Source: Mesostigma viride (Eukaryota > Streptophyta > Mesostigmatophyceae > Mesostigmatales > Mesostigmataceae). Taken from it: a stretch of DNA of 64,000 bases. The stretch covers positions 5,384,924-5,448,923 of the forward strand of contig RPFO01000027.1 of NCBI GenBank assembly GCA_009746045.1. Direction: 5' to 3'. Positions 1 to 64,000 of the stretch are shown here, one piece after another. The number at the start of each line of letters is the position of its first letter. Positions within the stretch are counted from its first letter, which is position 1. Both the position numbers and the translations under genes were made by a program. The notes under the pieces were generated by a model that saw only the letters and a program-made list of their open reading frames with translations, made no database searches and had not been told where the DNA came from.

Positions 1-50
1 GGACGTGGAAGCGCCTGTGTCGACCAAAAACTTGGCATCCATGACGGTTG
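1..50 (-). CDS. Partial retropepsin of a gypsy-like polyprotein, cut by the window edge
   Basis: Read on the minus strand, the first 50 bases encode VMDAKFLVDTGASTS. The FLVDTGAS segment is the active-site motif of retropepsin-like aspartic proteases. It lies just downstream, in minus-strand sense, of the gag at 599-2642, as expected for a Gag-protease order, so both probably belong to one gypsy-like element whose RT and integrase lie off the left edge. About 500 bp of AT-rich, repeat-bearing sequence separates it from the Gag stop, so the element is either interrupted or has a long spacer. Too little is visible to judge integrity. Confidence 0.5.
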
Positions 51-545
51 GTTTGCCGTGTCTGAATATATTATTACATTCTCATATATAAAATATCCCA
101 TTACCGCCAACGGTACCCTATATAAAACCACTAGTTCTAGACGCCTAATAGTAATTTCCCATTACCGCCAACGGCGTCCATGCATGGGGTCAGTGTATGA
201 TTCCAAACACCCCCCGTACTGCTGATAGCATGATAACAGGGTGACCTGCTACTGTGCAGGACCAATGCACCCTTCGTACTACTGACATCATGATAACAGG
301 GTGACCTGCTACTGTGCAGGACCAATGCACCCTTGGTATTTGGTACAGATGTGGGGCAAAACAGACACCCCCCCCTTGCCCTACACAGGTGGGCATTCTC
401 AGAATGGCTAAGGTGGCCAGCCACTAGGACTGGAAAAGCGCACCGGAATGAACATATTATAAAAATATAATTATTAGTTAAATATACTAATATAGTAATA
501 TATATTATAGTATACTTCCCAGCGGCAAACTTGTAACCGGCCACT
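51..545. repeat. AT-rich spacer with a 60-bp tandem duplication and a repeated 18-mer
   Basis: Two adjacent 60-bp units (215-274 and 275-334) differ at only a few positions; both include GATAACAGGGTGACCTGCTA. An 18-bp sequence (TCCCATTACCGCCAACGG) occurs at 96-113 and 157-174. The rest is AT-rich with no convincing gene. The block lies between a Gag stop and a protease motif of the same strand, so it may be an insertion into the gypsy-like element, but no terminal repeats or target duplication were found. Confidence 0.6.
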
Positions 546-598
546 GCTGGTGACTCAAAGGTCGCACGCTGTCCGGAGGCTAGTCGTGAGCCTCGATC

Positions 599-2230
599 TC
601 ATTGACCGCGCGCAGCACGCCCTTGGTAGAACTCATCGCTGGCGGCCGCGGCTGCTGGTGCTGAGTCGTGAACTGCCGGGCCTGCTGGCGCCCGCTCGTC
701 CGCGTTGCGGGGCTTTTCCCTTGGGCCGGAGGAGTCCGGGCGACTGCCGAACGCCGGGCCTGAAAACCTGGGCTCGGTCTCCCCCGTGCCACGTCCAGCG
801 TGCCTGCTACGGAGTTTGGGGCAGTCGCGCCTGAGGTGACCCACCTCAAAGCACATGAAGCAACGGGCTTTACTCGCGTCGATGGCGTTGAGGCCATGGT
901 CAGCGTTCCCGTCCTCCAGGTCATCGGGGGAGTCCTCGTTCCCCTCGCCGTTGTGCGGGGGACCTGATCGGAAGAAACGACGCACCGATGGTGCGCGCCC
1001 GCGAGCCACGACGTCGGCCACCTGCAGAAGATACCTCTGGATATTCAAGATGTCCCACTCCTTCCAAGGAACCTCAGCGTAGTGCTTTAGTACCTCGTCC
1101 TGCAGCTCGGGGCTGAGTGCCTCAATGAATCTGATCTTGTACTCGTACCAGGTCATGTCGGTCAGGTAAGCGGCGCTGGACTCAAACTTGGACAGAAACT
1201 CGCGATATACGGCGTGGTCCCCTGGCGCAGCTTGCCGAAGGCGAGTCGCTCGTGGATCTCCGCGTCTGGGGGTACCAACTTGCGGCGCACCCTGTCCATC
1301 AACTCCTCCACGGTTTGCGGGTACGACTGGGATGCGATGCTCTCACAGTTCAGGATGCTCACCACCGAAGGATCCATGCAGGTGTTGACAACATGCGGGA
1401 TCAGATCGCGGGTGGCAAGTTCCCAACTGTGGTGGTTGCGCCAGACGGTATACTGCTGTTGCCACATGCGTCCCCATTCGTCGACCTCTCGCGGTTTCAT
1501 ATCCGCGTGCAGCTTGGGTACATTCTTGAAAGTGGGCATCGGTGGGGCCTTAACCGTGTTGATCGTAGGCCCACCGACCTCTCTGTAGGAGATGGAGCCG
1601 AATGCTGGGGGCTGCGACCGGGGGAGAGATCCGGATCTGGCCGGCGTACCGTGCGTCCGCCGCACCTGTACCGATGAGGGGTGTTCATACCCCGAGTCAT
1701 CCAATGCCACCCTGCTGAAATTCAGGTTGCTGACGACCGCAGGCGAGTGGACCATGCTGCTGTCCTGCGCCCGAGGTCGCTGCGGTTGGGGGACGTGTCG
1801 CTGGACGGGTGTCCAAGTCCCCTCGTCGTGTGCGGTGGCGCTGCTTCTGTCACCCCCTAGCCGGACCCGTGGCCTATGAGCTCCAAAGGGAGGGTCCTGT
1901 GCCCCTGGTTCCTCGATATCCTCCACGGCCCCCTCCAAATCGCCGAATTCGCCATCTGCCCCGGTGTCCTCCCCGTCATCCTCAGAGTTCCACAACACCA
2001 TGGGTAGTAGGGAATTAGTACTGCCAAAGGACACTGGACGCCTGCCCCGGTGTGTTGTGGCCGGCGGAGGTCCCATGGAGCGGCCGCGCCCAGCCCAGGG
2101 CTGCGATGGTCGCTCCGTGGCTGGCTGAGCATGATAACGGTAGTACTGCGTGTTTTCATTCTCGTGCCCTGTCTGCTCAGGATACCGCGGCGCGGCGGCG
2201 GCCACTGTGGTCGTTGCTGCTGCTGCTGCG

Positions 2231-2317
<87 letters not shown>

Positions 2318-2328
2318 GCCGCCGCCGC

Positions 2329-2380
<52 letters not shown>

Positions 2381-2642
2381 GCTGGAAACCCCCCTGGAGC
2401 ATCTCCTGGCTGCGCCCGTCCCCCCCTTGTTCCAACCTGGAGTCTGGACTGTCATCATCTGATGAATCTCTGCGGCCCTGGTCTCTGGATCGTGGAGAGC
2501 CTTCCGCAGGTCTCTCCATGACCTCACCTGTACCTGTCCCTACTTGGACGTGCGGTGGTACCTCTACCACCTCTATACCTTGCTCGTGGTTGTCTACCTG
2601 TTCTATCTCTCTGTTGACAGGTTCTCTCCGTTTTCGTGGCAT
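599..2642 (-). pseudogene. Gag polyprotein of a gypsy-like retrotransposon, frameshifted
   Basis: The reading starts at an ATG at 2642 with an acidic and basic low-complexity head, then a polyglutamine tract. The middle (about 1162-2205) matches the retrotransposon Gag pattern, and the C-terminal part (599-1156) has the CX2CX4HX4C zinc knuckle CFMCFEVGHLRRDC, which binds nucleic acid in packaged particles. The frame is broken three times: a TAG inside the CAG run at 2367-2369, a frame change within the triplet tract, and a one-base loss in the C run at 1219-1222, across which the Gag homology passes from one frame to another. The product would be the structural protein of virus-like particles. 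The breaks may be decay or homopolymer and triplet assembly errors. Start choice is uncertain because of the repeat. Confidence 0.7.
2212..2387. repeat. CTG/CAG triplet tract (about 55 triplets) within gag
   Basis: An almost pure CTG run on the plus strand (CAG on the gag sense strand) is interrupted by a short CCG block near 2325 and a CTA at 2367-2369. In the gag frame it encodes polyglutamine until the CTA, which is a TAG stop on the sense strand. Confidence 0.9.
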
Positions 2643-2685
2643 GGTGCTCGTACCGATACCTTACACTGCAGGCAACACCTCCCCA

Positions 2686-2717
<32 letters not shown>

Positions 2718-2724
2718 AAGAGAG
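2686..2724. repeat. TG then AG dinucleotide microsatellite
   Basis: A short (GT)n run passes directly into an (AG)n run. It lies just upstream of the gag start in minus-strand sense and just left of the first LINE fragment. Confidence 0.85.
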
Positions 2725-2739
2725 CAACCAGGTCCTATA

Positions 2740-3065
2740 TTCTTCAAGGAGTGTTGCCGGCTCCGGGAGGACCGGCTGGACCTGGAGGGCCAGCGGGCCC
2801 CATGGTCGGCGCGGACCTGGACGTCATATTGGCGTCAGCGCTTGTCGGTGGCGCTGACTCGGGCCATGGCGGACATCATGCTCCGCCGTACGCGGGCTGA
2901 TTTTGCGGTGCAGCAGGGCTATTAGGTTCCTCCCGTTAGGCGTTTCCATTGGTCTTATCGTAGTATAGAGCTTTGACATGGCTCTGTATATAGGTTTATA
3001 GCTGGGCGTTTGCTTTGGTTTGAGTGATTTCACTCTGCTGTAAGTAATTATATTTTTAATATATA
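2740..3065 (+). mobile_element. 5'-truncated LINE fragment, copy 1
   Basis: This stretch is a near-identical plus-strand copy of the 3' end of the LINE that lies on the minus strand at 3524-5711. It covers the last roughly 60 codons of the ORF (beginning at the FKECCRLRED segment), the stop, and the 3' untranslated region ending in an AT-rich TAATTATATTTTTAATATAT tail. It has lost everything upstream of that point. Confidence 0.85.
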
Positions 3066-3066
3066 T

Positions 3067-3392
3067 CCTTCAAGGAGTGTTGCCGGCTCCGGGAGGACCG
3101 GCTGGACCTGGAGGGCCAGCGGGCCCCATGGTCGGCGCGGACCTGGACGTCATATTGGCGTCAGCGCTTGTCGGTGGCGCTGACTCGGGCCATGGCTGAC
3201 ATCATGCTCCGCCGTACGCGGGCTGATTTTGCGGTGCAGCAGGGCTATTAGGTTCCTCCCGTTAGGAGTTTCCATTGGTCTTATCGTAGTATAGAGATTT
3301 TACATGGCTCTGTATAGAGGTTTATAGCTGGGCGTTTGCTTTGGTTTGAGTGATTTCACTCTGCTGTAAGTAATTATATTATTAATATATAT
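3067..3392 (+). mobile_element. 5'-truncated LINE fragment, copy 2, tandem with copy 1
   Basis: A second plus-strand copy begins at almost the same LINE position as copy 1 (CTTCAAGGAGTGTTGCCGG) and ends in a similar AT-rich tail. A few substitutions separate the two. The shared breakpoint points to tandem duplication of one truncated insertion rather than two independent insertions. About 130 bp of unassigned AT-rich sequence follows before the longer minus-strand copy. Confidence 0.85.
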
Positions 3393-3523
3393 ATTCATTG
3401 AGATCGAATGATAGATTACGGAGGTGAGATAGGCATGCAACATAAGGAAAAACCCGAGAACTGGGAGAATAACCCTGAAGAAATTAATAGTAATCTGACA
3501 CAGACATCCAAGGATCTGATATT

Positions 3524-5711
3524 AAAAATATAATTACTTACAGCAGAGTGAAATCACTCAAACCAAAGCAAACGCCCAGCTATAAACCTATATACAGAGC
3601 CATGTCAAAGCTCTATACTACGATAAGACCAATGGAAACGCCTAACGGGAGGAACCTAATAGCCCTGCTGCACCGCAAAATCAGCCCGCGTACGGCGGAG
3701 CATGATGTCAGCCATGGCCCGAGTCAGCGCCACCGACAAGCGCTGACGCCAATATGACGTCCAGGTCCGCGCCGACCATGGGGCCCGCTGGCCCTCCAGG
3801 TCCAGCCGGTCCTCCCGGAGCCGGCAACACTCCTTGAAGAAGGCGGAGGTCAGGGGCCCCATGGCCCCAAACTCCTCCAGGACAAAGGGCACCACACGAT
3901 GGTGCCCGACGTCGCCGTAGGCCAGGAGCTTGGCCCGCTCCGCCCGGTCCGCCGTGTAACCTGCCGTGAGGGAGGCCCCAGCCACGTGGCTAAGAGCCAA
4001 GGGCCGCGCCACCGAAACGTCAATAAGCAGATGCCGGCCACCCCCTCAAAGTCCAGCACCACGATGTCAGGCCGGTGGTTGGGGGAATAGAAGGCAGCGC
4101 CATCCGCATCCTCGGACCGGATGTTCGCGTGGGGGAAAACCGACCGAATCATGGCGAGCACCACCGTCAGGAGGACAGTGTGCAAATACAAATACCAATT
4201 CTGATTCTGTTGGCCCCCCATGCAGGCAAGGTAGTGAGTCCCCGTGGGATCCAGCGGCTGCCCACAGCTACCACAAGGCCGCCCGGCCGGAACAAGAGGC
4301 TGCGGGGCAAATAGCTGGTGCCGGAGCGCCACCGAGTAGTGGCTGGGAGCCAAGGCGAATGGGGGGCCATGGGAAGAGCACGAAGGTACGCCGAGCCCAC
4401 ACTCCGCAAGGAAAGCGAGAACAGCCACGCACGTCCCTGGGCGTTGAGGTCCGCGAAAAGAGCAATCCAATCAGCCGTGTGCAGAATACCCGCGTAGGTT
4501 TTCTGGTGTTTATCGATGACGCGAGCAGGGAATGCGGCGGGAGATTGAACGGAGGCGACCGAGGGAGTGCCGCGAGGGAGGTGGCGCTGTACCGCCTGAG
4601 CGGCACGGACGGGAGAACAGGCCTGCTGGATCTCAGCATAGGCCTCCTGGATGGCGGTGACGAAGGGCAAAGGGCTGCTGGGGTCCAGGAGGTCAGGCGC
4701 TGCCGTTGCCAAAAGGGGCAGGAGCCGGCAGCTTTCCGCCCACGACTGAGCGACGGAGCCCAAAAATGCTGCCGGGGCCAGCCGGGCGGCACGAGTCAGA
4801 CCGCAGCCACCCATCCGTGCAGGCAGGGAGGCAATGCGAATAGCATGTGGCGGGAGGTCGGGGCCCGGGACCAGCTGCGCCAAGGCCGACTGGATGCGTT
4901 CGTCGTGGCCCTCGGCAGCCAGCCGGACCTGAGCCGGAAGAGCGCCCCGGAGCCAGTGAACGACGCGAGGGTGAGCGCAAAACCACAGAAGCAGACCCTT
5001 GGTCTGCGAATCATGAAGGCGCGCAATCAAGGGCAGTACCTCAGTGCGTGCCTCGAGGGCGGCCCGCAGAGCATCGATGACAAACGCGGGGTCGCCAACC
5101 GGAACGCCGAGGACATCCAACCCATGGAGGCGCTCGTCCCGGCCCAAGAGCTGGGGCGGAAAGCCGGAGCAATCACCTTGGGGCGAGTACACCGCGCACT
5201 TGGCCAGGGTCAACTGGAGGTTGATGTCGGCCACCGCGGTCTGCAGTGCCAGCAGAGCCGCGGTGGTGTCCGGCACAGGGCCCAGAAGGTAGATATCATC
5301 CAAGTAGGCCTGAATAGCGACCGCCGGGTGGGCAGCATGGACCGCTTGGAGGCAACCCTGGAGGGGGCGGCAAAGTACAGGGGTCCCAGGGGGTCCCCTT
5401 GCTGGGTGCCCGACCGCGACAGCAGGCCGCCGCGAGTGCCGTCCTCCATGATGTGAACAAGTTGGCCGGGCTGGCCGTAGCACACGGCTGTCCAAGCGTA
5501 CAAGTCCTCGAAGGACTCCATGACGGCCGCAAACATGCTGGCGCGGGACAGACTGTTGAACGCGTTGTGGCAGTCGACCTTGACGACAGCGTGGGTGGGG
5601 TGGGCCTCGAGGTAGGCCTGCACCGAATGGATGAGGATATCCGCCCCGCCTGGAGTCGTCACCCCCAGCTGGGCCGCCACCGAGGTCTCACCCGCTGCGA
5701 GGGGCGGGCAG
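3524..5711 (-). mobile_element. 5'-truncated LINE with RT and C-terminal restriction-like endonuclease
   Basis: The element runs on the minus strand from a truncated 5' end near 5703-5711 to an AT-rich 3' tail near 3524. It retains the RT domain from its N-terminal part onward, the C-terminal domain and the 3' untranslated region, whose tail matches the two plus-strand fragments at 2740-3392. Together they form a large inverted repeat. AAAAATATA at both ends (3524-3532, 5712-5720) could be a target duplication, but the left copy overlaps the element's own tail, so this is weak. Confidence 0.85.
3656..5702 (-). pseudogene. LINE polyprotein remnant: reverse transcriptase, zinc-binding motif, restriction-like endonuclease
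   Basis: RT motifs appear in order: VVKVDCHNAFNSL, SRSGTQQGDPLGPLYFA, and AYLDDIYLLG, the YxDD catalytic box. After a long thumb and linker region comes a Cys/His cluster (CGSCGQPLDPTGTHYLAC), then HRPDIVVLDFEGV followed in another frame by HLLIDVSVARP. This PD...D arrangement after a zinc motif is that of the restriction-like endonuclease of R2, CRE and Dualen/RandI-type LINEs, which nicks target DNA for target-primed reverse transcription. Three frame changes break the ORF: near 5350 between the QGDP and YLDD boxes, near 4340-4365 at a G6 run, and near 4040 inside the endonuclease. There is no start codon because the 5' end is missing. Confidence 0.8.
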
Positions 5712-6398
5712 AAAAATATATATAAGGCCTGAGTACTAGTGCTATGTTCCCTAAGTAGTGTAATCCCCTCTATTGTCTGCTAGGGCCAATAGTCAGCTGG
5801 GAAAAGGTTACTGCTGTCCCAGCCTCCTGACTGCTGTCTACCTAGCCGTGAGTGGTACGCATGTCTTCAGGCAATGAATGGCATGTGTTCCTTACTAGAC
5901 TTATCTGCATCTCCTAGATGATCAAAACCCTTCCACCTAGCAGTAGAGCCCTTATCCTTAATGTATTCCTCACATGCCCTGTAGGGACGTAATGCATTAT
6001 TATAGGCTAGCAGAAGCTTGCAAGAAGGAAAAGAAAGGGGAATCCCAGGCTACCTCTAGATGCAGTGACCTTTACCAAAACAAACGAGGAAAGAGCACGG
6101 AGTCTAGCACAGCACACGCCCCAGCCTTCCGCGGCAGAGGGCTATACAATAAGCACACGGAGGTAAACACCGTCAACACAGTCGGCAACAGCCAGACGGT
6201 ATCCACCCCCACGACAGGTCAAACAACGATGTCCGTCTCCGCGACGTCCATGGCACCAACGACATTCACAACCTATAGAGGTACAACGTATAACAAGAAC
6301 CCCCTACGCGTGCGGACCCGGAGAGAAGGCAAGCGTCTAGAAGGATAAATCTAAACTAGGGGATGTACCATCGTCAATATCGTTGATGACCCCTGAGC

Positions 6399-6603
6399 TG
6401 GCCGCCACCTGATGTCGTTGAAGGCAGAGCCCTGGCCGCCACCAAGTGTCGTTGAAAACAGGGGTAATGGCAGCTATTGTCGATAGCACCTCACCACAGG
6501 GCTAAGGCTAGCCCCGCCGAGTATCCCGGACTGGCCGCTTGCTGCCTAGGTCGTCGTTGAATCCCTTTACGGGCTGGCCGCCGACCTGTCAGCAATCGTT
6601 GAA
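6399..6603 (+). repeat. Four spaced copies of a TGGCCGCC...CGTTGAA repeat
   Basis: Copies at 6399-6422, 6433-6456, 6532-6561 and 6575-6603 each begin TGGCCGC and end CGTTGAA, with a variable middle of 10-17 bases. Spacing is irregular. Function unknown. Confidence 0.65.
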
Positions 6604-7345
6604 TTCCGGAACCTCTATCTACGCCAAGCACCGCCTTGGTATCCTAATTGGCTTCCCTAACCCTCTCCGCGAGAGTTAGCTGACCTCTCCAGCACATTTC
6701 CTCCGATAACCAGTGTTACGTCCCAGCCCAGACACCCCTAGCCTGAGCTACGTAGCGAAAGATCTACCATGCCGGAATTAGGAAGATTCAAGGTGGCCTA
6801 ATGCAGATTGCGCTTCACGACTGGGGTCGTGAGATATCTGGCACCGCGACTTGATGCCAAGCTAATTAATACACACTTATAATGGCTAGCAATACCAATT
6901 ACAAATGGATAGTTGCCCCAGGTTGAATGTGTAGGCGTATTCGCACTTATCATTCATCAAACCAAGAGGACGAGACTCTCGTCCTCGGACCAATTTCACC
7001 TAGGTCTGCCACTACGCTGGCAAGGGGCGCCGACATGGCGCCGACCTTCCAAAGCATCCAGTCCACACAAGATCCTCGGGTCGACATCGACCCTCGCCTA
7101 CAGAACAGAATCCACGCATGAGTACAATATCTCAACTAGCTATAAAGTACGCAGCGCGGCGCGAAGTTGCACCGGCCCCTCATAGAAGATACACGCATAC
7201 AACAACCTAGGCCCAAAATAACTGGTCCGAATCGCCCAAACTGTCATAGTTCCATACAAAAGTCCTGACCAAGGGACAATGCCCGAAATGAGCCCCAAAG
7301 TCCTACGGACTATGACAACAAGTCAAACTACATAATTTATTCCAT

Positions 7346-7379
7346 TGTTACGTCCGTCCAAAAAGGCCGGGACGTAACA
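7346..7379. repeat. 34-bp imperfect palindrome TGTTACGTCC...GGACGTAACA
   Basis: The 10-bp arms TGTTACGTCC and GGACGTAACA flank a 14-base spacer. The left arm recurs at 6714-6723. A solo LTR spanning 6714-7379 was considered, but the flanks (ACCAG and GTCGG) do not match. Confidence 0.6.
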
Positions 7380-7627
7380 GTCGGTAATCATGCAATGCAC
7401 GATGCGGTGCATGAAACAATCATCATTCAGTTAATGAAAAAATTAATCGTTCCAGTCATCATGTCAGTAATGCATGAGTTGCCGTCTCATTCTGATAATG
7501 TTTTCTCATAATGTAATGCAATGCAACTAAATGCACAACGCAAGGCAACGCAATCGCGACGCACACAGCTACCTAAATCTTGCCCGGACGTGCGCACCCT
7601 CAATCTCCGGTCTGAACCATTAAGGAT

Positions 7628-7632
7628 ACTCC
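7628..7632 (+). repeat. Target-site duplication ACTCC (left) of the Copia element
   Basis: ACTCC at 7628-7632 is repeated exactly at 15318-15322, directly outside the two LTRs. A 5-bp duplication is normal for Copia integrases. Confidence 0.9.
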
Positions 7633-8064
7633 TGTCAGAAGTATCGACACACCTGCCTGAAACTAGTACTTATAGTTTAGTGCTAGCTCTGGACTACATG
7701 GACGGGCATGTGCCGCATGTTTAAGTTCTGTTCCATAAGTGACCCAGTCATTCTGTGACTGACCTTGAACTTTGGTTGTGAATGGTTGGCTTGAGATCAC
7801 GTTATGATTGTAACTGCCACACAGTCAGAAAAGACCCAGTTTGGTGTGGCCACGTTGTAGGTAGATCATAACTGCTACCCAGTAGCTGAGCCTGGAATTG
7901 TTTAAAAGGCGAAGCTACGCACCTTGTTTGCTCTCTCAGTACCTCACACCTCACACACTCCTGTGGTGGAACTAGCAGCCGGCCAGCTGCCGACGGAGAC
8001 TTATTTTTATCTGAGTGAAATAAAGTAAAACTTTGTGGCAAACATTGTTTTCTCACTTATAACA
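7633..8064 (+). repeat. Left LTR of the Copia element (432 bp)
   Basis: It starts TGTCAGAAGTATCGACACAC and ends TTATAACA, giving the TG...CA termini of an LTR. It matches 14879-15317 almost base for base. Confidence 0.96.
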
Positions 8065-8076
8065 TGGCATCGGAGT
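8065..8076 (+). promoter_or_regulatory. Primer-binding site of the Copia element
   Basis: TGGCATCGGAGT directly follows the left LTR. It resembles TGGTATCAGAGC, the usual complement of the initiator-methionine tRNA 3' end or internal site in Copia elements. Confidence 0.75.
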
Positions 8077-8197
8077 GCGGTTCGCACGCCTTTCGACCTG
8101 CTTACCGCTGGTAAAAGTCGTTTCCCGAGGCTCTGCTCGCGGTTGACTTTATATTTGTGTATTTCGGCGAGATTTGCATGACGACAGCGTAGGCGGA

Positions 8198-8247
8198 GGT
8201 TTGATTCCCGTCTGGCGCGTAATACAAAAGGTGCTTGGTTCGATTCC
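8198..8247 (+). other. Two tRNA T-arm (B-box)-like motifs in the Copia leader
   Basis: GGTTTGATTCC at 8198-8208 and GGTTCGATTCC at 8237-8247 both match the RNA polymerase III B-box consensus GGTTCGANTCC and lie 39 bp apart between the primer-binding site and the Gag start. No complete tRNA cloverleaf was found around either. Confidence 0.55.
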
Positions 8248-9317
8248 TGGCCGGAATCTCTTGGTCAACGTTACCTTTTTTTTCGGAGTTTTTTGCTGTT
8301 TTTTTGCTGGAATGGCTTCCGGCACTCGCAGCCAGGTCGCTTCCGCGGGTCGCGCTGCTGGCAGTAACGATTTTGATGCCGACGACGCTGCCGGTCTGGC
8401 CGCTTTGACTGCAACGTCCGTAACTCTTACCGATTCGGGTCTCCCAGGCGAAGTATTTTTTGACGCAGCAGCTGGGCTGGCTGCCCTGGCTTTGCCCCGC
8501 CAGGTGGTGACGAGGACGCCGCCCTCGGTGCTCCCGACGGTGAGAATCCGGCGGTTGACGGTGGTGATTTGAGCCGCGGTACGGCGGGGGGGGGCCCCGC
8601 CCGAGCCTCCTTTGTGGCTTGCAAGGAGCTTTTGAAGGATGTTCGTGGGGTCAAGGTTTTTACCGGCTCAGATTGGACGCTGTGGATCCCTTTTAAGGAC
8701 CATTTCTTGGGCCTTGTTTCCCTTTATGCTGGCCTCCTTGGAGTGCTGGCAGGTGTTGTCCAGAACGTGCAACTGGATCGGCTCCTTTACGTTGCCTTGT
8801 TGGCCGTCGTCGATGGGCCTGCGCGTGCCTTGATGCAGACGCTCCCCCTGGATCGTCGCCTGGGCAGTCTGGCCATCACCAAGCTCATCCAGGTCTATGA
8901 GCATGGCAAGCTCACCAAGTCCATGCGTCTGGACTTGTGGAAACAAATGGCCCAACTTCGTCAAACTGCTCGCGAGACTGTGGAGCCGTATGTGAACCGC
9001 TCGGAACTGCTGTACGCCAAGCTACAGGCTGCAGGCATTACGTTCCCAGTCGCTGCCTTCATTGCCAGCGTCCTCAGCGGTCTGCGCGCCGAGTACCGGC
9101 CCGCGCTAATCTCCCTCCGTCTTGACGAGGTCGAGACTGTTCCGGTCCTGCGGCAGCGCCTGATGGAAGTTGAAGATCTGCTGACGGGTGGCCTCCCGTC
9201 CCCTGCAGATTCTGGCTCTGCCTCCAACCACGCGTACCATACCCCTGGCCGGGGGCGTGGCCCACGGAATGGCGGTGCCCGCGGCAACGGCAACGGCAAC
9301 AGCAACGGCACCGGAAG

Positions 9318-9363
<46 letters not shown>

Positions 9364-11324
9364 CACGGCAACGGCCGCGCCCACGGCAATGGCCACGGCA
9401 ACGGCCACGGCCATGGCGGCAGCAGCGGGGGGCGCGGCGGGCGCGGTGGTGGTCGCGGTGGTGGCGCAGGGGTCGGGCGTGGTCGCGGGCCGCCCTGCTC
9501 CGTCTGCGCCAAGCCTGGACATGACGCCGCCACCTGCTGGACTGCCCATCCCGCCCAGCGCCCTGCTCACCTCCGCGGTGACGGCGCCGGGCACGCCCAT
9601 CACACCGACGCAGGCCTGCCTCCCTTGGAGACGACGTACGCGTTCCACGTGGGTCGAGGCCCTTTGTGTGCTTCCCTGCGCGCCAACCCTTTAGGTGCTT
9701 CCCTGCGCGACGGTGTGCAGCCTCACGGGCAGGCCTCGCTTCGTCCAGTGCACGGCCTTGCGCCTTCCCCGTCCCGCTCGGGCAGTCGTCTCTCGGCACC
9801 CCGCCCCAGCACCTCCTCGGACTCGACGGCTGGTTCCTCAACCACCGCTCCTTCTGTGCTTCACACGGCCGCAACGGCCTCGGCTAGGTGTGCCCCGGAG
9901 TGGGTGGTTGACACGGGTGCCACGTACCACATGACGCCTCACCGGGCGGACTTTGGCGATGGATTTGATCCCGCCTTCCGGCTGCGCATCACCGGCTCGG
10001 GCGGCAATCTGCATGCGGGCGGCAGGGGCCCTCTGCTTCTCCGGCTCGGCACCCCGGACGTGCACCTCGGCCCAGCTTTGTATGTCCCAGGCCTTCAGGC
10101 CCGCCTACTCTCGGTGAGCCAGCTCTTTAAAGCCGGCCATGATGTGGACTTTAAGCACCTGCGCCTCACTTTGGGGACCCGCACGTTCCCCCTCGTGGAG
10201 TGTGACGGCATTTACTTGCTCCGCGGGGTGGCGCCCCATGCCCTCGCCACATCAGCCGCCCCCGTGGACCTGATGCAGTGGCACCTGCGCCTCGGACACG
10301 CTGGCGCGGATCGTATTGCTCGGCTAGCCGCCGACCCCGCCTCAAACATGGTGACCCACGGTCCCAAGGCTCCCACGTGTCCTTCCTGCCCTGCCGGTCA
10401 CTTGCGGCGGAGCAGCTTTCCCCCCAGCACGACGCCACGCTGCGCGACCCCTCGCCGTCGCCTGCACTGCGACCTGCTTGGTCCCATGCGGACCCCTGCC
10501 GTGTTGGGGGACTGGCGGTATGTCCTGGGCATCACGATGAAGCCACTCGTTTTCACTGGGTTTACTTCTGAAGACGAAGGACGCTGCCGTTGGGAGCCTG
10601 CGTCACTTCCTGGCCACGGAGATCAAGCCGTTCCGGGCGTCCGCGGCCACGGCGCCTGTGGAGCTTCGCTCCGACCAAGACGCGGTTTTCACTGGCCAGG
10701 ACTGGCGCGCCGTCTGCGCCGAGTATGGCGTGCGGCAAGAGTTCTCGTCCCCCTATACGCCGGAGCAGAACGGCGTGGCGGAGCGATTCTGGGGCGTCGC
10801 AGTTAGCATGACCAGGAGCATGCTGGCGCATGCTGGCCTCGGCAAGGAGTTCTGGGCTCTAGCCTTTGCATGCGCCATATACATCATCAACAGGCTGCCC
10901 TGCCGCAGCAACCCGGAGCACGCAACGCCCTACTTCCTCATGTATGGGCGCCCTGCGGATTTATCCGGCATGCGTGTGTTTGGCTGCCCCTCCCACGTCT
11001 TGGTTGAGGGGGCAGCCCGTGAGAAGTTTGATTCTCGCGCTGAGGATGGCCTCTTCGTGGGATACAAGCTTGACTCCCCGGCCTACCTCGTATGGGTGCC
11101 CGACAAAGCGACGGGCGGCGGGCGTGTCATCGAGCGCATGCACGTGCAGTTCGACGAGACGTGGCGCAACCGGGCCCCGCAGGCTGCGCAGTGGCTCCCG
11201 GCGGCCCCCTTTAATTGCGGAGGCCGACCTCTTTCCCGCCGACATGCTGACTCCTGCCCCTTTGCAGTTACCCTCTGCCTCTGCCGAGGACTCTGGGGGG
11301 CCGGCAACGCCCTCCACTGCCTTG

Positions 11325-11332
11325 CCCGCAGG
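11325..11332 (+). repeat. 8-bp target duplication CCCGCAGG (left) of the nested hAT element
   Basis: CCCGCAGG at 11325-11332 recurs exactly at 12637-12644 on the other side of the insertion. Eight bases is the hallmark duplication length of hAT transposition. Confidence 0.85.
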
Positions 11333-12636
11333 CCAGGTTGGCAAATACGTGCGTATTGTCGAAATAAATACGGCAATACGCGTTTTTTTGGCCCCGACGT
11401 ACTATACGCGTATTTTGTCAGGAATACGTGATTTGGACTTGGAAATTTTTGAGGTTCGAGCTGGGGCAGCGCTTGGCGCCAGGCCAACCGGACCGTGGCG
11501 CGGCGCCTACCTTTACCAAGATTTTCTACTACGAACTAGGCAGCTTTTCGCAAGTCCAGTAATGACTTGGCAGTTGGCAAGCTAGCTGAAGCCTGAAATT
11601 ACACGGAGTGAGTGCCAGCACGATGAAAATGCCAGCTGTGCTAGGAACGTGGTACTTGTAACACAGCCTGTATCATTAATATTGCATGGCGGTGTGCCAT
11701 TGGATTTTGTCGCCAAGGGCAATCGCGTTTTTGCAGCCATGCCAGAAAAAGGGCCAGAGCATAATCTTGTAACGAAAAGAACCAGTTGTCTTGGTGAAGG
11801 ATGCTCTGGGGGAAACGGTTTCGCAGCTGAAGTTTAGCTGCTCATTTTGCGGCCACAATTTTACCAGTGGCGATGGCAAGCAGATTAGTGCGACCCGGAT
11901 GCACGCACATTTTGCGGGCATCGCAGGGCAGGGCATAGATGCTTGCCCTGACGCAAAGAGTGGGGAGAAACGGAGGTCAGAATTCCAGGAGTTGTTGAGC
12001 AAGAAGGCCGGGCTGAAGGCGAGGAAGCAGCAGCACATTAGCTTCAGGACAATGGCGGAGAGCGGCCACGGCCTTGCTTCGGCCGGGGTCGGCAGGTGCA
12101 GGAGATCCTCGCCATGCATGCAGCAGACAATCACGAGGTTTGTGAGCCCCATAAACGAAGAGGAATGCCATCTCCTGGTGGTGAATTTCTTTGTTGAGAA
12201 TGCTATTTCCTTTCACGCGGCTCAGAGCCGCTCTTTCAAGGCGATGATTGCCGGCCTTAGTCAGTACAAAGGGCTGATCACTGCTCCCGGACTTGGCATG
12301 CACAATAAATCCTTGCAAGGAATGTGCACATGCAGTAATGGGTAAATTATGGTGGCAGGTTGGTAGGGAATAAGTGCAAGGAATGTGCATGTGTGTTGCA
12401 TTAAAAATTTATGGCAGGCTCAGGTGGGGAATAAGTGCAAGGAATGGTGCAGATTAAATTATGCCTTCCACCATAATTTACTGATCTCCATGCATAACTA
12501 TGCCCCCTAAGGCCTAAACCCTAAAGGCCCATTCATAACCATGCTGCACACTGCCACGTATTCTGCCATGCTCCACGTATAATACTCGTATTTTGAGGCC
12601 GACGTATTTGACGTACCGACGTATTGGCCAACCTGG
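11333..12636 (+). mobile_element. hAT-type DNA transposon nested inside the Copia pol gene
   Basis: The ends are inverted copies: CCAGGTTGGCAAATACG on the left and, as reverse complement of the right end, CCAGGTTGGCCAATACG. They are followed by several AATACG/CGTATT subterminal repeats. An 8-bp duplication CCCGCAGG flanks the 1304-bp insertion, and the Copia homology resumes after it. The interior encodes a BED-finger protein fragment, so this is an internally deleted derivative of an autonomous hAT rather than a plain MITE. Confidence 0.88.
11791..12345 (+). pseudogene. Truncated hAT transposase: BED zinc finger and N-terminal part
   Basis: The open frame includes FSCSFCGHNF followed by TRMHAHFAGI, the C-X2-C...H...  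layout of a BED zinc finger, which binds transposon ends. It continues through LLVVNFFVENAISFHAAQSR, the short helical segment typical of hAT transposases after the finger. It stops at 12345, far short of the RNase H-like catalytic core and the C-terminal dimerisation domain, so it should be catalytically dead. The upstream ATG (11738, MPEKGPEHNLV) lies in another frame, suggesting a frameshift or an intron near 11790. The remaining 290 bp to the right terminus is non-coding with a repeated GGGAATAAGTGCAAGGAATG. Confidence 0.7.
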
Positions 12637-14870
12637 CCCGCAGGCCGTGAGGACAGCTATGTCAGCATCGGGGGGACTCCTGAGCGTTTCGTTCTCCCCC
12701 CGGCCGCCGCTGCGGCCATCCAGGCACTTGTGCGGAACGGCCCTGCTCCGACGGCTCCGCGGCTCCGCGGCTCCTGCCTCGGCGCCGACATCTTACCTCA
12801 CCGTGTCAGATGCTCGACAGCATGCCCCTCTGTTGCGCGGACAGGCCTCTGGCCACTCGCGTTCTGCGGCGTCATATGAACACGCCGGGGCGGGGATGCC
12901 TCCGCCGCATTTGAGTACCTCGGTTGACCTGGAGAGCACGGCTGACAGCACCGGCTATTCTCCTCCGGCGTCCCCTGGTGCCTCTGCAGGTCTCCTCCCC
13001 GTGTGGGGTTCCAGTGGTGCTGCCTTGTGTGGCGACCTTTCTCATGGCAGTAACACCCCCGCTCCCCCTGGTTTCGGGGGCGATGATGTATTGGATGACG
13101 CGCTTTCTTCCTGGCCGGATCAACCTGTCACCAAGGCTGCACGGATCCACGCGCATCACTCACTTGTCGCCGACCTGTGCTTCGCTGCTGCTTTTCATAG
13201 CCAGCCTGCGTCCGTGCCCTCCTCTCCCGCTGCCGCCCTTGCCTTGCCGGAATGGCGCGCGGCCATGGAGAGTGAGCTGGCCAGCCTCCAGGAGCACCAG
13301 GTTTACGAGCTTCTGCATATGCGTGATCTTCCGCGCGGTGCCAAGCTCCTGCCCACCAAGTGGGTCTTCGCCCAGAAAGCTGATGGGCGGTGCAAGGCCC
13401 GGTTCGTGTGCAAGGGGTTTGCACAGCGCGAGGGAATTGATTTCGGTGAGACTTTTGCTCCCAGTGACCGTCCGTGCTGCCACCGTGCGCCTGGGCTTGG
13501 CTCGTGCTGGCACTGCTGGCCACCCCATCCGGCAGCTGGATGTCCGCACCGCGTTCCTCTATGCTGAGTTGGAGGAGGACGTGTATGTCCTTCCCCCAAG
13601 GGCTTTGAGGAGCGCGACCCCACTGGCCAAACGTACCTCTGGCGCCTCCGGCGGAGCCTCTATGGGCTCAAACAGGCGCCCCGGAACTGGCACCACACGC
13701 TCCGGGACTACCTCATCCATGAGACTGGCGCTGTCCAGAGCACCACGGACACGTGTCTGTTCCTGTATGTTGGTGGTTTTGCCTTCGTCCATGTCGACGA
13801 TCTCCTGGTCTCCCACTCCTCGGCGGAGTGGCTATTGCAGTGGACCCAACGGGTGTCCCAGCGCTTCCAGATCACCGAGACGGATGCCCCCTCCCTCTTT
13901 CTGGGGGTCTCCCTGGTCCTCGACCCGCCGGCGCGCACAGTTTTTCTGCACCAAGGCCCGTACCTGGAGGCCCTCGCTGAGCGCTTTGGGGTCTCCCCAC
14001 GGGCGGTGAAGACGCCCATCGTCCCCAACACCCCCCGTGGTGAGGGGGGGCTTCTCAACGTGGACGACACTCGCGTCTACCAAGCGATCACCGGGGCACT
14101 CCTGTATGCGATGGGATGCACTCGGCCTGACCTGGCATTCGCAGTCAACCTGCTGACTCAGAATATGAAAAACCCTACTGTAAGCGACCTTGGGCTGGCA
14201 CGCCGGGTGCTTCAGTACGCGGTACACACCAAGGACCTGGGTCTGTCCTACACGGGGCAGGGGGGGCTGGTGGCCTACTCGGATGCCGACTGGGCAAACG
14301 ATCCTGTGGACCGCAAGTCAATCACTGGCAACGTGGTCATGTACCGCGGTGCTGCGGTGGAGTGGACCAGCCGCAAGCAGCCCACTCCAGCCCTGTCCAC
14401 CTGTGAGGCCGAGTACATGGCCCTGTGCGGTGTCACGCAGCAGGTGGTTCCGTCCCCTTCTCACCATCACCAAGGAGTTGGGTGATCCGGCCTCAGGGCC
14501 AATTCAGGTGTTTTGCGACAACACTGGTGCCGTGGCTCTGTCACGAGACCCTGTTCACCCTCGGCGTACCAAGCACATCGACGTCAAGTACCACTACATT
14601 CGCGCGAAGGTCGCGGATGGCACCGTTCAGGTGTCTCACCTTCCTGGGGCAGCGATGATCGCCGACATGCTCACCATGCAAGGCACTACCCGAGCCACGT
14701 TTTGTGGAGCTCAGACACAAGTTGTTGGGTATTTGAGTTACTGGCAATTAGTGATGAGACAACATAAGGACACACTTGCTAGCCTGTGACACTGGTCCCA
14801 TACTACAGTTCTATTTAGTGAACATTTGTTCTGGCTTGCTTGAGTTTGTTTTCCGGCCTGTGTGCCGAGT

Positions 14871-14878
14871 AAGGGGGG
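14871..14878 (+). promoter_or_regulatory. Polypurine tract of the Copia element
   Basis: AAGGGGGG immediately precedes the TG that opens the right LTR. This is the normal place for the plus-strand priming site of reverse transcription. Confidence 0.75.
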
Positions 14879-15317
14879 TGTCAGAAGTATCGACACACCT
14901 GCCTGAAACTAGTACTTATAGTTTAGTGCTAGCTCTGGACTACATGGACGGGCATGTGCCGCATGTTTAAGTTCTGTTCCATAAGTGACCCAGTCATTCT
15001 GTGACTGACCTTGAACTTTGGTTGTGAATGGTTGGCTTGAGATCACGTTATGATTGTAACTGCCACACAGTCAGAAAAGACCCAGTTTGGTGTGGCCACG
15101 TTGTAGGTAGATCATAACTGCTACCCAGTAGCTGAGCCTGGAATTGTTTAAAAGGCGAAGCTACGCACCTTGTTTGCTCTCTCAGTACCTCACACCTCAC
15201 ACACTCCTGTGGTGGAACTAGCAGCCGGCCAGCTGCCGACTGAGACTTATTAAGTATTTTTATCTGAGTGAAATAAAGTAAAACTTTGTGGCAAACATTG
15301 TTTTCTCACTTATGACA
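14879..15317 (+). repeat. Right LTR of the Copia element (439 bp)
   Basis: It matches the left LTR except for an inserted 7-bp AAGTATT-type duplication near 15253, a G/T difference just before it and TTATGACA in place of TTATAACA at the end. ACTCC follows at 15318-15322. Confidence 0.96.
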
Positions 15318-15322
15318 ACTCC

Positions 15323-15729
15323 GTCACTTTCCTACGTACGGCCCGCAAATCCCTAAATCCCCGATTGGGCCCTACTACGAATCCCGGCCTTCCCCCAAGC
15401 CTCCTTTCGAGCGAAGGCCTTGTGGACGGAGCGCCACGTGTCATCAGGAAGAGAATGCAGGGCGCTTCAGGGTGTCTGCCGGCCTTCGTTTCCGAGCGTG
15501 CCACTGATGACGATAGCCTGTGCCCGACGTGCGAGATATTTGCCTCTTTATATCCGCTTCGCCATGGACATGACTGCCTAGACAGGCCCAGCTTTACACT
15601 TGCCTGTGCGGCTACTGAAATACACAGCTCGGATAACGACACTTACAGCTGGTAGGGGATTACTGTCACAACGGCACAACCCATTTTAACCTTGTAGTAA
15701 TTCGAACGCTTTTTTTTGCTGTAGCAGCA
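15323..15729 (+). promoter_or_regulatory. Probable gpsA promoter and 5' untranslated region
   Basis: This 400-bp interval lies between the Copia target site and the gpsA ATG. A TATA-like CTTTATATCC is at about 15545-15554. No other gene is visible. The transcription start is not determined. Confidence 0.4.
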
Positions 15730-18700
15730 ATGGCGGAAGCGGCCCCCCGTACTACCGTGGCAGTCGTAGGGGCTGGAGCATGGGGCACTGCTCTGGCTAT
15801 GCACTTGGCTCGCATCGGGCATTCTGTCTGCATCTGGGCGTACGAAAAGGAGGTGGTAGATGAAATAAACACGACCCATCGCAACACGATTTTCCTGGCC
15901 GATTTCGATCTCCCTTCAACAATTACCGCCTCGACCGATCTGCAGGTACCATTAAAATCACGCAGAAGCGACTGCCAGCATTTGGGTGCTTTATTTTGCG
16001 CTAATTCAGTATGCAAGACCTCAACTGTCAGAAGTTGTACACATGCCAGGCACGTGTGTTTATTACTCGCGTCATTCATGATTGCATGCACAATTTTGGC
16101 TCGGGCATATTTCCCTCATCGGTATCTCGAAACACAGGAGGTTGTCCGTGAAGCCGCCATCATCCTCCTAGTGCCGCCGTCCCACCATTTCCGAAGGATC
16201 GCGACGGCGGCTGCGCCCGCGGTGCGACCCGATGCCATGGTCGTGGTGGCGACCAAGGGTTTGGAGGAGTCCTCGCTCTCGCTCCTCTCGGATGTGCTCA
16301 AGGAGGTTATGCCCAGCGTGTCGAGCGACCGGCTCGCGTTCCTTGCCGGCCCGAGCTTCGCCAAGGACGTCGCGCGGGGTCTCCCTACGGATGTGTCCGT
16401 CGCCTCGGAAGGCATGGTAGCCGCACACCTGGTCCAGGTATGTGTCCCATGGGTGGCTTGCGTTGGTAGCCGCACACCTGGTCCAGGTATGTGTCCCATG
16501 GGTGGCTTGCGTTGGTAGCCGCACGCGTGGTCCAGGCATGTGTTCCATGGGTGGCTTGCGTTGGTAGCCGCACACCTGGTCCAGGCATGTGTTCCATGGG
16601 TGGCTTGCGTTGGTAGCCGCACACCTGGTCCAGGTATGTGTCCCATGGGTGGCTTGCGTTGGTAGCCGCACGCGTGGTCCAGGCATGTGTTCCATGGGTG
16701 GCTTGCGTTGGTAGCCGCACACCTGGTCCAGGCATGTGTTCCATGGGTGGCTTGCGTTGGTAGCCGCACGCGTGGTCCAGGTATGTGTTCCATGGGTGGC
16801 TTGCGTTGGTAGCCGCACGCGTGGTCCAGGTATGTGTTCCATGGGTGGCTTGCGTTGGTAGCCGCACGCGTGGTCCAGGCATGTGTTCCATGGGTGGCTT
16901 GCGTTGGTAGCCGCACGCGTGGTCCAGGTATGTGTTCCATGGGTGGCTTGCGTTGGTAGCCGCACGCGTGGTCCAGGTATGTGTTCCATGGGTGGCTTGC
17001 GTTGGTAGCCGCACGCGTGGTCCAGGTATGTGTTCCATGGGTGGCTTGCGTTGGTAGCCGCACGCGTGGTCCAGGTATGTGTTCCATGGGTGGCTTGCGT
17101 TGGTAGCCGCACACCTGGTCCAGGCATGTGTTCCATGGGTGGCTTGCGTTGGTAGCCGCACGCCTGGTCCAGGCATGCATTTCTTGGCGAGGTTCCAGGT
17201 AGGAATTTCTTTAGCCTGGGTTTGCAGTTGAATTGGTACGCAGTGCGCTCCATCCTCCATTTTTGCCAATCGGTGTCTTGCCCATTTCTCCCTCTCCCTC
17301 TCCCCATCCCACTCCATGAACTGGAGGCCCTGTCCGATCGCACGCCCTGCCGACCGGACGATGCGTTTATCCACCATGACCCGACCCACTCAACCACCCC
17401 AACTAATGGACTACATCCCAAGCCAAGTAGTCACACCCCACACTTACCCAACCTGATCATCACTGAACGTGACTCAACAAGGGGTGACGGGTGAAACATT
17501 TATTGAATCTGATGTGACCCAATGATGCGTCGAACAAATTGTTACCTGACCCACTTTGGCGCCCCCTGCCAAACTGCTGCACCAGCCCCTGCTACCCCAC
17601 CCACCATACCCCACCACCCACACCACCACAATAGCCACCCCTCCACAACACCTCCCCACCCACCCCACCCACACCACCACAACACCTACCCCGCCACAAC
17701 ACCTACCCCACCACAACGCCTAGCCTGCTAACCTCACATATCCATTCCCCGTTCCCCATCCCCCATCCCCCTCCCCTCCCCCTCCCCCTCCCCCTCCCCC
17801 TCCCCCTCCCCCATCCCCCTCCCCCATCCCCCATCCCCCATCCCCATCCCCCATCCCCCATCCCCCATCCCCATCCCCATCCCCCATCCCCCGTCCCCCA
17901 TCCCCATCCCCCATCCCCATCCCCATCCCCCATCCCCCATCCCCATCCCCATCCCCATCCCCCATCCCCATCCCCCATCCCCCGTCCCCGTCCCCATCCC
18001 CGTCCCCCATCCCCCATCCCCCATCCCCCATCCCCCATCCCCCGTCCCCATCCCCATCCCCCATCCCCCATCCCCCATCCCCATCCCCCATCCCCATCCC
18101 CCATCCCCCATCCCCCATCCCCATCCCCCATCCCCCCTCCCCCTTCCCCATCCCCCATCCCCCATCCCCATCCCCCATCCCCCATCCCCCCCCGTCCCCC
18201 GTCCCCCGTCCCCCGTCCCCGTCCCCCATCCCCATCTCCCATCCCCCATCCCCATCCCCCATCCCCCATCCCCCCCCTCCCCCATCCCCCTCCCCCCCCC
18301 CCTCCCCCATCCCCATCCCCCCTCCCCCATCCCCCATCCCCCATCCCCATCCCCATCCCCCATCCCCATCCCCCGTCCCCCATCCCCCTCCCCATCCCCC
18401 CTCCCCCTCCCCCATCCCCCATCCCCCATCCCCCCCCCATCCCCCATCCCCCATCCCCCATCCCCCATCCCCCATCCCCATCCCCATCCCCCATCCCCAT
18501 CCCCCATCCCCATCCCCCATCCCCATCCCCCATCCCCATCCCCCATCCCCCATCCCCCATCCCCCATCCCCATCCCCCATCCCCATCCCCATCCCCCATC
18601 CCCCATCCCCCATCCCCGTCCCCCGTCCCCCGTCCCCATCCCCATCCCCATCCCCCATCCCCCATCCCCCATCCCCATCCCCCATCCCCCATCCCCCATC

Positions 18701-21700
18701 CCCCATCCCCCATCCCCATCCCCCATCCCCCGTCCCCCGTCCCCCGTCCCCGTCCCCCGTCCCCCGTCCCCCGTCCCCCGTCCCCGTCCCCCATCCCCGT
18801 CCCCCGTCCCCATCCCCCATCCCCATCCCCCATCCCCATCCCCCATCCCCATCCCCCATCCCCCATCCCCCATCCCCCATCCCATCCCCCATCCCCATCC
18901 CCCATCCCCATCCCCATCCCCCATCCCATCCCCCATCCCCCATCCCCCTCCCCATCCCCATCCCCTCCTCCCGTTCCCCATCCCCCATCCCCCATCCCTG
19001 CTGCACGTCTTTATCCCTGTAGGGGGGAGGGTATACCCCCCCCTTTTCCTACTTTTGCTGCGACGTCCTCCCCCCTATCATCGTCAAGGGGAAGGTACTC
19101 GCAACAGCGACGATTGTTTTGACAACGACCATGCAGCATGGTTACTGATAAATAGATAGTCATTATGATTGTTTGTCATTATTGCTGCCAGCAGTGCCTG
19201 CACAAATGCCCTAGACACCCGTCTTTCCCCTTACCCCGCCCCATCCCAATAATGCCACAACATGAGCATGCCAATAGCTTCACCACTGCCAGAACGCGGT
19301 TAAAGCTCATCCTTGGTACCGAGTATGTTTCGGTGCGCACTGTATCTGACGATTTATGCTGTCGTTATGCACCATCGGCCCCCCACTCCATGCCAACTGC
19401 CGCTTCCAACCCTGGCCAATCTGCCCCAAAACGGAAAATTCCTCATGCCACGACCACCGTCACCTCCACTGCCACCACCACCACCACCACCACCACCACC
19501 ACCACCACCACCACCACCACCACCACCACCACCACCACCACCACCACCACCACCACCACCACCACCACCACCACCACCACCACCACCACCACCACCACCA
19601 CCACCACCACCACCACCACCACCACCACCACCACCACCACCACCACCACCACCACCACCACCACCACCGCCACCACCGCCACCACCACCACCATTACCGC
19701 CAGAATGCGTTCCACGCGCCCCACTTCCGGGTGTATGCCTCCGATGACATGGTCGGCCTGCAGATCGGCGGCGCGGTCAAGAACGTGAGTTGGTGGCGGA
19801 TGCTAGTTGGTTGCCGTGGTGAGGGTAGTGTCGCGCATCAGGGCAAGTGGGTCGGCCTGCTTATAGGCGTGATGTGCGGTCACGAACTTGAGTTGGTGGC
19901 GATGGCAGGAATGACGAGGGATCAAGACTGATGGCGTACGATGAGTCATGACTCGTGGCTTATGATGAGGCGTCATGACTAGAGGCTCAGCCTGCAAATG
20001 GGTATCATGTGCCGTCGAGCATGTGCGCTTTGGGGGAGGATGGCACAGTCTTGGGAGCGGCTGGTAACGCCATCAGCCCCAGAAAGAAACGGAATGCAGC
20101 GCCGGGAACAGCATGCTATTGATCTACTCCCGTCTGCTGGTTTCTATGGGTCGACTGGTTTTTAGTGGTTTCGTGGAAGCCTATGTGAGAGTTGGTGGTT
20201 ATTCATGGCACACGTGCGGTTGCATGCGATGAATCTATAGACCGGCGTTTCTTACGACACGTCATAAGTCGAATTGATATCGTTAAAGAGGTTTTAGCGT
20301 TTCTTTTTTATGGAACATTCAGGCTTTCATTGACATATGGCACACACAGTATGTAGAATGGTTGATAACCCTGTTTGCTCCCCCCCCCCCCCCCCCCCCC
20401 CCCCAACCTTCCCTCCCTGATCTCCAAATTTGCCTCGCCTCCCCCATAGGTCATAGGAGTGGCGTGGCATCTGCATTTGAAGACATCTCCTTTTCTCATT
20501 CGTATTTTTTTTTGTGGTTGTTCAGACTCTATCTCCCTTGTTCTCCGTGCCCCACCACCACCAACAACCCCCAAGGGTGCGGCTGTTGGGTGTGGCGCAT
20601 TAATGGCATCACAACATGGCTCACACTCATCCCTCGTGGTGGCTCATGCTTGCTCCACGTATGGCTTTGTTAGGACCATCGCGACACACTTGTCCCTACA
20701 GATGGCTCATGCTTGATGACCAAGTTGCCACCGCTGCTCGTGCCCTACTTCACGCTTACAAGTCGTGGCAGTCGTGTGCGGCGCTTGGGATGGCCTGGAT
20801 TTTAGAACCATCGTCCCCCCCCCCCCCCCTCCCTCCCCCTCCCTGTCTTTCACGTGTTTTCTTTCTACCTTCTGATGGCTCTTGCTTTCTTTCACGTTGT
20901 GCCATCGCCCGCGTCATGGTAATGGCATGTGGCGCATGTGACGGCATGGATGTTAGGACCAGGGTTGGGCGTAAAGGGGGTCAGGGGGTTGACGTAACGT
21001 AAACACGTAAAATGGCCAAAAGGGTGACGTAGAACATAATGTAGACGTTGAAGTTGACGTGCGTAAAGTAAAGACGTAACTTAACGTAAACACGTAAAGC
21101 CGCACAAAACCTTATGATTTTCCAGCTAGGTTCCACCGTTCCATGGCCAAAACTAGGCAGTTGCTGTCCGTGCACCGCATGGCGCCGCGCCGACACGGCG
21201 CCTTAGGCCTACAACAGCTTACTAGCACCACTTCACCTCGCAAGTATTTGCCAACATTCCCACACTGATAACGTTTACGTCCATTCTATGTTACGTATTT
21301 ACGCGGAACGTAACGTACAAACGTAGCGTGAAGGGGCAACGTATGTAGAGGCCTTACGTGCCATTTTGTCACCACCTCATTACGTAACGGTTAACCCACG
21401 TAATTACGTAAATGCCATAACGTAACTCCTTGACGCCCAGCCCTGGTTAGGACCCTAACATGCTTTGTTCCCTAGAATGCCCTCTGCCCCCCATCCCTCT
21501 CCCCTCCCCCCACCCCCCAGGTCATGGCGGTCGCCTGTGGCGCGTGCGACGGCATGGACATGGGCACCAATGCGCGCGCTGCGCTCATCACGCGCGGGCT
21601 GGCGGAGATGACCCGCCTGGGTGTCGCGCTGGGGGCAAACCCCCTCACCTTCTTGGGGCTCACGGGCGTGGGCGACCTGGTGCTGACCTCAACAGGTACA

Positions 21701-24700
21701 CACGGTGGTTTATTATACTAAACACACGATGATTTATTATACTATATCACACGATGGTTTATCATACTACACCACACGATTTTTCATTATACTATACCAC
21801 ACGATGATTTATTATACTATACCACACGATGAGTCATTATACTATACCACATAGACTATGATCGGCAAGGGTACTGGCTGTCCACGTGCGGTTATGGTCA
21901 ACCTCGTGCTGACCTCAACAGGTATATTTACTGAGATTATTTATCCAGTTCTACTCTATTCTATTCTATGCTTTACTGTACTGTGCTGTGCTGTATTGTG
22001 CTATGTTATACTACCTTATACTTCATGGTGACGTACTAGGCTAGTGGGTGGTATGCACCCTGCATGTACCGCTTGTCCACGCACAGGTGCGGGCGACTGC
22101 GCACTGACCTCAACAGGGACACAAGGATTTACTATACTGTACCACTCGATAGCATACTGCGCAATTTTGATACTACTATTTGTGGGGGCAGGGTGGGGGT
22201 CCGGTATGTTGACACACGTGTGTGGACAAACTCGTGATGAGATGACAACAGGTATCGTGATGTATTCTCCTCTGTAATGTGCTATCCTTTCATACTACAT
22301 TTCTGTAGTGTCGTAGTGTGCTATCATTTCATACTACATTTCTGTAGTATCGTAGTGTGCTATCATTTCATACTACATTACTGTAGTATCTCTTCTCTTC
22401 TCTTCTCTCCTCCCCTATGTTCTCCTCTCTGATGGGTTACCCACGCGTGCACTGTTGGCTTCGGCGATTCGCTGCCTCCTGGGATCCTTACACCCGCTGG
22501 TGTCTGATAGCCACGTATCGGCTTCTCCGCCCCTGTGATATGTTGTGTTCCCGACACCCTCTGGTTCTCTATGCCCCCCACAGCTACCTATGTCCTGCCC
22601 TGCTCATCGCATTGCTGGCTTTATTATTCCTGCTCATTGGCCTTATTATCCTGTCCCTCCCTTGACACCCGCTCGTGATCAGCTATTTCCAAAGGGATTA
22701 GTTATTCCCAGGGTGTCACCTACCTCCTCCCCTGCTCATCCCTCCCTGTGCTGAATGTCTACCGACTCATCTTCCATCCTCACATCTCTTATATCCATCC
22801 CCCAGCAACATCTCATCTTCCATCCTCACATCTCTCTCTTCATCTTCCATCCTCACATCATCTCTCTCTTCATCTTCCATCCTCATATCTCTCTCTTTAT
22901 CTTCCATCCTCATATCTCTCTCTTCATCTTCCATCCTCACATCTCTCTCTTCATCTTCCATCCTCACATCTCTTATATCCATCCCCCAGCAACATCTCAT
23001 CTTCCATCCTCACATCTCTCTCTTCATCTTCCATCCTCACATCATCTCTCTCTTCATCTTCCATCCTCATATCTCTCTCTTTATCTTCCATCCTCATATC
23101 TCTCTCTTCATCTTCCATCCTCACATCTCTCTCTTCATCTTCCATCCTCACATCATCTCTCTCTTCATCTTCCATCCTCATATCTCTCTCTTCATCTTCC
23201 ATCCTCATATCTCTTATATCCATCCCCAAGCAACATCTCATCTTCTATCCTCATATCTCTCTCTTCATCTTATATCCTCATATCTCTTATATCCATCCCC
23301 CGCAAATCTCACGTCTGGCCCCCCCTATCCGGCCCCCCTATCCGGCCCCCCTATCCGCACGCGATGTAATGCCCCACGATGCCTGCCCCCTGCTCTTTGG
23401 GCGCATGCCCCGTTGACCTCTGTTGTGTTGGAACTGTTGCTGGACGTGGCATGGACGCGGGATGCCGAAGATCCTCTTACACTGGAGTATGCCCTATCTC
23501 TTCCCTCGCCCCGCGCCCCACGCCCCGCGCCCCTTGACCCTCGCCACGTGAACTCCCTTGGTCTCCCGCAGGTGAACTGTCTCGCCACCGCACACTTGAA
23601 CCTGGCATGTCTATCTACCTTGCGCTGAATCACGCTCTATCTCCTCCCTGTCCTGCTACTCTGTACTAATAGTTAAATACCCTCTATCTACCTTGCGCTG
23701 AATCACGCTCTATCTCCTCCCTGTCCTGCTATTCTGTACTAATAGTTAAATACCCTCTATCTACCTTGCGCTGAATCACGCTCTATCTCCTCCCTGTCCT
23801 GCTATTCTGTACTAATAGTGAAATACCCTGGAGTCTTCCCCATCTGTTCTCTCTCCCCTTAACCTTTGGCCAACGCCCCCTGAACAGGTGACCTGTCTCG
23901 CAACCGCACGCTAGGCCTCGCGGTGGGCAAGGGTGAGGACCCCAAGGAGTTCCTGGCCTCCAAGAAGACCGTGGCGGAGGTGAGGGTCGTCATGGTGCCC
24001 GCTGTGTGGAGGACTGGAGCTGGCTCATGTTCCACTTGGCCTGCTGGTTGTGGTTGTGACATCGCTAGTGCTTGGCCTCCAAGGAAACAGTGGCAGAGGT
24101 GAAAATTCTAATGATTGCCTGCCTGCCTGCCTGAGATACCCACACGTTGCGGGGCTGCTTCATGGCTGTGGCGGCAATTTGCACACAAGCTGGCACATGC
24201 CCAATTGCCCATGCACGCAAGCGTTTATCTGGGGTCACCCTTGTGGAACATAGACCGATTGACCGATAGACCGATTGACCGATTGACCGATTGACCGATA
24301 GACCGATAGACCGATAGACCGATGAGCTAGTTTTGTTACGACCAATGAGCTCGTAGATTGAGATTTTACGATCTCAATAGTGGTGTGTACGTGGTTATAT
24401 GCACAGGGCTACTTCAGCGCGGTGGCGCCGCGCAAGCTGGCTTGTTCCCATGCCAACGCCCTGCTAGGGTGGCCCAACGCTTTGGGGGGCAGTCTCCTGT
24501 GTGTAGGGCCAGGACTGGACTATAATAAGTTATACTACATCCTTCAACGCTCCGCAAGGGTGGACCCGAATCGCGGTTTGGGGCCAGTATGCAAGGATGC
24601 AAGCACGAAAGTGCTTTCTAAGAATTACATCTTGTTGCCTCGTTGCATACTCGCTCTTGATCACAGGGCTACTTCACGGCGGCGGCGGCGTACAAGCTGG

Positions 24701-24837
24701 CGAAGAAGATCGGGGTGGACATGCCCATTACCGAGGGGGTCTACCAGGTGCTCCACGAGGGGCGCCCGATCAAGGCGGTCGCAAAGGAGCTCATGTTCCG
24801 CGAGCCAAAGGACGAGCTGCAGGGTATCCAGAAGTAG
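15730..24837 (+). CDS. gpsA: NAD(P)-dependent glycerol-3-phosphate dehydrogenase, six exons
   Basis: Exons at 15730-15945, 16138-16437, 19704-19784, 21521-21695, 23888-23979 and 24667-24837 join in phase into 344 codons plus TAG, the usual family length. All introns are GT-AG. The enzyme interconverts dihydroxyacetone phosphate and glycerol 3-phosphate, supplying the lipid backbone and, in algae, glycerol. The N-terminus has the Rossmann motif [12 protein letters not shown] (residues 12-23). Other family segments are ATKGLEES (lysine 112), [14 protein letters not shown], the GGAVKN block with the expected catalytic lysine at 198, [14 protein letters not shown] and [20 protein letters not shown]. 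No clear transit or signal peptide precedes the Rossmann fold, so a cytosolic product is likely. Introns make up about 89% of the gene and hold large repeats and copies of the gene's own splice junctions. A Copia LTR ends about 410 bp upstream. Confidence 0.95.
16416..17178 (+). repeat. 49-bp minisatellite: 16 copies of the exon 2 end plus splice donor
   Basis: The unit begins GTAGCCGCACACCTGGTCC, reads AG|GTATGT across the junction, and ends GGGTGGCTTGCGTT. The first unit is the real end of exon 2 with its donor at 16438; fifteen more follow head to tail inside intron 2. By eye, nine units including the real one have GTATGT and seven have GCATGT. The array gives long but spurious open frames on the minus strand. 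Confidence 0.95.
17179..17744 (+). other. Unique part of gpsA intron 2
   Basis: Mixed sequence with C- and A-rich stretches, including several CCACACCACCACAA-type short repeats at 17590-17715. No exon fits the gpsA frame here. Confidence 0.6.
17745..18998 (+). repeat. 1.25-kb C-rich satellite of CCCCAT/CCCCCAT units
   Basis: Almost the whole stretch is built of CCCCAT, CCCCCAT, CCCCGT and CCCCTC units in varying order. The opposite strand is a run of GGGG blocks separated by 1-3 bases, an ideal G-quadruplex pattern; the transcribed RNA would be C-rich. It lies in intron 2 of gpsA. Long Gly/Trp/Met/Asp open frames on the minus strand are artefacts of this repeat. Confidence 0.97.
19468..19692 (+). 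repeat. (CCA)n trinucleotide tract, about 70 copies, ending at the exon 3 acceptor
   Basis: A nearly pure ACC/CCA run with a few CCG units at the end stops about 11 bp before the AG at 19702-19703 that precedes gpsA exon 3. It therefore occupies the place of the polypyrimidine tract and probably of the branch-point region. Confidence 0.97.
19849..20022 (+). repeat. Two decayed copies of the gpsA exon 3 end and donor, in intron 3
   Basis: The real junction reads GTCGGCCTGCAGATCGGCG...AAGAAC|GTGAGTTGGTGGCGG (19751-19799). At 19851-19903 a copy reads GTCGGCCTGCTTATAGGCG...CGAAC|TTGAGTTGGTGGCGA, with the first intron base changed from G to T. A weaker third copy (AGCCTGCAAATGGGTATCAT...) lies at 19985-20022. 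Confidence 0.8.
20381..20404 (+). repeat. Poly(C) run in gpsA intron 3
   Basis: A run of about 24 consecutive C. A similar shorter C run lies at 20815-20828. Confidence 0.9.
20757..20951 (+). repeat. Two decayed copies of the gpsA exon 4 start, in intron 3
   Basis: Exon 4 starts GTCATGGCGGTCGCCTGTGG then CGCGTGCGACGGCATGGACA. At about 20915-20952 a copy reads GTCATGGTAATGGCATGTGG then CGCATGTGACGGCATGGA; at about 20763-20803 another reads GTCGTGGCAGTCGTGTGCGG then CGCTTGGGATGGCCTGGA. A still weaker one is near 20580. None is directly preceded by a good CAG acceptor. Confidence 0.8.
20960..21445 (+). mobile_element. 486-bp hAT-type MITE in gpsA intron 3
   Basis: The termini are CAGGGTTGGGCGTAAAGG and, inverted, CAGGGCTGGGCGTCAAGG; CAGGG(T/C)TGG is a classic hAT end. 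The 8-bp target GTTAGGAC occurs exactly on both sides (20952-20959, 21446-21453). The interior is packed with ACGTAA/TTACGT motifs in both orientations and has no ORF, so it is non-autonomous. It landed just inside a decayed copy of the exon 4 start. Confidence 0.92.
21696..21855 (+). repeat. 26-bp AT-rich minisatellite at the start of gpsA intron 4
   Basis: About six units of the form CACGATGATTTATTATACTA follow directly after the exon 4 donor (GTACAC). The repeat begins within the donor region. Confidence 0.85.
21897..22115 (+). repeat. Two copies of the gpsA exon 4 end and donor, in intron 4
   Basis: The real junction is GTGCTGACCTCAACAG|GTACAC (donor at 21696). At 21908-21929 the same GTGCTGACCTCAACAG|GTATAT occurs with an intact GT. 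At 22087-22118 GGGCGACTGCGCACTGACC then TCAACAG|GGACAC occurs with the donor T changed to G. Confidence 0.9.
22769..23295 (+). repeat. CT-rich minisatellite, unit about 27 bp, in gpsA intron 4
   Basis: Units resembling CATCTTCCATCCTCACATCT then CTCTCTT are repeated about 20 times, with a longer block (CCCAGCAACATCTCATC) recurring near 22800, 22987 and 23227. Repeated open frames on both strands are artefacts. Confidence 0.92.
23561..23617 (+). repeat. Decayed copy of the gpsA exon 5 acceptor and start, in intron 4
   Basis: The real junction is CAG|GTGACCTGTCTCGCAACCG then CACGCTAGGCCT (23888). The copy reads CAG|GTGAACTGTCTCGCCACCG then CACACTTGAACCTGG from about 23571, keeping the AG acceptor. 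Confidence 0.88.
23611..23829 (+). repeat. 73-bp tandem repeat, three copies, in gpsA intron 4
   Basis: Units starting CTATCTACCTTGCGCTGAAT at about 23611, 23684 and 23757 are almost identical. The first unit overlaps the end of the decayed exon 5 start copy, so the array grew from that point. Confidence 0.9.
24063..24105 (+). repeat. Copy of the gpsA exon 5 end and donor, in intron 5
   Basis: The real junction is TGGCCTCCAAGAAGACC then GTGGCGGAG|GTGAGG (donor at 23980). The copy reads TTGGCCTCCAAGGAAACA then GTGGCAGAG|GTGAAA at about 24073-24107, with a usable GT donor. Confidence 0.9.
24251..24323 (+). repeat. 8-bp GACCGATT/GACCGATA tandem repeat
   Basis: About nine head-to-tail units alternate between GACCGATT and GACCGATA in gpsA intron 5. 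Confidence 0.9.
24398..24450 (+). repeat. Copy of the gpsA exon 6 acceptor and start, in intron 5
   Basis: The real junction is CACAG|GGCTACTTCACGGCGGCG then GCGGCGTACAAGCTGGC (24667). The copy reads CACAG|GGCTACTTCAGCGCGGTG then GCGCCGCGCAAGCTGGC at about 24404-24445, with the acceptor intact. Confidence 0.9.
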
Positions 24838-25185
24838 CCCGTTGTGGCATAAGGGATTGTAGCTACATGAGTGATTGTAGCTGTGTGGGCACGATGGAGG
24901 TGCCTAGGACAGGGCCACATGTGGGGCAGGGCGATCAAGGGCAGGCATATGGACACTTAGTGCAGGCTTGACATTATGAGACGTGCCGTCAGTTACAGTG
25001 GACTTCATGGAGATTATGCGATGGCGTGGAAGTGGGCATATGCAGCAAGTATAGGGCCGTAAGTCACGTGACTTGGTGTAGCCTGGCTATCGGTCGGTGT
25101 AATTTATTCTGAGTTTTTTGTTAGAGCTTTTGATTTCGGCAGCTTCTGGTTTTGGGCTAACACAGCTGTCAAGTTCATGAAAATT
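24838..25185 (+). other. gpsA 3' untranslated region and short downstream spacer
   Basis: No gene is visible. TGTAA at 25098-25102, about 260 bp after the stop, fits the green-algal polyadenylation signal; cleavage would be expected 10-20 bases later. Confidence 0.55.
25098..25102 (+). terminator. Candidate polyadenylation signal TGTAA of gpsA
   Basis: TGTAA within GGTCGGTGTAATTTATTC is the consensus used in chlorophyte algae. A five-base motif alone is weak evidence. Confidence 0.5.
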
Positions 25186-25260
25186 TAACCCGTGTTTTTT
25201 TACAACGCGATACATCGCGTTGTAGGGTTAGAACGCGATGTATCGCGTTGTAATCTGACA

Positions 25261-26467
25261 CGTGGCAAACCTATTAAACATGCGATTTTTGGTCTGAAAC
25301 TTTCAAGATAGGTCAGAAACATCTCATAGAATTCAAGAAAAAATCCTGGTATTTTTGGTATTTTTTTTGTGACAGCTGCAAACAAATATGTACCACTGAA
25401 ATCAGGCATTTTCGCGGGACGAAGGTGAAGACGACGGCGATGGCGGCAGGTAGATCTCGCCAGTTTTCGCGCGAATTTCAGTGGCTGTTGGGTGGCATGA
25501 CCATGATGATGCGTTCAAAGGTTGATAATTAGGTTTCTACGAGTTTGTTGAGGTACTGGGGCAAAGGAAACGTAGTTTTTTCCAGTTTCTCACCCAACTT
25601 TCATGCGGAAACCCTGGAAACCGGCATACATATTATTACGTCAAGACTCGGGTCTGCTGCGGCACCATGCTTGGTATTTCCATGGTGTTTCGACTTCTTA
25701 ACACATGTTTATTCATTCCGAACGTCCGGACTCTCGGCTAAACCGAGAATTGTGCAGACTTTTATTGGGTAGCGCCGGGCATGATGGTGCCTGCAAATAG
25801 CGTAAGGCGTGACCGTGGCTATTGCTACGGTATGCTGTATTTTCCTGGAAATGGCCTCTGCCACCGGCTCAATAGTGCTTGCAGGCGTAAGTATATCGTG
25901 TTTCTACCTAGTTTCTGCCAGTTTTCCACTTATTTCTACCGACCTCTGCCCAGCCTCTCTAAGACCGCCATCCTACTCGACGTTGCTTGCATGTCAGCCA
26001 TAGCAGGTTGCAGTTGTGCAGTATTTAGGTGCTGTATACGTCGTCAAGCCGTGCATATATCGTGAGGATTGGATGTTGATGGTTTATACTGCGTTGATTG
26101 TGCAAGAAGACCAGCTAGGTGCCCATAATCATGGTGTATAATCATGTGTTGTTAGCATCTTGCCACCATTTGCTAGCATGCATTCCAGCGTCATCTTTGC
26201 CTGCATGTAAGCTCATGGATCACTCAACCTATCCAAGCCTTGCATTACACGTGCCTCTTTCTTTCAGTATTGCACGCGTTATGGAATGAAAACCATGCTG
26301 TCGCGTCTGCGTGCCACAATCTCCGGCGCCACCATGGCGGCTGGCCACTCAGCTTAATTTGGTAAAACCCAAATGAGCTGAGCTGATGTGCCTGCCTTAA
26401 CTGCATGCCCTGTGGGGTGGGCGAGGACCTGTCCCATGATTCCCCCCCTCGCTGGCGACCGGCCCCA
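25261..26467. other. Region without a recognisable gene, left of the gypsy pol
   Basis: Short open frames only, none with a recognised motif. In minus sense this is immediately downstream of the pol stop, where a 3' LTR should be. A G8 purine run (plus 26442-26449 as C-rich) could be a polypurine tract, but no sequence matching the LTR-like block at 34615-35074 was seen. Confidence 0.5.
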
Positions 26468-29400
26468 TCACGAAGACAGCGATCGTACCAAGACAAGGGC
26501 AGCGGTGACCGCAGTCAAGCTGCGGGAGGTAAACTGCGCAGCGGTGCACACTGGACAAAACCAATCCCCCTCCGGAATGCTGGTGACCACGGGCTGCAAG
26601 CACTGCATGTGCCAACCACAGTTACACTGATCACACAATAACATGGACTCCGCCTGATCGACCCGGTGACAAACCTGACACTGGGCGTCCTTGACTCGGC
26701 GAGATGTGTGCGGTTGGAGGTCGTGGACCAAATTGGGCAGTGAGCAGGGACTGAGATTGCTGAGGTTGTCTGTCGTACGGCTCCCGTCGGCGCCCTCCAA
26801 AATTGCCACTCCCGATGGTTTGATAGCCACAATGCGCAAAATGGTGGGCCCCGCCTCCACATCCAAAGTGTGCTTCAGCTGAGTGCGCAGGAAAACATAC
26901 TGCCCTGGCCTAAACCGCAGCTGGCGAGCCATGTATGCGCCCCCCCGGCGCTGAGCGTAACGCAGGGAGTCCCTGTGCTGAGCAATGAACAAGTTGTTCA
27001 TCGCGATGGGCATGACCTTCTTAAAAGTCTCTGCCCTGGCCAGCACCTCAACCAAAAATTGCTGAGCGTTGTCGAAGGCCATGGGTTCGGGGTGCGCAAC
27101 CTGTGCCTCCGTAGGCAAAAGAGGATTACGCCCGAACAGAAGGAAATACGGGGAGAAGGTAGCGAGAGACTCCTGGGGAGACATGCGATAACCCATGGCA
27201 ATCCATGCCAACTCGCGATCCCACCTGGCCGACTCCGGCACCTGCAGGCTCCACTTGCGCAGCGCCTGCTTGACGGTCTGCACCAATCTCTCAGCCAAAC
27301 CATTGGCCTGAGGATGCTCCCGAGAAGTGCGACGGTGATCAATAAGACATCCATCCAGCAACTCCTGGAACTCACCCCTGAACTCACCACCCTGGTCCGT
27401 GACTACCTCCGCGGGAGCCCCAAACCTGGTGATGATGTCTGCAAAATGCTTCGCTGTGGTAGCGGCATGCTTGTCAGCAATGGGGATCAACTCAACCCAT
27501 TTGCTAAAGCTCTCCACGCATACCATGACATAGAGGTTGCCGTCAGGGCTCTCCTGAAACGGCCCGCACAGATCGACGTGCCAGCGATAAAACAAGCCCT
27601 TGATGGGAAGCGACATCAGCTCCTTGGCACCATGATCTGCGCTAAAGTTAGCCTTGGTTCGAGCACACGGGACACAGCTGGCCACTACCTGGGCCACTGT
27701 GTGTCGCATGTTATTCCACCAATAGCTGGTCCGTACGAGGCTGAGCGTGCGATTGCCACCCAAGTGACCATACCGCTCGTGGTACGCCTGCACTATAGCA
27801 ACGCGCTTGTCAGGCGGTGGGACGACCACCCTACGCTTGCCCAACAGCTTGTACAAAACCCCATCTTCCCAACCATAGGTTGCAGCCCTGTGCTGCACCC
27901 TGTTCAACTCCGTCGCCTTCTGAGCAGGAGTCCAATCGACTGGAGTAGGAGTCAAGACAGCACCCTGCACTTGCTCCAAAACTCGACCATCTAGCCAGAT
28001 ATCAGCGGTGTAGCAATCAGCAAGAGAGCTACGCGCTAAGAGAGCCTGCACAGCGATCAGCTGCTGCAGAGAAGGATCAATGTCAAAGGACAGAGACCTA
28101 CCCTCTTCCATAGCGCACACAGCTTTGGATGGCGTGAATGGCGACGGCCGCACCGGGTCGTCGCTGATGCCGAAGTCCGCCACAGAGTACTCGACACTGC
28201 GCCACCACGCCTCCTCCTCATCGTCGGCCGCATACCCAGCAGCGTTCACAAAGACCACAGAACCCGACGAGCCCTCGGCACCCATGGCCCGGGCTCCAGT
28301 GTGGTCAACAGTGGTAGGCATGGCGTATCGGGATAGCACATCGGCGTTGACATGGTCCTTGCCGGCCCGATGCACAATGGTCATGTGGTACTCCTGGATA
28401 ATCATGGCCCATCGGGCGAGCTTACCCGTCAGGTTGGTGTTGGTCATTAGCCACTGAAGCGGCTGGTGGTCTGTCACCAGAGTAAACACGCGCCCAACTA
28501 AATACGGGCGAAAGTGCTTGATGGCCCACACCACAGCCAGTGCCTCCCCCTCATAGGAAGAATACCGGCTCTCCGCTGGGTTGTTGCTGCGACTAGCATA
28601 AGCAATAACGTGCTCGCGCCCATCACCATCCTTTTGCGCCAAGACCGCACCCAGTCCTACCTTGGACCAGTCGGTATATAACACAAACGGCAAAGCATAG
28701 TCAGGGGCGCGCAGAATCGGGGCCGACGTGAGCTCCTGCTTGATTGTCTCGATGGCGCGTTGCTGTGCGGGACCCCACGCCCACACGCACCCCTTCTTGA
28801 GTAACTCGGTCAAGGGCTTCACCTTGCTGCTGAAGTTCTCAATGTAACCTCGGTAATAGCCAGCCAAACCCAAATACGCCCGCACCCCTGAGACATCCGT
28901 GGGTACGGCGGCCTGCACAATGGATTCGACCTTGGCGGCATCAGGCGTCCGGCCACCCGGCACAATCTGATGACCAAGGAATGAGAGGGTCCGCTGGGCG
29001 AACTTGCACTTCTCAGGGTGCAGCCGCATATTATGCTCCTCGAGAGCCAAGCGAACCTGCTCCAAGTGCGCCAGGTGCTCCTCAAATGTCGCGCTAAAGA
29101 CGATTACATCATCAATGTAACAAGCGGCGAAAGGAAGACCTGCAAGCACTTTGTCCATAGCTCGTTGGAAAACAGCACTAGCGTTGCGGTGCCCAAAGGG
29201 CATGCGCACCCACTCATACAAATTGCCGCCCCCCCAGAATGCAAGCTTCCGCTGATCCTCCGGCGCAACTGCGATCTGATGAAAGCCGCTACGCAGGTCC
29301 AGCGAGGACACAAACTTCACATGAGGAGATATCTTATCCAGGACATCATCCACACGTGGCATGGGGTAACGGTCCACGGGTGTGTGTGCATTCAGCAACC

Positions 29401-29587
29401 GCAGATCGGTGGCCATGCGCATACCCGTCCATGCCCCGGTGATAGCGTCCTTCTTGGGCGCAACGACAACGGCAGCGGCATAGCTGGAGGAAGATTGCCT
29501 GATGATACCGGCATCCTCTAACTCCTTGCATTGCTCGGCTACAAAATCCAACTCGGCCTGACTCAGGCGATGCTGGCGTCGGAACAA
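26468..29587 (-). CDS. Gypsy Pol part 2: reverse transcriptase, RNase H, integrase, C-terminal PHD finger
   Basis: A continuous 1039-codon frame. RT: SSLDLRSGFHQIAV and CYIDDVIVFS (YIDD at 157-160). RNase H: VLYTDWSKVGLGAVL (D306), Glu 347 and TDHQPLQW (D373). Integrase: zinc-binding HERYGHLGGNRT...CVPCARTK (603-644) and a DDE core with D672 (WHVDLCGPF), D731 (VVTDQGGEF) and E767 (ANGLAERLVQ), giving the exact D-X35-E spacing. The last 70 residues hold a C4HC3 PHD finger (970-1014): CQVC, CDQC, GWHMQC, FCPVC. PHD fingers read histone H3 tails, so it may steer integration as chromodomains do in chromoviruses. It overlaps the preceding frame by 25 bases in the -1 frame, so expression needs a frameshift; no ATG begins it. 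Confidence 0.95.
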   Translation of the reverse strand: MFRRQHRLSQAELDFVAEQCKELEDAGIIRQSSSSYAAAVVVAPKKDAITGAWTGMRMATDLRLLNAHTPVDRYPMPRVDDVLDKISPHVKFVSSLDLRSGFHQIAVAPEDQRKLAFWGGGNLYEWVRMPFGHRNASAVFQRAMDKVLAGLPFAACYIDDVIVFSATFEEHLAHLEQVRLALEEHNMRLHPEKCKFAQRTLSFLGHQIVPGGRTPDAAKVESIVQAAVPTDVSGVRAYLGLAGYYRGYIENFSSKVKPLTELLKKGCVWAWGPAQQRAIETIKQELTSAPILRAPDYALPFVLYTDWSKVGLGAVLAQKDGDGREHVIAYASRSNNPAESRYSSYEGEALAVVWAIKHFRPYLVGRVFTLVTDHQPLQWLMTNTNLTGKLARWAMIIQEYHMTIVHRAGKDHVNADVLSRYAMPTTVDHTGARAMGAEGSSGSVVFVNAAGYAADDEEEAWWRSVEYSVADFGISDDPVRPSPFTPSKAVCAMEEGRSLSFDIDPSLQQLIAVQALLARSSLADCYTADIWLDGRVLEQVQGAVLTPTPVDWTPAQKATELNRVQHRAATYGWEDGVLYKLLGKRRVVVPPPDKRVAIVQAYHERYGHLGGNRTLSLVRTSYWWNNMRHTVAQVVASCVPCARTKANFSADHGAKELMSLPIKGLFYRWHVDLCGPFQESPDGNLYVMVCVESFSKWVELIPIADKHAATTAKHFADIITRFGAPAEVVTDQGGEFRGEFQELLDGCLIDHRRTSREHPQANGLAERLVQTVKQALRKWSLQVPESARWDRELAWIAMGYRMSPQESLATFSPYFLLFGRNPLLPTEAQVAHPEPMAFDNAQQFLVEVLARAETFKKVMPIAMNNLFIAQHRDSLRYAQRRGGAYMARQLRFRPGQYVFLRTQLKHTLDVEAGPTILRIVAIKPSGVAILEGADGSRTTDNLSNLSPCSLPNLVHDLQPHTSRRVKDAQCQVCHRVDQAESMLLCDQCNCGWHMQCLQPVVTSIPEGDWFCPVCTAAQFTSRSLTAVTAALVLVRSLSS

Positions 29588-32500
29588 AGGGTGTCAGTGT
29601 CCAATGGAACACGCATGGTCCCACCATTGAAACACCCCAGTTCATCACTTGTGAAAGCGAAGGCCCCCCTTGCAGTGCCTAGCCACTTTAGCATGGCTGA
29701 GCGCTGCGCATCAGAAAGGTGTTCGCCAATAGCCCAGGGGTGCGTATCCGCGGGATCACCCACAGCTACCGCATGTGCCTCAAGATGCGGCGCCCTAGCC
29801 GCATCGTCGTGGAACAAGGAAAAGGCTGCCACGCCTGGTGTGACACCCACCGCCGGAGCCTCGCGTGCCGCACGGTGTATTACCCGATGCAGCGTGGGCT
29901 CGCCGGCCAGCACGGTGCTGGTCAGCAGGGCGGTCATGAGAATGATAGTCCACACCTGTCGCAGACGCCACCCCCATGCTGATGAAGTCCCCGTCGCTGC
30001 AGGGCGCTTCAGTTTGGCTGCGCGCGCCTCAACCTGCTGAGGCGGATTGGCTGGGGACGCCCCCCCAGACTGGCGCACGGCAACCGATGCAAGCAGCACA
30101 TACCCGACCTGCAACACCGACATAGCCTGGCCTATCAAAGACCAGCGCTCACTCTCGAGCACGCCCGGCAGCGCCGAGGCCCCGACATGAAAACCCATGC
30201 TGGCCTCACGAAATTCTGCGGGTGGCTGCACCAACAGACCGGTGGTAGTGTCCCAAACGAGACCCTTACCCCGATCACGGTATGCTGTCGACCCTTGGTA
30301 ACTGACCAGGGTCGGCAGTGCACACATGGGGCTCCCGACCCGGTTGACGCGTGCATACGGTGGGCGATCCTCGCTATCCACCTTCTGCGTGACTAGGTGG
30401 GAAGGCAATGCTACCTCCGCAGACACACTCGGATGCTGCCTTGCTACGGCCCCCAAGACCGCCTGCACATCGGTCGCACACGCCACGTTGGTCCAATAGG
30501 CACGCAAACGATGCGTGAGCCCACCCAGCCCTGCGTTGTCACACACGATGGGCTCCCCCAGGAGTGCCACGATTGTAGCCCAGTCCTCCCGCACCGCCTG
30601 ATGTGGGCTGTCACCCGCCACAACGTTCTCAAACAGATACGCAGGCGGATGGGGCTGACGCGACTGCAACAGTCCCACCACACGCAACAGTTCCCAGAAC
30701 AGCGCGCTACGCGGATCGGCTAGCCCCCGCCCTTGCCCTGCCTGGCTCAGGCCCTGGCACTCCCAACCCGCAATTACCAAGTCGATGGCATGATGCCTGC
30801 GCAACAACTGCTGCACCTGCACCTCACCGATGGCTCGGATATCTTGAGGACATTCCCCAAACGGGTCACGCCATGCTGATGGCGGAAACTGCGCGGGATA
30901 CTCTCGCGACAACACGCCACAGTGACTGAAGTACACCTGACGCGCCTTGTGCGATGGCTCTACCGCGATGAGTTTACGGCACACGCCGCCTGCGGCCAAA
31001 AAGCCTGCAATGCCCCCTCCGATCCCCGCAAACAGTTCCAACACTACCGCACCCTTGGCAAAATCAGGGGCCTGCGGTAAGATTGCAGCAGAAAAATTAC
31101 CTTGGGCCTCCGAGACACCCGGTTGCAGCAAAGTGAGGCCATGGCTGGCCATCTGAGGAATGGTGATGACGGCTTCAGTTACCCGCTTGCGCATAGCCAG
31201 CTGCCGCGTGGACGTCACAGCATCCAGCGACCACTGCGTGCGCATCTTGGCAATGCTCGCCGTTGGCTGGGGCAGCACCGTCCGATGCTTGTCCCACGCC
31301 GATGAGCCCGCCGCCCGTACCTCCACCATGCTGACCTCCACCACGCCCGCAGCCGCGGAAGGGTTGAGGCGTGCAGCCCCGGCTGAAGAACTGAAGCATG
31401 AGACCGGCACGCTGGCCCGCTTCAGGCCAGCCCCATCCCAATCAGGGATGTAAGATGCCTCCTCCGCCCTATAGTCCACCTGAACCATGGCGCGAGCAAG
31501 GACATCCACCCCGAGTAGTGCGGAATATCCACACTTGTTGACCACCAGCGCATACGCGGACACGGTGGTCATGCTAGAGGCGCGCAACGGATTGAAAATC
31601 ACGTTGACTTTAACCGCCGTCATAGCGTACGGCTTACTAGCCGGACCCTGCCAACCTGACACAGACACGGGGCTTTCCACTAAGCCACCGTTCTCGTAGG
31701 TCAGGTTCAGCATGGTGGCCAAGTCCGTGCTGATGACTAGCGGCTGAGCACCGCTATCAAGCTTGACTGCGCCAACCAACGGACATGTCACCATGTCGCT
31801 CCATACATCTCCACAGGCTCCAACTGCTTGGAACGCCATGGACGGCTCACCATTGGGGTATGGAACCACCGTGGGAACCTGGGGGACTGCACTAGTGCGC
31901 TGCTGGCTACTTGTGCTGACCACTCCCGCTTGCACCACGGGCACTGCGGCTTCTACCGGCTGGCGCCCGTAGGTGACGGACTCAGAATTGCGCAAGGTGC
32001 GCACATCATGCCCATCTGCGAACAACTGGATCTCGGACACAACCGACCCCAGCCACTCAACCCCCTTCTGCCCGAAGGTGTCGACCACCTGCCGTGCTGA
32101 AAACATGGGTACGTCCACAATGAACGGCATTGGGTACACAGGCGCCAATCGCCTACGCTGCTCCAGCCCAGCAGGGTTCGCATGCTCAAAAGCAGATTGC
32201 ACCCCAGCCAGCGGCATGGAAAAGGACGCGGGCAACTGCCCGGCAGGCAACATGGGTGCCTGCTGAAAAGAAAGCGGGCTGCGTGCCTGCTTGCCTTTGG
32301 TAGCCTCCGCAGCGTTGATCTCGACGTCACCCGGCATGGGCGCCCAGAATGGGTCCTCCCGGTACACCGTCTCGAATTGGTTGGGGGGCGCCGTCGCCTC
32401 CTCACCATGCTTGATGGCAGCCACCTGGGCTTCCATCGAGTCGGTCTTGCCCGCCATCTCGGCGAAGTGGACCGTCTTGATGCCCGCGGCTGGACACTTG

Positions 32501-32640
32501 TTCATCAGGTGCCACTTCGTGTCTGCCCCATGCGGCTTCGTGCAGCGGCTTGGACACTCGCGACTAAGGTGCCCATCCTTGTCGCAAAGGAAGCAGCCCG
32601 ATTTGCGCGCATCCGTCCTAGTACCCGTCTGTGAGGACGT
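29563..32640 (-). CDS. Gypsy Pol part 1: zinc knuckle, aspartic protease and C5-cytosine DNA methyltransferase
   Basis: The frame is open from about 32640. First comes the Gag-type zinc knuckle CFLCDKDGHLSREC (about 32553-32595). Numbering from the ATG at 32505 (980 codons): protease around KLDSGAQPLVI (250-258) and SALLGVDVLA (328-337). Methyltransferase at about 486-810: motif I LELFAGIGG (489-497), motif II IAVEPSHKA, motif IV GWECQGLSQAG with cysteine 583, motif VI LFENVV (624-629), motif VIII THRLRAYWTN (664-673) and motif X GQAMSVLQVG (792-801). Such enzymes put a methyl group on carbon 5 of cytosine in DNA using S-adenosylmethionine. The usual PCQ of motif IV is ECQ here. A hydrophobic stretch, WTIILMTALLTSTVLA (852-867), follows. 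The frame ends within the RT leader region. Confidence 0.92.
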   Translation of the reverse strand, partial: TSSQTGTRTDARKSGCFLCDKDGHLSRECPSRCTKPHGADTKWHLMNKCPAAGIKTVHFAEMAGKTDSMEAQVAAIKHGEEATAPPNQFETVYREDPFWAPMPGDVEINAAEATKGKQARSPLSFQQAPMLPAGQLPASFSMPLAGVQSAFEHANPAGLEQRRRLAPVYPMPFIVDVPMFSARQVVDTFGQKGVEWLGSVVSEIQLFADGHDVRTLRNSESVTYGRQPVEAAVPVVQAGVVSTSSQQRTSAVPQVPTVVPYPNGEPSMAFQAVGACGDVWSDMVTCPLVGAVKLDSGAQPLVISTDLATMLNLTYENGGLVESPVSVSGWQGPASKPYAMTAVKVNVIFNPLRASSMTTVSAYALVVNKCGYSALLGVDVLARAMVQVDYRAEEASYIPDWDGAGLKRASVPVSCFSSSAGAARLNPSAAAGVVEVSMVEVRAAGSSAWDKHRTVLPQPTASIAKMRTQWSLDAVTSTRQLAMRKRVTEAVITIPQMASHGLTLLQPGVSEAQGNFSAAILPQAPDFAKGAVVLELFAGIGGGIAGFLAAGGVCRKLIAVEPSHKARQVYFSHCGVLSREYPAQFPPSAWRDPFGECPQDIRAIGEVQVQQLLRRHHAIDLVIAGWECQGLSQAGQGRGLADPRSALFWELLRVVGLLQSRQPHPPAYLFENVVAGDSPHQAVREDWATIVALLGEPIVCDNAGLGGLTHRLRAYWTNVACATDVQAVLGAVARQHPSVSAEVALPSHLVTQKVDSEDRPPYARVNRVGSPMCALPTLVSYQGSTAYRDRGKGLVWDTTTGLLVQPPAEFREASMGFHVGASALPGVLESERWSLIGQAMSVLQVGYVLLASVAVRQSGGASPANPPQQVEARAAKLKRPAATGTSSAWGWRLRQVWTIILMTALLTSTVLAGEPTLHRVIHRAAREAPAVGVTPGVAAFSLFHDDAARAPHLEAHAVAVGDPADTHPWAIGEHLSDAQRSAMLKWLGTARGAFAFTSDELGCFNGGTMRVPLDTDTLCSDASIA

Positions 32641-34313
32641 GCCCCCCCAGCTCGCGTCGGGGCGGCAGCGTCTTTGTTGCCGCCAGCGGCGTTACCCTGG
32701 GTTGCATCATGCGATGAGGCGTTGCGAGACCCCCCTTGGTTCCTGCTAGCACCGTGGCCGCCTTGCGGGCGCGCTTGTCTTGTGGCAGACGACTCACCCG
32801 ACTTGGCCTTGGTCAGCGCGTCGACCTTGGCCTGCAGCTCGGCCACCACCGTGCTTACCGAGATCCGGCCTTGCGCGTGTCGTCGCATCATGGCCCTGAC
32901 CTCAATGCACAGTGACCGCAATCGCCACGGCTGGCCGTTGGGCGGCGTGGGCAGCTCCATCTCCTTGGAGCCTAGCGCTTGCAGCCATTTCTGACACGCC
33001 AGCTTTTCGGACCAGTCCTCCACTTCGCCGGCGAACTCCATGAGGCGCTCGTAAGATTGCTCCGGGGTTTCACCCTCGGCTATCTTGAAACTGCGCCACT
33101 CACGCTCTGCCTTGATGGTCTCCACCGGGTATTCCTGGCGAAGGAGGCCCCACAGTTCCTCGGCAGGGTCGACACCATACATGATGTTGTCATAGTCGGG
33201 CTGGCCACGCCCGTCGAAGCCGAACCACACGTCCGTGTGACGCGTGTACAGCGAGACCTCTCTCCACTGCTCCACCAGCCTAGCCACTCGCCTCAGCGTA
33301 AGGCCGTGAAAGAAAAAATGCATGTTGTTCATCACAAACTCATGCATTACAGCGCCTTGCGTAGTCATGTATTGCAGATCAATCCATGACTTGTACGCGT
33401 TGTAGGCCTGCGCCAGCGTGGCCAGATTGCCGGTTGTGGAGAACTTCTCGCGCATGTCCACCCGTGGTAGGGTGGGCATCTTCGCGCCTTCCGGTATGAG
33501 GCGCACCCTTTGCGGGTACTGCACCCCATCGGCATCCTCCGGCGGTCGCTGAGCTGCGCGTCCCTGCGCCAGCGTGCTTGGTCGTGCTGCCTCCCGTACT
33601 CGGAAAGCCAGCGGCGTGGTTATGTCCTCCATGGGCGGAATGCGCCCGATTGGCACACTTGACCACCGTGCAGTCGACCCGCCGGTCAGCGCCCCACCGC
33701 CTCGCCCAAACGGAATTGAGGCCCCGCCTGGCAGCATGCGTCCTGGTGCACCCCTGTGTGGGTCCATCGCGCGCGCCAGCCCTGCCCCGTTCTCCTCGTG
33801 CAATCCGTCTCGCGCTTGATCGAAAGGCAGGCGCCTGGGCGCCAGCGTATACTCGCCCCGTGGCTGACCATCCGCCTCACCAAGCAAGTCGTGTTGGGTT
33901 AGCGACCCAGCCAAAACCCCCGGTTCCATCGAAGCCCTTCCCGCCGCATTACCTGAGGTTGGCGGCTGGTCCCGCTCCCTCGGCTCCGCGGCAACACCAC
34001 TGGGGCCCGGCATCGATGCCTGCCCGTCCCATGGTGTGGACTGCAGATGACGACCCTCTACGGCCACCAATCTGTCGGTCACTTCCCGCATCTGCAGCGC
34101 CAATTGCTGCTGCAACTGTTGCGACTGTTGCTGCATCTGCGCTTGCATCTGCGCGAACAGCGCCACCATACTCAGCGGCGCTTCTTGGTCGCGACTCTCA
34201 CCCACTGCGGGTACGGCGGGAGGAATCCCGCCATTCGACCCCGGAGCGGACGTGTCGGCATCTGCTCTATTTGCATCTGCCATGGCTCGAGTCTGCGCTC
34301 GCGTCAGTGGCAT
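32505..34313 (-). CDS. Gypsy Gag polyprotein
   Basis: ATG at 34313 (MPLTRAQTRAMADANRADAD) opens a frame of about 600 codons. Near the N-terminus a Gln-rich coiled-coil segment (MQAQMQQQSQQLQQQLALQM) should drive Gag assembly. The centre matches the retrotransposon Gag fold, with VDLQYMTTQ-like and EWRSFKIAEGETPEQSYERL segments. The zinc knuckle that should end Gag lies in the frame of the following ORF; the switch occurs at a run of seven C (32641-32647). It is either a one-base assembly or replication slip or a real programmed frameshift giving Gag-Pol. An in-frame reading without a shift ends at 32505 with a non-homologous tail. Confidence 0.85.
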   Translation of the reverse strand: MPLTRAQTRAMADANRADADTSAPGSNGGIPPAVPAVGESRDQEAPLSMVALFAQMQAQMQQQSQQLQQQLALQMREVTDRLVAVEGRHLQSTPWDGQASMPGPSGVAAEPRERDQPPTSGNAAGRASMEPGVLAGSLTQHDLLGEADGQPRGEYTLAPRRLPFDQARDGLHEENGAGLARAMDPHRGAPGRMLPGGASIPFGRGGGALTGGSTARWSSVPIGRIPPMEDITTPLAFRVREAARPSTLAQGRAAQRPPEDADGVQYPQRVRLIPEGAKMPTLPRVDMREKFSTTGNLATLAQAYNAYKSWIDLQYMTTQGAVMHEFVMNNMHFFFHGLTLRRVARLVEQWREVSLYTRHTDVWFGFDGRGQPDYDNIMYGVDPAEELWGLLRQEYPVETIKAEREWRSFKIAEGETPEQSYERLMEFAGEVEDWSEKLACQKWLQALGSKEMELPTPPNGQPWRLRSLCIEVRAMMRRHAQGRISVSTVVAELQAKVDALTKAKSGESSATRQARPQGGHGASRNQGGSRNASSHDATQGNAAGGNKDAAAPTRAGGARPHRRVLGRMRANRAASFATRMGTLVASVQAAARSRMGQTRSGT

Positions 34314-34614
34314 GCACCAGCTGACCGATGGGCAAAACAAGAACCAACAAGCCTAGGTTTCGCTGAGAAGAAGCAACAACCAAAGGCTTTATAACAGGTG
34401 TCAAGGATAACGACTCGACTAGCCTGCCAGAAAAAGACAAGAGCCAGCAAATTCTGGCTAGTTCTATTTTCTTAAAATCTGTCTCAAGACACTTCCTTTA
34501 CAAACTGTCAGCCAGGCCGTTCCCTGTACTGCTGATGGTTGCTAAACACTAAAGCCAACGTCTTGGCTTCGAACAGAAGGAAGCAGACTACCGGGTAGTC
34601 TCTTCGAGTAAAGT

Positions 34615-35074
34615 TCCTTTCTAGAAGAAATCCCTTTTTAGGGCTGCCAGCGATTTCGCATTCATTCCAGCGATCTGGCTCCGCACCGCAAATTGTCCTT
34701 TTCCATTTTCTGTCCAGTCCTCATAACGTTGACCCGCTATTCTACACCACAAAGACACCTGGCCTGTCAATAGCCTCGGCGCTGTTGAAGTCCAGCAGTC
34801 CAGCTTCAGCTCCAGCTGTCCACTAACACGCGTATGATCCTCTCGACGCTGCACACTTGTGCTGCCGTCCGCTCAAGTCAGTGCTGCGCGCCCAGCTGTG
34901 CCTGGCCCGGCGCGCGTGCACGTACACTTTCGTCCGCTCTTATGCTGCAAGTGCTAGTGTCCCCCCCCGGTCACTAGCCTTTGTCGAAAATGCGTAGAAG
35001 ACAAATTCCTTGCGCACGTCACCGGTCTTGTGCATAGTGGGCGCCCGGATGACATAGCGCGCGTCCGTGACAAT
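34615..35074 (-). repeat. LTR-like block at the 5' side of the gypsy element
   Basis: In minus sense it begins TGTCACGGACGCGCGCTATG and ends near TTCTAGAAAGGAACTTT. An inverted, closely similar copy lies at 35846-36360. Its position upstream of Gag and its TG start fit a 5' LTR, but the CA end and a second same-orientation copy were not located. Confidence 0.5.
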
Positions 35075-35640
35075 GCAGCACCTCCGTTCCCACGAGGCAT
35101 GTGCTCAACACGTTGTGAGAGTGGATGATGCTTTGGCTATGGATGCCTGATTCAGTCATATTAGGTCATCCAGTCATGATGTTTGATGCATGTTTGATGC
35201 TGTATAACTTATACAACACCTATTTTCAACGTTTTGACCCTCCAAGCTCACTATGGCCCCGTTTATGGGGCTCATGTCGTTGCGTCATGTTGTGAAGGGC
35301 TCTCATTTTTCCCACTGCGTTGTACTGCGTTGTAATTGTGATGCTAATGAAAAATAGCTCCAGTGGCCCAATGGGCCTGAGTTTTGTTTCACAGAGCCTG
35401 CATATGTTGCCCATAGCTCGTGCAAGAAGCCAGATTTTTTTCATGAACCATTTGTGAATAAGCACATGACTTGTGACCTAGGGTCAAGAAATCGCGGTCA
35501 TGGTCAGACCCCCCTGTATTCAAACCAGTGTATCTCTCTAATGAATTAGCATTTTGTAGGTCTGAGTAGCTCAAAAAATCCTTTGATTTATGGGCTTTCA
35601 GGAAAGTATATACATGACCATGAAAAAAAAATTTCCTTAG
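35075..35640. other. Region without a recognisable gene
   Basis: AT-rich sequence between the LTR-like block and the right TTAA terminus. Only short frames, none with a recognised motif. Confidence 0.5.
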
Positions 35641-35845
35641 GTGCTATACGCGTTCTAAAAAAAGCTTACAACGCGATATATCGCGTTCTAATTAAAAAAA
35701 CACGGGTTAAGAGACTCAACATTGGGTACGTCTTCAAATGAATAATGGATGTATATAATGGATGCTTATGGTGCCTGCAACCCTGTAACTAGGAACTAGA
35801 TAGCTACACCATCCACCCCACCCCGTATTCATTTCCCTGAGGACT

Positions 35846-36360
35846 CGTGTCACGGACGCGAGCTATGTCATCCGGGCGCCCACTATGCACAGACCGGTGA
35901 CGTGCGCAAGGAATTTGTTTTCTGCGCATTTTCGACAACGGCTAGTGACCGGGGGGGGACACTACCACTTGCAGCATAGGGGCAGGGGCAGGCGCGCCGG
36001 GCCAGGCACAGTCGGGCGCGCAGCACAAGAGCGGACGAAAGCGTACATGCGCGCGCGCCGGGCCAGGCACAGCTGGGCGCGCAGCACTGAATTGAGCGGA
36101 CGGCAGCACAAGTGCGCAGCGTCGAGAGGATCATACGAGTTAGTGGACAGCTGGAGCTGGAGCTGGAGCTGGAGCTGGACTTCAACAGCGCCGAGGCTAT
36201 TGACAGGCCAGGTGCATCTTTGTGGTGTAGAATGGCGGGTCAACGTTATGAAGGCTGGACAGAAAATGGAAAAGGGCAATTTGCGGTGCGGAGCCAGATC
36301 GCCGGAATGAATGCGAAATCGCTGGCAGCCCTACAAAGGGATTGAGCTTCTAGAAAGGGA
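35846..36360 (+). repeat. Inverted second copy of the gypsy LTR-like block
   Basis: It begins TGTCACGGACGCGAGCTATG in plus sense and follows the block at 34615-35074 (inverted) through to CTTCTAGAAAGGGA, with extra copies of GGAGCT and a duplicated CGCGCCGGGCCAGGCAC segment. It may be a solo LTR of the same family in the opposite orientation. It lies outside the right TTAA terminus. Confidence 0.55.
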
Positions 36361-36562
36361 AGATTAGAAGCAATGTTTGCTGGGCCACTCACACGCGAGG
36401 TGTGAGCGTGCAGACTGTTTGAAGGATATTATGCTTCGACCTTGGTGGTCATGGCTCAATGCCGGACATTCCCAGGGACAGAAATGCCGGAGTCTCTAGG
36501 AGATGAGATCGGCAACAGGGTAGCAATTTAGATTTGTCGGGATGCCTTTTTGCTTTTGTTGG

Positions 36563-37262
36563 TGTAACAACCAAATGTTACATCCAAAGTTTTCCTACTG
36601 GTGACCTTATTATGAGTTCTTGGGGACAATTATTTGGATAGTTAGGAGGCTTCGACGTATGATTGATATTGGGCCTGCTGAGATCTGTCGAATTATTGTT
36701 CTACCCTCATTGGTCGTGGCCTGATCCACGTGGGGTACTTTGTATGGTTTAGTTCAGCCAGTCATAGATTCTCTTTAAGACTGTCGTACCTGGTGGATCT
36801 GGTTCCAGGTCACGGAGATTCTGTAGTGCTGGCCTTGTGCTGTGTTGTGGATTCTGAGGACAGGATCTTACCTTGAGTGATCCTCACTTTTGATTGGTTC
36901 TTTCGGGTTAGGGTTGAGCCGACTCTGCGTGCACGATGACTTTTATACTGATTGTGGCGGCCGTGCATGTGTGCGTACGTGAGAGCTAAAGCTATGGTGT
37001 AATTCAAGGGTTTCCTTGTTTCATCAATCAAACAACCCTTGCCAAAAGTCAACTATAACTTCAACAGATAGTCGACTTGGATATAACTTGTCTGTTGTGT
37101 CTAACAAGGGTGGGGACTCATTCCCTTAACTGTTGAAGATCCATCTTCATTGCTTCTCTGGACGTGAAGTTATCTGTCGCGACTCCAACCCAGGTATAAA
37201 GATCTTTTCACGCTAATGTTGATACTGAGGCTGTTGCAAACACAACATTTTTAGTCGTTACA
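36563..37262 (+). repeat. Left LTR (700 bp) of the LARD-like element
   Basis: TG...CA termini; followed directly by TTGGTATCGGAGG. GTTGG precedes it. Confidence 0.95.
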
Positions 37263-37275
37263 TTGGTATCGGAGG
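37263..37275 (+). promoter_or_regulatory. Primer-binding site of the LARD-like element
   Basis: TTGGTATCGGAGG follows the left LTR and resembles the initiator-methionine tRNA complement TGGTATCAGAG. Confidence 0.75.
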
Positions 37276-38608
37276 TTTCTACCTAGGTGTTGGTGATCTT
37301 GATAGTATTAGTTCACGGTTAACAATGAAAGTCATGCCCGACCCAGAGAGGGTACGTTATGCTGTGTGTTCGGACAGTTTTTAGAGTGTGACTCATCCTT
37401 ATGTGACAGTCTTGCTCTGAGAGCTGCTTTGAGCTCACAAGTCTCTAACGTCTTCCCAGTCCGGCATGCGCGACCCATGGAGTGATGAGTAACCCGGAGA
37501 CACAACCACCGTTATGAAGTAAGAGAGTTGAAGATGCAACCACATCTTTAGCAGCTCAACGGACGACCGGTGATGAAAGGGTTTTTTCATCTACTCCCAG
37601 ACGTCAACTATTTGGATTCGTGCAATATTTCATAGACAAGCGTACTTACTTACGGGCTGTCGGCTGGCTGGCCGCATCGTGCTGAAGTCCGACCACCGCC
37701 CTGTCTGTCGTGGCTGCTGACGCCGCAGTCTCCTCCTAGCTCCAAACATCTTTATATATTAGCATTACGCAAGTGTTGCTACGTTTCGAGCAGGGCAATG
37801 CGGAGTGTTGGTCCAGTAGCTCAGCAGGTCCGGCTCCAGAATCCTGCTAGGAGCTGTTTTTTTTTCCTGCCGGCTCTGTTTTCCGCCAGGCTGACATGGC
37901 GCTACGGGTTATGGCTGAGCCGACGCACTGTTGCTGCCGACGGCACCTATCACCCGGCTTCCGGGTTGCGGCTGCACGCACGACCACCACCGCGACCGCC
38001 TGACTACGTCGCTGTCTCAGGTTGTTTTTTTCCCGGTGCTGCTTTTCTTTGACGACATTGTTACGGTGTGGCTCAGGTTACACCTCGTGTCTTTTGAGGG
38101 TGGCTCCGGATGAGCGGACAGTAGGGATTCATGGCTGCCTTTCTTTTTGCATGGGCAGCCTACCCTAGCTGTTTAAGGACTGTGGCACGTTCTTAATTCA
38201 CGCGTCGCCAAACATTTATTTCAGTTGTGAGGGAAACTCTTCCTTTTCTTGTTGAGCAACATGACAGTGGAGGCGTTCTAGGTGGAGCTTTGGTTCCTCC
38301 CACGTGGATGGTGGTTTGGTTTTGGTGGGGAGGAGAACAACGGCATCTGAGTTGTTCCCACTATCAACATGGTACTATGGAAAGGGCGAGCTCCCTAGGA
38401 GTTGTCCAGAGTGGTCCAGATTGGTGGCAGCTACGTCTGGTTACCCTGAGCAAATTTTTGCGGGGGAGTGGACATCCTGGCTGTCTGCAATGTAATTTCC
38501 AGACGGCATCACACATGCCAGGGCAGAACAACAGCAGGTACGGGGTTTCCACTATCATACATGGACAGCTGTGTCTAGTTACCCTGAGAAAATTTCTGCG
38601 GGGGAGTG

Positions 38609-38990
38609 GATATCCCAGGTCTGCCAAAGGGGTTGCCAGATGCTATCATGGAGGCACATGGCATGGTAGATGCCACCACATCAGGGGACATCGGGATACC
38701 TGCAGTGGGTTGTCCCCAAAAGGGTATCACATGAGTTGGATATCAGTCCCAGGTCTGCCAAAGGGTTGCCAGATGCTATCATGGAGGCATATGGCATGGT
38801 AGATGCCACCACATCAGGGGACATCGGGATACCTGCAGTGGGTTGTCCCCAAAAGGGTATCACATGAGTTGGATATCCCAGGTCTGCCAAAGGGTTGCCA
38901 GATGCTATCATGGAGGCATATGGCATGGTAGATGCCACCACATCAGGGGACATCGGGATACCTGCAGTAGGTTGTCCCCCGGAGGGTATC
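38609..38990 (+). repeat. About 130-bp tandem repeat, three copies, inside the LARD-like element
   Basis: Units containing GTTGCCAGATGCTATCATGG start at about 38632, 38765 and 38894, each followed by a GGGACATCGGGATACCTGCA segment and GGTATCACA. Differences are few. No coding sense was seen. Confidence 0.9.
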
Positions 38991-41772
38991 ACACGAGCAC
39001 CCATGAGTTGCCAGGGGTCTCTTGCATGGGTTGCCCACTTGCCAGACGGTGTCCTTTGACACATGTTCCCAGAGGGGGTGGACCGTCACCTTACAAGTGG
39101 CTTGACAACGTCCCCTTACAAGTGGGGTGTGGGTCACTTGCCAGTTGGGGCCCTTACCTGCGCCAGACCATTGTGACCACACTTTTACTTCTCCGAGGAC
39201 ATGATGGTTACCACTGCTTGTTGGCAGATGGCCCCTGTTGGGCCTAGGAGGTGCACTAGGACAGCAAGTATGGACACCAGGGCTGCTGTCATAGTTCTTA
39301 TCTGTGAATATATCTGATATAGTTCTCAGATCAGAATTTTTGACACTGGGCAAGGCGCTTTTAGGCCCATTCTCTTGACTTTTGGGCAGTTGTGCTGGCT
39401 GTTGGACCACCTCAGGCCCTTGTCACTCCTTAGGCTTAGGAGTTCTGGCTACCTGGCACTTGGTAGTAGCCATGATAGAGTCAGCTGTCTTGACAGGTTG
39501 GCAGTCTGTGGTTTGCCTACTAGGCAGTTTTTTCTGAGTGCCATAGTGAAGGTTGCGGGCTCCTTCTTGCAGCTGATTGACGTTCAGTCCGGGAAGTTGA
39601 CAGCATGTGGTCATTCTTCCAAGCAGCTTCTGGAGCCAGGCTCATTGGTGTCCGTCCCAGGCCTCCTTAAAGCAGCTTAGTCACTTCCCCATCGCGTGAC
39701 CGGCGCAAGCAGCTAGTCTTGGTTGTCCAGTCAGGCAACCGCTGTGTTGACTACCCACATGTGGGGGTGGTCCAACGCTGATTGGGCGTGGTGGCAGTAG
39801 CCTATTGGGGACTTGAGGCCAGTGGGGGATTGGTAACTTGTCAATGGCGGACATGGTGCATGGAGGCGACGCTGGAGAGTATCCTGGTGGTTGACTAGTG
39901 CTGTTGGTGGTGACTGCAAGCACTCAATGGTGGAGACTTCATCAAGCACTGCATGGTGGCCGCTGGGACTCTGGTGACTTGGGGACGCCCAAGTGACGCG
40001 TATCTGTAATGCTGGTGCCTGCTCCTGACGCTGTGTTGGGTCCTGCCTGCTGGTGGACATCAAGCCAGCCGTGTGCAGATGAGTAACCTCCTACCCTTGC
40101 TTTGCCCTGCTATGGACTTATCCTTGCTTGCATGGTGCCAGGATGGCTTGTTGTCTTGATAGTACACCATCCGCCCTTGAGCTGATTGCTTGCACAGCAT
40201 GATGGTTGTATGAATAGGACTGCTTGCACGGGGGGTCTGGCATCATGTTTGCATGGGTAGGATGTCCTTGTGGGTTGGATGATGGGCGGGATCAACGGAG
40301 CTACAACTGTGGGGCCGGCTGGAATCTTTGGCATGACAGTGATGACAATGGTGCCCACTCCGTTGCCTCTTAATTGAGGAGTTGGACTACTGGGTGCTGG
40401 GCGGGGGCTCACATGAGCTTAGAGGTGTGGGTTTGTTGAGGGACCCATTCAGCCCTTTACCACCCTTACAACCTGCCTCATATGCATCAGTATCCGTGGT
40501 ACACTGACATTAATACTATTTGGCAGTCTACGTGGTTCACGAACATGGATACTACCTTCCATGCTTTGACTAGGGGGACATTGTTCAGTCTACTTGCTAG
40601 GGCCCTGCCAAGCTGAGGGTGTATCTGTTTGATGACTGATGGCCTCATCCAGCATACCCTTATGCTGCCCTACTTGTGCAACCTTGTCTTGGGCTCCTTC
40701 GATCCTAATGCCCACATTACCTTGCATGGTAGTGCCACCTGGATGGTTGCGGGGAGTGATGTTGTTGCTGGGGGCCCTGCCAAGCTTGAGCACATCAGTT
40801 GCCTGATTGGTGATTGCTTTCAGTTTGCTCTCAAGCTGCCCTGTATGCAACTCCGTCTTGGACACTTTGCTGTAGTGCCCATCCCATCTTTAGTCATGAG
40901 GTGCATAGGACGCCGTTATAGAGAGACCCTGCAGGCCACCAGTGGGTCAGTGGGCTGAGAGACAGGCCTCCCCCACCCTTCTATGGTTGGCTGGGCCTCT
41001 GTCCTTATGCGTATTCCATGGCGTTTGTTCCTGCTAGGTTATGCTGTCAATCTTGGGAAGTTGATACCAGGATTATTACAGCTTATTCTACGCAGAGGGG
41101 TGGAATTATTAGGCATGCTGGTAGTCTCCAGTTTACCAGTTATGCTGAGGGGGATTTGTGTGGGGAGCAGGGCGTGCAGGGGATTGGGCTGCGTCTAAAC
41201 CTTGCATGGGGTAGCGTGTGCTACGCTTTACCAGTTGGGGCATACCGTTCATAATGCTGGTGAGGCATTACGGATCTTTTGCTATCCCTATCAAGGCTGT
41301 GGATGGTTTCCCAGGCATCTTATGGAGAAATAGTGTGCCTTGGCTCATAAAAAGCCACTGGCTATGGGTTGAGAGTACTAGCTACTAAGGAGATGTGGCT
41401 TTACCTCACTCTTACTCCTGTGGGTGCGACTGGAGGGGGGGAAATTTTGTTCTGGTGGGGAGGAGATCTATGAGGATCATAGCGTGGAGACACCTTGGGA
41501 TTTCAGTTCATCTTTTCTGGGTCTCCTCATAGATCCCTGACTATCCTCATAGAACCTGATGGTATCCTGGTTTCGCTGGCCATCGGTGGGCTATTTTGGC
41601 TGTGCTTTGTTGCATCTCCCCAACCTGCTGACGGGTACCCACTGGAGACAACCCTGTCCACGGCCTCATGGGCGTACTTCTGAGATAACCTTGCTCTTCA
41701 TGAGGCGACCCTGTTGGCGACGTCTTCCTGCTGGATTGCTCCTGTCTCTTGGTGACTGCACTTCCACCTGGG

Positions 41773-41870
41773 GCGCTGTTGACGTTTCCTCGTTCCAGTT
41801 TGCGTGGACTGCCGGGTGTCAGCGGGCCTTGGACTTGCTGCAGCAGAAGCTCATGCCAGCCCTGTGTTAG
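41773..41870 (+). pseudogene. Trace of gypsy RT-RNase H junction in the LARD-like interior
   Basis: The plus-strand frame reads VDVSSFQFAWTAGCQRAL then DLLQQKLMPALC before a stop. This resembles the FxWTxxCQxAFxxLKxxL segment between RT and RNase H in gypsy elements. Nothing on either side extends it, so it is a degenerate relic that suggests the element descends from a gypsy ancestor. Confidence 0.4.
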
Positions 41871-43387
41871 GATTGAGCATTCTTGGCATCCATCCAGCCT
41901 GCTATGACCTGATGAGCCTTGGACCCTGGCAGCCCAAGTTAATTATGGGGGGTTGGCTGTGTAGAGGGTTAGCCTTGCTACATGACACTCTGCTTCCTGC
42001 CCTGATCAAGCAGTGAGAGCTGTCAGTATTCATGGCATGGATCCCTGTGGATGACCCGTTATCCCTGGGAATGTCAGGCTTGTCCTTCACCCGTGGACTC
42101 TAGCTGAGGGAGGGTGGTGTCCCAGAACCTGGAGTGGCCTCACCTTGTTTGGCTTAGGTGCCTTGGCCCTGTTGACTCCTTCCTGGATTCATGTGGACTC
42201 ATCGAATCTGACTGGGATCTGAGTTGAGTGGGATGGACTCTTGGGGGAGTTTGGTGGGACTAAGCTGAGATGACATCCAGATCTTGGTGACCAGCTTCTG
42301 AGGATAGTTGAGGGGATCTGAGCCTGGATGGCACATGGAGAGTGACTTCTGTGTTGTACCCCGACATATGACATATGGAGTTGTTCACCTAGGGCTTGAT
42401 GCCTGGTATGATTCGCAGTATGAGTCGCAGAAGACGTGGTTCATGTATGCACACCAGCCTGTATGAGAGTGGCTCCCCTTTTTGTGGCTCATCTGCTGCA
42501 TAGGATGTATGCATTGTCACCAGGACCTGAGTTTGATATGAGGCCTACTGAGGGGCAGGACATGCTAGCAGCCTTACCTGAGGCCTTGAAGGAGGCATTT
42601 ACTCAGTTGCAGCCAGTGAGTATGGGAGAGACTTCTACCTCTTTTGCAATCCCGGGTTGCCCCACGTACACTGTGGAACTTAGGGTCCGTCTGATGCCAC
42701 TATGGGTGCTGGTGCCCTGATAGGTGCTAAGTGGTCTGTGGTCAAGACCTTTCTGCAGTTCTGGTGAGCGTACAGATCAGGGGTGAGCAGGCACAAGACG
42801 TCCTCTACTTGGGTGATGGACCCGGCGAGTCAGTCTGTGGTGCTCCTCTCCTGGGGCATGCTTCCGCTATGCTGTCCAGATGGTGGCAGGGGCTACTGAG
42901 ACTTGCATGGTGCTGAAGGTCAGCAGGAACTGGCCAGAGTTGGCCCACGTGGTGGGGCAGTTTCCCATGTGTGGACCCAATGGCAAGGTGGCCTGAATGG
43001 GGATTGGTATAGCCTGTGAGGAACAGGGCTGAGAAGGAAAGGGGGGCTTTGGATTGTGGTGTGAGGGGGGGGATTCCAGGATGGATGATGGGGGGGGCTC
43101 CATTCCAGTTCTGCTGTTCAAGTCCGGAGTTCCAGAATTCCAGAATGATGACGGGATGACTTCCCGTATTGCTGTGATTATCTGGGCTTGTAGTGGATAA
43201 GGATGTGACTTGTCTTCCTTAAGCACCTGTGACTAGATGTTTATGAGATAGGAGGCCCTGGCTTCAGGGATGTAAAAACCCATCTGCTTGTCCCAAGAGA
43301 TGGTGGACTTCCTGTTTATTGTTGTGTTGTTCTTGTGTAGGTTGTTGTTTATTCTTCTTGGCTTCTAGGAACTGGGAGTTCCTGTCT

Positions 43388-43400
43388 TGAGGGGGAGATA
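43388..43400 (+). promoter_or_regulatory. Polypurine tract of the LARD-like element
   Basis: TTGAGGGGGAGATA abuts the right LTR start; GAGGGGGAGA is a typical plus-strand primer tract. Confidence 0.8.
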
Positions 43401-44100
43401 TGTAACAACCAAATGTTACATCCAAAGTTTTCCTACTGGTGACCTTATTATGAGTTCTTGGGGACAATTATTTGGATAGTTAGGAGGCTTCGACGTATGA
43501 TTGATATTGGGCCTGCTGAGATCTGTCGAATTATTGTTCTACCCTCATTGGTCGTGGCCTGATCCACGTGGGGTACTTTGTATGGTTTAGTTCAGCCAGT
43601 CATAGATTCTCTTTAAGACTGTCGTACCTGGTGGATCTGGTTCCAGGTCACGGAGATTCTGTAGTGCTGGCCTTGTGCTGTGTTGTGGATTCTGAGGACA
43701 GGATCTTACCTTGAGTGATCCTCACTTTTGATTGGTTCTTTCGGGTTAGGGTTGAGCCGACTCTGCGTGCACGATGACTTTTATACTGATTGTGGCGGCC
43801 GTGCATGTGTGCGTACGTGAGAGCTAAAGCTATGGTGTAATTCAAGGGTTTCCTTGTTTCATCAATCAAACAACCCTTGCCAAAAGTCAACTATAACTTC
43901 AACAGATAGTCGACTTGGATATAACTTGTCTGTTGTGTCTAACAAGGGTGGGGACTCATTCCCTTAACTGTTGAAGATCCATCTTCATTGCTTCTCTGGA
44001 CGTGAAGTTATCTGTCGCGACTCCAACCCAGGTATAAAGATCTTTTCACGCTAATGTTGATACTGAGGCTGTTGCAAACACAACATTTTTAGTCGTTACA
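43401..44100 (+). repeat. Right LTR (700 bp) of the LARD-like element
   Basis: Appears identical to the left LTR; an 80-codon minus-strand frame within it reads the same in both copies. GTTGG follows at 44101-44105. Confidence 0.95.
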
Positions 44101-44331
44101 GTTGGCATGTGTGGTAGAAAGCCAGGACGGCAACTGGAATGCGGTTTTTGTTTGCATGGTTCAGGCAGCAAGATAGTTTTGGCATTCCTAGCTGGACTGA
44201 GAAGTGTGGCGTGTGTCATGCGTGTGTCAGCCATGCTTAGAATGTTTGCCTAGCTGTGCCAACATACCTAGTCACGTGCACCGCTAACGCACGGTACACA
44301 ACCAGCCATAGCCTTAGCTTAGTCCTTGTAC

Positions 44332-44384
44332 TGAGGACTTATGCTCACGTGACACAGTCACGTGTCTATTAATTAATTAATTAA
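44332..44384 (+). mobile_element. 53-bp LINE insertion: 3' hairpin and TTAA tail only
   Basis: TGAGGACTTATGCTCACGTG then ACACAGTCACGTGTCT and (ATTA)n lie between two exact copies of the 13-bp TTAGTCCTTGTAC (44319-44331, 44385-44397). The sequence is the 3' end of the LINE family seen on the minus strand at 46337-47625, including its CACGTGAC/GTCACGTG hairpin. It is an extreme 5' truncation with a perfect target duplication. Confidence 0.85.
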
Positions 44385-44399
44385 TTAGTCCTTGTACCC

Positions 44400-44615
44400 A
44401 CACTCCGCCTCTTAGACGATGCCGAGGTCCACTACCCTCCTTCAGGCCGCTTAAAGCTGCTCGGCAGTTGGCTTCCCAGTTGGCGCGCGAGGACGACATG
44501 ACGACACGGATCGGCATGGCGTGGGCGCACCTCCATGACCACCGCCGTGAGCATAAGTCCTCAGTGGGAGGGGAACATGGGATGGAATGGATTAATTAAT
44601 TAATTAATTAATTAA
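44400..44615 (+). mobile_element. Rearranged LINE fragment ending in a TTAA repeat
   Basis: At about 44440-44545 the plus strand encodes ASQLAREDDMTTRIGMAWAH then LHDHRR, matching the N-terminal side of the ORF at 46952-47617. It is joined to about 45 bp of the family's 3' untranslated region in the opposite orientation (GAGCATAAGTCCTCAGTGGG...) and then (TTAA)n at 44595-44615. This is an internal inversion, as in twin-primed LINE integration, or a later rearrangement. Confidence 0.65.
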
Positions 44616-46336
44616 CTCGTCATCTGTCCCAACTCAGTCCTCACAGGAGGACTGAGTTGACAATTTTCAACCGCGTGTAGCGACTAGGTGGGGGGTCCAT
44701 CCCAAATGTTTTGATGTGGATCGGGGGTGTACTAGATGTCATTTTGTTGGCAAAAATACTGCACGCTGTGAAAACTTGACCCGAACACCTGAAAATTACA
44801 CGGACGTTGGGCACCCCTCGCGAATTTGCATTTTTCGGGATAAGAACGAGTGGGAAAAATTCAATCAAATCCTGGTGCATGAAGAAAAAATATAGGCATG
44901 TAAACAATATAGTTCTTGAAACGTGGCAAAAAACTGGGCTCAATTTGGCCACTGCAACTGCCTGAAACAATTAAAAAACTCTCAGTCCTCAGGAGAGGAA
45001 TGGGGCTTTTGCTAACTTTGCTAGCATGTAAGTGCGGTCATACTACACAATACCGTGGCCACCAACCATCCCAATCAACTCATTTCCCTTCAAGCATTAC
45101 AGGACAACACACTTGCATCATCATACTTCAGGTATATCATACCTTATCATGTAGTGAGAGCCTATGCATGCATGTAGGGAATGGGCTTGGACACCTACCA
45201 ACAAAGGGTTATGTTATAAGTGTCAACCACCAATATAATGGGTAGGTTAAGCATATTTCCATTGTTTCTAACAACAATAGATATGGCTATAACTGTTTTG
45301 CCTTGCCATGATGTGGCCAACATAGTTGCTGGCACATGATGGCAGTGGTTAGTCACCAAGACTTTCCACTCACCCGTAAAAGCTTGAATGAACCCTTGAC
45401 GCAGCCCGTGGCCACACAATCACGCAGTATGAACGTAGCAAGAGAATAACTAACATCTACGAAGGTGTTGAAACCTGCACAGCTCCTAGAACCCTGCACA
45501 ACTACACTGGGTTAAGGCAAATGCCTGCTAACATCATCTGAAAAGGGGGTTTTAGAGAGGGGCAGGCAACGGTCAAGAAAGAGCATCAAGACTTGAACCT
45601 GACAACGCCTCGCAAGCTTAAACTCATTTACGAACATCAAGAAACGAAGTGGCAACGATTATCCGGCTTTACCTGGCACGGCTGGCGTTACCTTGGCCCA
45701 GGCGGTGCCCGCAAAAGTGGCACTTTGCGGCACATAGACCATGACGTGACAGAATGGTCGAAATCATCAAATCTACACTGTCACTCAATTTATTCTAATA
45801 CAATGCATGTTTAAATGTAGAAAGAAACCTATCAGCCATTGAAATTGCGCCGGAAAGCAACCGCAGTCATCAATTCCGTCGACCTGCCTTATCGCAGTTT
45901 TTTCCAGCAAGAACAGTGCCGACACCGGGTAAATCACATCCCCGCGAGCTAAAAATTGATTTTTATCATCTTTAGGGCATGTTAAATCTATTTCCTGAGT
46001 TTGGACAGCTAACTCGTCCGCAAACGTAAACTGCATGCATGGGCGCGAGCCGCCATGGCTAGGTCGTGCATTTCCGGAACTCGCGTTTCACGTGGAAAAG
46101 TACCCTTACCACCTGTACTTTGACCGTACATTTAGCCGCTCATACCAAATCCAAAAAAATCCCAAAAATATGTCCAAGAAAGACCTTTTCACGTAGTATT
46201 TGAATAAATTTTGAGAGAATTTTTTTGACAAACATTCTGACCGGGGCGAATTTTCTACGAAACCCAAAAACTCGGTCCTCTAGAGAGGACTGAGTTCAAC
46301 TCAGTCCTCCGTAGAGGACCAGGGACAGACGACGAG
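44616..46336. mobile_element. Candidate non-autonomous DNA element with compound inverted termini
   Basis: The left end reads CTCGTCATCTGTCCC followed by ACTCAGTCCTCACAGGAGGACTGAGT; the right end, inverted, reads CTCGTCGTCTGTCCC, then GGTCCTCTACGGAGGACTGA. Palindromes of ACTCAGTCCTC/GAGGACTGAGT lie beside both ends. No ORF with a known domain is inside. The left flank is a (TTAA)n tail and the right flank a LINE 3' hairpin, as if the element had split a LINE tail from its body. No clear target duplication. Confidence 0.45.
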
Positions 46337-46856
46337 ACACGTGACTGCGTCACGTGAGCATAAGTCCTCAGTGGGAGGGGAACATGGGATGGAATGGATG
46401 GTGTTAGCTATCTAGGTCCTAGTTACAGGGGTGTGGGCACCGCGGCCCGAATCGCTATGAATGCCATACTTGGTCACACGCGGAGCCCCCACAGGCTTGG
46501 GGGTGGTCTCCTTCATCACTACTTCCCATCTATCCTTGCGCACCATCTGCCTCCATATAACAGACAAACCAGGAGGCTGCCCGGGTGTGAGCCCGTCACG
46601 TCTAGTGTAGCACATGTCCATGCCGAGTCTATCACGAAAAGTCCACGGGTGGCGGCCCTGCCGCGCGCGACCGGGGGCACGCCAGGTGAGGACATATCGC
46701 CCAGGCTGGGCTAGCTTGGTGCCAGCTAGTCTATCTGATGTATCTACCTGATCTGTGCGGGCCAGGTGCCCGGCTAGGCCCAGGCGCCTGTGCCTAATGA
46801 TGTGGGAAACATAGGGCAAATCAGCGTACAAATCGTCATTACTAATGTGCAAACCA
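46337..46856 (-). mobile_element. Truncated LINE copy A
   Basis: A 520-bp minus-strand LINE 3' end (hairpin, 3' untranslated region and the last part of the ORF, 46412-46852) nearly identical to the corresponding part of copy B. It is cut off at its 5' side at 46856, exactly where the TTAA tail of copy B starts. Confidence 0.85.
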
Positions 46857-46876
46857 ATTAATTAATTAATTAATAG
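46857..46876. repeat. (TTAA)n tail of LINE copy B
   Basis: ATTAATTAATTAATTAAT separates the two LINE copies and, in minus sense, follows the 3' hairpin of copy B. Similar short TTAA runs lie at 44375-44385, 44595-44615 and 52683-52699. Confidence 0.85.
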
Positions 46877-47625
46877 ACACGTGACTGCGTCACGTGAGCA
46901 TAAGTCCTCAGTGGGAGGGGAACATGGGATGGAATGGATGGTGTTAGCTATCTAGGTCCTAGTTACAGGGGTGTGGGCACCGCGGCCCGAATCGCTATGA
47001 ATGCCATACTTGGTCACACGCGGAGCCCTCACAGGCTTGGGGGTGGTCTCCTTCATCACTACTTCCCATCTATCCTTGCGCACCATCTGCCTCCATATTA
47101 CAGACAAACCAGGAGGCTGCCCGGGTGTGAGCCCGTCACGTCTAGTGTAGCACATGTCCATGCCGAGTCTATCACGAAAAGTCCACGGGTGGCGGCCCTG
47201 CCGCGCGCGGCCGGGGGCACCCCAGGTGAGGACATATCGCCCAGGCTGGGCTAGCTTGGTGCCAGCTAGTCTATCTGATGTATCTACCTGATTTGTGCGG
47301 GCCAGGTGCCCGGCTAGGCCCAGGCGCCTGTGCCTAATAATGAGGGAAACATAGGGCAAATCAGCGTACAAATCGTCATTACTAATGTGCAAACCAAAGG
47401 GGATGTTAAGGGCCTTGCGCAGCATCTTGGTGACGGCGCCGTCGAGTCGTTGCTCCAGCTCCTGCATCAGTGTCCACGTCTCGGCGCCGTAGGTCAGGAT
47501 CGTCAGAATGACGACCTTGAAGAGGTCACGCTTGACGATCCGGGGTAGGGCGGAGTTGCTCCACCAGCGGCGGTGGTCATGGAGGTGCGCCCACGCCATG
47601 CCGATCCGTGTCGTCATGTCGTCCC
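46877..47625 (-). mobile_element. Truncated LINE copy B with C-terminal ORF fragment
   Basis: The ORF remnant at 46952-47617 encodes 221 residues: MTTRIGMAWAHLHDHRRWWS, then VILTILTYGAETWTLMQELE, then RRLGLAGHLAR. This is the region after the RT domain in many non-LTR retrotransposons. RT and endonuclease are missing. The 3' side has the CACGTGAC-GCA-GTCACGTG hairpin and a TTAA-repeat tail. This LINE family differs from the one at 3524-5711. Confidence 0.82.
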
Positions 47626-47876
47626 AGCAATGACCTTCCTTTATTCCATTTTTGTTTGTGTTAGTATTATTACTCTTTACTTTGTTTTTATTTATTATTG
47701 TTCGTATTATTACCTTTTACATTTTCTTTTCTTTTTTCTTTCTTTCTTTCTCTTTTTTCCTTTTCCCTTTATACCGTATACTCCTTACTTATTCTTTTAG
47801 CCCCTTCGTGTATGTGTGTATGCGTTCCCTCTTTTCCTTCTTAGTTTTGGTTGTTTGTGTTGGTCGTGGTGGTGGT

Positions 47877-47930
<54 letters not shown>

Positions 47931-48348
47931 TTTTCCCTATCAACCTTTCTTGTTACCCTCTGTCTCCCTCCATGCAGGTCGACCTAGAGATAGCCACGCG
48001 GCTCCCGCGGCCTTCGCGTCTTTCCTCTCAGACAACTACCCTATTCCTTCCACGGCGTTGGATCGCCGTGCGTCCAGGCACAGTTGTCTCACTTCATATA
48101 TGGCAACCACCTTGCCCAGCCAAACACTACCTCGGTGGCATATGGGTACGGTTGCCAGCGCATATAATATTTTTTCTGGGTTGTTTTTCCTTCACGTGCT
48201 ATACGGCATTGCATTCTCAGCTCAGCAGGATAGTCATAGATAAAATGATCATAGCGCACCAATTTTTGCTCACGTGGCACAATCAGCTAAAGGAAACTCA
48301 ACTAAAGGAAGTAAAGGAAACCCTGTGCACAACGAGAAAATAATCAAT
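47626..48348. other. T-rich spacer with a TG microsatellite; no secure gene
   Basis: A pyrimidine-rich stretch (47640-47870) precedes (TG)n and then CTCCATGCAG|GTCGACC at about 47976, which looks like a plus-strand splice acceptor. The following frame (SHAAPAAFASFLSDNYPIPS...) is open to about 48243, but no family is recognised and no upstream exon was found, so no gene is called. Confidence 0.4.
47879..47930 (+). repeat. (TG)n microsatellite
   Basis: About 24 TG units with one TA interruption near the end, preceded by a short (GGT)n. Confidence 0.95.
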
Positions 48349-48353
48349 TTACA
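48349..48353 (-). terminator. Candidate polyadenylation signal TGTAA of the PARP-Deltex gene
   Basis: TGTAA on the minus strand lies about 90 bases downstream of the stop codon at 48443-48445, a normal distance for green-algal transcripts. Confidence 0.5.
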
Positions 48354-48442
48354 TAAACCAAGGTCCACATTATGACATAAAATGTCACAGCCCCCAAACT
48401 GATAACACATCATTCCGATTCAAGGCCTGTGTTCAAGGGTAC

Positions 48443-51400
48443 CTACAGGACCACCCCAGCCTGCTGCATTTCTTCCTTGACGCGTTTCAGATACGCACCA
48501 TCCGGGTATCCATGCTCAGCATTAGGCGTTAGGTCGGTCTTGTGGTGGATGCCGGCCCAAATGACCACATTGTCCCTCCCCGTCGTTAGACTTGTGCCGA
48601 TGGAGAAAATCAGCCGCTGCTTGAATGCCTGCTGCAGCCACTTGAGCACTTCGTAGCCCTCGGTGGAGTCTGGCAAATAGGCTTCGCGGAAAGTTCCTTT
48701 AAATGGCTTTCCCGGATCATCACCGTCAGGTTCCTGCCTACCATTTGGGATGATGTACGCTATCTTTATGGCGCCCTTACCGTGCTCTGCCAGGGTGATG
48801 TAAGGGTCGACCCTGTGGGTCATCTTAGCAGACAGCGGCTGCGTCCCAACAGTCACCCCGAACCGCTTCATGCATTGCTCGCAGCGTGTGAAGGTCTGCG
48901 ATGTCACCCCATCTGCCATAATACGTGTCTTAATACGAGCAAGGCAGCAGTCGGCATGGCCATTCACGTGGCCACACGGCATGACCAGGCAGGTGTCGCC
49001 CTTGATGAGCGCAGACTGGCATATGATGCACTTAATGCCCTGGAGTCTGGCAAGGACCGTTTCTGTCAGCACACGTCCAATGCATGCGCTCTTTATCAAG
49101 CTCCCCTTGTCGACGTCATCAGCATTGATGTCCTCGCCAATAGGACACATCCATGCATTGGCATTTTCCGCCTCCGGGGCAACTGCGTGGTAGAAAGTGT
49201 AAAGGAAAAGATCCCAGCGGCTGCCATCGTCAATATAGTTAGTGGTGCCTGCCACGAACCCGAATGGGTTTTGCACATTAGCTGCCCCATGCGCACCCAT
49301 GCTCCTCCAGGCGAAATTCGGCACCCCGCTCAAGGCATGTGGGGTGCCTCTACTCTTCAATGTCTTGCTGGCGCCCGCAAACTCCACCATGTAGATGGGG
49401 CATGTGGCACTCTGTTTGTAGAGGACAAACTCATTGGCACCAGTATTGCCAGATGGGCCGGCTCGCCGGCCAACCACCGAGTCGAAATGCTTGTCGGCGT
49501 GTGACCGCCGATCTTCCACGGCTTTCTCGGGCTCCCGTTTCCAGGGGGCAAACTCATCCCGCGCCGGCACCGCCAGCACATCACCGAGTAGGGCAGCGCA
49601 GACGTAAAGTTTGCCGGTGTTGTTGCTGTAGCTGATTGCCTTGCGGGGGTCATCGGTCAGGTAAATGCCCGCCCCAAACGTGCCTTCTTTGGCCAACCTC
49701 AAATCCAGTCCCTGCCATTGTGCAGCGATAATTGCCACATGCAGACCAACGTAGACACATGTCGCATGTAGACCGAAGTACTGAACATGAGAATGAGGCC
49801 TCCTGGAGCCACTCACATGCCATTCACTAACCATGCCAGCAGGTGCATGAGCAAATGGAAACAAAATGTGCGTGCCCTAGAACTCTCAATCCTGAGATAA
49901 GGATCCATAAAAAATGTAGCCTGCCTCGCCGTCACGATGCGCGTCAGGAATATGCAGGAGCCTCTCATAACCCACTTGAACTACTTGTCGCCTGCTACTT
50001 CTCCAAGTGCCAGTGCTAGAAAGGGAACTCAAATGCTTTCAGCCGTGTGACGGTGTGTCGGAGATGAGACAAAGGCCAAACTACCATTCCAGTGAAGTGT
50101 GCTGGAGAAACCCGGGCAAATATCCCAGGGTTTGTGCAACCAAGGCGCATTCCTATGCTTTATAGGATGCTGGTGGAGTTTTTATGCTATACGATGCGTC
50201 ATGATGCTGTTGCTGTTGAGATACACTTGGGAAACAGACTAGCTTCCGCCTACCTTTGCTTTAGGATGCTGTTGGAGGTTGGATGTTCGCTGGAGGTCCC
50301 TATGCCATGCCGTCACTCAGGAATTTTAAGGGTTCTTAAGCCTTGTGATGGCTACTGAGGGACACAGGCGCAAAAGGCCAACCTTGTGGCCAACCTTGAT
50401 GTGGCCTCTTCCAAATACATGCAAGGGAGGACGAGAGATAAATAGATGGCCCTGGCTCACCTCTTCACAGATCCTGGTGTGATCCGGCTCGCTGCTGCAG
50501 TGGTAGAGGAGGCTCTGTACACGAGATAGCCACATAGGCAAACACAATACGAGAATTAAGGTTAATGCCAGCAATTATACCAAGCGCGCATTGCGAGTCA
50601 TTGTCTAGGCTGGCTAGGCTCTGCTGCCGAGGTAGAGGAGGCTCTCTCGATTGCAAGATGCCCAACTTAATTATTAGAGCTAGAGAAACAATCCTAATTA
50701 AGCAGTTATTTATGAAGTTCCTGTGTGTGCTCTGGCTAGACCGGCGCTGTGTTAAGGAAGGCTCTGCCCATCAGGTGAGACATGAAAGATAGGCAATGAA
50801 GGAGAGAAGGCAAATATTAGTGGATCCATCACTGCACAACACGAGCCCATGGGTCAGCGTGCAAGAACCGTATAGGAGATAGCAGTACAACTGAGAGGCC
50901 AATAAAATAAAACACTGATAAGTTGATGTCTGCCATTGATAGTTGGCAGACTACTGACCCAGTGGTATGCTGGTAGAGTAAGAGAAGAAAAAGTACTATA
51001 GTAGAAAAGAAAGTACCGTCCGAGTTCTAGAATGACACCAGTATTGTAACAGCGTCGTACCTGTCATGAAGTTATTCTGTCCCGTGACACATTGTGTCAC
51101 ATGGTTCAATTAAGAATAGACACTACTACACGAAGCAGATGTCGTCAGCAAGTAGTGATGACCAAGAGGTAGGCCCTACACCTACCTCGTGCAAGTCAAA
51201 AGGCGGCAGATCGGGTGGCGCCTCGTGGCCTTCCCTGACCACTTTTCCCTGCAGCATGTGGCGCCGCTCGAGCACGTATCGCTCCCACAGCCTCGGGTTC
51301 TGGATGCGCGTGACAGCTGTCACCTTCAGGCCGAACGTCTCCATGCGGCCGCTCCAGAGCTGATGTTCCGTTGAGTCTTCATCCAATGGCACGCACTGAA

Positions 51401-54400
51401 AGGTCAAAGGGTCATCCATAGGCGTCCTGCAGGCAGCAAGCATGTATGAAATAAGCAAGGCAGCAAGCCCTTTGTCCTATCAATAAGAATGATATATCTG
51501 TGAGAATCAAAGGCCAGCGAGTCGTGCGTCACTGTCCTGCAGTCAGCAAGCACAGGATTGTACGAGCGCGGTACGACAGTTTTGTTCCCAGACAGCCTGC
51601 CTTATTCTTATAGGGATCAAGCGAGGGCTCCGCTGGCATCCTGAAATAACAGATCAATAATTATAAGCAAGCTAGGTAGGAAGCATGTTCACTCACAGGG
51701 ATCAAGCTACGGCTCTATTGGCATTCTGATGTAGCAGACTAAATATTACCAGCAAGCACGCAAGGTAGAAACTACGCTACACTCATGTGTGGATCAAGTC
51801 AGGCTCCATCGGCCTGCAGGCAGCAAGCATGTATTGGGCGAATGCGGCGGTACATAGGATCGTTCCTCCCTAAGGAGTATGCCTGTCACACTAAAAGGGC
51901 CATCGTAGTCCTGTAGACGAGGGAATGTGCATGGTGGCGGCGATACTATTCTTGCCACTAGAGAGGCAACGAAAGAGCAGCGTGGGGGCTTTATCGAGGA
52001 ATAGGTTATAGAGGCAATACGTTGAATGGATTTAGCGTTTGTGGCTTCACAGCGTGCAGCTCATGGACAGCTTACAGGTGATACAGCTCGTTGGCAGCTT
52101 ACAGCTTGCACCCAACATAGCAGCCATGTATCCTGTATGGGCACTGTAATATATAACGGATTATTAATAGGAAGCCTGTCACATTTACAGGGATCCATCC
52201 GTGGCGTGCACATCAGAGGGCAGTGAGGGGTCTATTGTTGGGCCCACTATTCCTAGGAAGGATGTCGTAATCAAAGGAAAGCGAGGCGTCCATCTGTTGT
52301 AGGGCCCATTATTCATAGGAAGGATGTCATAATCAAAGGGAAGCGAGTAGTCCCTCGGTGTCAGTCATGGAAGTCATTGAGGGTGCTTGGTGTAGACGAC
52401 AAGGTAACCAGTAATTCCACTGACTAAGTAGTTCTCAAGAGGCGCTCAGAACATGGTACCCCTTGGCATCCTGCAAAAATGCGACCGAGCTTGGGGTAGG
52501 CAGGTCAGAGCAATACATCCCAAAGAGGCAACTTCTCTAGCCGATGGCAACTTCTTTAGCATGGCTTAAACTTTATTGACCCATTCACCAGGTCAACAAC
52601 CTTCCTGCGCGGTAAATGACAGGTTGACACCGACCTCTGAAGTCCTAAGTGGGACTTATCGTCTAGGGTATACCTCACAAGTTTAATTAATTAATTAATA
52701 CCTCACAACCTCACTGGGGAACACCTGGGAAAAAAACACAGTTGCCCAAGCACAACAAAAATGGCAGGATGCACTGTCATCAAAGTCTTGCAAATGCACC
52801 TTCAAACATAAATGGTAGTGTATTTGTGTGACATATAAATGGTGTGTCAAATATAGTGGTAAGAGTATAGAGATTAGAGACTCAGGGCAACCCGCAACTG
52901 AAATCATAGCGACCTCCAGTAGTATACAGGTGGCTGTTCAATGTACATATACTACTATAAACATGTACTCCAAGGTGGCGAGACACGTGGCACACTCACC
53001 ACATATGTGGCCGGTCGGTGTCATCCCCCCACCACGTGGGAGGCCTAGAGGCGGCGGACGAGGGGCGCTCCGTGGGCGCGGCGCTGACGCGCCGCTTGTC
53101 GTGAGCTGGCGCTGCGGCTGCTCACCCCAGCGGCAGGGCGGTTGTGTATTTCATGGGGAAGTCCACGTACAGTCACAAGTATAAGTAGAATATTCTTACT
53201 TCTATATACGCTACCATGACACTATAGACACTATAGACACTATAGACACTATAGACACTATTACTTCTGTATACGCTACCATGACTTTAGGACGTTGACA
53301 AACTCAGAGGAAAGCTCAGTGGCCAGGCACGATGAAGAAGGGACATGCCATATTATGATACCAACCTTTTGTTATAGTAGTATTTATTCTTGTTATTCAC
53401 TCCTGAATTCCCTACAACTCCTGAAATGACTCCGAATGCATACAAGACTACACAGAAAACAAGGGTGCTAATGTAAAAAGCAATTTTTATACATAGAACA
53501 ACTGACATACTGCTATGCAGTCAGGAAACAAGCCAAAGGTAAACTATCACAAAAAGCAAGCTACCAGGGCTTCTCTCTACCCAGGCATAAAAGAATGGAC
53601 TTGGTGGGGGAGAGGACTTCATGGGGTGAAGATGACTTGGGACGTGGACACTTGGGTTACAGAGGACTTAGGGTAGGGAGGAGGGGCGGAGAGGATTTGG
53701 GGGTAAATAGGCACTTGGGGTCAAGAGGACATCAGTGGTAAAGAGGACATGAGGTAACGAGGACAAGGGGTAAAGAGGTAATGGGGTGGAGAGGACGTGA
53801 GGTCACCAGGGGTCAAGAGGACTTGCGGCGGGCAGTGATAAGACGTTGACTTGGAGCGGGGAGGATAAGGAGCAGCCACGGAGGCCAAGCAACCCATGCT
53901 GACACGATCAGATCCTGATGCAGCGACCTCAGACAGCGTGTTTCAGGCAAAGCAGTCACACGGTGTTGGCGACATTTTGTAGTAGAATCGAACAAATTAG
54001 GCATAGCTTACTTGTAATAGTAGCACCTCGTCATTCCTGTACTACTATATAACAGACACACGCCGATGGAGCCGTTTAACAGCCCATTCCCCATGAATGC
54101 AACGGAATGGTTGAACAGCGGCATGCCGAATACCCCATACACTGAACTGAATGGGTTAACAGCCTTGTTCGCTTGGGCCACAGGCAACAGGTTGACTAGT
54201 TGCCTGATGGCCTCTAGTATGGCATATGCAGCAGTGAGCAGACATGCGCCAGTGTCGAGGGCGATCAGGTCATGGGAATAACAGATAAAAGACTCATGGT
54301 AAGCCACAACCTCACCTCGGTATGCCGGAGCGGCTGCCCCTGATGCGGGCGCGTTAGCCTGTTTTGCACCGCCCATGGGAATGCCCGGCGCTGCCGCACT

Positions 54401-55484
54401 TGCAGCCTGAGCCTTCCTTGCATTGCCTGCGGGCATGGCTGCCCCTGATGTGGGGGCAGCAGGCTGCTTTGATGCATAGCCAAGGGGTATCGTAACCACC
54501 TGGCAGGCAGGCGCATTAGCCGGCCTTGCGTTGCCTACTCCAGTTGCCGCCGGTGCCGATGGCCCCGGCACGCTAGCCTGCCTCGTGGCTGCGTTCCCTG
54601 TGTTTGCGGCTGGCATCTGCACGGGTGCAGCCGGCACAGGTGCTGCAGATGCCAGGGCCGCGGTCGGTGTGGCGGCTGCTGCTCTGGTGGGTGGTGGCGC
54701 TGCGTTGGCGAAAATTGCTGGTGGCGCAGGCGGGGCCGAGGGCGCATAAAGGGTGGATGGTGAGAATGCTGCAAGTAGGGGCCAGGGCCGTGGGCAAGAC
54801 CGTGGGCAAGACAGCAGGGGGAAAGACAGCAGGAAAGTAGACGTTAACACCATGCTTGAAAAAACATTCTCCGCTAGAATGGGCGAAGGAGGACCCGGCC
54901 CACCAACAAGGAAGGGCAATCAAGAATAGCCGTTGTCACTGCCTGAGGGGACAAGGGGAGCAGAACTGTATTCCTGTGCCATTAGCTCACGACTAGTTTG
55001 AAGACCTGCCATTACCTCAGGGATTACCTCAGGCACCCACAGAAAGCCATCAATCAAAGTAACAGCCACAGTTGCTAGATATCTGTTGCTCAAAATGCTT
55101 GGATGCCAGCACTTCACTAAATGCACATATAGCTTGACGACATCAGCCATTTACAAAGCAGCCGTAAACTAGTACAAAATCATTCGTCCAACTTCTTGGA
55201 TGCCGGCACCCAGCGCGCACTATCAACTTACAGGCATGTGCAGGGCTTGCAAGTGACAGACTGAACGCACCTGGAACAGGGGAGCTGGCGGCCGCACCCG
55301 AAAAGGTGGCATGCCTGGCAGCACTTGCATTTCTGCCGTTACCCGCTGCAGGGCTATTGCCATTGGCCGCTGCAGGGGCGTTCTTGATGGAATGGGCAGG
55401 AGTGCGGACGGCTGCTAGACTTGGACCATCAGAAATGGTCGGCAATCTGGCGGTGTCCTGAGTAAACTGCCTCTGCAACGGCAT
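48443..55484 (-). CDS. PARP-like ADP-ribosyltransferase fused to RING and Deltex C-terminal domain, six exons
   Basis: Minus-strand exons 55484-55271, 54768-54316, 53117-53000, 51426-51186, 50514-50461 and 49711-48443 join in phase into 782 codons. Residues 1-265 are Ala/Pro-rich and disordered. The PARP catalytic domain (about 285-475) has VTAVTRIQNPRLWERY, LLYHCSSEPDH with His 347, GTFGAGIYLTDDP, ISYSN with Tyr 388, and ANEFVLYKQ with Glu 454: a complete H-Y-E triad. A RING-type cluster follows (588-640: CIIC, MPCGHVNGHADCC, CEQC). The Deltex C-terminal domain (650-782) has PGKPFKGTFREAYLPDSTEG, RLIFSIGTSLTTGRD, IHHKT and GYPDGAYLKRV. In animals, PARP9 pairs with the RING-DTC ligase DTX3L; here both activities share one chain, implying combined ADP-ribosylation and ubiquitylation. 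The first exon and start are the least certain part; the last three exons are firm. Confidence 0.88.
49865..50460 (-). other. Intron between PARP-Deltex exons 5 and 6
   Basis: Includes 49712-50460. No repeat array or exon was seen. Donor GTGAGC at 50460 and acceptor GGCAG at 49712. Confidence 0.6.
50617..50653 (-). repeat. Copy of the PARP-Deltex exon 5 start inside the upstream intron
   Basis: On the plus strand the exon start region reads GCTGCAGTGGTAGAGGAGGC then TCTGTAC (50493-50520); about 125 bp upstream in gene sense, 50622-50650 reads GCTGCCGAGGTAGAGGAGGC then TCTCTCG. About 21 of the 27 aligned bases match. The acceptor AG is retained in GAG|AGCC. Confidence 0.75.
51427..51834 (-). 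repeat. Three copies of the exon 4 acceptor region in the PARP-Deltex intron
   Basis: The authentic acceptor region on the plus strand reads CCTGCAGGCAGCAAGCATGT (51426-51445). Related sequences lie at 51536-51552 (CCTGCAGTCAGCAAGCA) and 51815-51834 (CCTGCAGGCAGCAAGCATGT). They sit in about 85-bp degenerate repeats (GGATCAAGC...GGCTC...GGC) between 51614 and 51834. Confidence 0.75.
51835..52999 (-). other. Remainder of PARP-Deltex intron 3
   Basis: Contains a repeated GGGCCCA(C/T)TATTC(C/A)TAGGAAGG near 52240 and 52300, and a short (TTAA)n at 52683-52699 like the LINE tails further left. No exon was recognised. Confidence 0.5.
53214..53262. repeat. 12-bp GACACTATAGAC tandem repeat
   Basis: Four to five head-to-tail units, flanked by a direct repeat of ATACGCTACCATGAC (53206-53220 and 53271-53285). 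Confidence 0.85.
53590..53830. repeat. Degenerate G-rich minisatellite (GAGGACxTGGGGT-like)
   Basis: About 12 imperfect units of 18-22 bp built on GGGGTAAAGAGGACATG. It lies in the PARP-Deltex intron between exons 2 and 3; in gene sense it is C- and T-rich. Confidence 0.75.
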
Positions 55485-57045
55485 GCAGTAATTGTTACGA
55501 AACCCAGAAAGGAGATGCCAGGCTGCGTCAATTCACAGAAAACAGGGGTTAAGGACATGCATCGAGGATCTTTAGTTGGTAAGTGATCGCTAGCTACTTT
55601 TATTAGCGTGATACTTTGTTAGTCAAAGTATTTCTGTGTTAGTAACAGAATTTCAGCAAGAGCTCTGGCGGCTATGTTCGTGCAGCTTCCATGCGATGTA
55701 CTAAGGATCCCTAGATGAGCAAGGTTTTTTTTGGTGTCCTCAAAGAGCCCCTGATATAAAGCAGTATCTCCTAGACGTACCCATGGAAAGAAAACTGTGG
55801 CCATAGCTACTATCTCCCATGTCCAGGTACAGCTACACATCCAGGTACCAGGTACATTCTTTACCTGGAACCAGGTCCAGGCGTCAGGTAACGGGTATCA
55901 GATATTAGTTAGGTATTCGGTATCCCATATTAGGTATCAGGTAAGTAACACGAGACTAGCATGGTAGTAGTATTTGATGTCACATATTTAGAATCAGGTG
56001 AGTAACATGAGCACACCAACATTTCCCAAAATTAATGGCGCAACAGATGCTATAAATGACAGGGGGAAACTGCTTAAATTGAGCTGGTTCATCGGATCCT
56101 CTTCCATGTTAAGGTTGCGTGGGGTGCAGTTAGTAACTCTAACTGCATTGTGTTATAAAGAGTAAACTGCATTGTGTTATAAAGAGGGTGTGTCGCGTGT
56201 CCTCGGCAATCGCATGGCTTCCGTACCTACAAACCCTCGATGCGATCCTCAACTCTGTGCGTCATCTGCCAAGCTAGGGTCATGCCAAGTTTACCCATCA
56301 TGCCACAAACTACAAAGTGAGAAGGAGATGCTAATTAGGGATGCCATAGCTATGCTATAGTTATCGGCGCTAGGGGATTCCCTAATAGCACTTTATACTT
56401 TATAAGCAGAGGGGTGCTATAATTATTCGCGCTAGGGGATTCCCAAATTGTATAATATACTTTATAAGCGGAGGGGCGTGGGAGATGTTACCCCAGCGCA
56501 TTCGCGCAGGTTATCAAAAAGATCTGCCCGATGTCTGCATGCTCTACAAGATGATAAGAACTATAATTAGATGCTATGAATGCAGATAGTGTACTTCTTA
56601 ATCTAATCAAAGTACACGTGAACTACTGTTTTAATTTTAATCTAGTTCATGTGAAGATCATCATGTTTCCTGAAAATGAGCTGGCTACCAGAAAAAACAA
56701 AGTGCCAAACCCAGAAAAGTTAAAGTGCGAAGCGCGTACCCACGTTAAAACCAGGTAATGTGCCATCACACACGATCTGCCAGCAAGACAAGAGAGCCGA
56801 AAATGTATCCATTGGAGCCGTTGGATTAGTACTCGATAAGGCTGACGACATACTACGTATAAAACATAGTATGAACCCCCAAGAATCGGCTCCTTTGCTG
56901 GAGATCAGCATTTGTCATATCCTTCGTAGTCGTATTAGTACCCATGCCAACAGCTATCTTGTCATATACCCTCACCAACAGCCATCATTCTGGAGCTCAG
57001 CTCAAGTACCCTGGCATAGCAACCACCCCCCGCTTGGGCACTTAC
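55485..57045. other. Region between the PARP-Deltex start and the next exon; no secure gene
   Basis: Holds a GGTACCAGGTA/GGTATCAGGTA-type degenerate repeat (55826-55945) and two similar AT-rich blocks near 56340-56400 and 56410-56480 (GCTAGGGGATTCCC). A minus-strand frame at 55619-55840 (ALYQGLFEDTKKNLAHLGIL...) looks protein-like and could be an exon of the membrane protein gene, but splice phases could not be settled. Confidence 0.45.
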
Positions 57046-60000
57046 CATTACGTAGCGTAGGCCCTCGGCTGGCAGCTGCAAAAAGAAGCCACTCATGCAG
57101 GTAATGGTCCACTCAGAGGCCTTGGTCATGCCCGCCTTTGCTCGAAGGAGGAAGACTTGGGTGGCCCGTCCGACCTCCGCCTTTAATTTGAAGAGGAAGA
57201 CATGGGTACCCTGCCGGACCATGGCGATGCCCGCCTTGACCATGGCGAGGGAATTCCGGGCGGCACCTTTCATGTAGCACCCTGTGATGCCTGCCGTTGA
57301 TGTTACCATGGAAACTGCTGACCGGATGAGTGTGACTGAAAGCCTGAGACTGGCCCACAAAAGTGCGCGATACACCAGGGTGGCCAGCTGGGTGGCTTGG
57401 AGGATGCATGCCTTGAAGGTAGAGAGGATAGACGCGATCACCTGTGTCGATGTCGAGTGGAGCCCATCCATGCATGATGACCCAAGGCGGTGGAGTGGCA
57501 TGCCGCCGTGGAGGTTGAATGACGTGCACACACACAGGAATGATAAACGGTCATGTGTTGACGGACGTGCACAAGCATTAGGGGGACGTGCGCAAGCATT
57601 GGGGGCGCAAGTGAGCCCGCGCGGATGCAAGCATTGGGGGCACAAGTGAGCCCGCGCGGATGCAAGCATTGGGGGCACAAGTGAGCCCGCGTGGATGCAA
57701 GCATTGGGGGCACAAGTGAGCCCGCGTGGATGCAAGCATTGGGGGCACAAGTGAGCCCGCGTGGATGCAAGCATTGGGGGCACAAGTGAGCCCGCGTGGA
57801 TGCAAGCATTGGGGGCACAAGTGAGCCCGCGTGGATGCAAGCATTGGGGGCACAAGTGAGCCCGCGTGGATGCAAGCATTGGGGGCACAAGTGAGCCCGC
57901 GCGGATGCAGGCATTGGGGGCACAAGTGAGCCCGCGTGGATGCAAGCATTGGGGGCACAAGTCAGCCCGCGTGGATGCAAGCATTGGGGGCACAAGTGAG
58001 CCCGCGTGGATGCAAGCATTGGGGGCACAAGTGAGCCCGCGTGGATGCAAGCATTGGGGGCACAAGTGAGCCCGCGTGGATGCAAGCATTGGGGGCACAA
58101 GTGAGCCCGCGTGGATGCAAGCATTGGGGGCACAAGTGAGCCCGCGTGGATGCAAGCATTGGGGGCACAAATGAGCCCGCGTGGATGCAAGCATTGGGGG
58201 CACAAGTCAGCCCGCGTGGATGCAAGCATGCCCCAAAAAAAGTATGGAAGGATCAAGCGCGCACTCAGATTGCAGGGGCTGGTTCTGTCAAGACACATTC
58301 CTGCGATCATGGTTCTGTTCCGCGAGCAGTATATTTCTTTGTTGATTGTTTTTAAACTACCTGGGTGCCGTCGGTACCAAAGACTAGCACCGCAGGTACC
58401 TATGGACAGTAAGTCTCACACCACAACAACCTATGGACAGTTAGTCTCACACCACAACAACCTATGGACAGTTAGTCTCATACCACAACAGCCTATGGAC
58501 AGCTATTTTCATACCACAACAACCTATGGATATGCAGTCACGTGCTGTAGACTTAAGTATGGATAGATGCGATGCAGCGGGAAGCAAGGGCAGGCCATTG
58601 ATGCAAGGGCAGGCCATCATGACCACCCCCTGTCGAGCCACATATTGGCGATTATGGTTTTGCTAACATACATTTTCTTGCTGTTTGTTGTTAAGCTGCG
58701 TGTGTGCCTGCATCCCTAAGCTTCATTTGACGGCCATGGTTCCATCAAGCTACATTCCTTTGTTGCTAAGCTACCCATCCGGCACGCGTACGTGTGCCAT
58801 TATTACCATCCCTTGCATTCGGCAGGAAAAAATGGTGTATGCACCGACGCGCACATATGCGCGCACAAAATCGCACACACACACACACACACTCGCTCAA
58901 ACACTTTCAGGGCAGGCCAGCGCGCCCACGCGCCCACATAGACGCGCACATACACACACGTATTGACACATGCACCAACACTAATATGCATCCAAAAGGC
59001 ACACACACACGCAGGGAGAAAAACAACTTTTGAATGCATCTCGCACTGTGCACGCAGTTACTAGCTAGGCCCTGGTACCGAAAGTCAAAGAAATTCAGCC
59101 TATTTGCCATGTGAGAATTCTTTCATCTTAGCAGTTCATCTAAGTAGTTATTGTGAGCATTCATCTTAGTACGTTCCACCCAGCATGGCATTGGTCCCGC
59201 AGGCTTACATCACTCCTACGCTCCCCATAATTACAACGCGTAGGAGAAACTGCACACGCGCATTGTATTGAAAAGAGACCTGGCGTGCGCGCACTGTGTT
59301 TAGAAGACAGCCTGTGTGTGCACTGTGCTCCGGAAGCATGGCATTCGTGCGAGTTTCCAAGAAATCCCACCCACGCAAAACGTCAAGAGACAAGAAACGC
59401 GCATATTGTTTATGCGTGAATTATTACCCAGGAAAAGGGCGTGCATTCATTCATCATTGTTAACAGGTTCCACATCCAATAATGCGCGCGACGCACCATG
59501 AAGCCCGAGGCCACCGCGATCAGGCTCATCCCGACGATGATGACGTGGCCTTGCAGGGACCGAGGGGGTTTCTCAGCCATGAACGCGATGAACTGCCGTG
59601 CGAGGTGAAGCAGGTGAGAGGCCTGGCACGAACAGGTAACGGGATGCCAAGGATTGAGGACAACGGGCTGGTGCGAATAAGCATGGTGTACTTACCCCTA
59701 GATAGCCAGTGCATGGTCTGGTGCGAATAAGCACGGTGTACTTACCCCTAGATAGCCAGTGCATGGTCTGGTGCGAATAAGCATGGTGTACTTACCCCTA
59801 GATAGCCAGTGCATGGTCTGGTGCCAATAAGCATGGTGTACTTACCCCTAGATAGCCAGTGCATGGTCTGGTGCGAATAAGCATGGTGTACTTACCCCTA
59901 GATAGCCAGTGCATGGTCTGGTGCGAATAAGCACGGTGTACTTACCCCTAGATAGCCAGTGCATGGTCTGGTGCGAGTAAGCACGGTGTACTTACCCCTA

Positions 60001-60244
60001 GATAGCCAGTGCATGGTCTGGTGCGAATAAGCATCACGTGCATACCCCTAGATAGCCAGGGGTACTAAGGATTGAGGACATGGGCTGGTGCGAATAATAA
60101 TAAGATAATAAGCATGATCTGCTTCCTCTAGATTGCCAGGGACAGCCAGGGACAAGGGCGGCATTGGTGGTGGCGGTGGCAATGGTGTTGGTGGTGTTGG
60201 TGGTGGTGGGGGGCCGCGGCGGCTGCGGTGGGGGGGCGGCGGCA

Positions 60245-60295
<51 letters not shown>

Positions 60296-63200
60296 GTGGT
60301 GGTGGTGGTGGTGGTGGTGGTGGTGGTGGTGGTGGTGGTGGTGGTGGTGGTGGTGGTGGTGGTGGTGGTGGTGGTGGTGGTGGTGGTGGTGGTGGTGGTG
60401 GTGGTGGTGGTGGTGGTGGTGGTGGTGGTGGTGGTGGTGGTGGTGGTGGTGGTGGTGGCATTGGCGGTGGCGATGGAGGAAGGATAGTGGCAAAGTGCAG
60501 GAAAAGGACAAGCAGGAAAAGTAGAGCGAGATGTGCCCATGAAATAATCAAATTTAACAAAAGTCCCCAGACTAAGTTAACCCTGGGTGATATGGCTTTA
60601 ATGTATACTACTATCAATAATAGTACTAGAATGAATGAACTACTAACCGGAAACAACGGCGGTGGCTCCTGCGCAATTCTCACAGACAATATGACCCGTG
60701 TAATCTGTAATAAACACCACCTGCAGTATTAGTAACAGACCATGCCATCGCAGTAATCCGTACTGGTAGTAAAACTATTTACTACTGGTTGTAAAAGAAC
60801 TACTTTTAAATTTTCTCTCAGCAATCTGTAACAACGAAAGTAGTAGAAGAAAGTAATAGACGATGTCATCCAAGTTTTCAAAAACAATTATTACTCTAAG
60901 CCGTAAAACTACACATTTAAATTAGTAATACTGGTAATCTGTAGTTGTACTAGTTGTCGTATACCTCTATCAATTGACCAAACTGACCTTATGCTTTTGG
61001 AAGAAGTCGGCCGTGGCAGAAATGAACTCATCCGCCTCCTCAGGAAAGATGGCAGCGGCTAGCAAGCCCAGGGGTGGCAGCCCCGTGAATACCTGCACAA
61101 CGCAATTCGAGCAGGCAGAAACATGGCCAAGCCGTGACATCGTGAAATGTCCAGCAAATGCGTTGCCATGCATGAACTCCTCAAACTAAACTCGTCAAAA
61201 CAAGCCCCACAAACTGAACTTGCCAAACTGAGCTCAAACTGAATGAGTGGGGCCAGCAAGTCCTGCACGGCAGTACACCCCGGCATGACACGCAGCTGCA
61301 TGGCAGAGCACCCACCATGTTAACCACATGATCCACTCGCGGGGCTACTCATGATTAACTAAGATATGTAGTATATACTATGACGAGATGTCATACCCGG
61401 GGACAATGACGACTCACAGATACGAGACCGGCAACACAAAGTGAGCTCTCAGCAGGGAACAATGCTACAGCGAAAAACAGGAACAACCTTAGCAAGGAGG
61501 ATAGCAAGTCCAAATATCAAGAGTGGAGCAGGTAAGTCATTCAAACAATGAGATGCTATGCAAATCATTAGGACGATGCAGGGAAGGGAACCATAAACTA
61601 AGAAAGAAACATGGGAAATTCTTCATTGTATGGTAGTATGTGCAGGGCAGAGCAGTTCGTCCAATAGTACCTTCCATGATGTCGTGGGGTTGCCCATACG
61701 AATATAAGTAATTTTTAAAACAGTAATGTCGAATATAGTAAAGTATGCACAGGCGCGGAGACTAACATGCGAAGTGTTAGAGCATGTAGTGTTAGAGCAT
61801 GTAGTGTTAGAGCATAAAGTGTTAGAGCACATAGAGAGCACGGATGGAGTAGTATGCACAGGCACGAAAGATGGATGGACTGTGTGACAGAACTGAACAT
61901 GATCCACATCGCGGGGTTGCCCACACAAAAATAGTAATGCTCGTGCAGGCCCAGCATGAAGCGTGCGATGGTACTGACCATGATCATCCACGACGCGGGG
62001 CCGTCCGTGCAGGTGTAGCGGATGCATCGTCCAAGCGTCATGACAGCCGACTTGGTGGATGGGAGCGCATCTCTCACACTCTGCAGCGTTAGGCAGGATC
62101 GGGTGGCAGGCGTTGGCAGTGACCCAGGGGGGCATGCAAGAGGCCATTGTCGGCATCGACCCAAACATGACTAAGAAAAATCATAGCATCCCAATAATTC
62201 GATAAGAGAGAACGTTTTCACCTTTGCCATCACTCCGTCTTGCGCACATGTACTACGGCTTCCAGAGAACGGCTGCTGTTCGCACCTGGAGTCATGGACA
62301 ACGGCTTCGCAGGGCAACCAAGGGGTTCATTTCCTACGGACTTGTTGGTCCGGGATAAACAGGCTTGTTTGTGGGATGGACCGGGTGTACGATCAATCAT
62401 GCAATGCCACAGGTTGGAGTGGCGTGGAGCCTACCAAGACCTGGCCAGGCTTTAGTTGTGTTAACGTGGCAGTCAGGGATAGCAGGCCACAGCTGCATCC
62501 TGAATTTTACCGGCCATGGATAATCCTAATGGCATGGATACTGGAGTATTTCACGGGTAAGCTCACTACACGCCATCAGGGATTGGTCTATAATTTTTAA
62601 AGTCCAAGGGGTTCAGCTCGCGAAGCGTGGGCGACTGCTCATCTCCACCAAATGGGAAGACGCAACACTACAGCCCCAGCACGCAGAAACAGTTTATGAT
62701 GAAGAACTTATGATGGATGATGGACAGGGTCCATGGAATGCGAGGAAGCTTGTGTGCGATCGCGGCCCACCCTGTCAGGTCCCCGGGGTGGGCCCTGGGG
62801 TCCGCGCCACACATTGGTAATCGTTCGGCTTTGGCCTGCAAGGGGCGTGCCGCGTCATACTTGCCTAAGGCGGGTCACGGTCGCTTGCATATTGCCTAGA
62901 ACTCTGGCCATGATGCCACACAGCCCTTTTAGACACTGATCAAGGCAACACAAAACGTTTGTTTGAATGAGAAAATTTTTATGAATCAGCCGACTGAAAA
63001 ACCCTTTCGAAACTGAATTTTCTTCTAGCACGCCATCTAGATCCCTCCTTCCCAGCCCCCAGGTGTACCGAGGATTCATGATCTACCCCCTTTCATACCA
63101 CCCGAAGGTGTTTCTAGTTTCGTGTTAGTGGGTAGTGCCAACATCCTTTCCAGGTACAGACCGAGGACGTACCCCCTTCCATACCACCTAAAGGTGTTTC

Positions 63201-63428
63201 TACTACTCTTCTAGTGGGCAGATCGAATGTAATTCCCACCTATCTATCGGGGGAGGTACCGCGCGCACCAGCATTACCACCAGTGGCCACACTGGTGGGC
63301 AGTAGGAACATCACTCCCAGCTATAGCAGTATATAGATATGGAGACGTACCACGGCTGCCAGCAGTACCACTAGGAGGAAAAAGGATGCCACCAGGCAGG
63401 ATGACAGGATGGCCCGTAGCGTCCTCAC
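57046..63428 (-). CDS. Unrecognised membrane protein gene, six exons seen, incomplete at both ends
   Basis: Six minus-strand exons, each with GT-AG borders and phase 0 at both sides: 63428-63351 (26 codons), 62935-62861 (25), 62080-61979 (34), 61092-60988 (35), 59592-59497 (32) and 57441-57046 (132). The first encodes a clear transmembrane helix (ILSSCLVASFFLLVVLLAAV), the fifth another (GHVIIVGMSLIAVASGFM). The sixth is long, alpha-helical and amphipathic, with Lys/Arg-spaced segments such as AGIAMVRQGTHVFLFKLKAE. The fourth reads VFTGLPPLGLLAAAIFPEEA. I recognise no family. The equal phases and coherent composition support one gene, though an exon may be missing. The start lies off the right edge and no stop is placed; the donor GTAAGT after 57046 shows it continues leftward, possibly toward 55.6 kb. 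Confidence 0.6.
57598..58230. repeat. 35-bp minisatellite, about 18 copies
   Basis: Unit GGGGGCACAAGTGAGCCCGC then GTGGATGCAAGCATT, nearly uniform, with GCGGAT variants mostly at the left end. It lies in the intron of the membrane protein gene between 57441 and 59497. Long open frames across it on both strands are artefacts. Confidence 0.95.
58398..58535. repeat. 29-bp tandem repeat, about five copies
   Basis: Units of the form CCTATGGACAGTTAGTCTCA then CACCACAACAA, the last copies diverged. Confidence 0.9.
59670..60068 (-). repeat. 50-bp minisatellite, eight copies, each with a GTAAGT splice-donor motif in gene sense
   Basis: In minus sense the unit reads CCATGCACTGGCTATCTAGG then GGTAAGTACACC. 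Seven units (plus-strand anchors at 59691, 59741, 59791, 59841, 59891, 59941, 59991) keep GTAAGT and the eighth (60041) has GTATGC. It lies in the intron upstream of the 59592-59497 exon of the membrane protein gene. No authentic exon ending in this sequence was identified. Confidence 0.92.
60236..60460. repeat. (GGC)n then (GGT)n trinucleotide tracts
   Basis: About 19 GGC triplets pass directly into about 55 GGT triplets. In the sense of the surrounding minus-strand gene this is (ACC)n followed by (GCC)n, the same polarity as the (CCA)n in gpsA. Confidence 0.97.
61670..61935 (-). repeat. Two copies of the 62080-61979 exon end inside the following intron
   Basis: In minus sense the real junction is CCCCGCGTCGTGGATGATC then ATG|GTCAGT. 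One copy (about 61930-61895) reads CAACCCCGCGATGTGGATC then ATG|TTCAGT, with G changed to T at the first intron base. A second (about 61703-61672) reads GGGCAACCCCACGACATCATG then GAAGGTA. Both copies are preceded by a shared TAT(T/A)...GTATGGGCAACCCC-like segment. Confidence 0.75.
61776..61829. repeat. 15-bp GTGTTAGAGCATGTA repeat
   Basis: About four units, some with AAA in place of GTA, between the two exon-end copies. Confidence 0.85.
63050..63270 (-). repeat. Degenerate repeats with GTAC splice-donor-like motifs after the 63428-63351 exon
   Basis: In minus sense the real donor is GTG|GTACGTCTCC. Further into the intron lie GCG|GTACCTCCCC (about 63257), GGG|GTACGTCCTC (about 63173) and CG|GTACACCTGG (about 63066), within two roughly 95-bp copies sharing ACACCTT(T/C)(A/G)GGTGGTATG. 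The resemblance is weaker than in gpsA. Confidence 0.5.
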
Positions 63429-64000
63429 CTGAAAATGAAGGCGTTGGAACATAGGGCACATTGACAGTAAGACACAACAGGGCGCAATTGAAGGTGAAAA
63501 CACACAGGGCGCATGGATTGTAAGACCCAGGGTGCAAGGAAGATAAAACTAGGGCAGACGGGCACCCGCAACGCGCCAGAAATTAGTAAGGGGGGCGAAA
63601 CACAGCAGCGAGCACGCTGCGAAAATCCGGTGAGTAATGAGGAGCAAGGTCCGGGACGTAATACTACTTCCATAGTAGCATGTGGCCGCTGCTAGTCGTT
63701 CAGCACCTCACCGCTATCACGGACATTCTTCAAGTCGCAACAACACAGCGCCGTCACGTGATTCGACCAACAACAGCACACCGCCATCAATGATTTAGTG
63801 TACAAAACCGTACACCGGAGTGGCATATTCTACGTTGCTTAGCCTGGGCAACAACTTGCCCAAGAAACAAGAAATGCTTTCATGTAAAAACTACCATCAG
63901 ATGGCTATACTTCCGCCACACAGCCGAAAAGCACGGAAGTGTCGATGTTCGTGGCGAGAGTAAGTTCGCTTGAATCGACCCGAGACAAGAGGCGACGTGC
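63429..64000. other. Right-edge region; no exon recognised
   Basis: Presumably intron of the membrane protein gene (acceptor TTTTCAG just right of 63428). It contains short repeated AGGGCGCA/GGTGCAAGG-type motifs at 63440-63540 but no convincing coding segment. Confidence 0.4.

What the first reader, a model, noticed from the sequence alone, without database searches (positions are those of the whole stretch)
29563..32640. A gypsy retrotransposon that encodes its own cytosine DNA methyltransferase between protease and RT
The frame between protease (LDSGAQPLVI) and RT carries the ordered C5-methyltransferase motifs: LELFAGIGG, GWECQGLS, LFENVV, THRLRAYW, GQAMSVLQV. The position inside pol and the uninterrupted 980-codon frame argue for a functional passenger rather than a chance insertion. 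As I recall, capture of such enzymes by LTR retrotransposons has been reported in a charophyte alga and in dinoflagellates; a case with this gene order in this kind of genome would be a further or separate capture. An element that methylates cytosines could silence itself, rivals or its target sites, or tolerate host silencing.
Basis: partly seen in the sequence, partly recalled or inferred. Interest (0 to 1): 0.92.

Follow-up and report, generated by a model that had tools for sequence, protein, structure and literature searches.

The report
Algal retrotransposon carrying DNA methyltransferase
A jumping element in the genome of a green alga carries its own DNA-methylating enzyme inside its replication polyprotein; a few such cases were known, and this one belongs to a wider family in which the enzyme has stayed with the element while changing its place in it.

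Summary
Window 26298-35072 (minus strand) is a Ty3/Gypsy element whose pol reads protease - C5-cytosine methyltransferase (MT) - RT - RNase H - integrase - PHD finger. MT is supported by Pfam (2e-11), by the catalytic motifs, and by a confident model (pLDDT 90) nearest to DNMT3A/3B. The host is very probably Mesostigma viride, a streptophyte alga; its genome holds at least 47 near-identical copies without a stop in this frame. The same kind is in print: KnitGypsy-Dnmt3 of the charophyte Klebsormidium, with a like repeat layout. A separate capture here is unproven and, I think, less likely than inheritance. New here: 28 proteins from other sources carry this MT: 8 before RT, 10 between RNase H and integrase, 10 in frames without RT (9 protease-MT, 1 fragment). 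The 24 MTs put in a tree form one clade, and MT and pol diverge in step. The two long repeats also look separately inherited. Most likely job: methylating the element's own cDNA; inferred, not shown. The window copy is damaged (no 3' LTR, truncated 5' LTR, pol split by a frame break); copies without that break exist.

The parts
26298..35072 (-). Whole inserted element in this copy (8775 bp; complete copies about 10.73 kb)
   Evidence: Boundaries by comparison with ten other copies and a 3-bp target-site duplication
35073..35075 (.). Target-site duplication CAT, 5' side of the element
   Evidence: 3-bp duplication in 9 of 10 copies with both ends found (window included)
26295..26297 (.). Target-site duplication CAT, 3' side of the element
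34613..35072 (-). 5' long terminal repeat, truncated (460 of about 1138 bp)
   Evidence: other copies have 673 bp more at the inner side
26298..26441 (-). Short repeat 'B' (about 143 bp) at the 3' end; in complete copies it occurs on both sides of the 3' LTR (LTR - coding - B - LTR - B)
32505..34340 (-). Gag-like frame (611 codons); no Pfam match
32554..32595 (-). CCHC zinc knuckle (CFLCDKDGHLSREC) near the start of the open protease-MT frame, before its first ATG
   Evidence: Read
29563..32505 (-). Protease - methyltransferase frame, 980 codons from ATG (open from 32691)
31492..31764 (-). Aspartic protease (LDSGAQPLVI)
   Evidence: Pfam matches below cut-off; D250 nearly invariant in a 15-row alignment
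30061..31053 (-). C5-cytosine methyltransferase domain, DNMT3-like
30757..30759 (-). Catalytic Cys583 in GW-E-CQ (motif IV)
   Evidence: Kept in 25 of 26 readable relatives
30625..30630 (-). Glu626-Asn627 (motif VI, ENV)
   Evidence: 25 of 26 readable relatives
30502..30510 (-). Arg666-x-Arg668 (motif VIII)
   Evidence: 26 of 27 and 25 of 26 readable relatives
26468..29587 (-). RT - RNase H - integrase - PHD frame (1039 codons)
28964..29458 (-). Reverse transcriptase (PF00078, 4e-28)
28388..28777 (-). RNase H (PF17919/PF17917)
27311..27820 (-). Integrase: zinc-binding and DDE core (PF17921, PF00665)
26546..26680 (-). PHD finger (PF00628, 5e-9)

Best explanation
A Ty3/Gypsy LTR element, very probably of Mesostigma viride, encodes a DNMT3-type C5-cytosine methyltransferase as part of its protease-pol polyprotein. 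Shown: the domain, its motifs and predicted fold, its open frame in all 47 scored copies, and its joint divergence with pol in a wider family of elements. Inferred: the domain is made in the particle with protease and RT and, using S-adenosylmethionine, methylates cytosines (probably CG) of the element's own double-stranded cDNA before or during integration. A new copy would then arrive already carrying the mark of resident DNA in a CG-methylated host. Also inferred: the MT descends from one old capture of a DNMT3-like enzyme by this Gypsy lineage and changed its place in pol in one sub-lineage.
Against: No activity, expression or methylation data were examined. The cloned KnitGypsy-Dnmt3 domain gave no methylation in yeast; the authors call this inconclusive. 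CpG is not depleted in this element (observed/expected 0.85 against 0.71 in the window's flanks), so there is no deamination scar, although the copies are young. The 47 copies are the best of 759 candidates, so intactness is partly selection by the search. One relative (P0031) has lost the catalytic motifs and still has RT, RNase H, integrase and PHD; the one named relative, Closterium P0045, lacks part of the MT. Position 582 is Glu where HaeIII has Pro (10 of 26 readable relatives share Glu, 15 have Pro). In the pol tree rows without MT in the same protein are scattered among MT-bearing ones, which would also fit repeated gain or loss. The branches are long and the program warns of it. A phage enzyme also matches DNMT3 best, so the DNMT3 likeness does not prove a eukaryotic donor. 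The window sequence alone matches DRM first, weakly.
Confidence: 0.5

Rival explanations
1. The MT acts in trans on host chromatin, rival elements or target sites. With the C-terminal PHD finger reading a histone mark, the pre-integration complex methylates the surroundings of the insertion.
For: The PHD finger is present in the window's element and in many pol relatives. de Mendoza et al. discuss effects on host methylomes.
Against: No insertion-site or methylome data were examined here. The Klebsormidium methylome was like that of land plants.
Confidence: 0.2
2. The domain is kept mainly for a non-catalytic role, such as binding cDNA or RNA in the particle.
For: P0031 keeps a degenerate domain in an otherwise full pol.
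Against: Cys, Glu-Asn and Arg-x-Arg are kept in 25-26 of 26-27 readable relatives at about 36-42% mean MT identity within the two architectures, which fits selection on catalysis.
Confidence: 0.1
3. Mesostigma's element captured its MT independently.
For: The window MT has a long branch and no starred sister. The Klebsormidium MT could not be compared.
Against: The MT lies on one side of a branch with 23 other tested element MTs, 100/99; the order protease-MT-RT is shared; MT and pol distances track each other.
Confidence: 0.15
4. The MT protects the host against DNA viruses and so benefits the element indirectly, as proposed for transposon methylases in PMC6338049.
For: Speculation in that paper (passages seen).
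Against: Nothing examined here bears on it.
Confidence: 0.03
5. Artefact: chance motifs, contamination or a dead passenger.
For: The window copy itself is damaged.
Against: E-values, predicted fold, 47 open copies on many contigs and relatives elsewhere.
Confidence: 0.02

Closest known systems
KnitGypsy-Dnmt3 (Klebsormidium nitens; de Mendoza et al. 2018, PMC5890265)
   Same: Gypsy element with a DNMT3-type MT in the Pol frame; repeats laid out like a DIRS element; host a streptophyte alga (text and legend read)
   Different: Sequence and domain order of the Klebsormidium element were not available, so descent from one ancestor is unproven; the host here is in another class, Mesostigmatophyceae
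SymbioDIRS-Dnmt3 (Symbiodinium; same paper)
   Same: DNMT3 in a retrotransposon Pol, split repeats; CG methylation shown in yeast
   Different: Tyrosine recombinase instead of the DDE integrase found here
SymbioLINE-Dnmt (same paper)
   Same: Retrotransposon with a C5-MT
   Different: LINE; MT of an orphan type in an upstream frame
DNMT3A/3B
   Same: Best profile and fold match
   Different: About 18-24% identity in the structural alignments; GW(P/E)CQ instead of GSPCN; no PWWP or ADD domain found in the three frames; separate from the element MTs
Ty3/Gypsy elements of plants
   Same: PR-RT-RH-IN order, LTRs
   Different: MT and C-terminal PHD; extra B repeats; 3-bp target-site duplication (usual features recalled)

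Membership tests
C5-cytosine DNA methyltransferase (PF00145) | Sequence family match and SAM-binding motif I (FxGxG) | tested here: met
   E 2e-11; G494 in 24 of 24 readable relatives
C5-cytosine DNA methyltransferase (PF00145) | Catalytic Cys of motif IV, ENV, RxR, motif X | tested here: met
   Pro before Cys is Glu in the window (a departure)
C5-cytosine DNA methyltransferase (PF00145) | Methylates cytosine in DNA | not testable with these tools
   Needs an assay
DNMT3 family | Nearest family by profile and fold | tested here: met
   the single sequence alone hits DRM first, weakly
DNMT3 family | Groups with eukaryotic DNMT3 in a tree | tested here: inconclusive
   holds only 2 DNMT3 fragment sets and 2 phage enzymes; the element MTs stand apart; long branches
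Ty3/Gypsy | PR-RT-RNase H-integrase order with DDE integrase | tested here: met
   (protease below cut-off)
Ty3/Gypsy | Two LTRs | tested here: met
   7 of 10 other copies read with flanks have two (about 1138 bp); the window copy has only part of one
Ty3/Gypsy | Target-site duplication by integrase (4-6 bp recalled as usual) | tested here: inconclusive
   Duplication of exactly 3 bp in 9 of 10 copies
KnitGypsy-Dnmt3 | Gypsy pol with DNMT3-type MT and DIRS-like repeat layout | tested here: met
   compared with the paper's words
KnitGypsy-Dnmt3 | Common descent by sequence | not tested
   Its sequence was not reached; K. nitens pol P0044 falls on the same side of a branch (51 rows, 100/98) of the midpoint-rooted pol tree but carries no MT in its partial frame
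DIRS/PAT elements | Split direct repeats | tested here: met
   LTR - coding - B - LTR - B
DIRS/PAT elements | Tyrosine recombinase | tested here: not met
   DDE integrase found, no Phage_integrase match in the three frames; so it is not filed as DIRS

The most novel reading that the evidence does not exclude
A single old capture founded a lineage of methyltransferase-bearing Gypsy elements that is widespread beyond the published Klebsormidium case. In it the MT moved from before RT to between RNase H and integrase, is made as gag-protease-MT in some members (hence packaged in the particle), and is kept catalytic. The lineage combines a DDE integrase and 3-bp target duplications with DIRS-like split repeats whose 5' and 3' long repeats are inherited separately, which the standard LTR strand-transfer scheme does not allow.
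Probability: 0.4. Interest if true: 0.78.

Novelty: new member of a known kind. Interest (0 to 1): 0.6.

Why it matters
Methylation is usually the host's weapon against retrotransposons. An element family that carries the enzyme itself, keeps its catalytic residues over deep divergence and moves it about its polyprotein gives a testable case of a transposon that writes an epigenetic mark. The near-identical copies and a published bisulfite methylome for this host make the question open to direct test. The repeat layout is also a lead on an unusual replication route for an element with a DDE integrase.

Tried and rejected
Rejected: chance motifs or a dead passenger; filing as DIRS (no tyrosine recombinase). 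A phage or plasmid donor found no support. Phage tblastn gave 299 records, all under 60% identity and none covering 80% of the query; the 20 listed reach 39%. Plasmids gave 2 weak records. A viral-contig scan with the single sequence found none. With the 9-row profile it gave 24 loci, the lowest E-value being L035, 42% in its best segment, query residues 80-176; L035 was read and has a 423-codon frame with MT motifs and no RT in the part listed; the other 23 were not read. Prokaryote contigs gave 7 loci: six partial matches, and L059, a gag-protease-MT plus RT element in a contig filed with a cyanobacterium, which I take for misbinned eukaryotic DNA.

Led nowhere: counting host DNMT genes and other MT subfamilies in the same genome (the search did not complete); the MT-region protein search; CpG depletion as a sign of self-methylation (not seen); direct comparison with the Klebsormidium MT (sequence not reached). 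In the pol tree many rows carry no MT in the same protein. Some may be second frames of two-frame elements, as L059 shows, so MT absence was not scored.
Full report
What is there. On the minus strand of the window lie three consecutive frames: a gag-like frame (34340-32505), a protease-methyltransferase frame (32505-29563, 980 codons from ATG, open from 32691) and an RT-RNase H-integrase-PHD frame (29587-26468). Pfam finds DNA_methylase at residues 488-628 of the second frame, E 2e-11. It finds RVT_1 4e-28, RNase H 9e-39, integrase zinc domain 1e-16, rve 4e-11 and PHD 5e-9 in the third. The protease is below Pfam's cut-off (E 0.04) and rests on its motif and on relatives in which it is recognised. 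A zinc knuckle (CFLCDKDGHLSREC) lies in the open part of the second frame before its first ATG (read).

Host. The window lies in a 440-Mb genome of 2243 contigs. The only hit of the 980-aa frame among the 7997 candidates scored in a 5.8-billion protein collection is 99% identical over 74% of the query and carries the label jgi/Mesvir1. I read that as Mesostigma viride, a streptophyte alga (taxonomy): very probable, not proven.

Copies and boundaries. The genome search scored 47 of 759 first-look candidates; all 47 match at about 100% identity without a stop. These are the best candidates, so decayed copies go uncounted. In 23 of the 47 the match covers all 980 residues of the window's frame; 21 of these 23 have the window's 1042-codon frame, i.e. 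its break before RT (the other two, 1084 and 1596). In 24 the match stops at residue 972 because the frame runs on differently; 15 of these 24 have a 2074-codon frame in which protease, MT, RT and the rest are fused (verified in copies C224, C998 and C1391). Both groups hold recent copies. C887 and C1912, with the break, match the window's internal region at 100% over 8317 and 8316 bp. C998, without it, has LTRs 99.8% identical. A form with the break has therefore spread, by frameshifting, by help in trans from unbroken copies, or, less likely given so many copies, through an assembly error.

Repeat layout. Ten further copies were read with flanks. Seven have LTR (about 1138 bp) - coding - B (143 bp) - LTR - B. 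C224 and C1912 lack the 3' LTR with one B; C1413's 3' end was not found. This is the split direct-repeat order of PAT/DIRS elements (the paper's legend gives A-coding-B-A-B), and de Mendoza et al. state the same structure for KnitGypsy-Dnmt3 (legend). Ends TGTC...GACAG are flanked by an exact 3-bp duplication in 9 of 10 copies with both ends found, the window's CAT among them; C998 is the exception (chance 5e-16 at 1/64 each). None matches at 4, 5 or 6 bp. In the window copy the 5' LTR is truncated and the 3' LTR is missing; loss by recombination between the two B repeats would leave what is seen at the 3' end (inference).

Separate inheritance of the two long repeats. Among 17 5' and 15 3' repeats, a G run about 104 bases in is 8 long in 16 of 17 5' copies and 7 long in 15 of 15 3' copies. 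The one exception, C1912, is a copy without a 3' LTR. The window's own 5' repeat, not in that count, reads 8. Further in, variants are shared by the two repeats of one copy (columns 999 and 1037 in all six pairs compared; one pair of six differs at 1035), though shared subfamily would also do that. Ordinary LTR replication copies both repeats from one template (recalled), so a lasting 5'/3' difference points to another route. Caveats: it is one homopolymer; of 10 copies added, 3 had no readable 5' repeat and 2 no 3' repeat at the expected place.

Relatives. A search with the RT frame listed 120 of 1811 hits; a search with the MT of P0034 listed 13. Among the sequences so fetched, MT was found by phmmer or by a profile in 28 proteins besides the Mesostigma one (P0123). 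Eight have MT before RT: P0007, P0010, P0026, P0030, P0032 (profile only), P0034, P0045 and P0133. Ten have MT between RNase H and integrase: P0028, P0031, P0035, P0046, P0050, P0052, P0054, P0060, P0108 and P0134. Nine (P0124-P0132) are protease-MT frames without RT, seven of them with a zinc knuckle upstream (read); P0135 is a fragment. Only P0045 carries an organism name in the listing, Closterium sp. NIES-54, and its MT lacks a stretch. L059 shows gag-protease-MT and RT-integrase as two consecutive frames on one contig. In such elements the MT would be made at Gag level and packaged (inference).

One lineage? In the MT tree (27 of 31 aligned rows; P0007, P0031, P0123 and P0124 dropped) the ten RNase H-MT-IN members (P0135 counted with them) form one clade, 100/99. 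With DNMT3A/3C fragments and two phage enzymes (28 rows; P0030 also dropped) all 24 element MTs stand on one side, 100/99. The branches are long and the program warns of it, so this is support, not proof. The pol tree used 58 rows, nearly all from P0003-P0070. It is midpoint-rooted, because no row of the intended outgroup was complete enough, and 16 incomplete rows named in the call were left out. There the seven complete RNase H-MT-IN members are again together, 100/98, and the window groups with P0030 and P0032, 92/82. Rows without MT in the same protein are scattered among MT-bearing ones there; some may be second frames, some true losses or never-gains. MT and pol distances correlate: r 0.60 over 17 elements (p 0.0001), 0.87 in the first architecture (n 8, p 0.0003), 0.80 in the second (n 9, p 0.0022) (one pair, P0126 with P0004, rests on equal contig length; P0007, P0031, P0032 and P0135 were not used). 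This speaks for long joint inheritance with one change of place, against repeated captures. The AU test does not reject the first architecture as a clade either (p 0.16).

Selection. Among 27 relatives' MT domains (P0032 not aligned) the catalytic Cys is kept in 25 of 26 with a letter there, Glu-Asn in 25 of 26, and the two Arg in 26 of 27 and 25 of 26. The one loser, P0031, has lost them together. No Ka/Ks was computed.

How it may work. De Mendoza et al. showed CG methylation in yeast by SymbioDIRS-Dnmt3 MTs and inconclusive absence for KnitGypsy, and proposed methylation of the cDNA for DIRS. The M. viride paper reports 5mC by LC-MS/MS and bisulfite sequencing, CG the most abundant site. 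Self-methylation of cDNA in the particle is the reading that best fits MT's place beside protease and RT. CpG in the element is not depleted (0.85 against 0.71), which gives it no support.

What is in print. I read parts 1 and 2 of 7 of the text of PMC5890265 and its sections on charophytes, activity and discussion; passages of PMC6338049, PMC9861306, PMC12344493 and PMC6947507; and one section of the last. PMC12344493, in the passages seen, mentions DNMT3 in retrotransposons of streptophytes and dinoflagellates as earlier reported. Ten literature searches showed in their listings no title or abstract reporting a Mesostigma element with MT or the RNase H-MT-integrase order. Most listed papers were not opened, the library holds open-licence PMC papers only, and Repbase entries were not seen.

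Verdict. A real and probably recently active MT-bearing Gypsy family; a new member of the kind founded by KnitGypsy-Dnmt3. The lasting interest lies in the wider family, the two places of MT and the repeat inheritance. Identity of the domain: about 0.97. cDNA methylation as its job: about 0.5.

Noticed in passing
window 48443-49864 (-): One open frame joins a PARP-type catalytic stretch and a RING finger (both below Pfam's cut-off) with a Deltex C-terminal domain (3e-41; nearest solved DTX2), a fusion reminiscent (recalled) of the PARP9-DTX3L pair.
   Followed up: partly
window 35848-36562 (+): An older, inverted LTR fragment (about 88-93% like the LTRs of other copies) lies head to head with the truncated 5' LTR, 775 bp away.
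   Followed up: partly
window 8569-14009 (+): Copia-type pieces in separate frames (Pol_BBD, weak RVT_2), looking decayed.
   Followed up: no
window 40001-44000: CpG observed/expected falls to 0.30 against 0.58-0.96 in the other 15 blocks of 4 kb.
   Followed up: no
window 17742-18998; 16415-17177; 57592-58229: Long tandem arrays (7-bp C-rich, 49-bp, 35-bp units) overlapping long open frames.
   Followed up: no
L059 1-6299: A Gypsy element with MT sits in a contig filed as a Synechococcales cyanobacterium MAG; probably misbinned eukaryotic DNA.
   Followed up: partly
L031-L032 (copy C1912), window: Copies without a 3' LTR keep a perfect 3-bp duplication; C1912's single LTR carries the 3'-type G run.
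   Followed up: partly
P0031: A family member whose MT has lost Cys, Glu-Asn and Arg motifs while RT, integrase and PHD remain.
   Followed up: no
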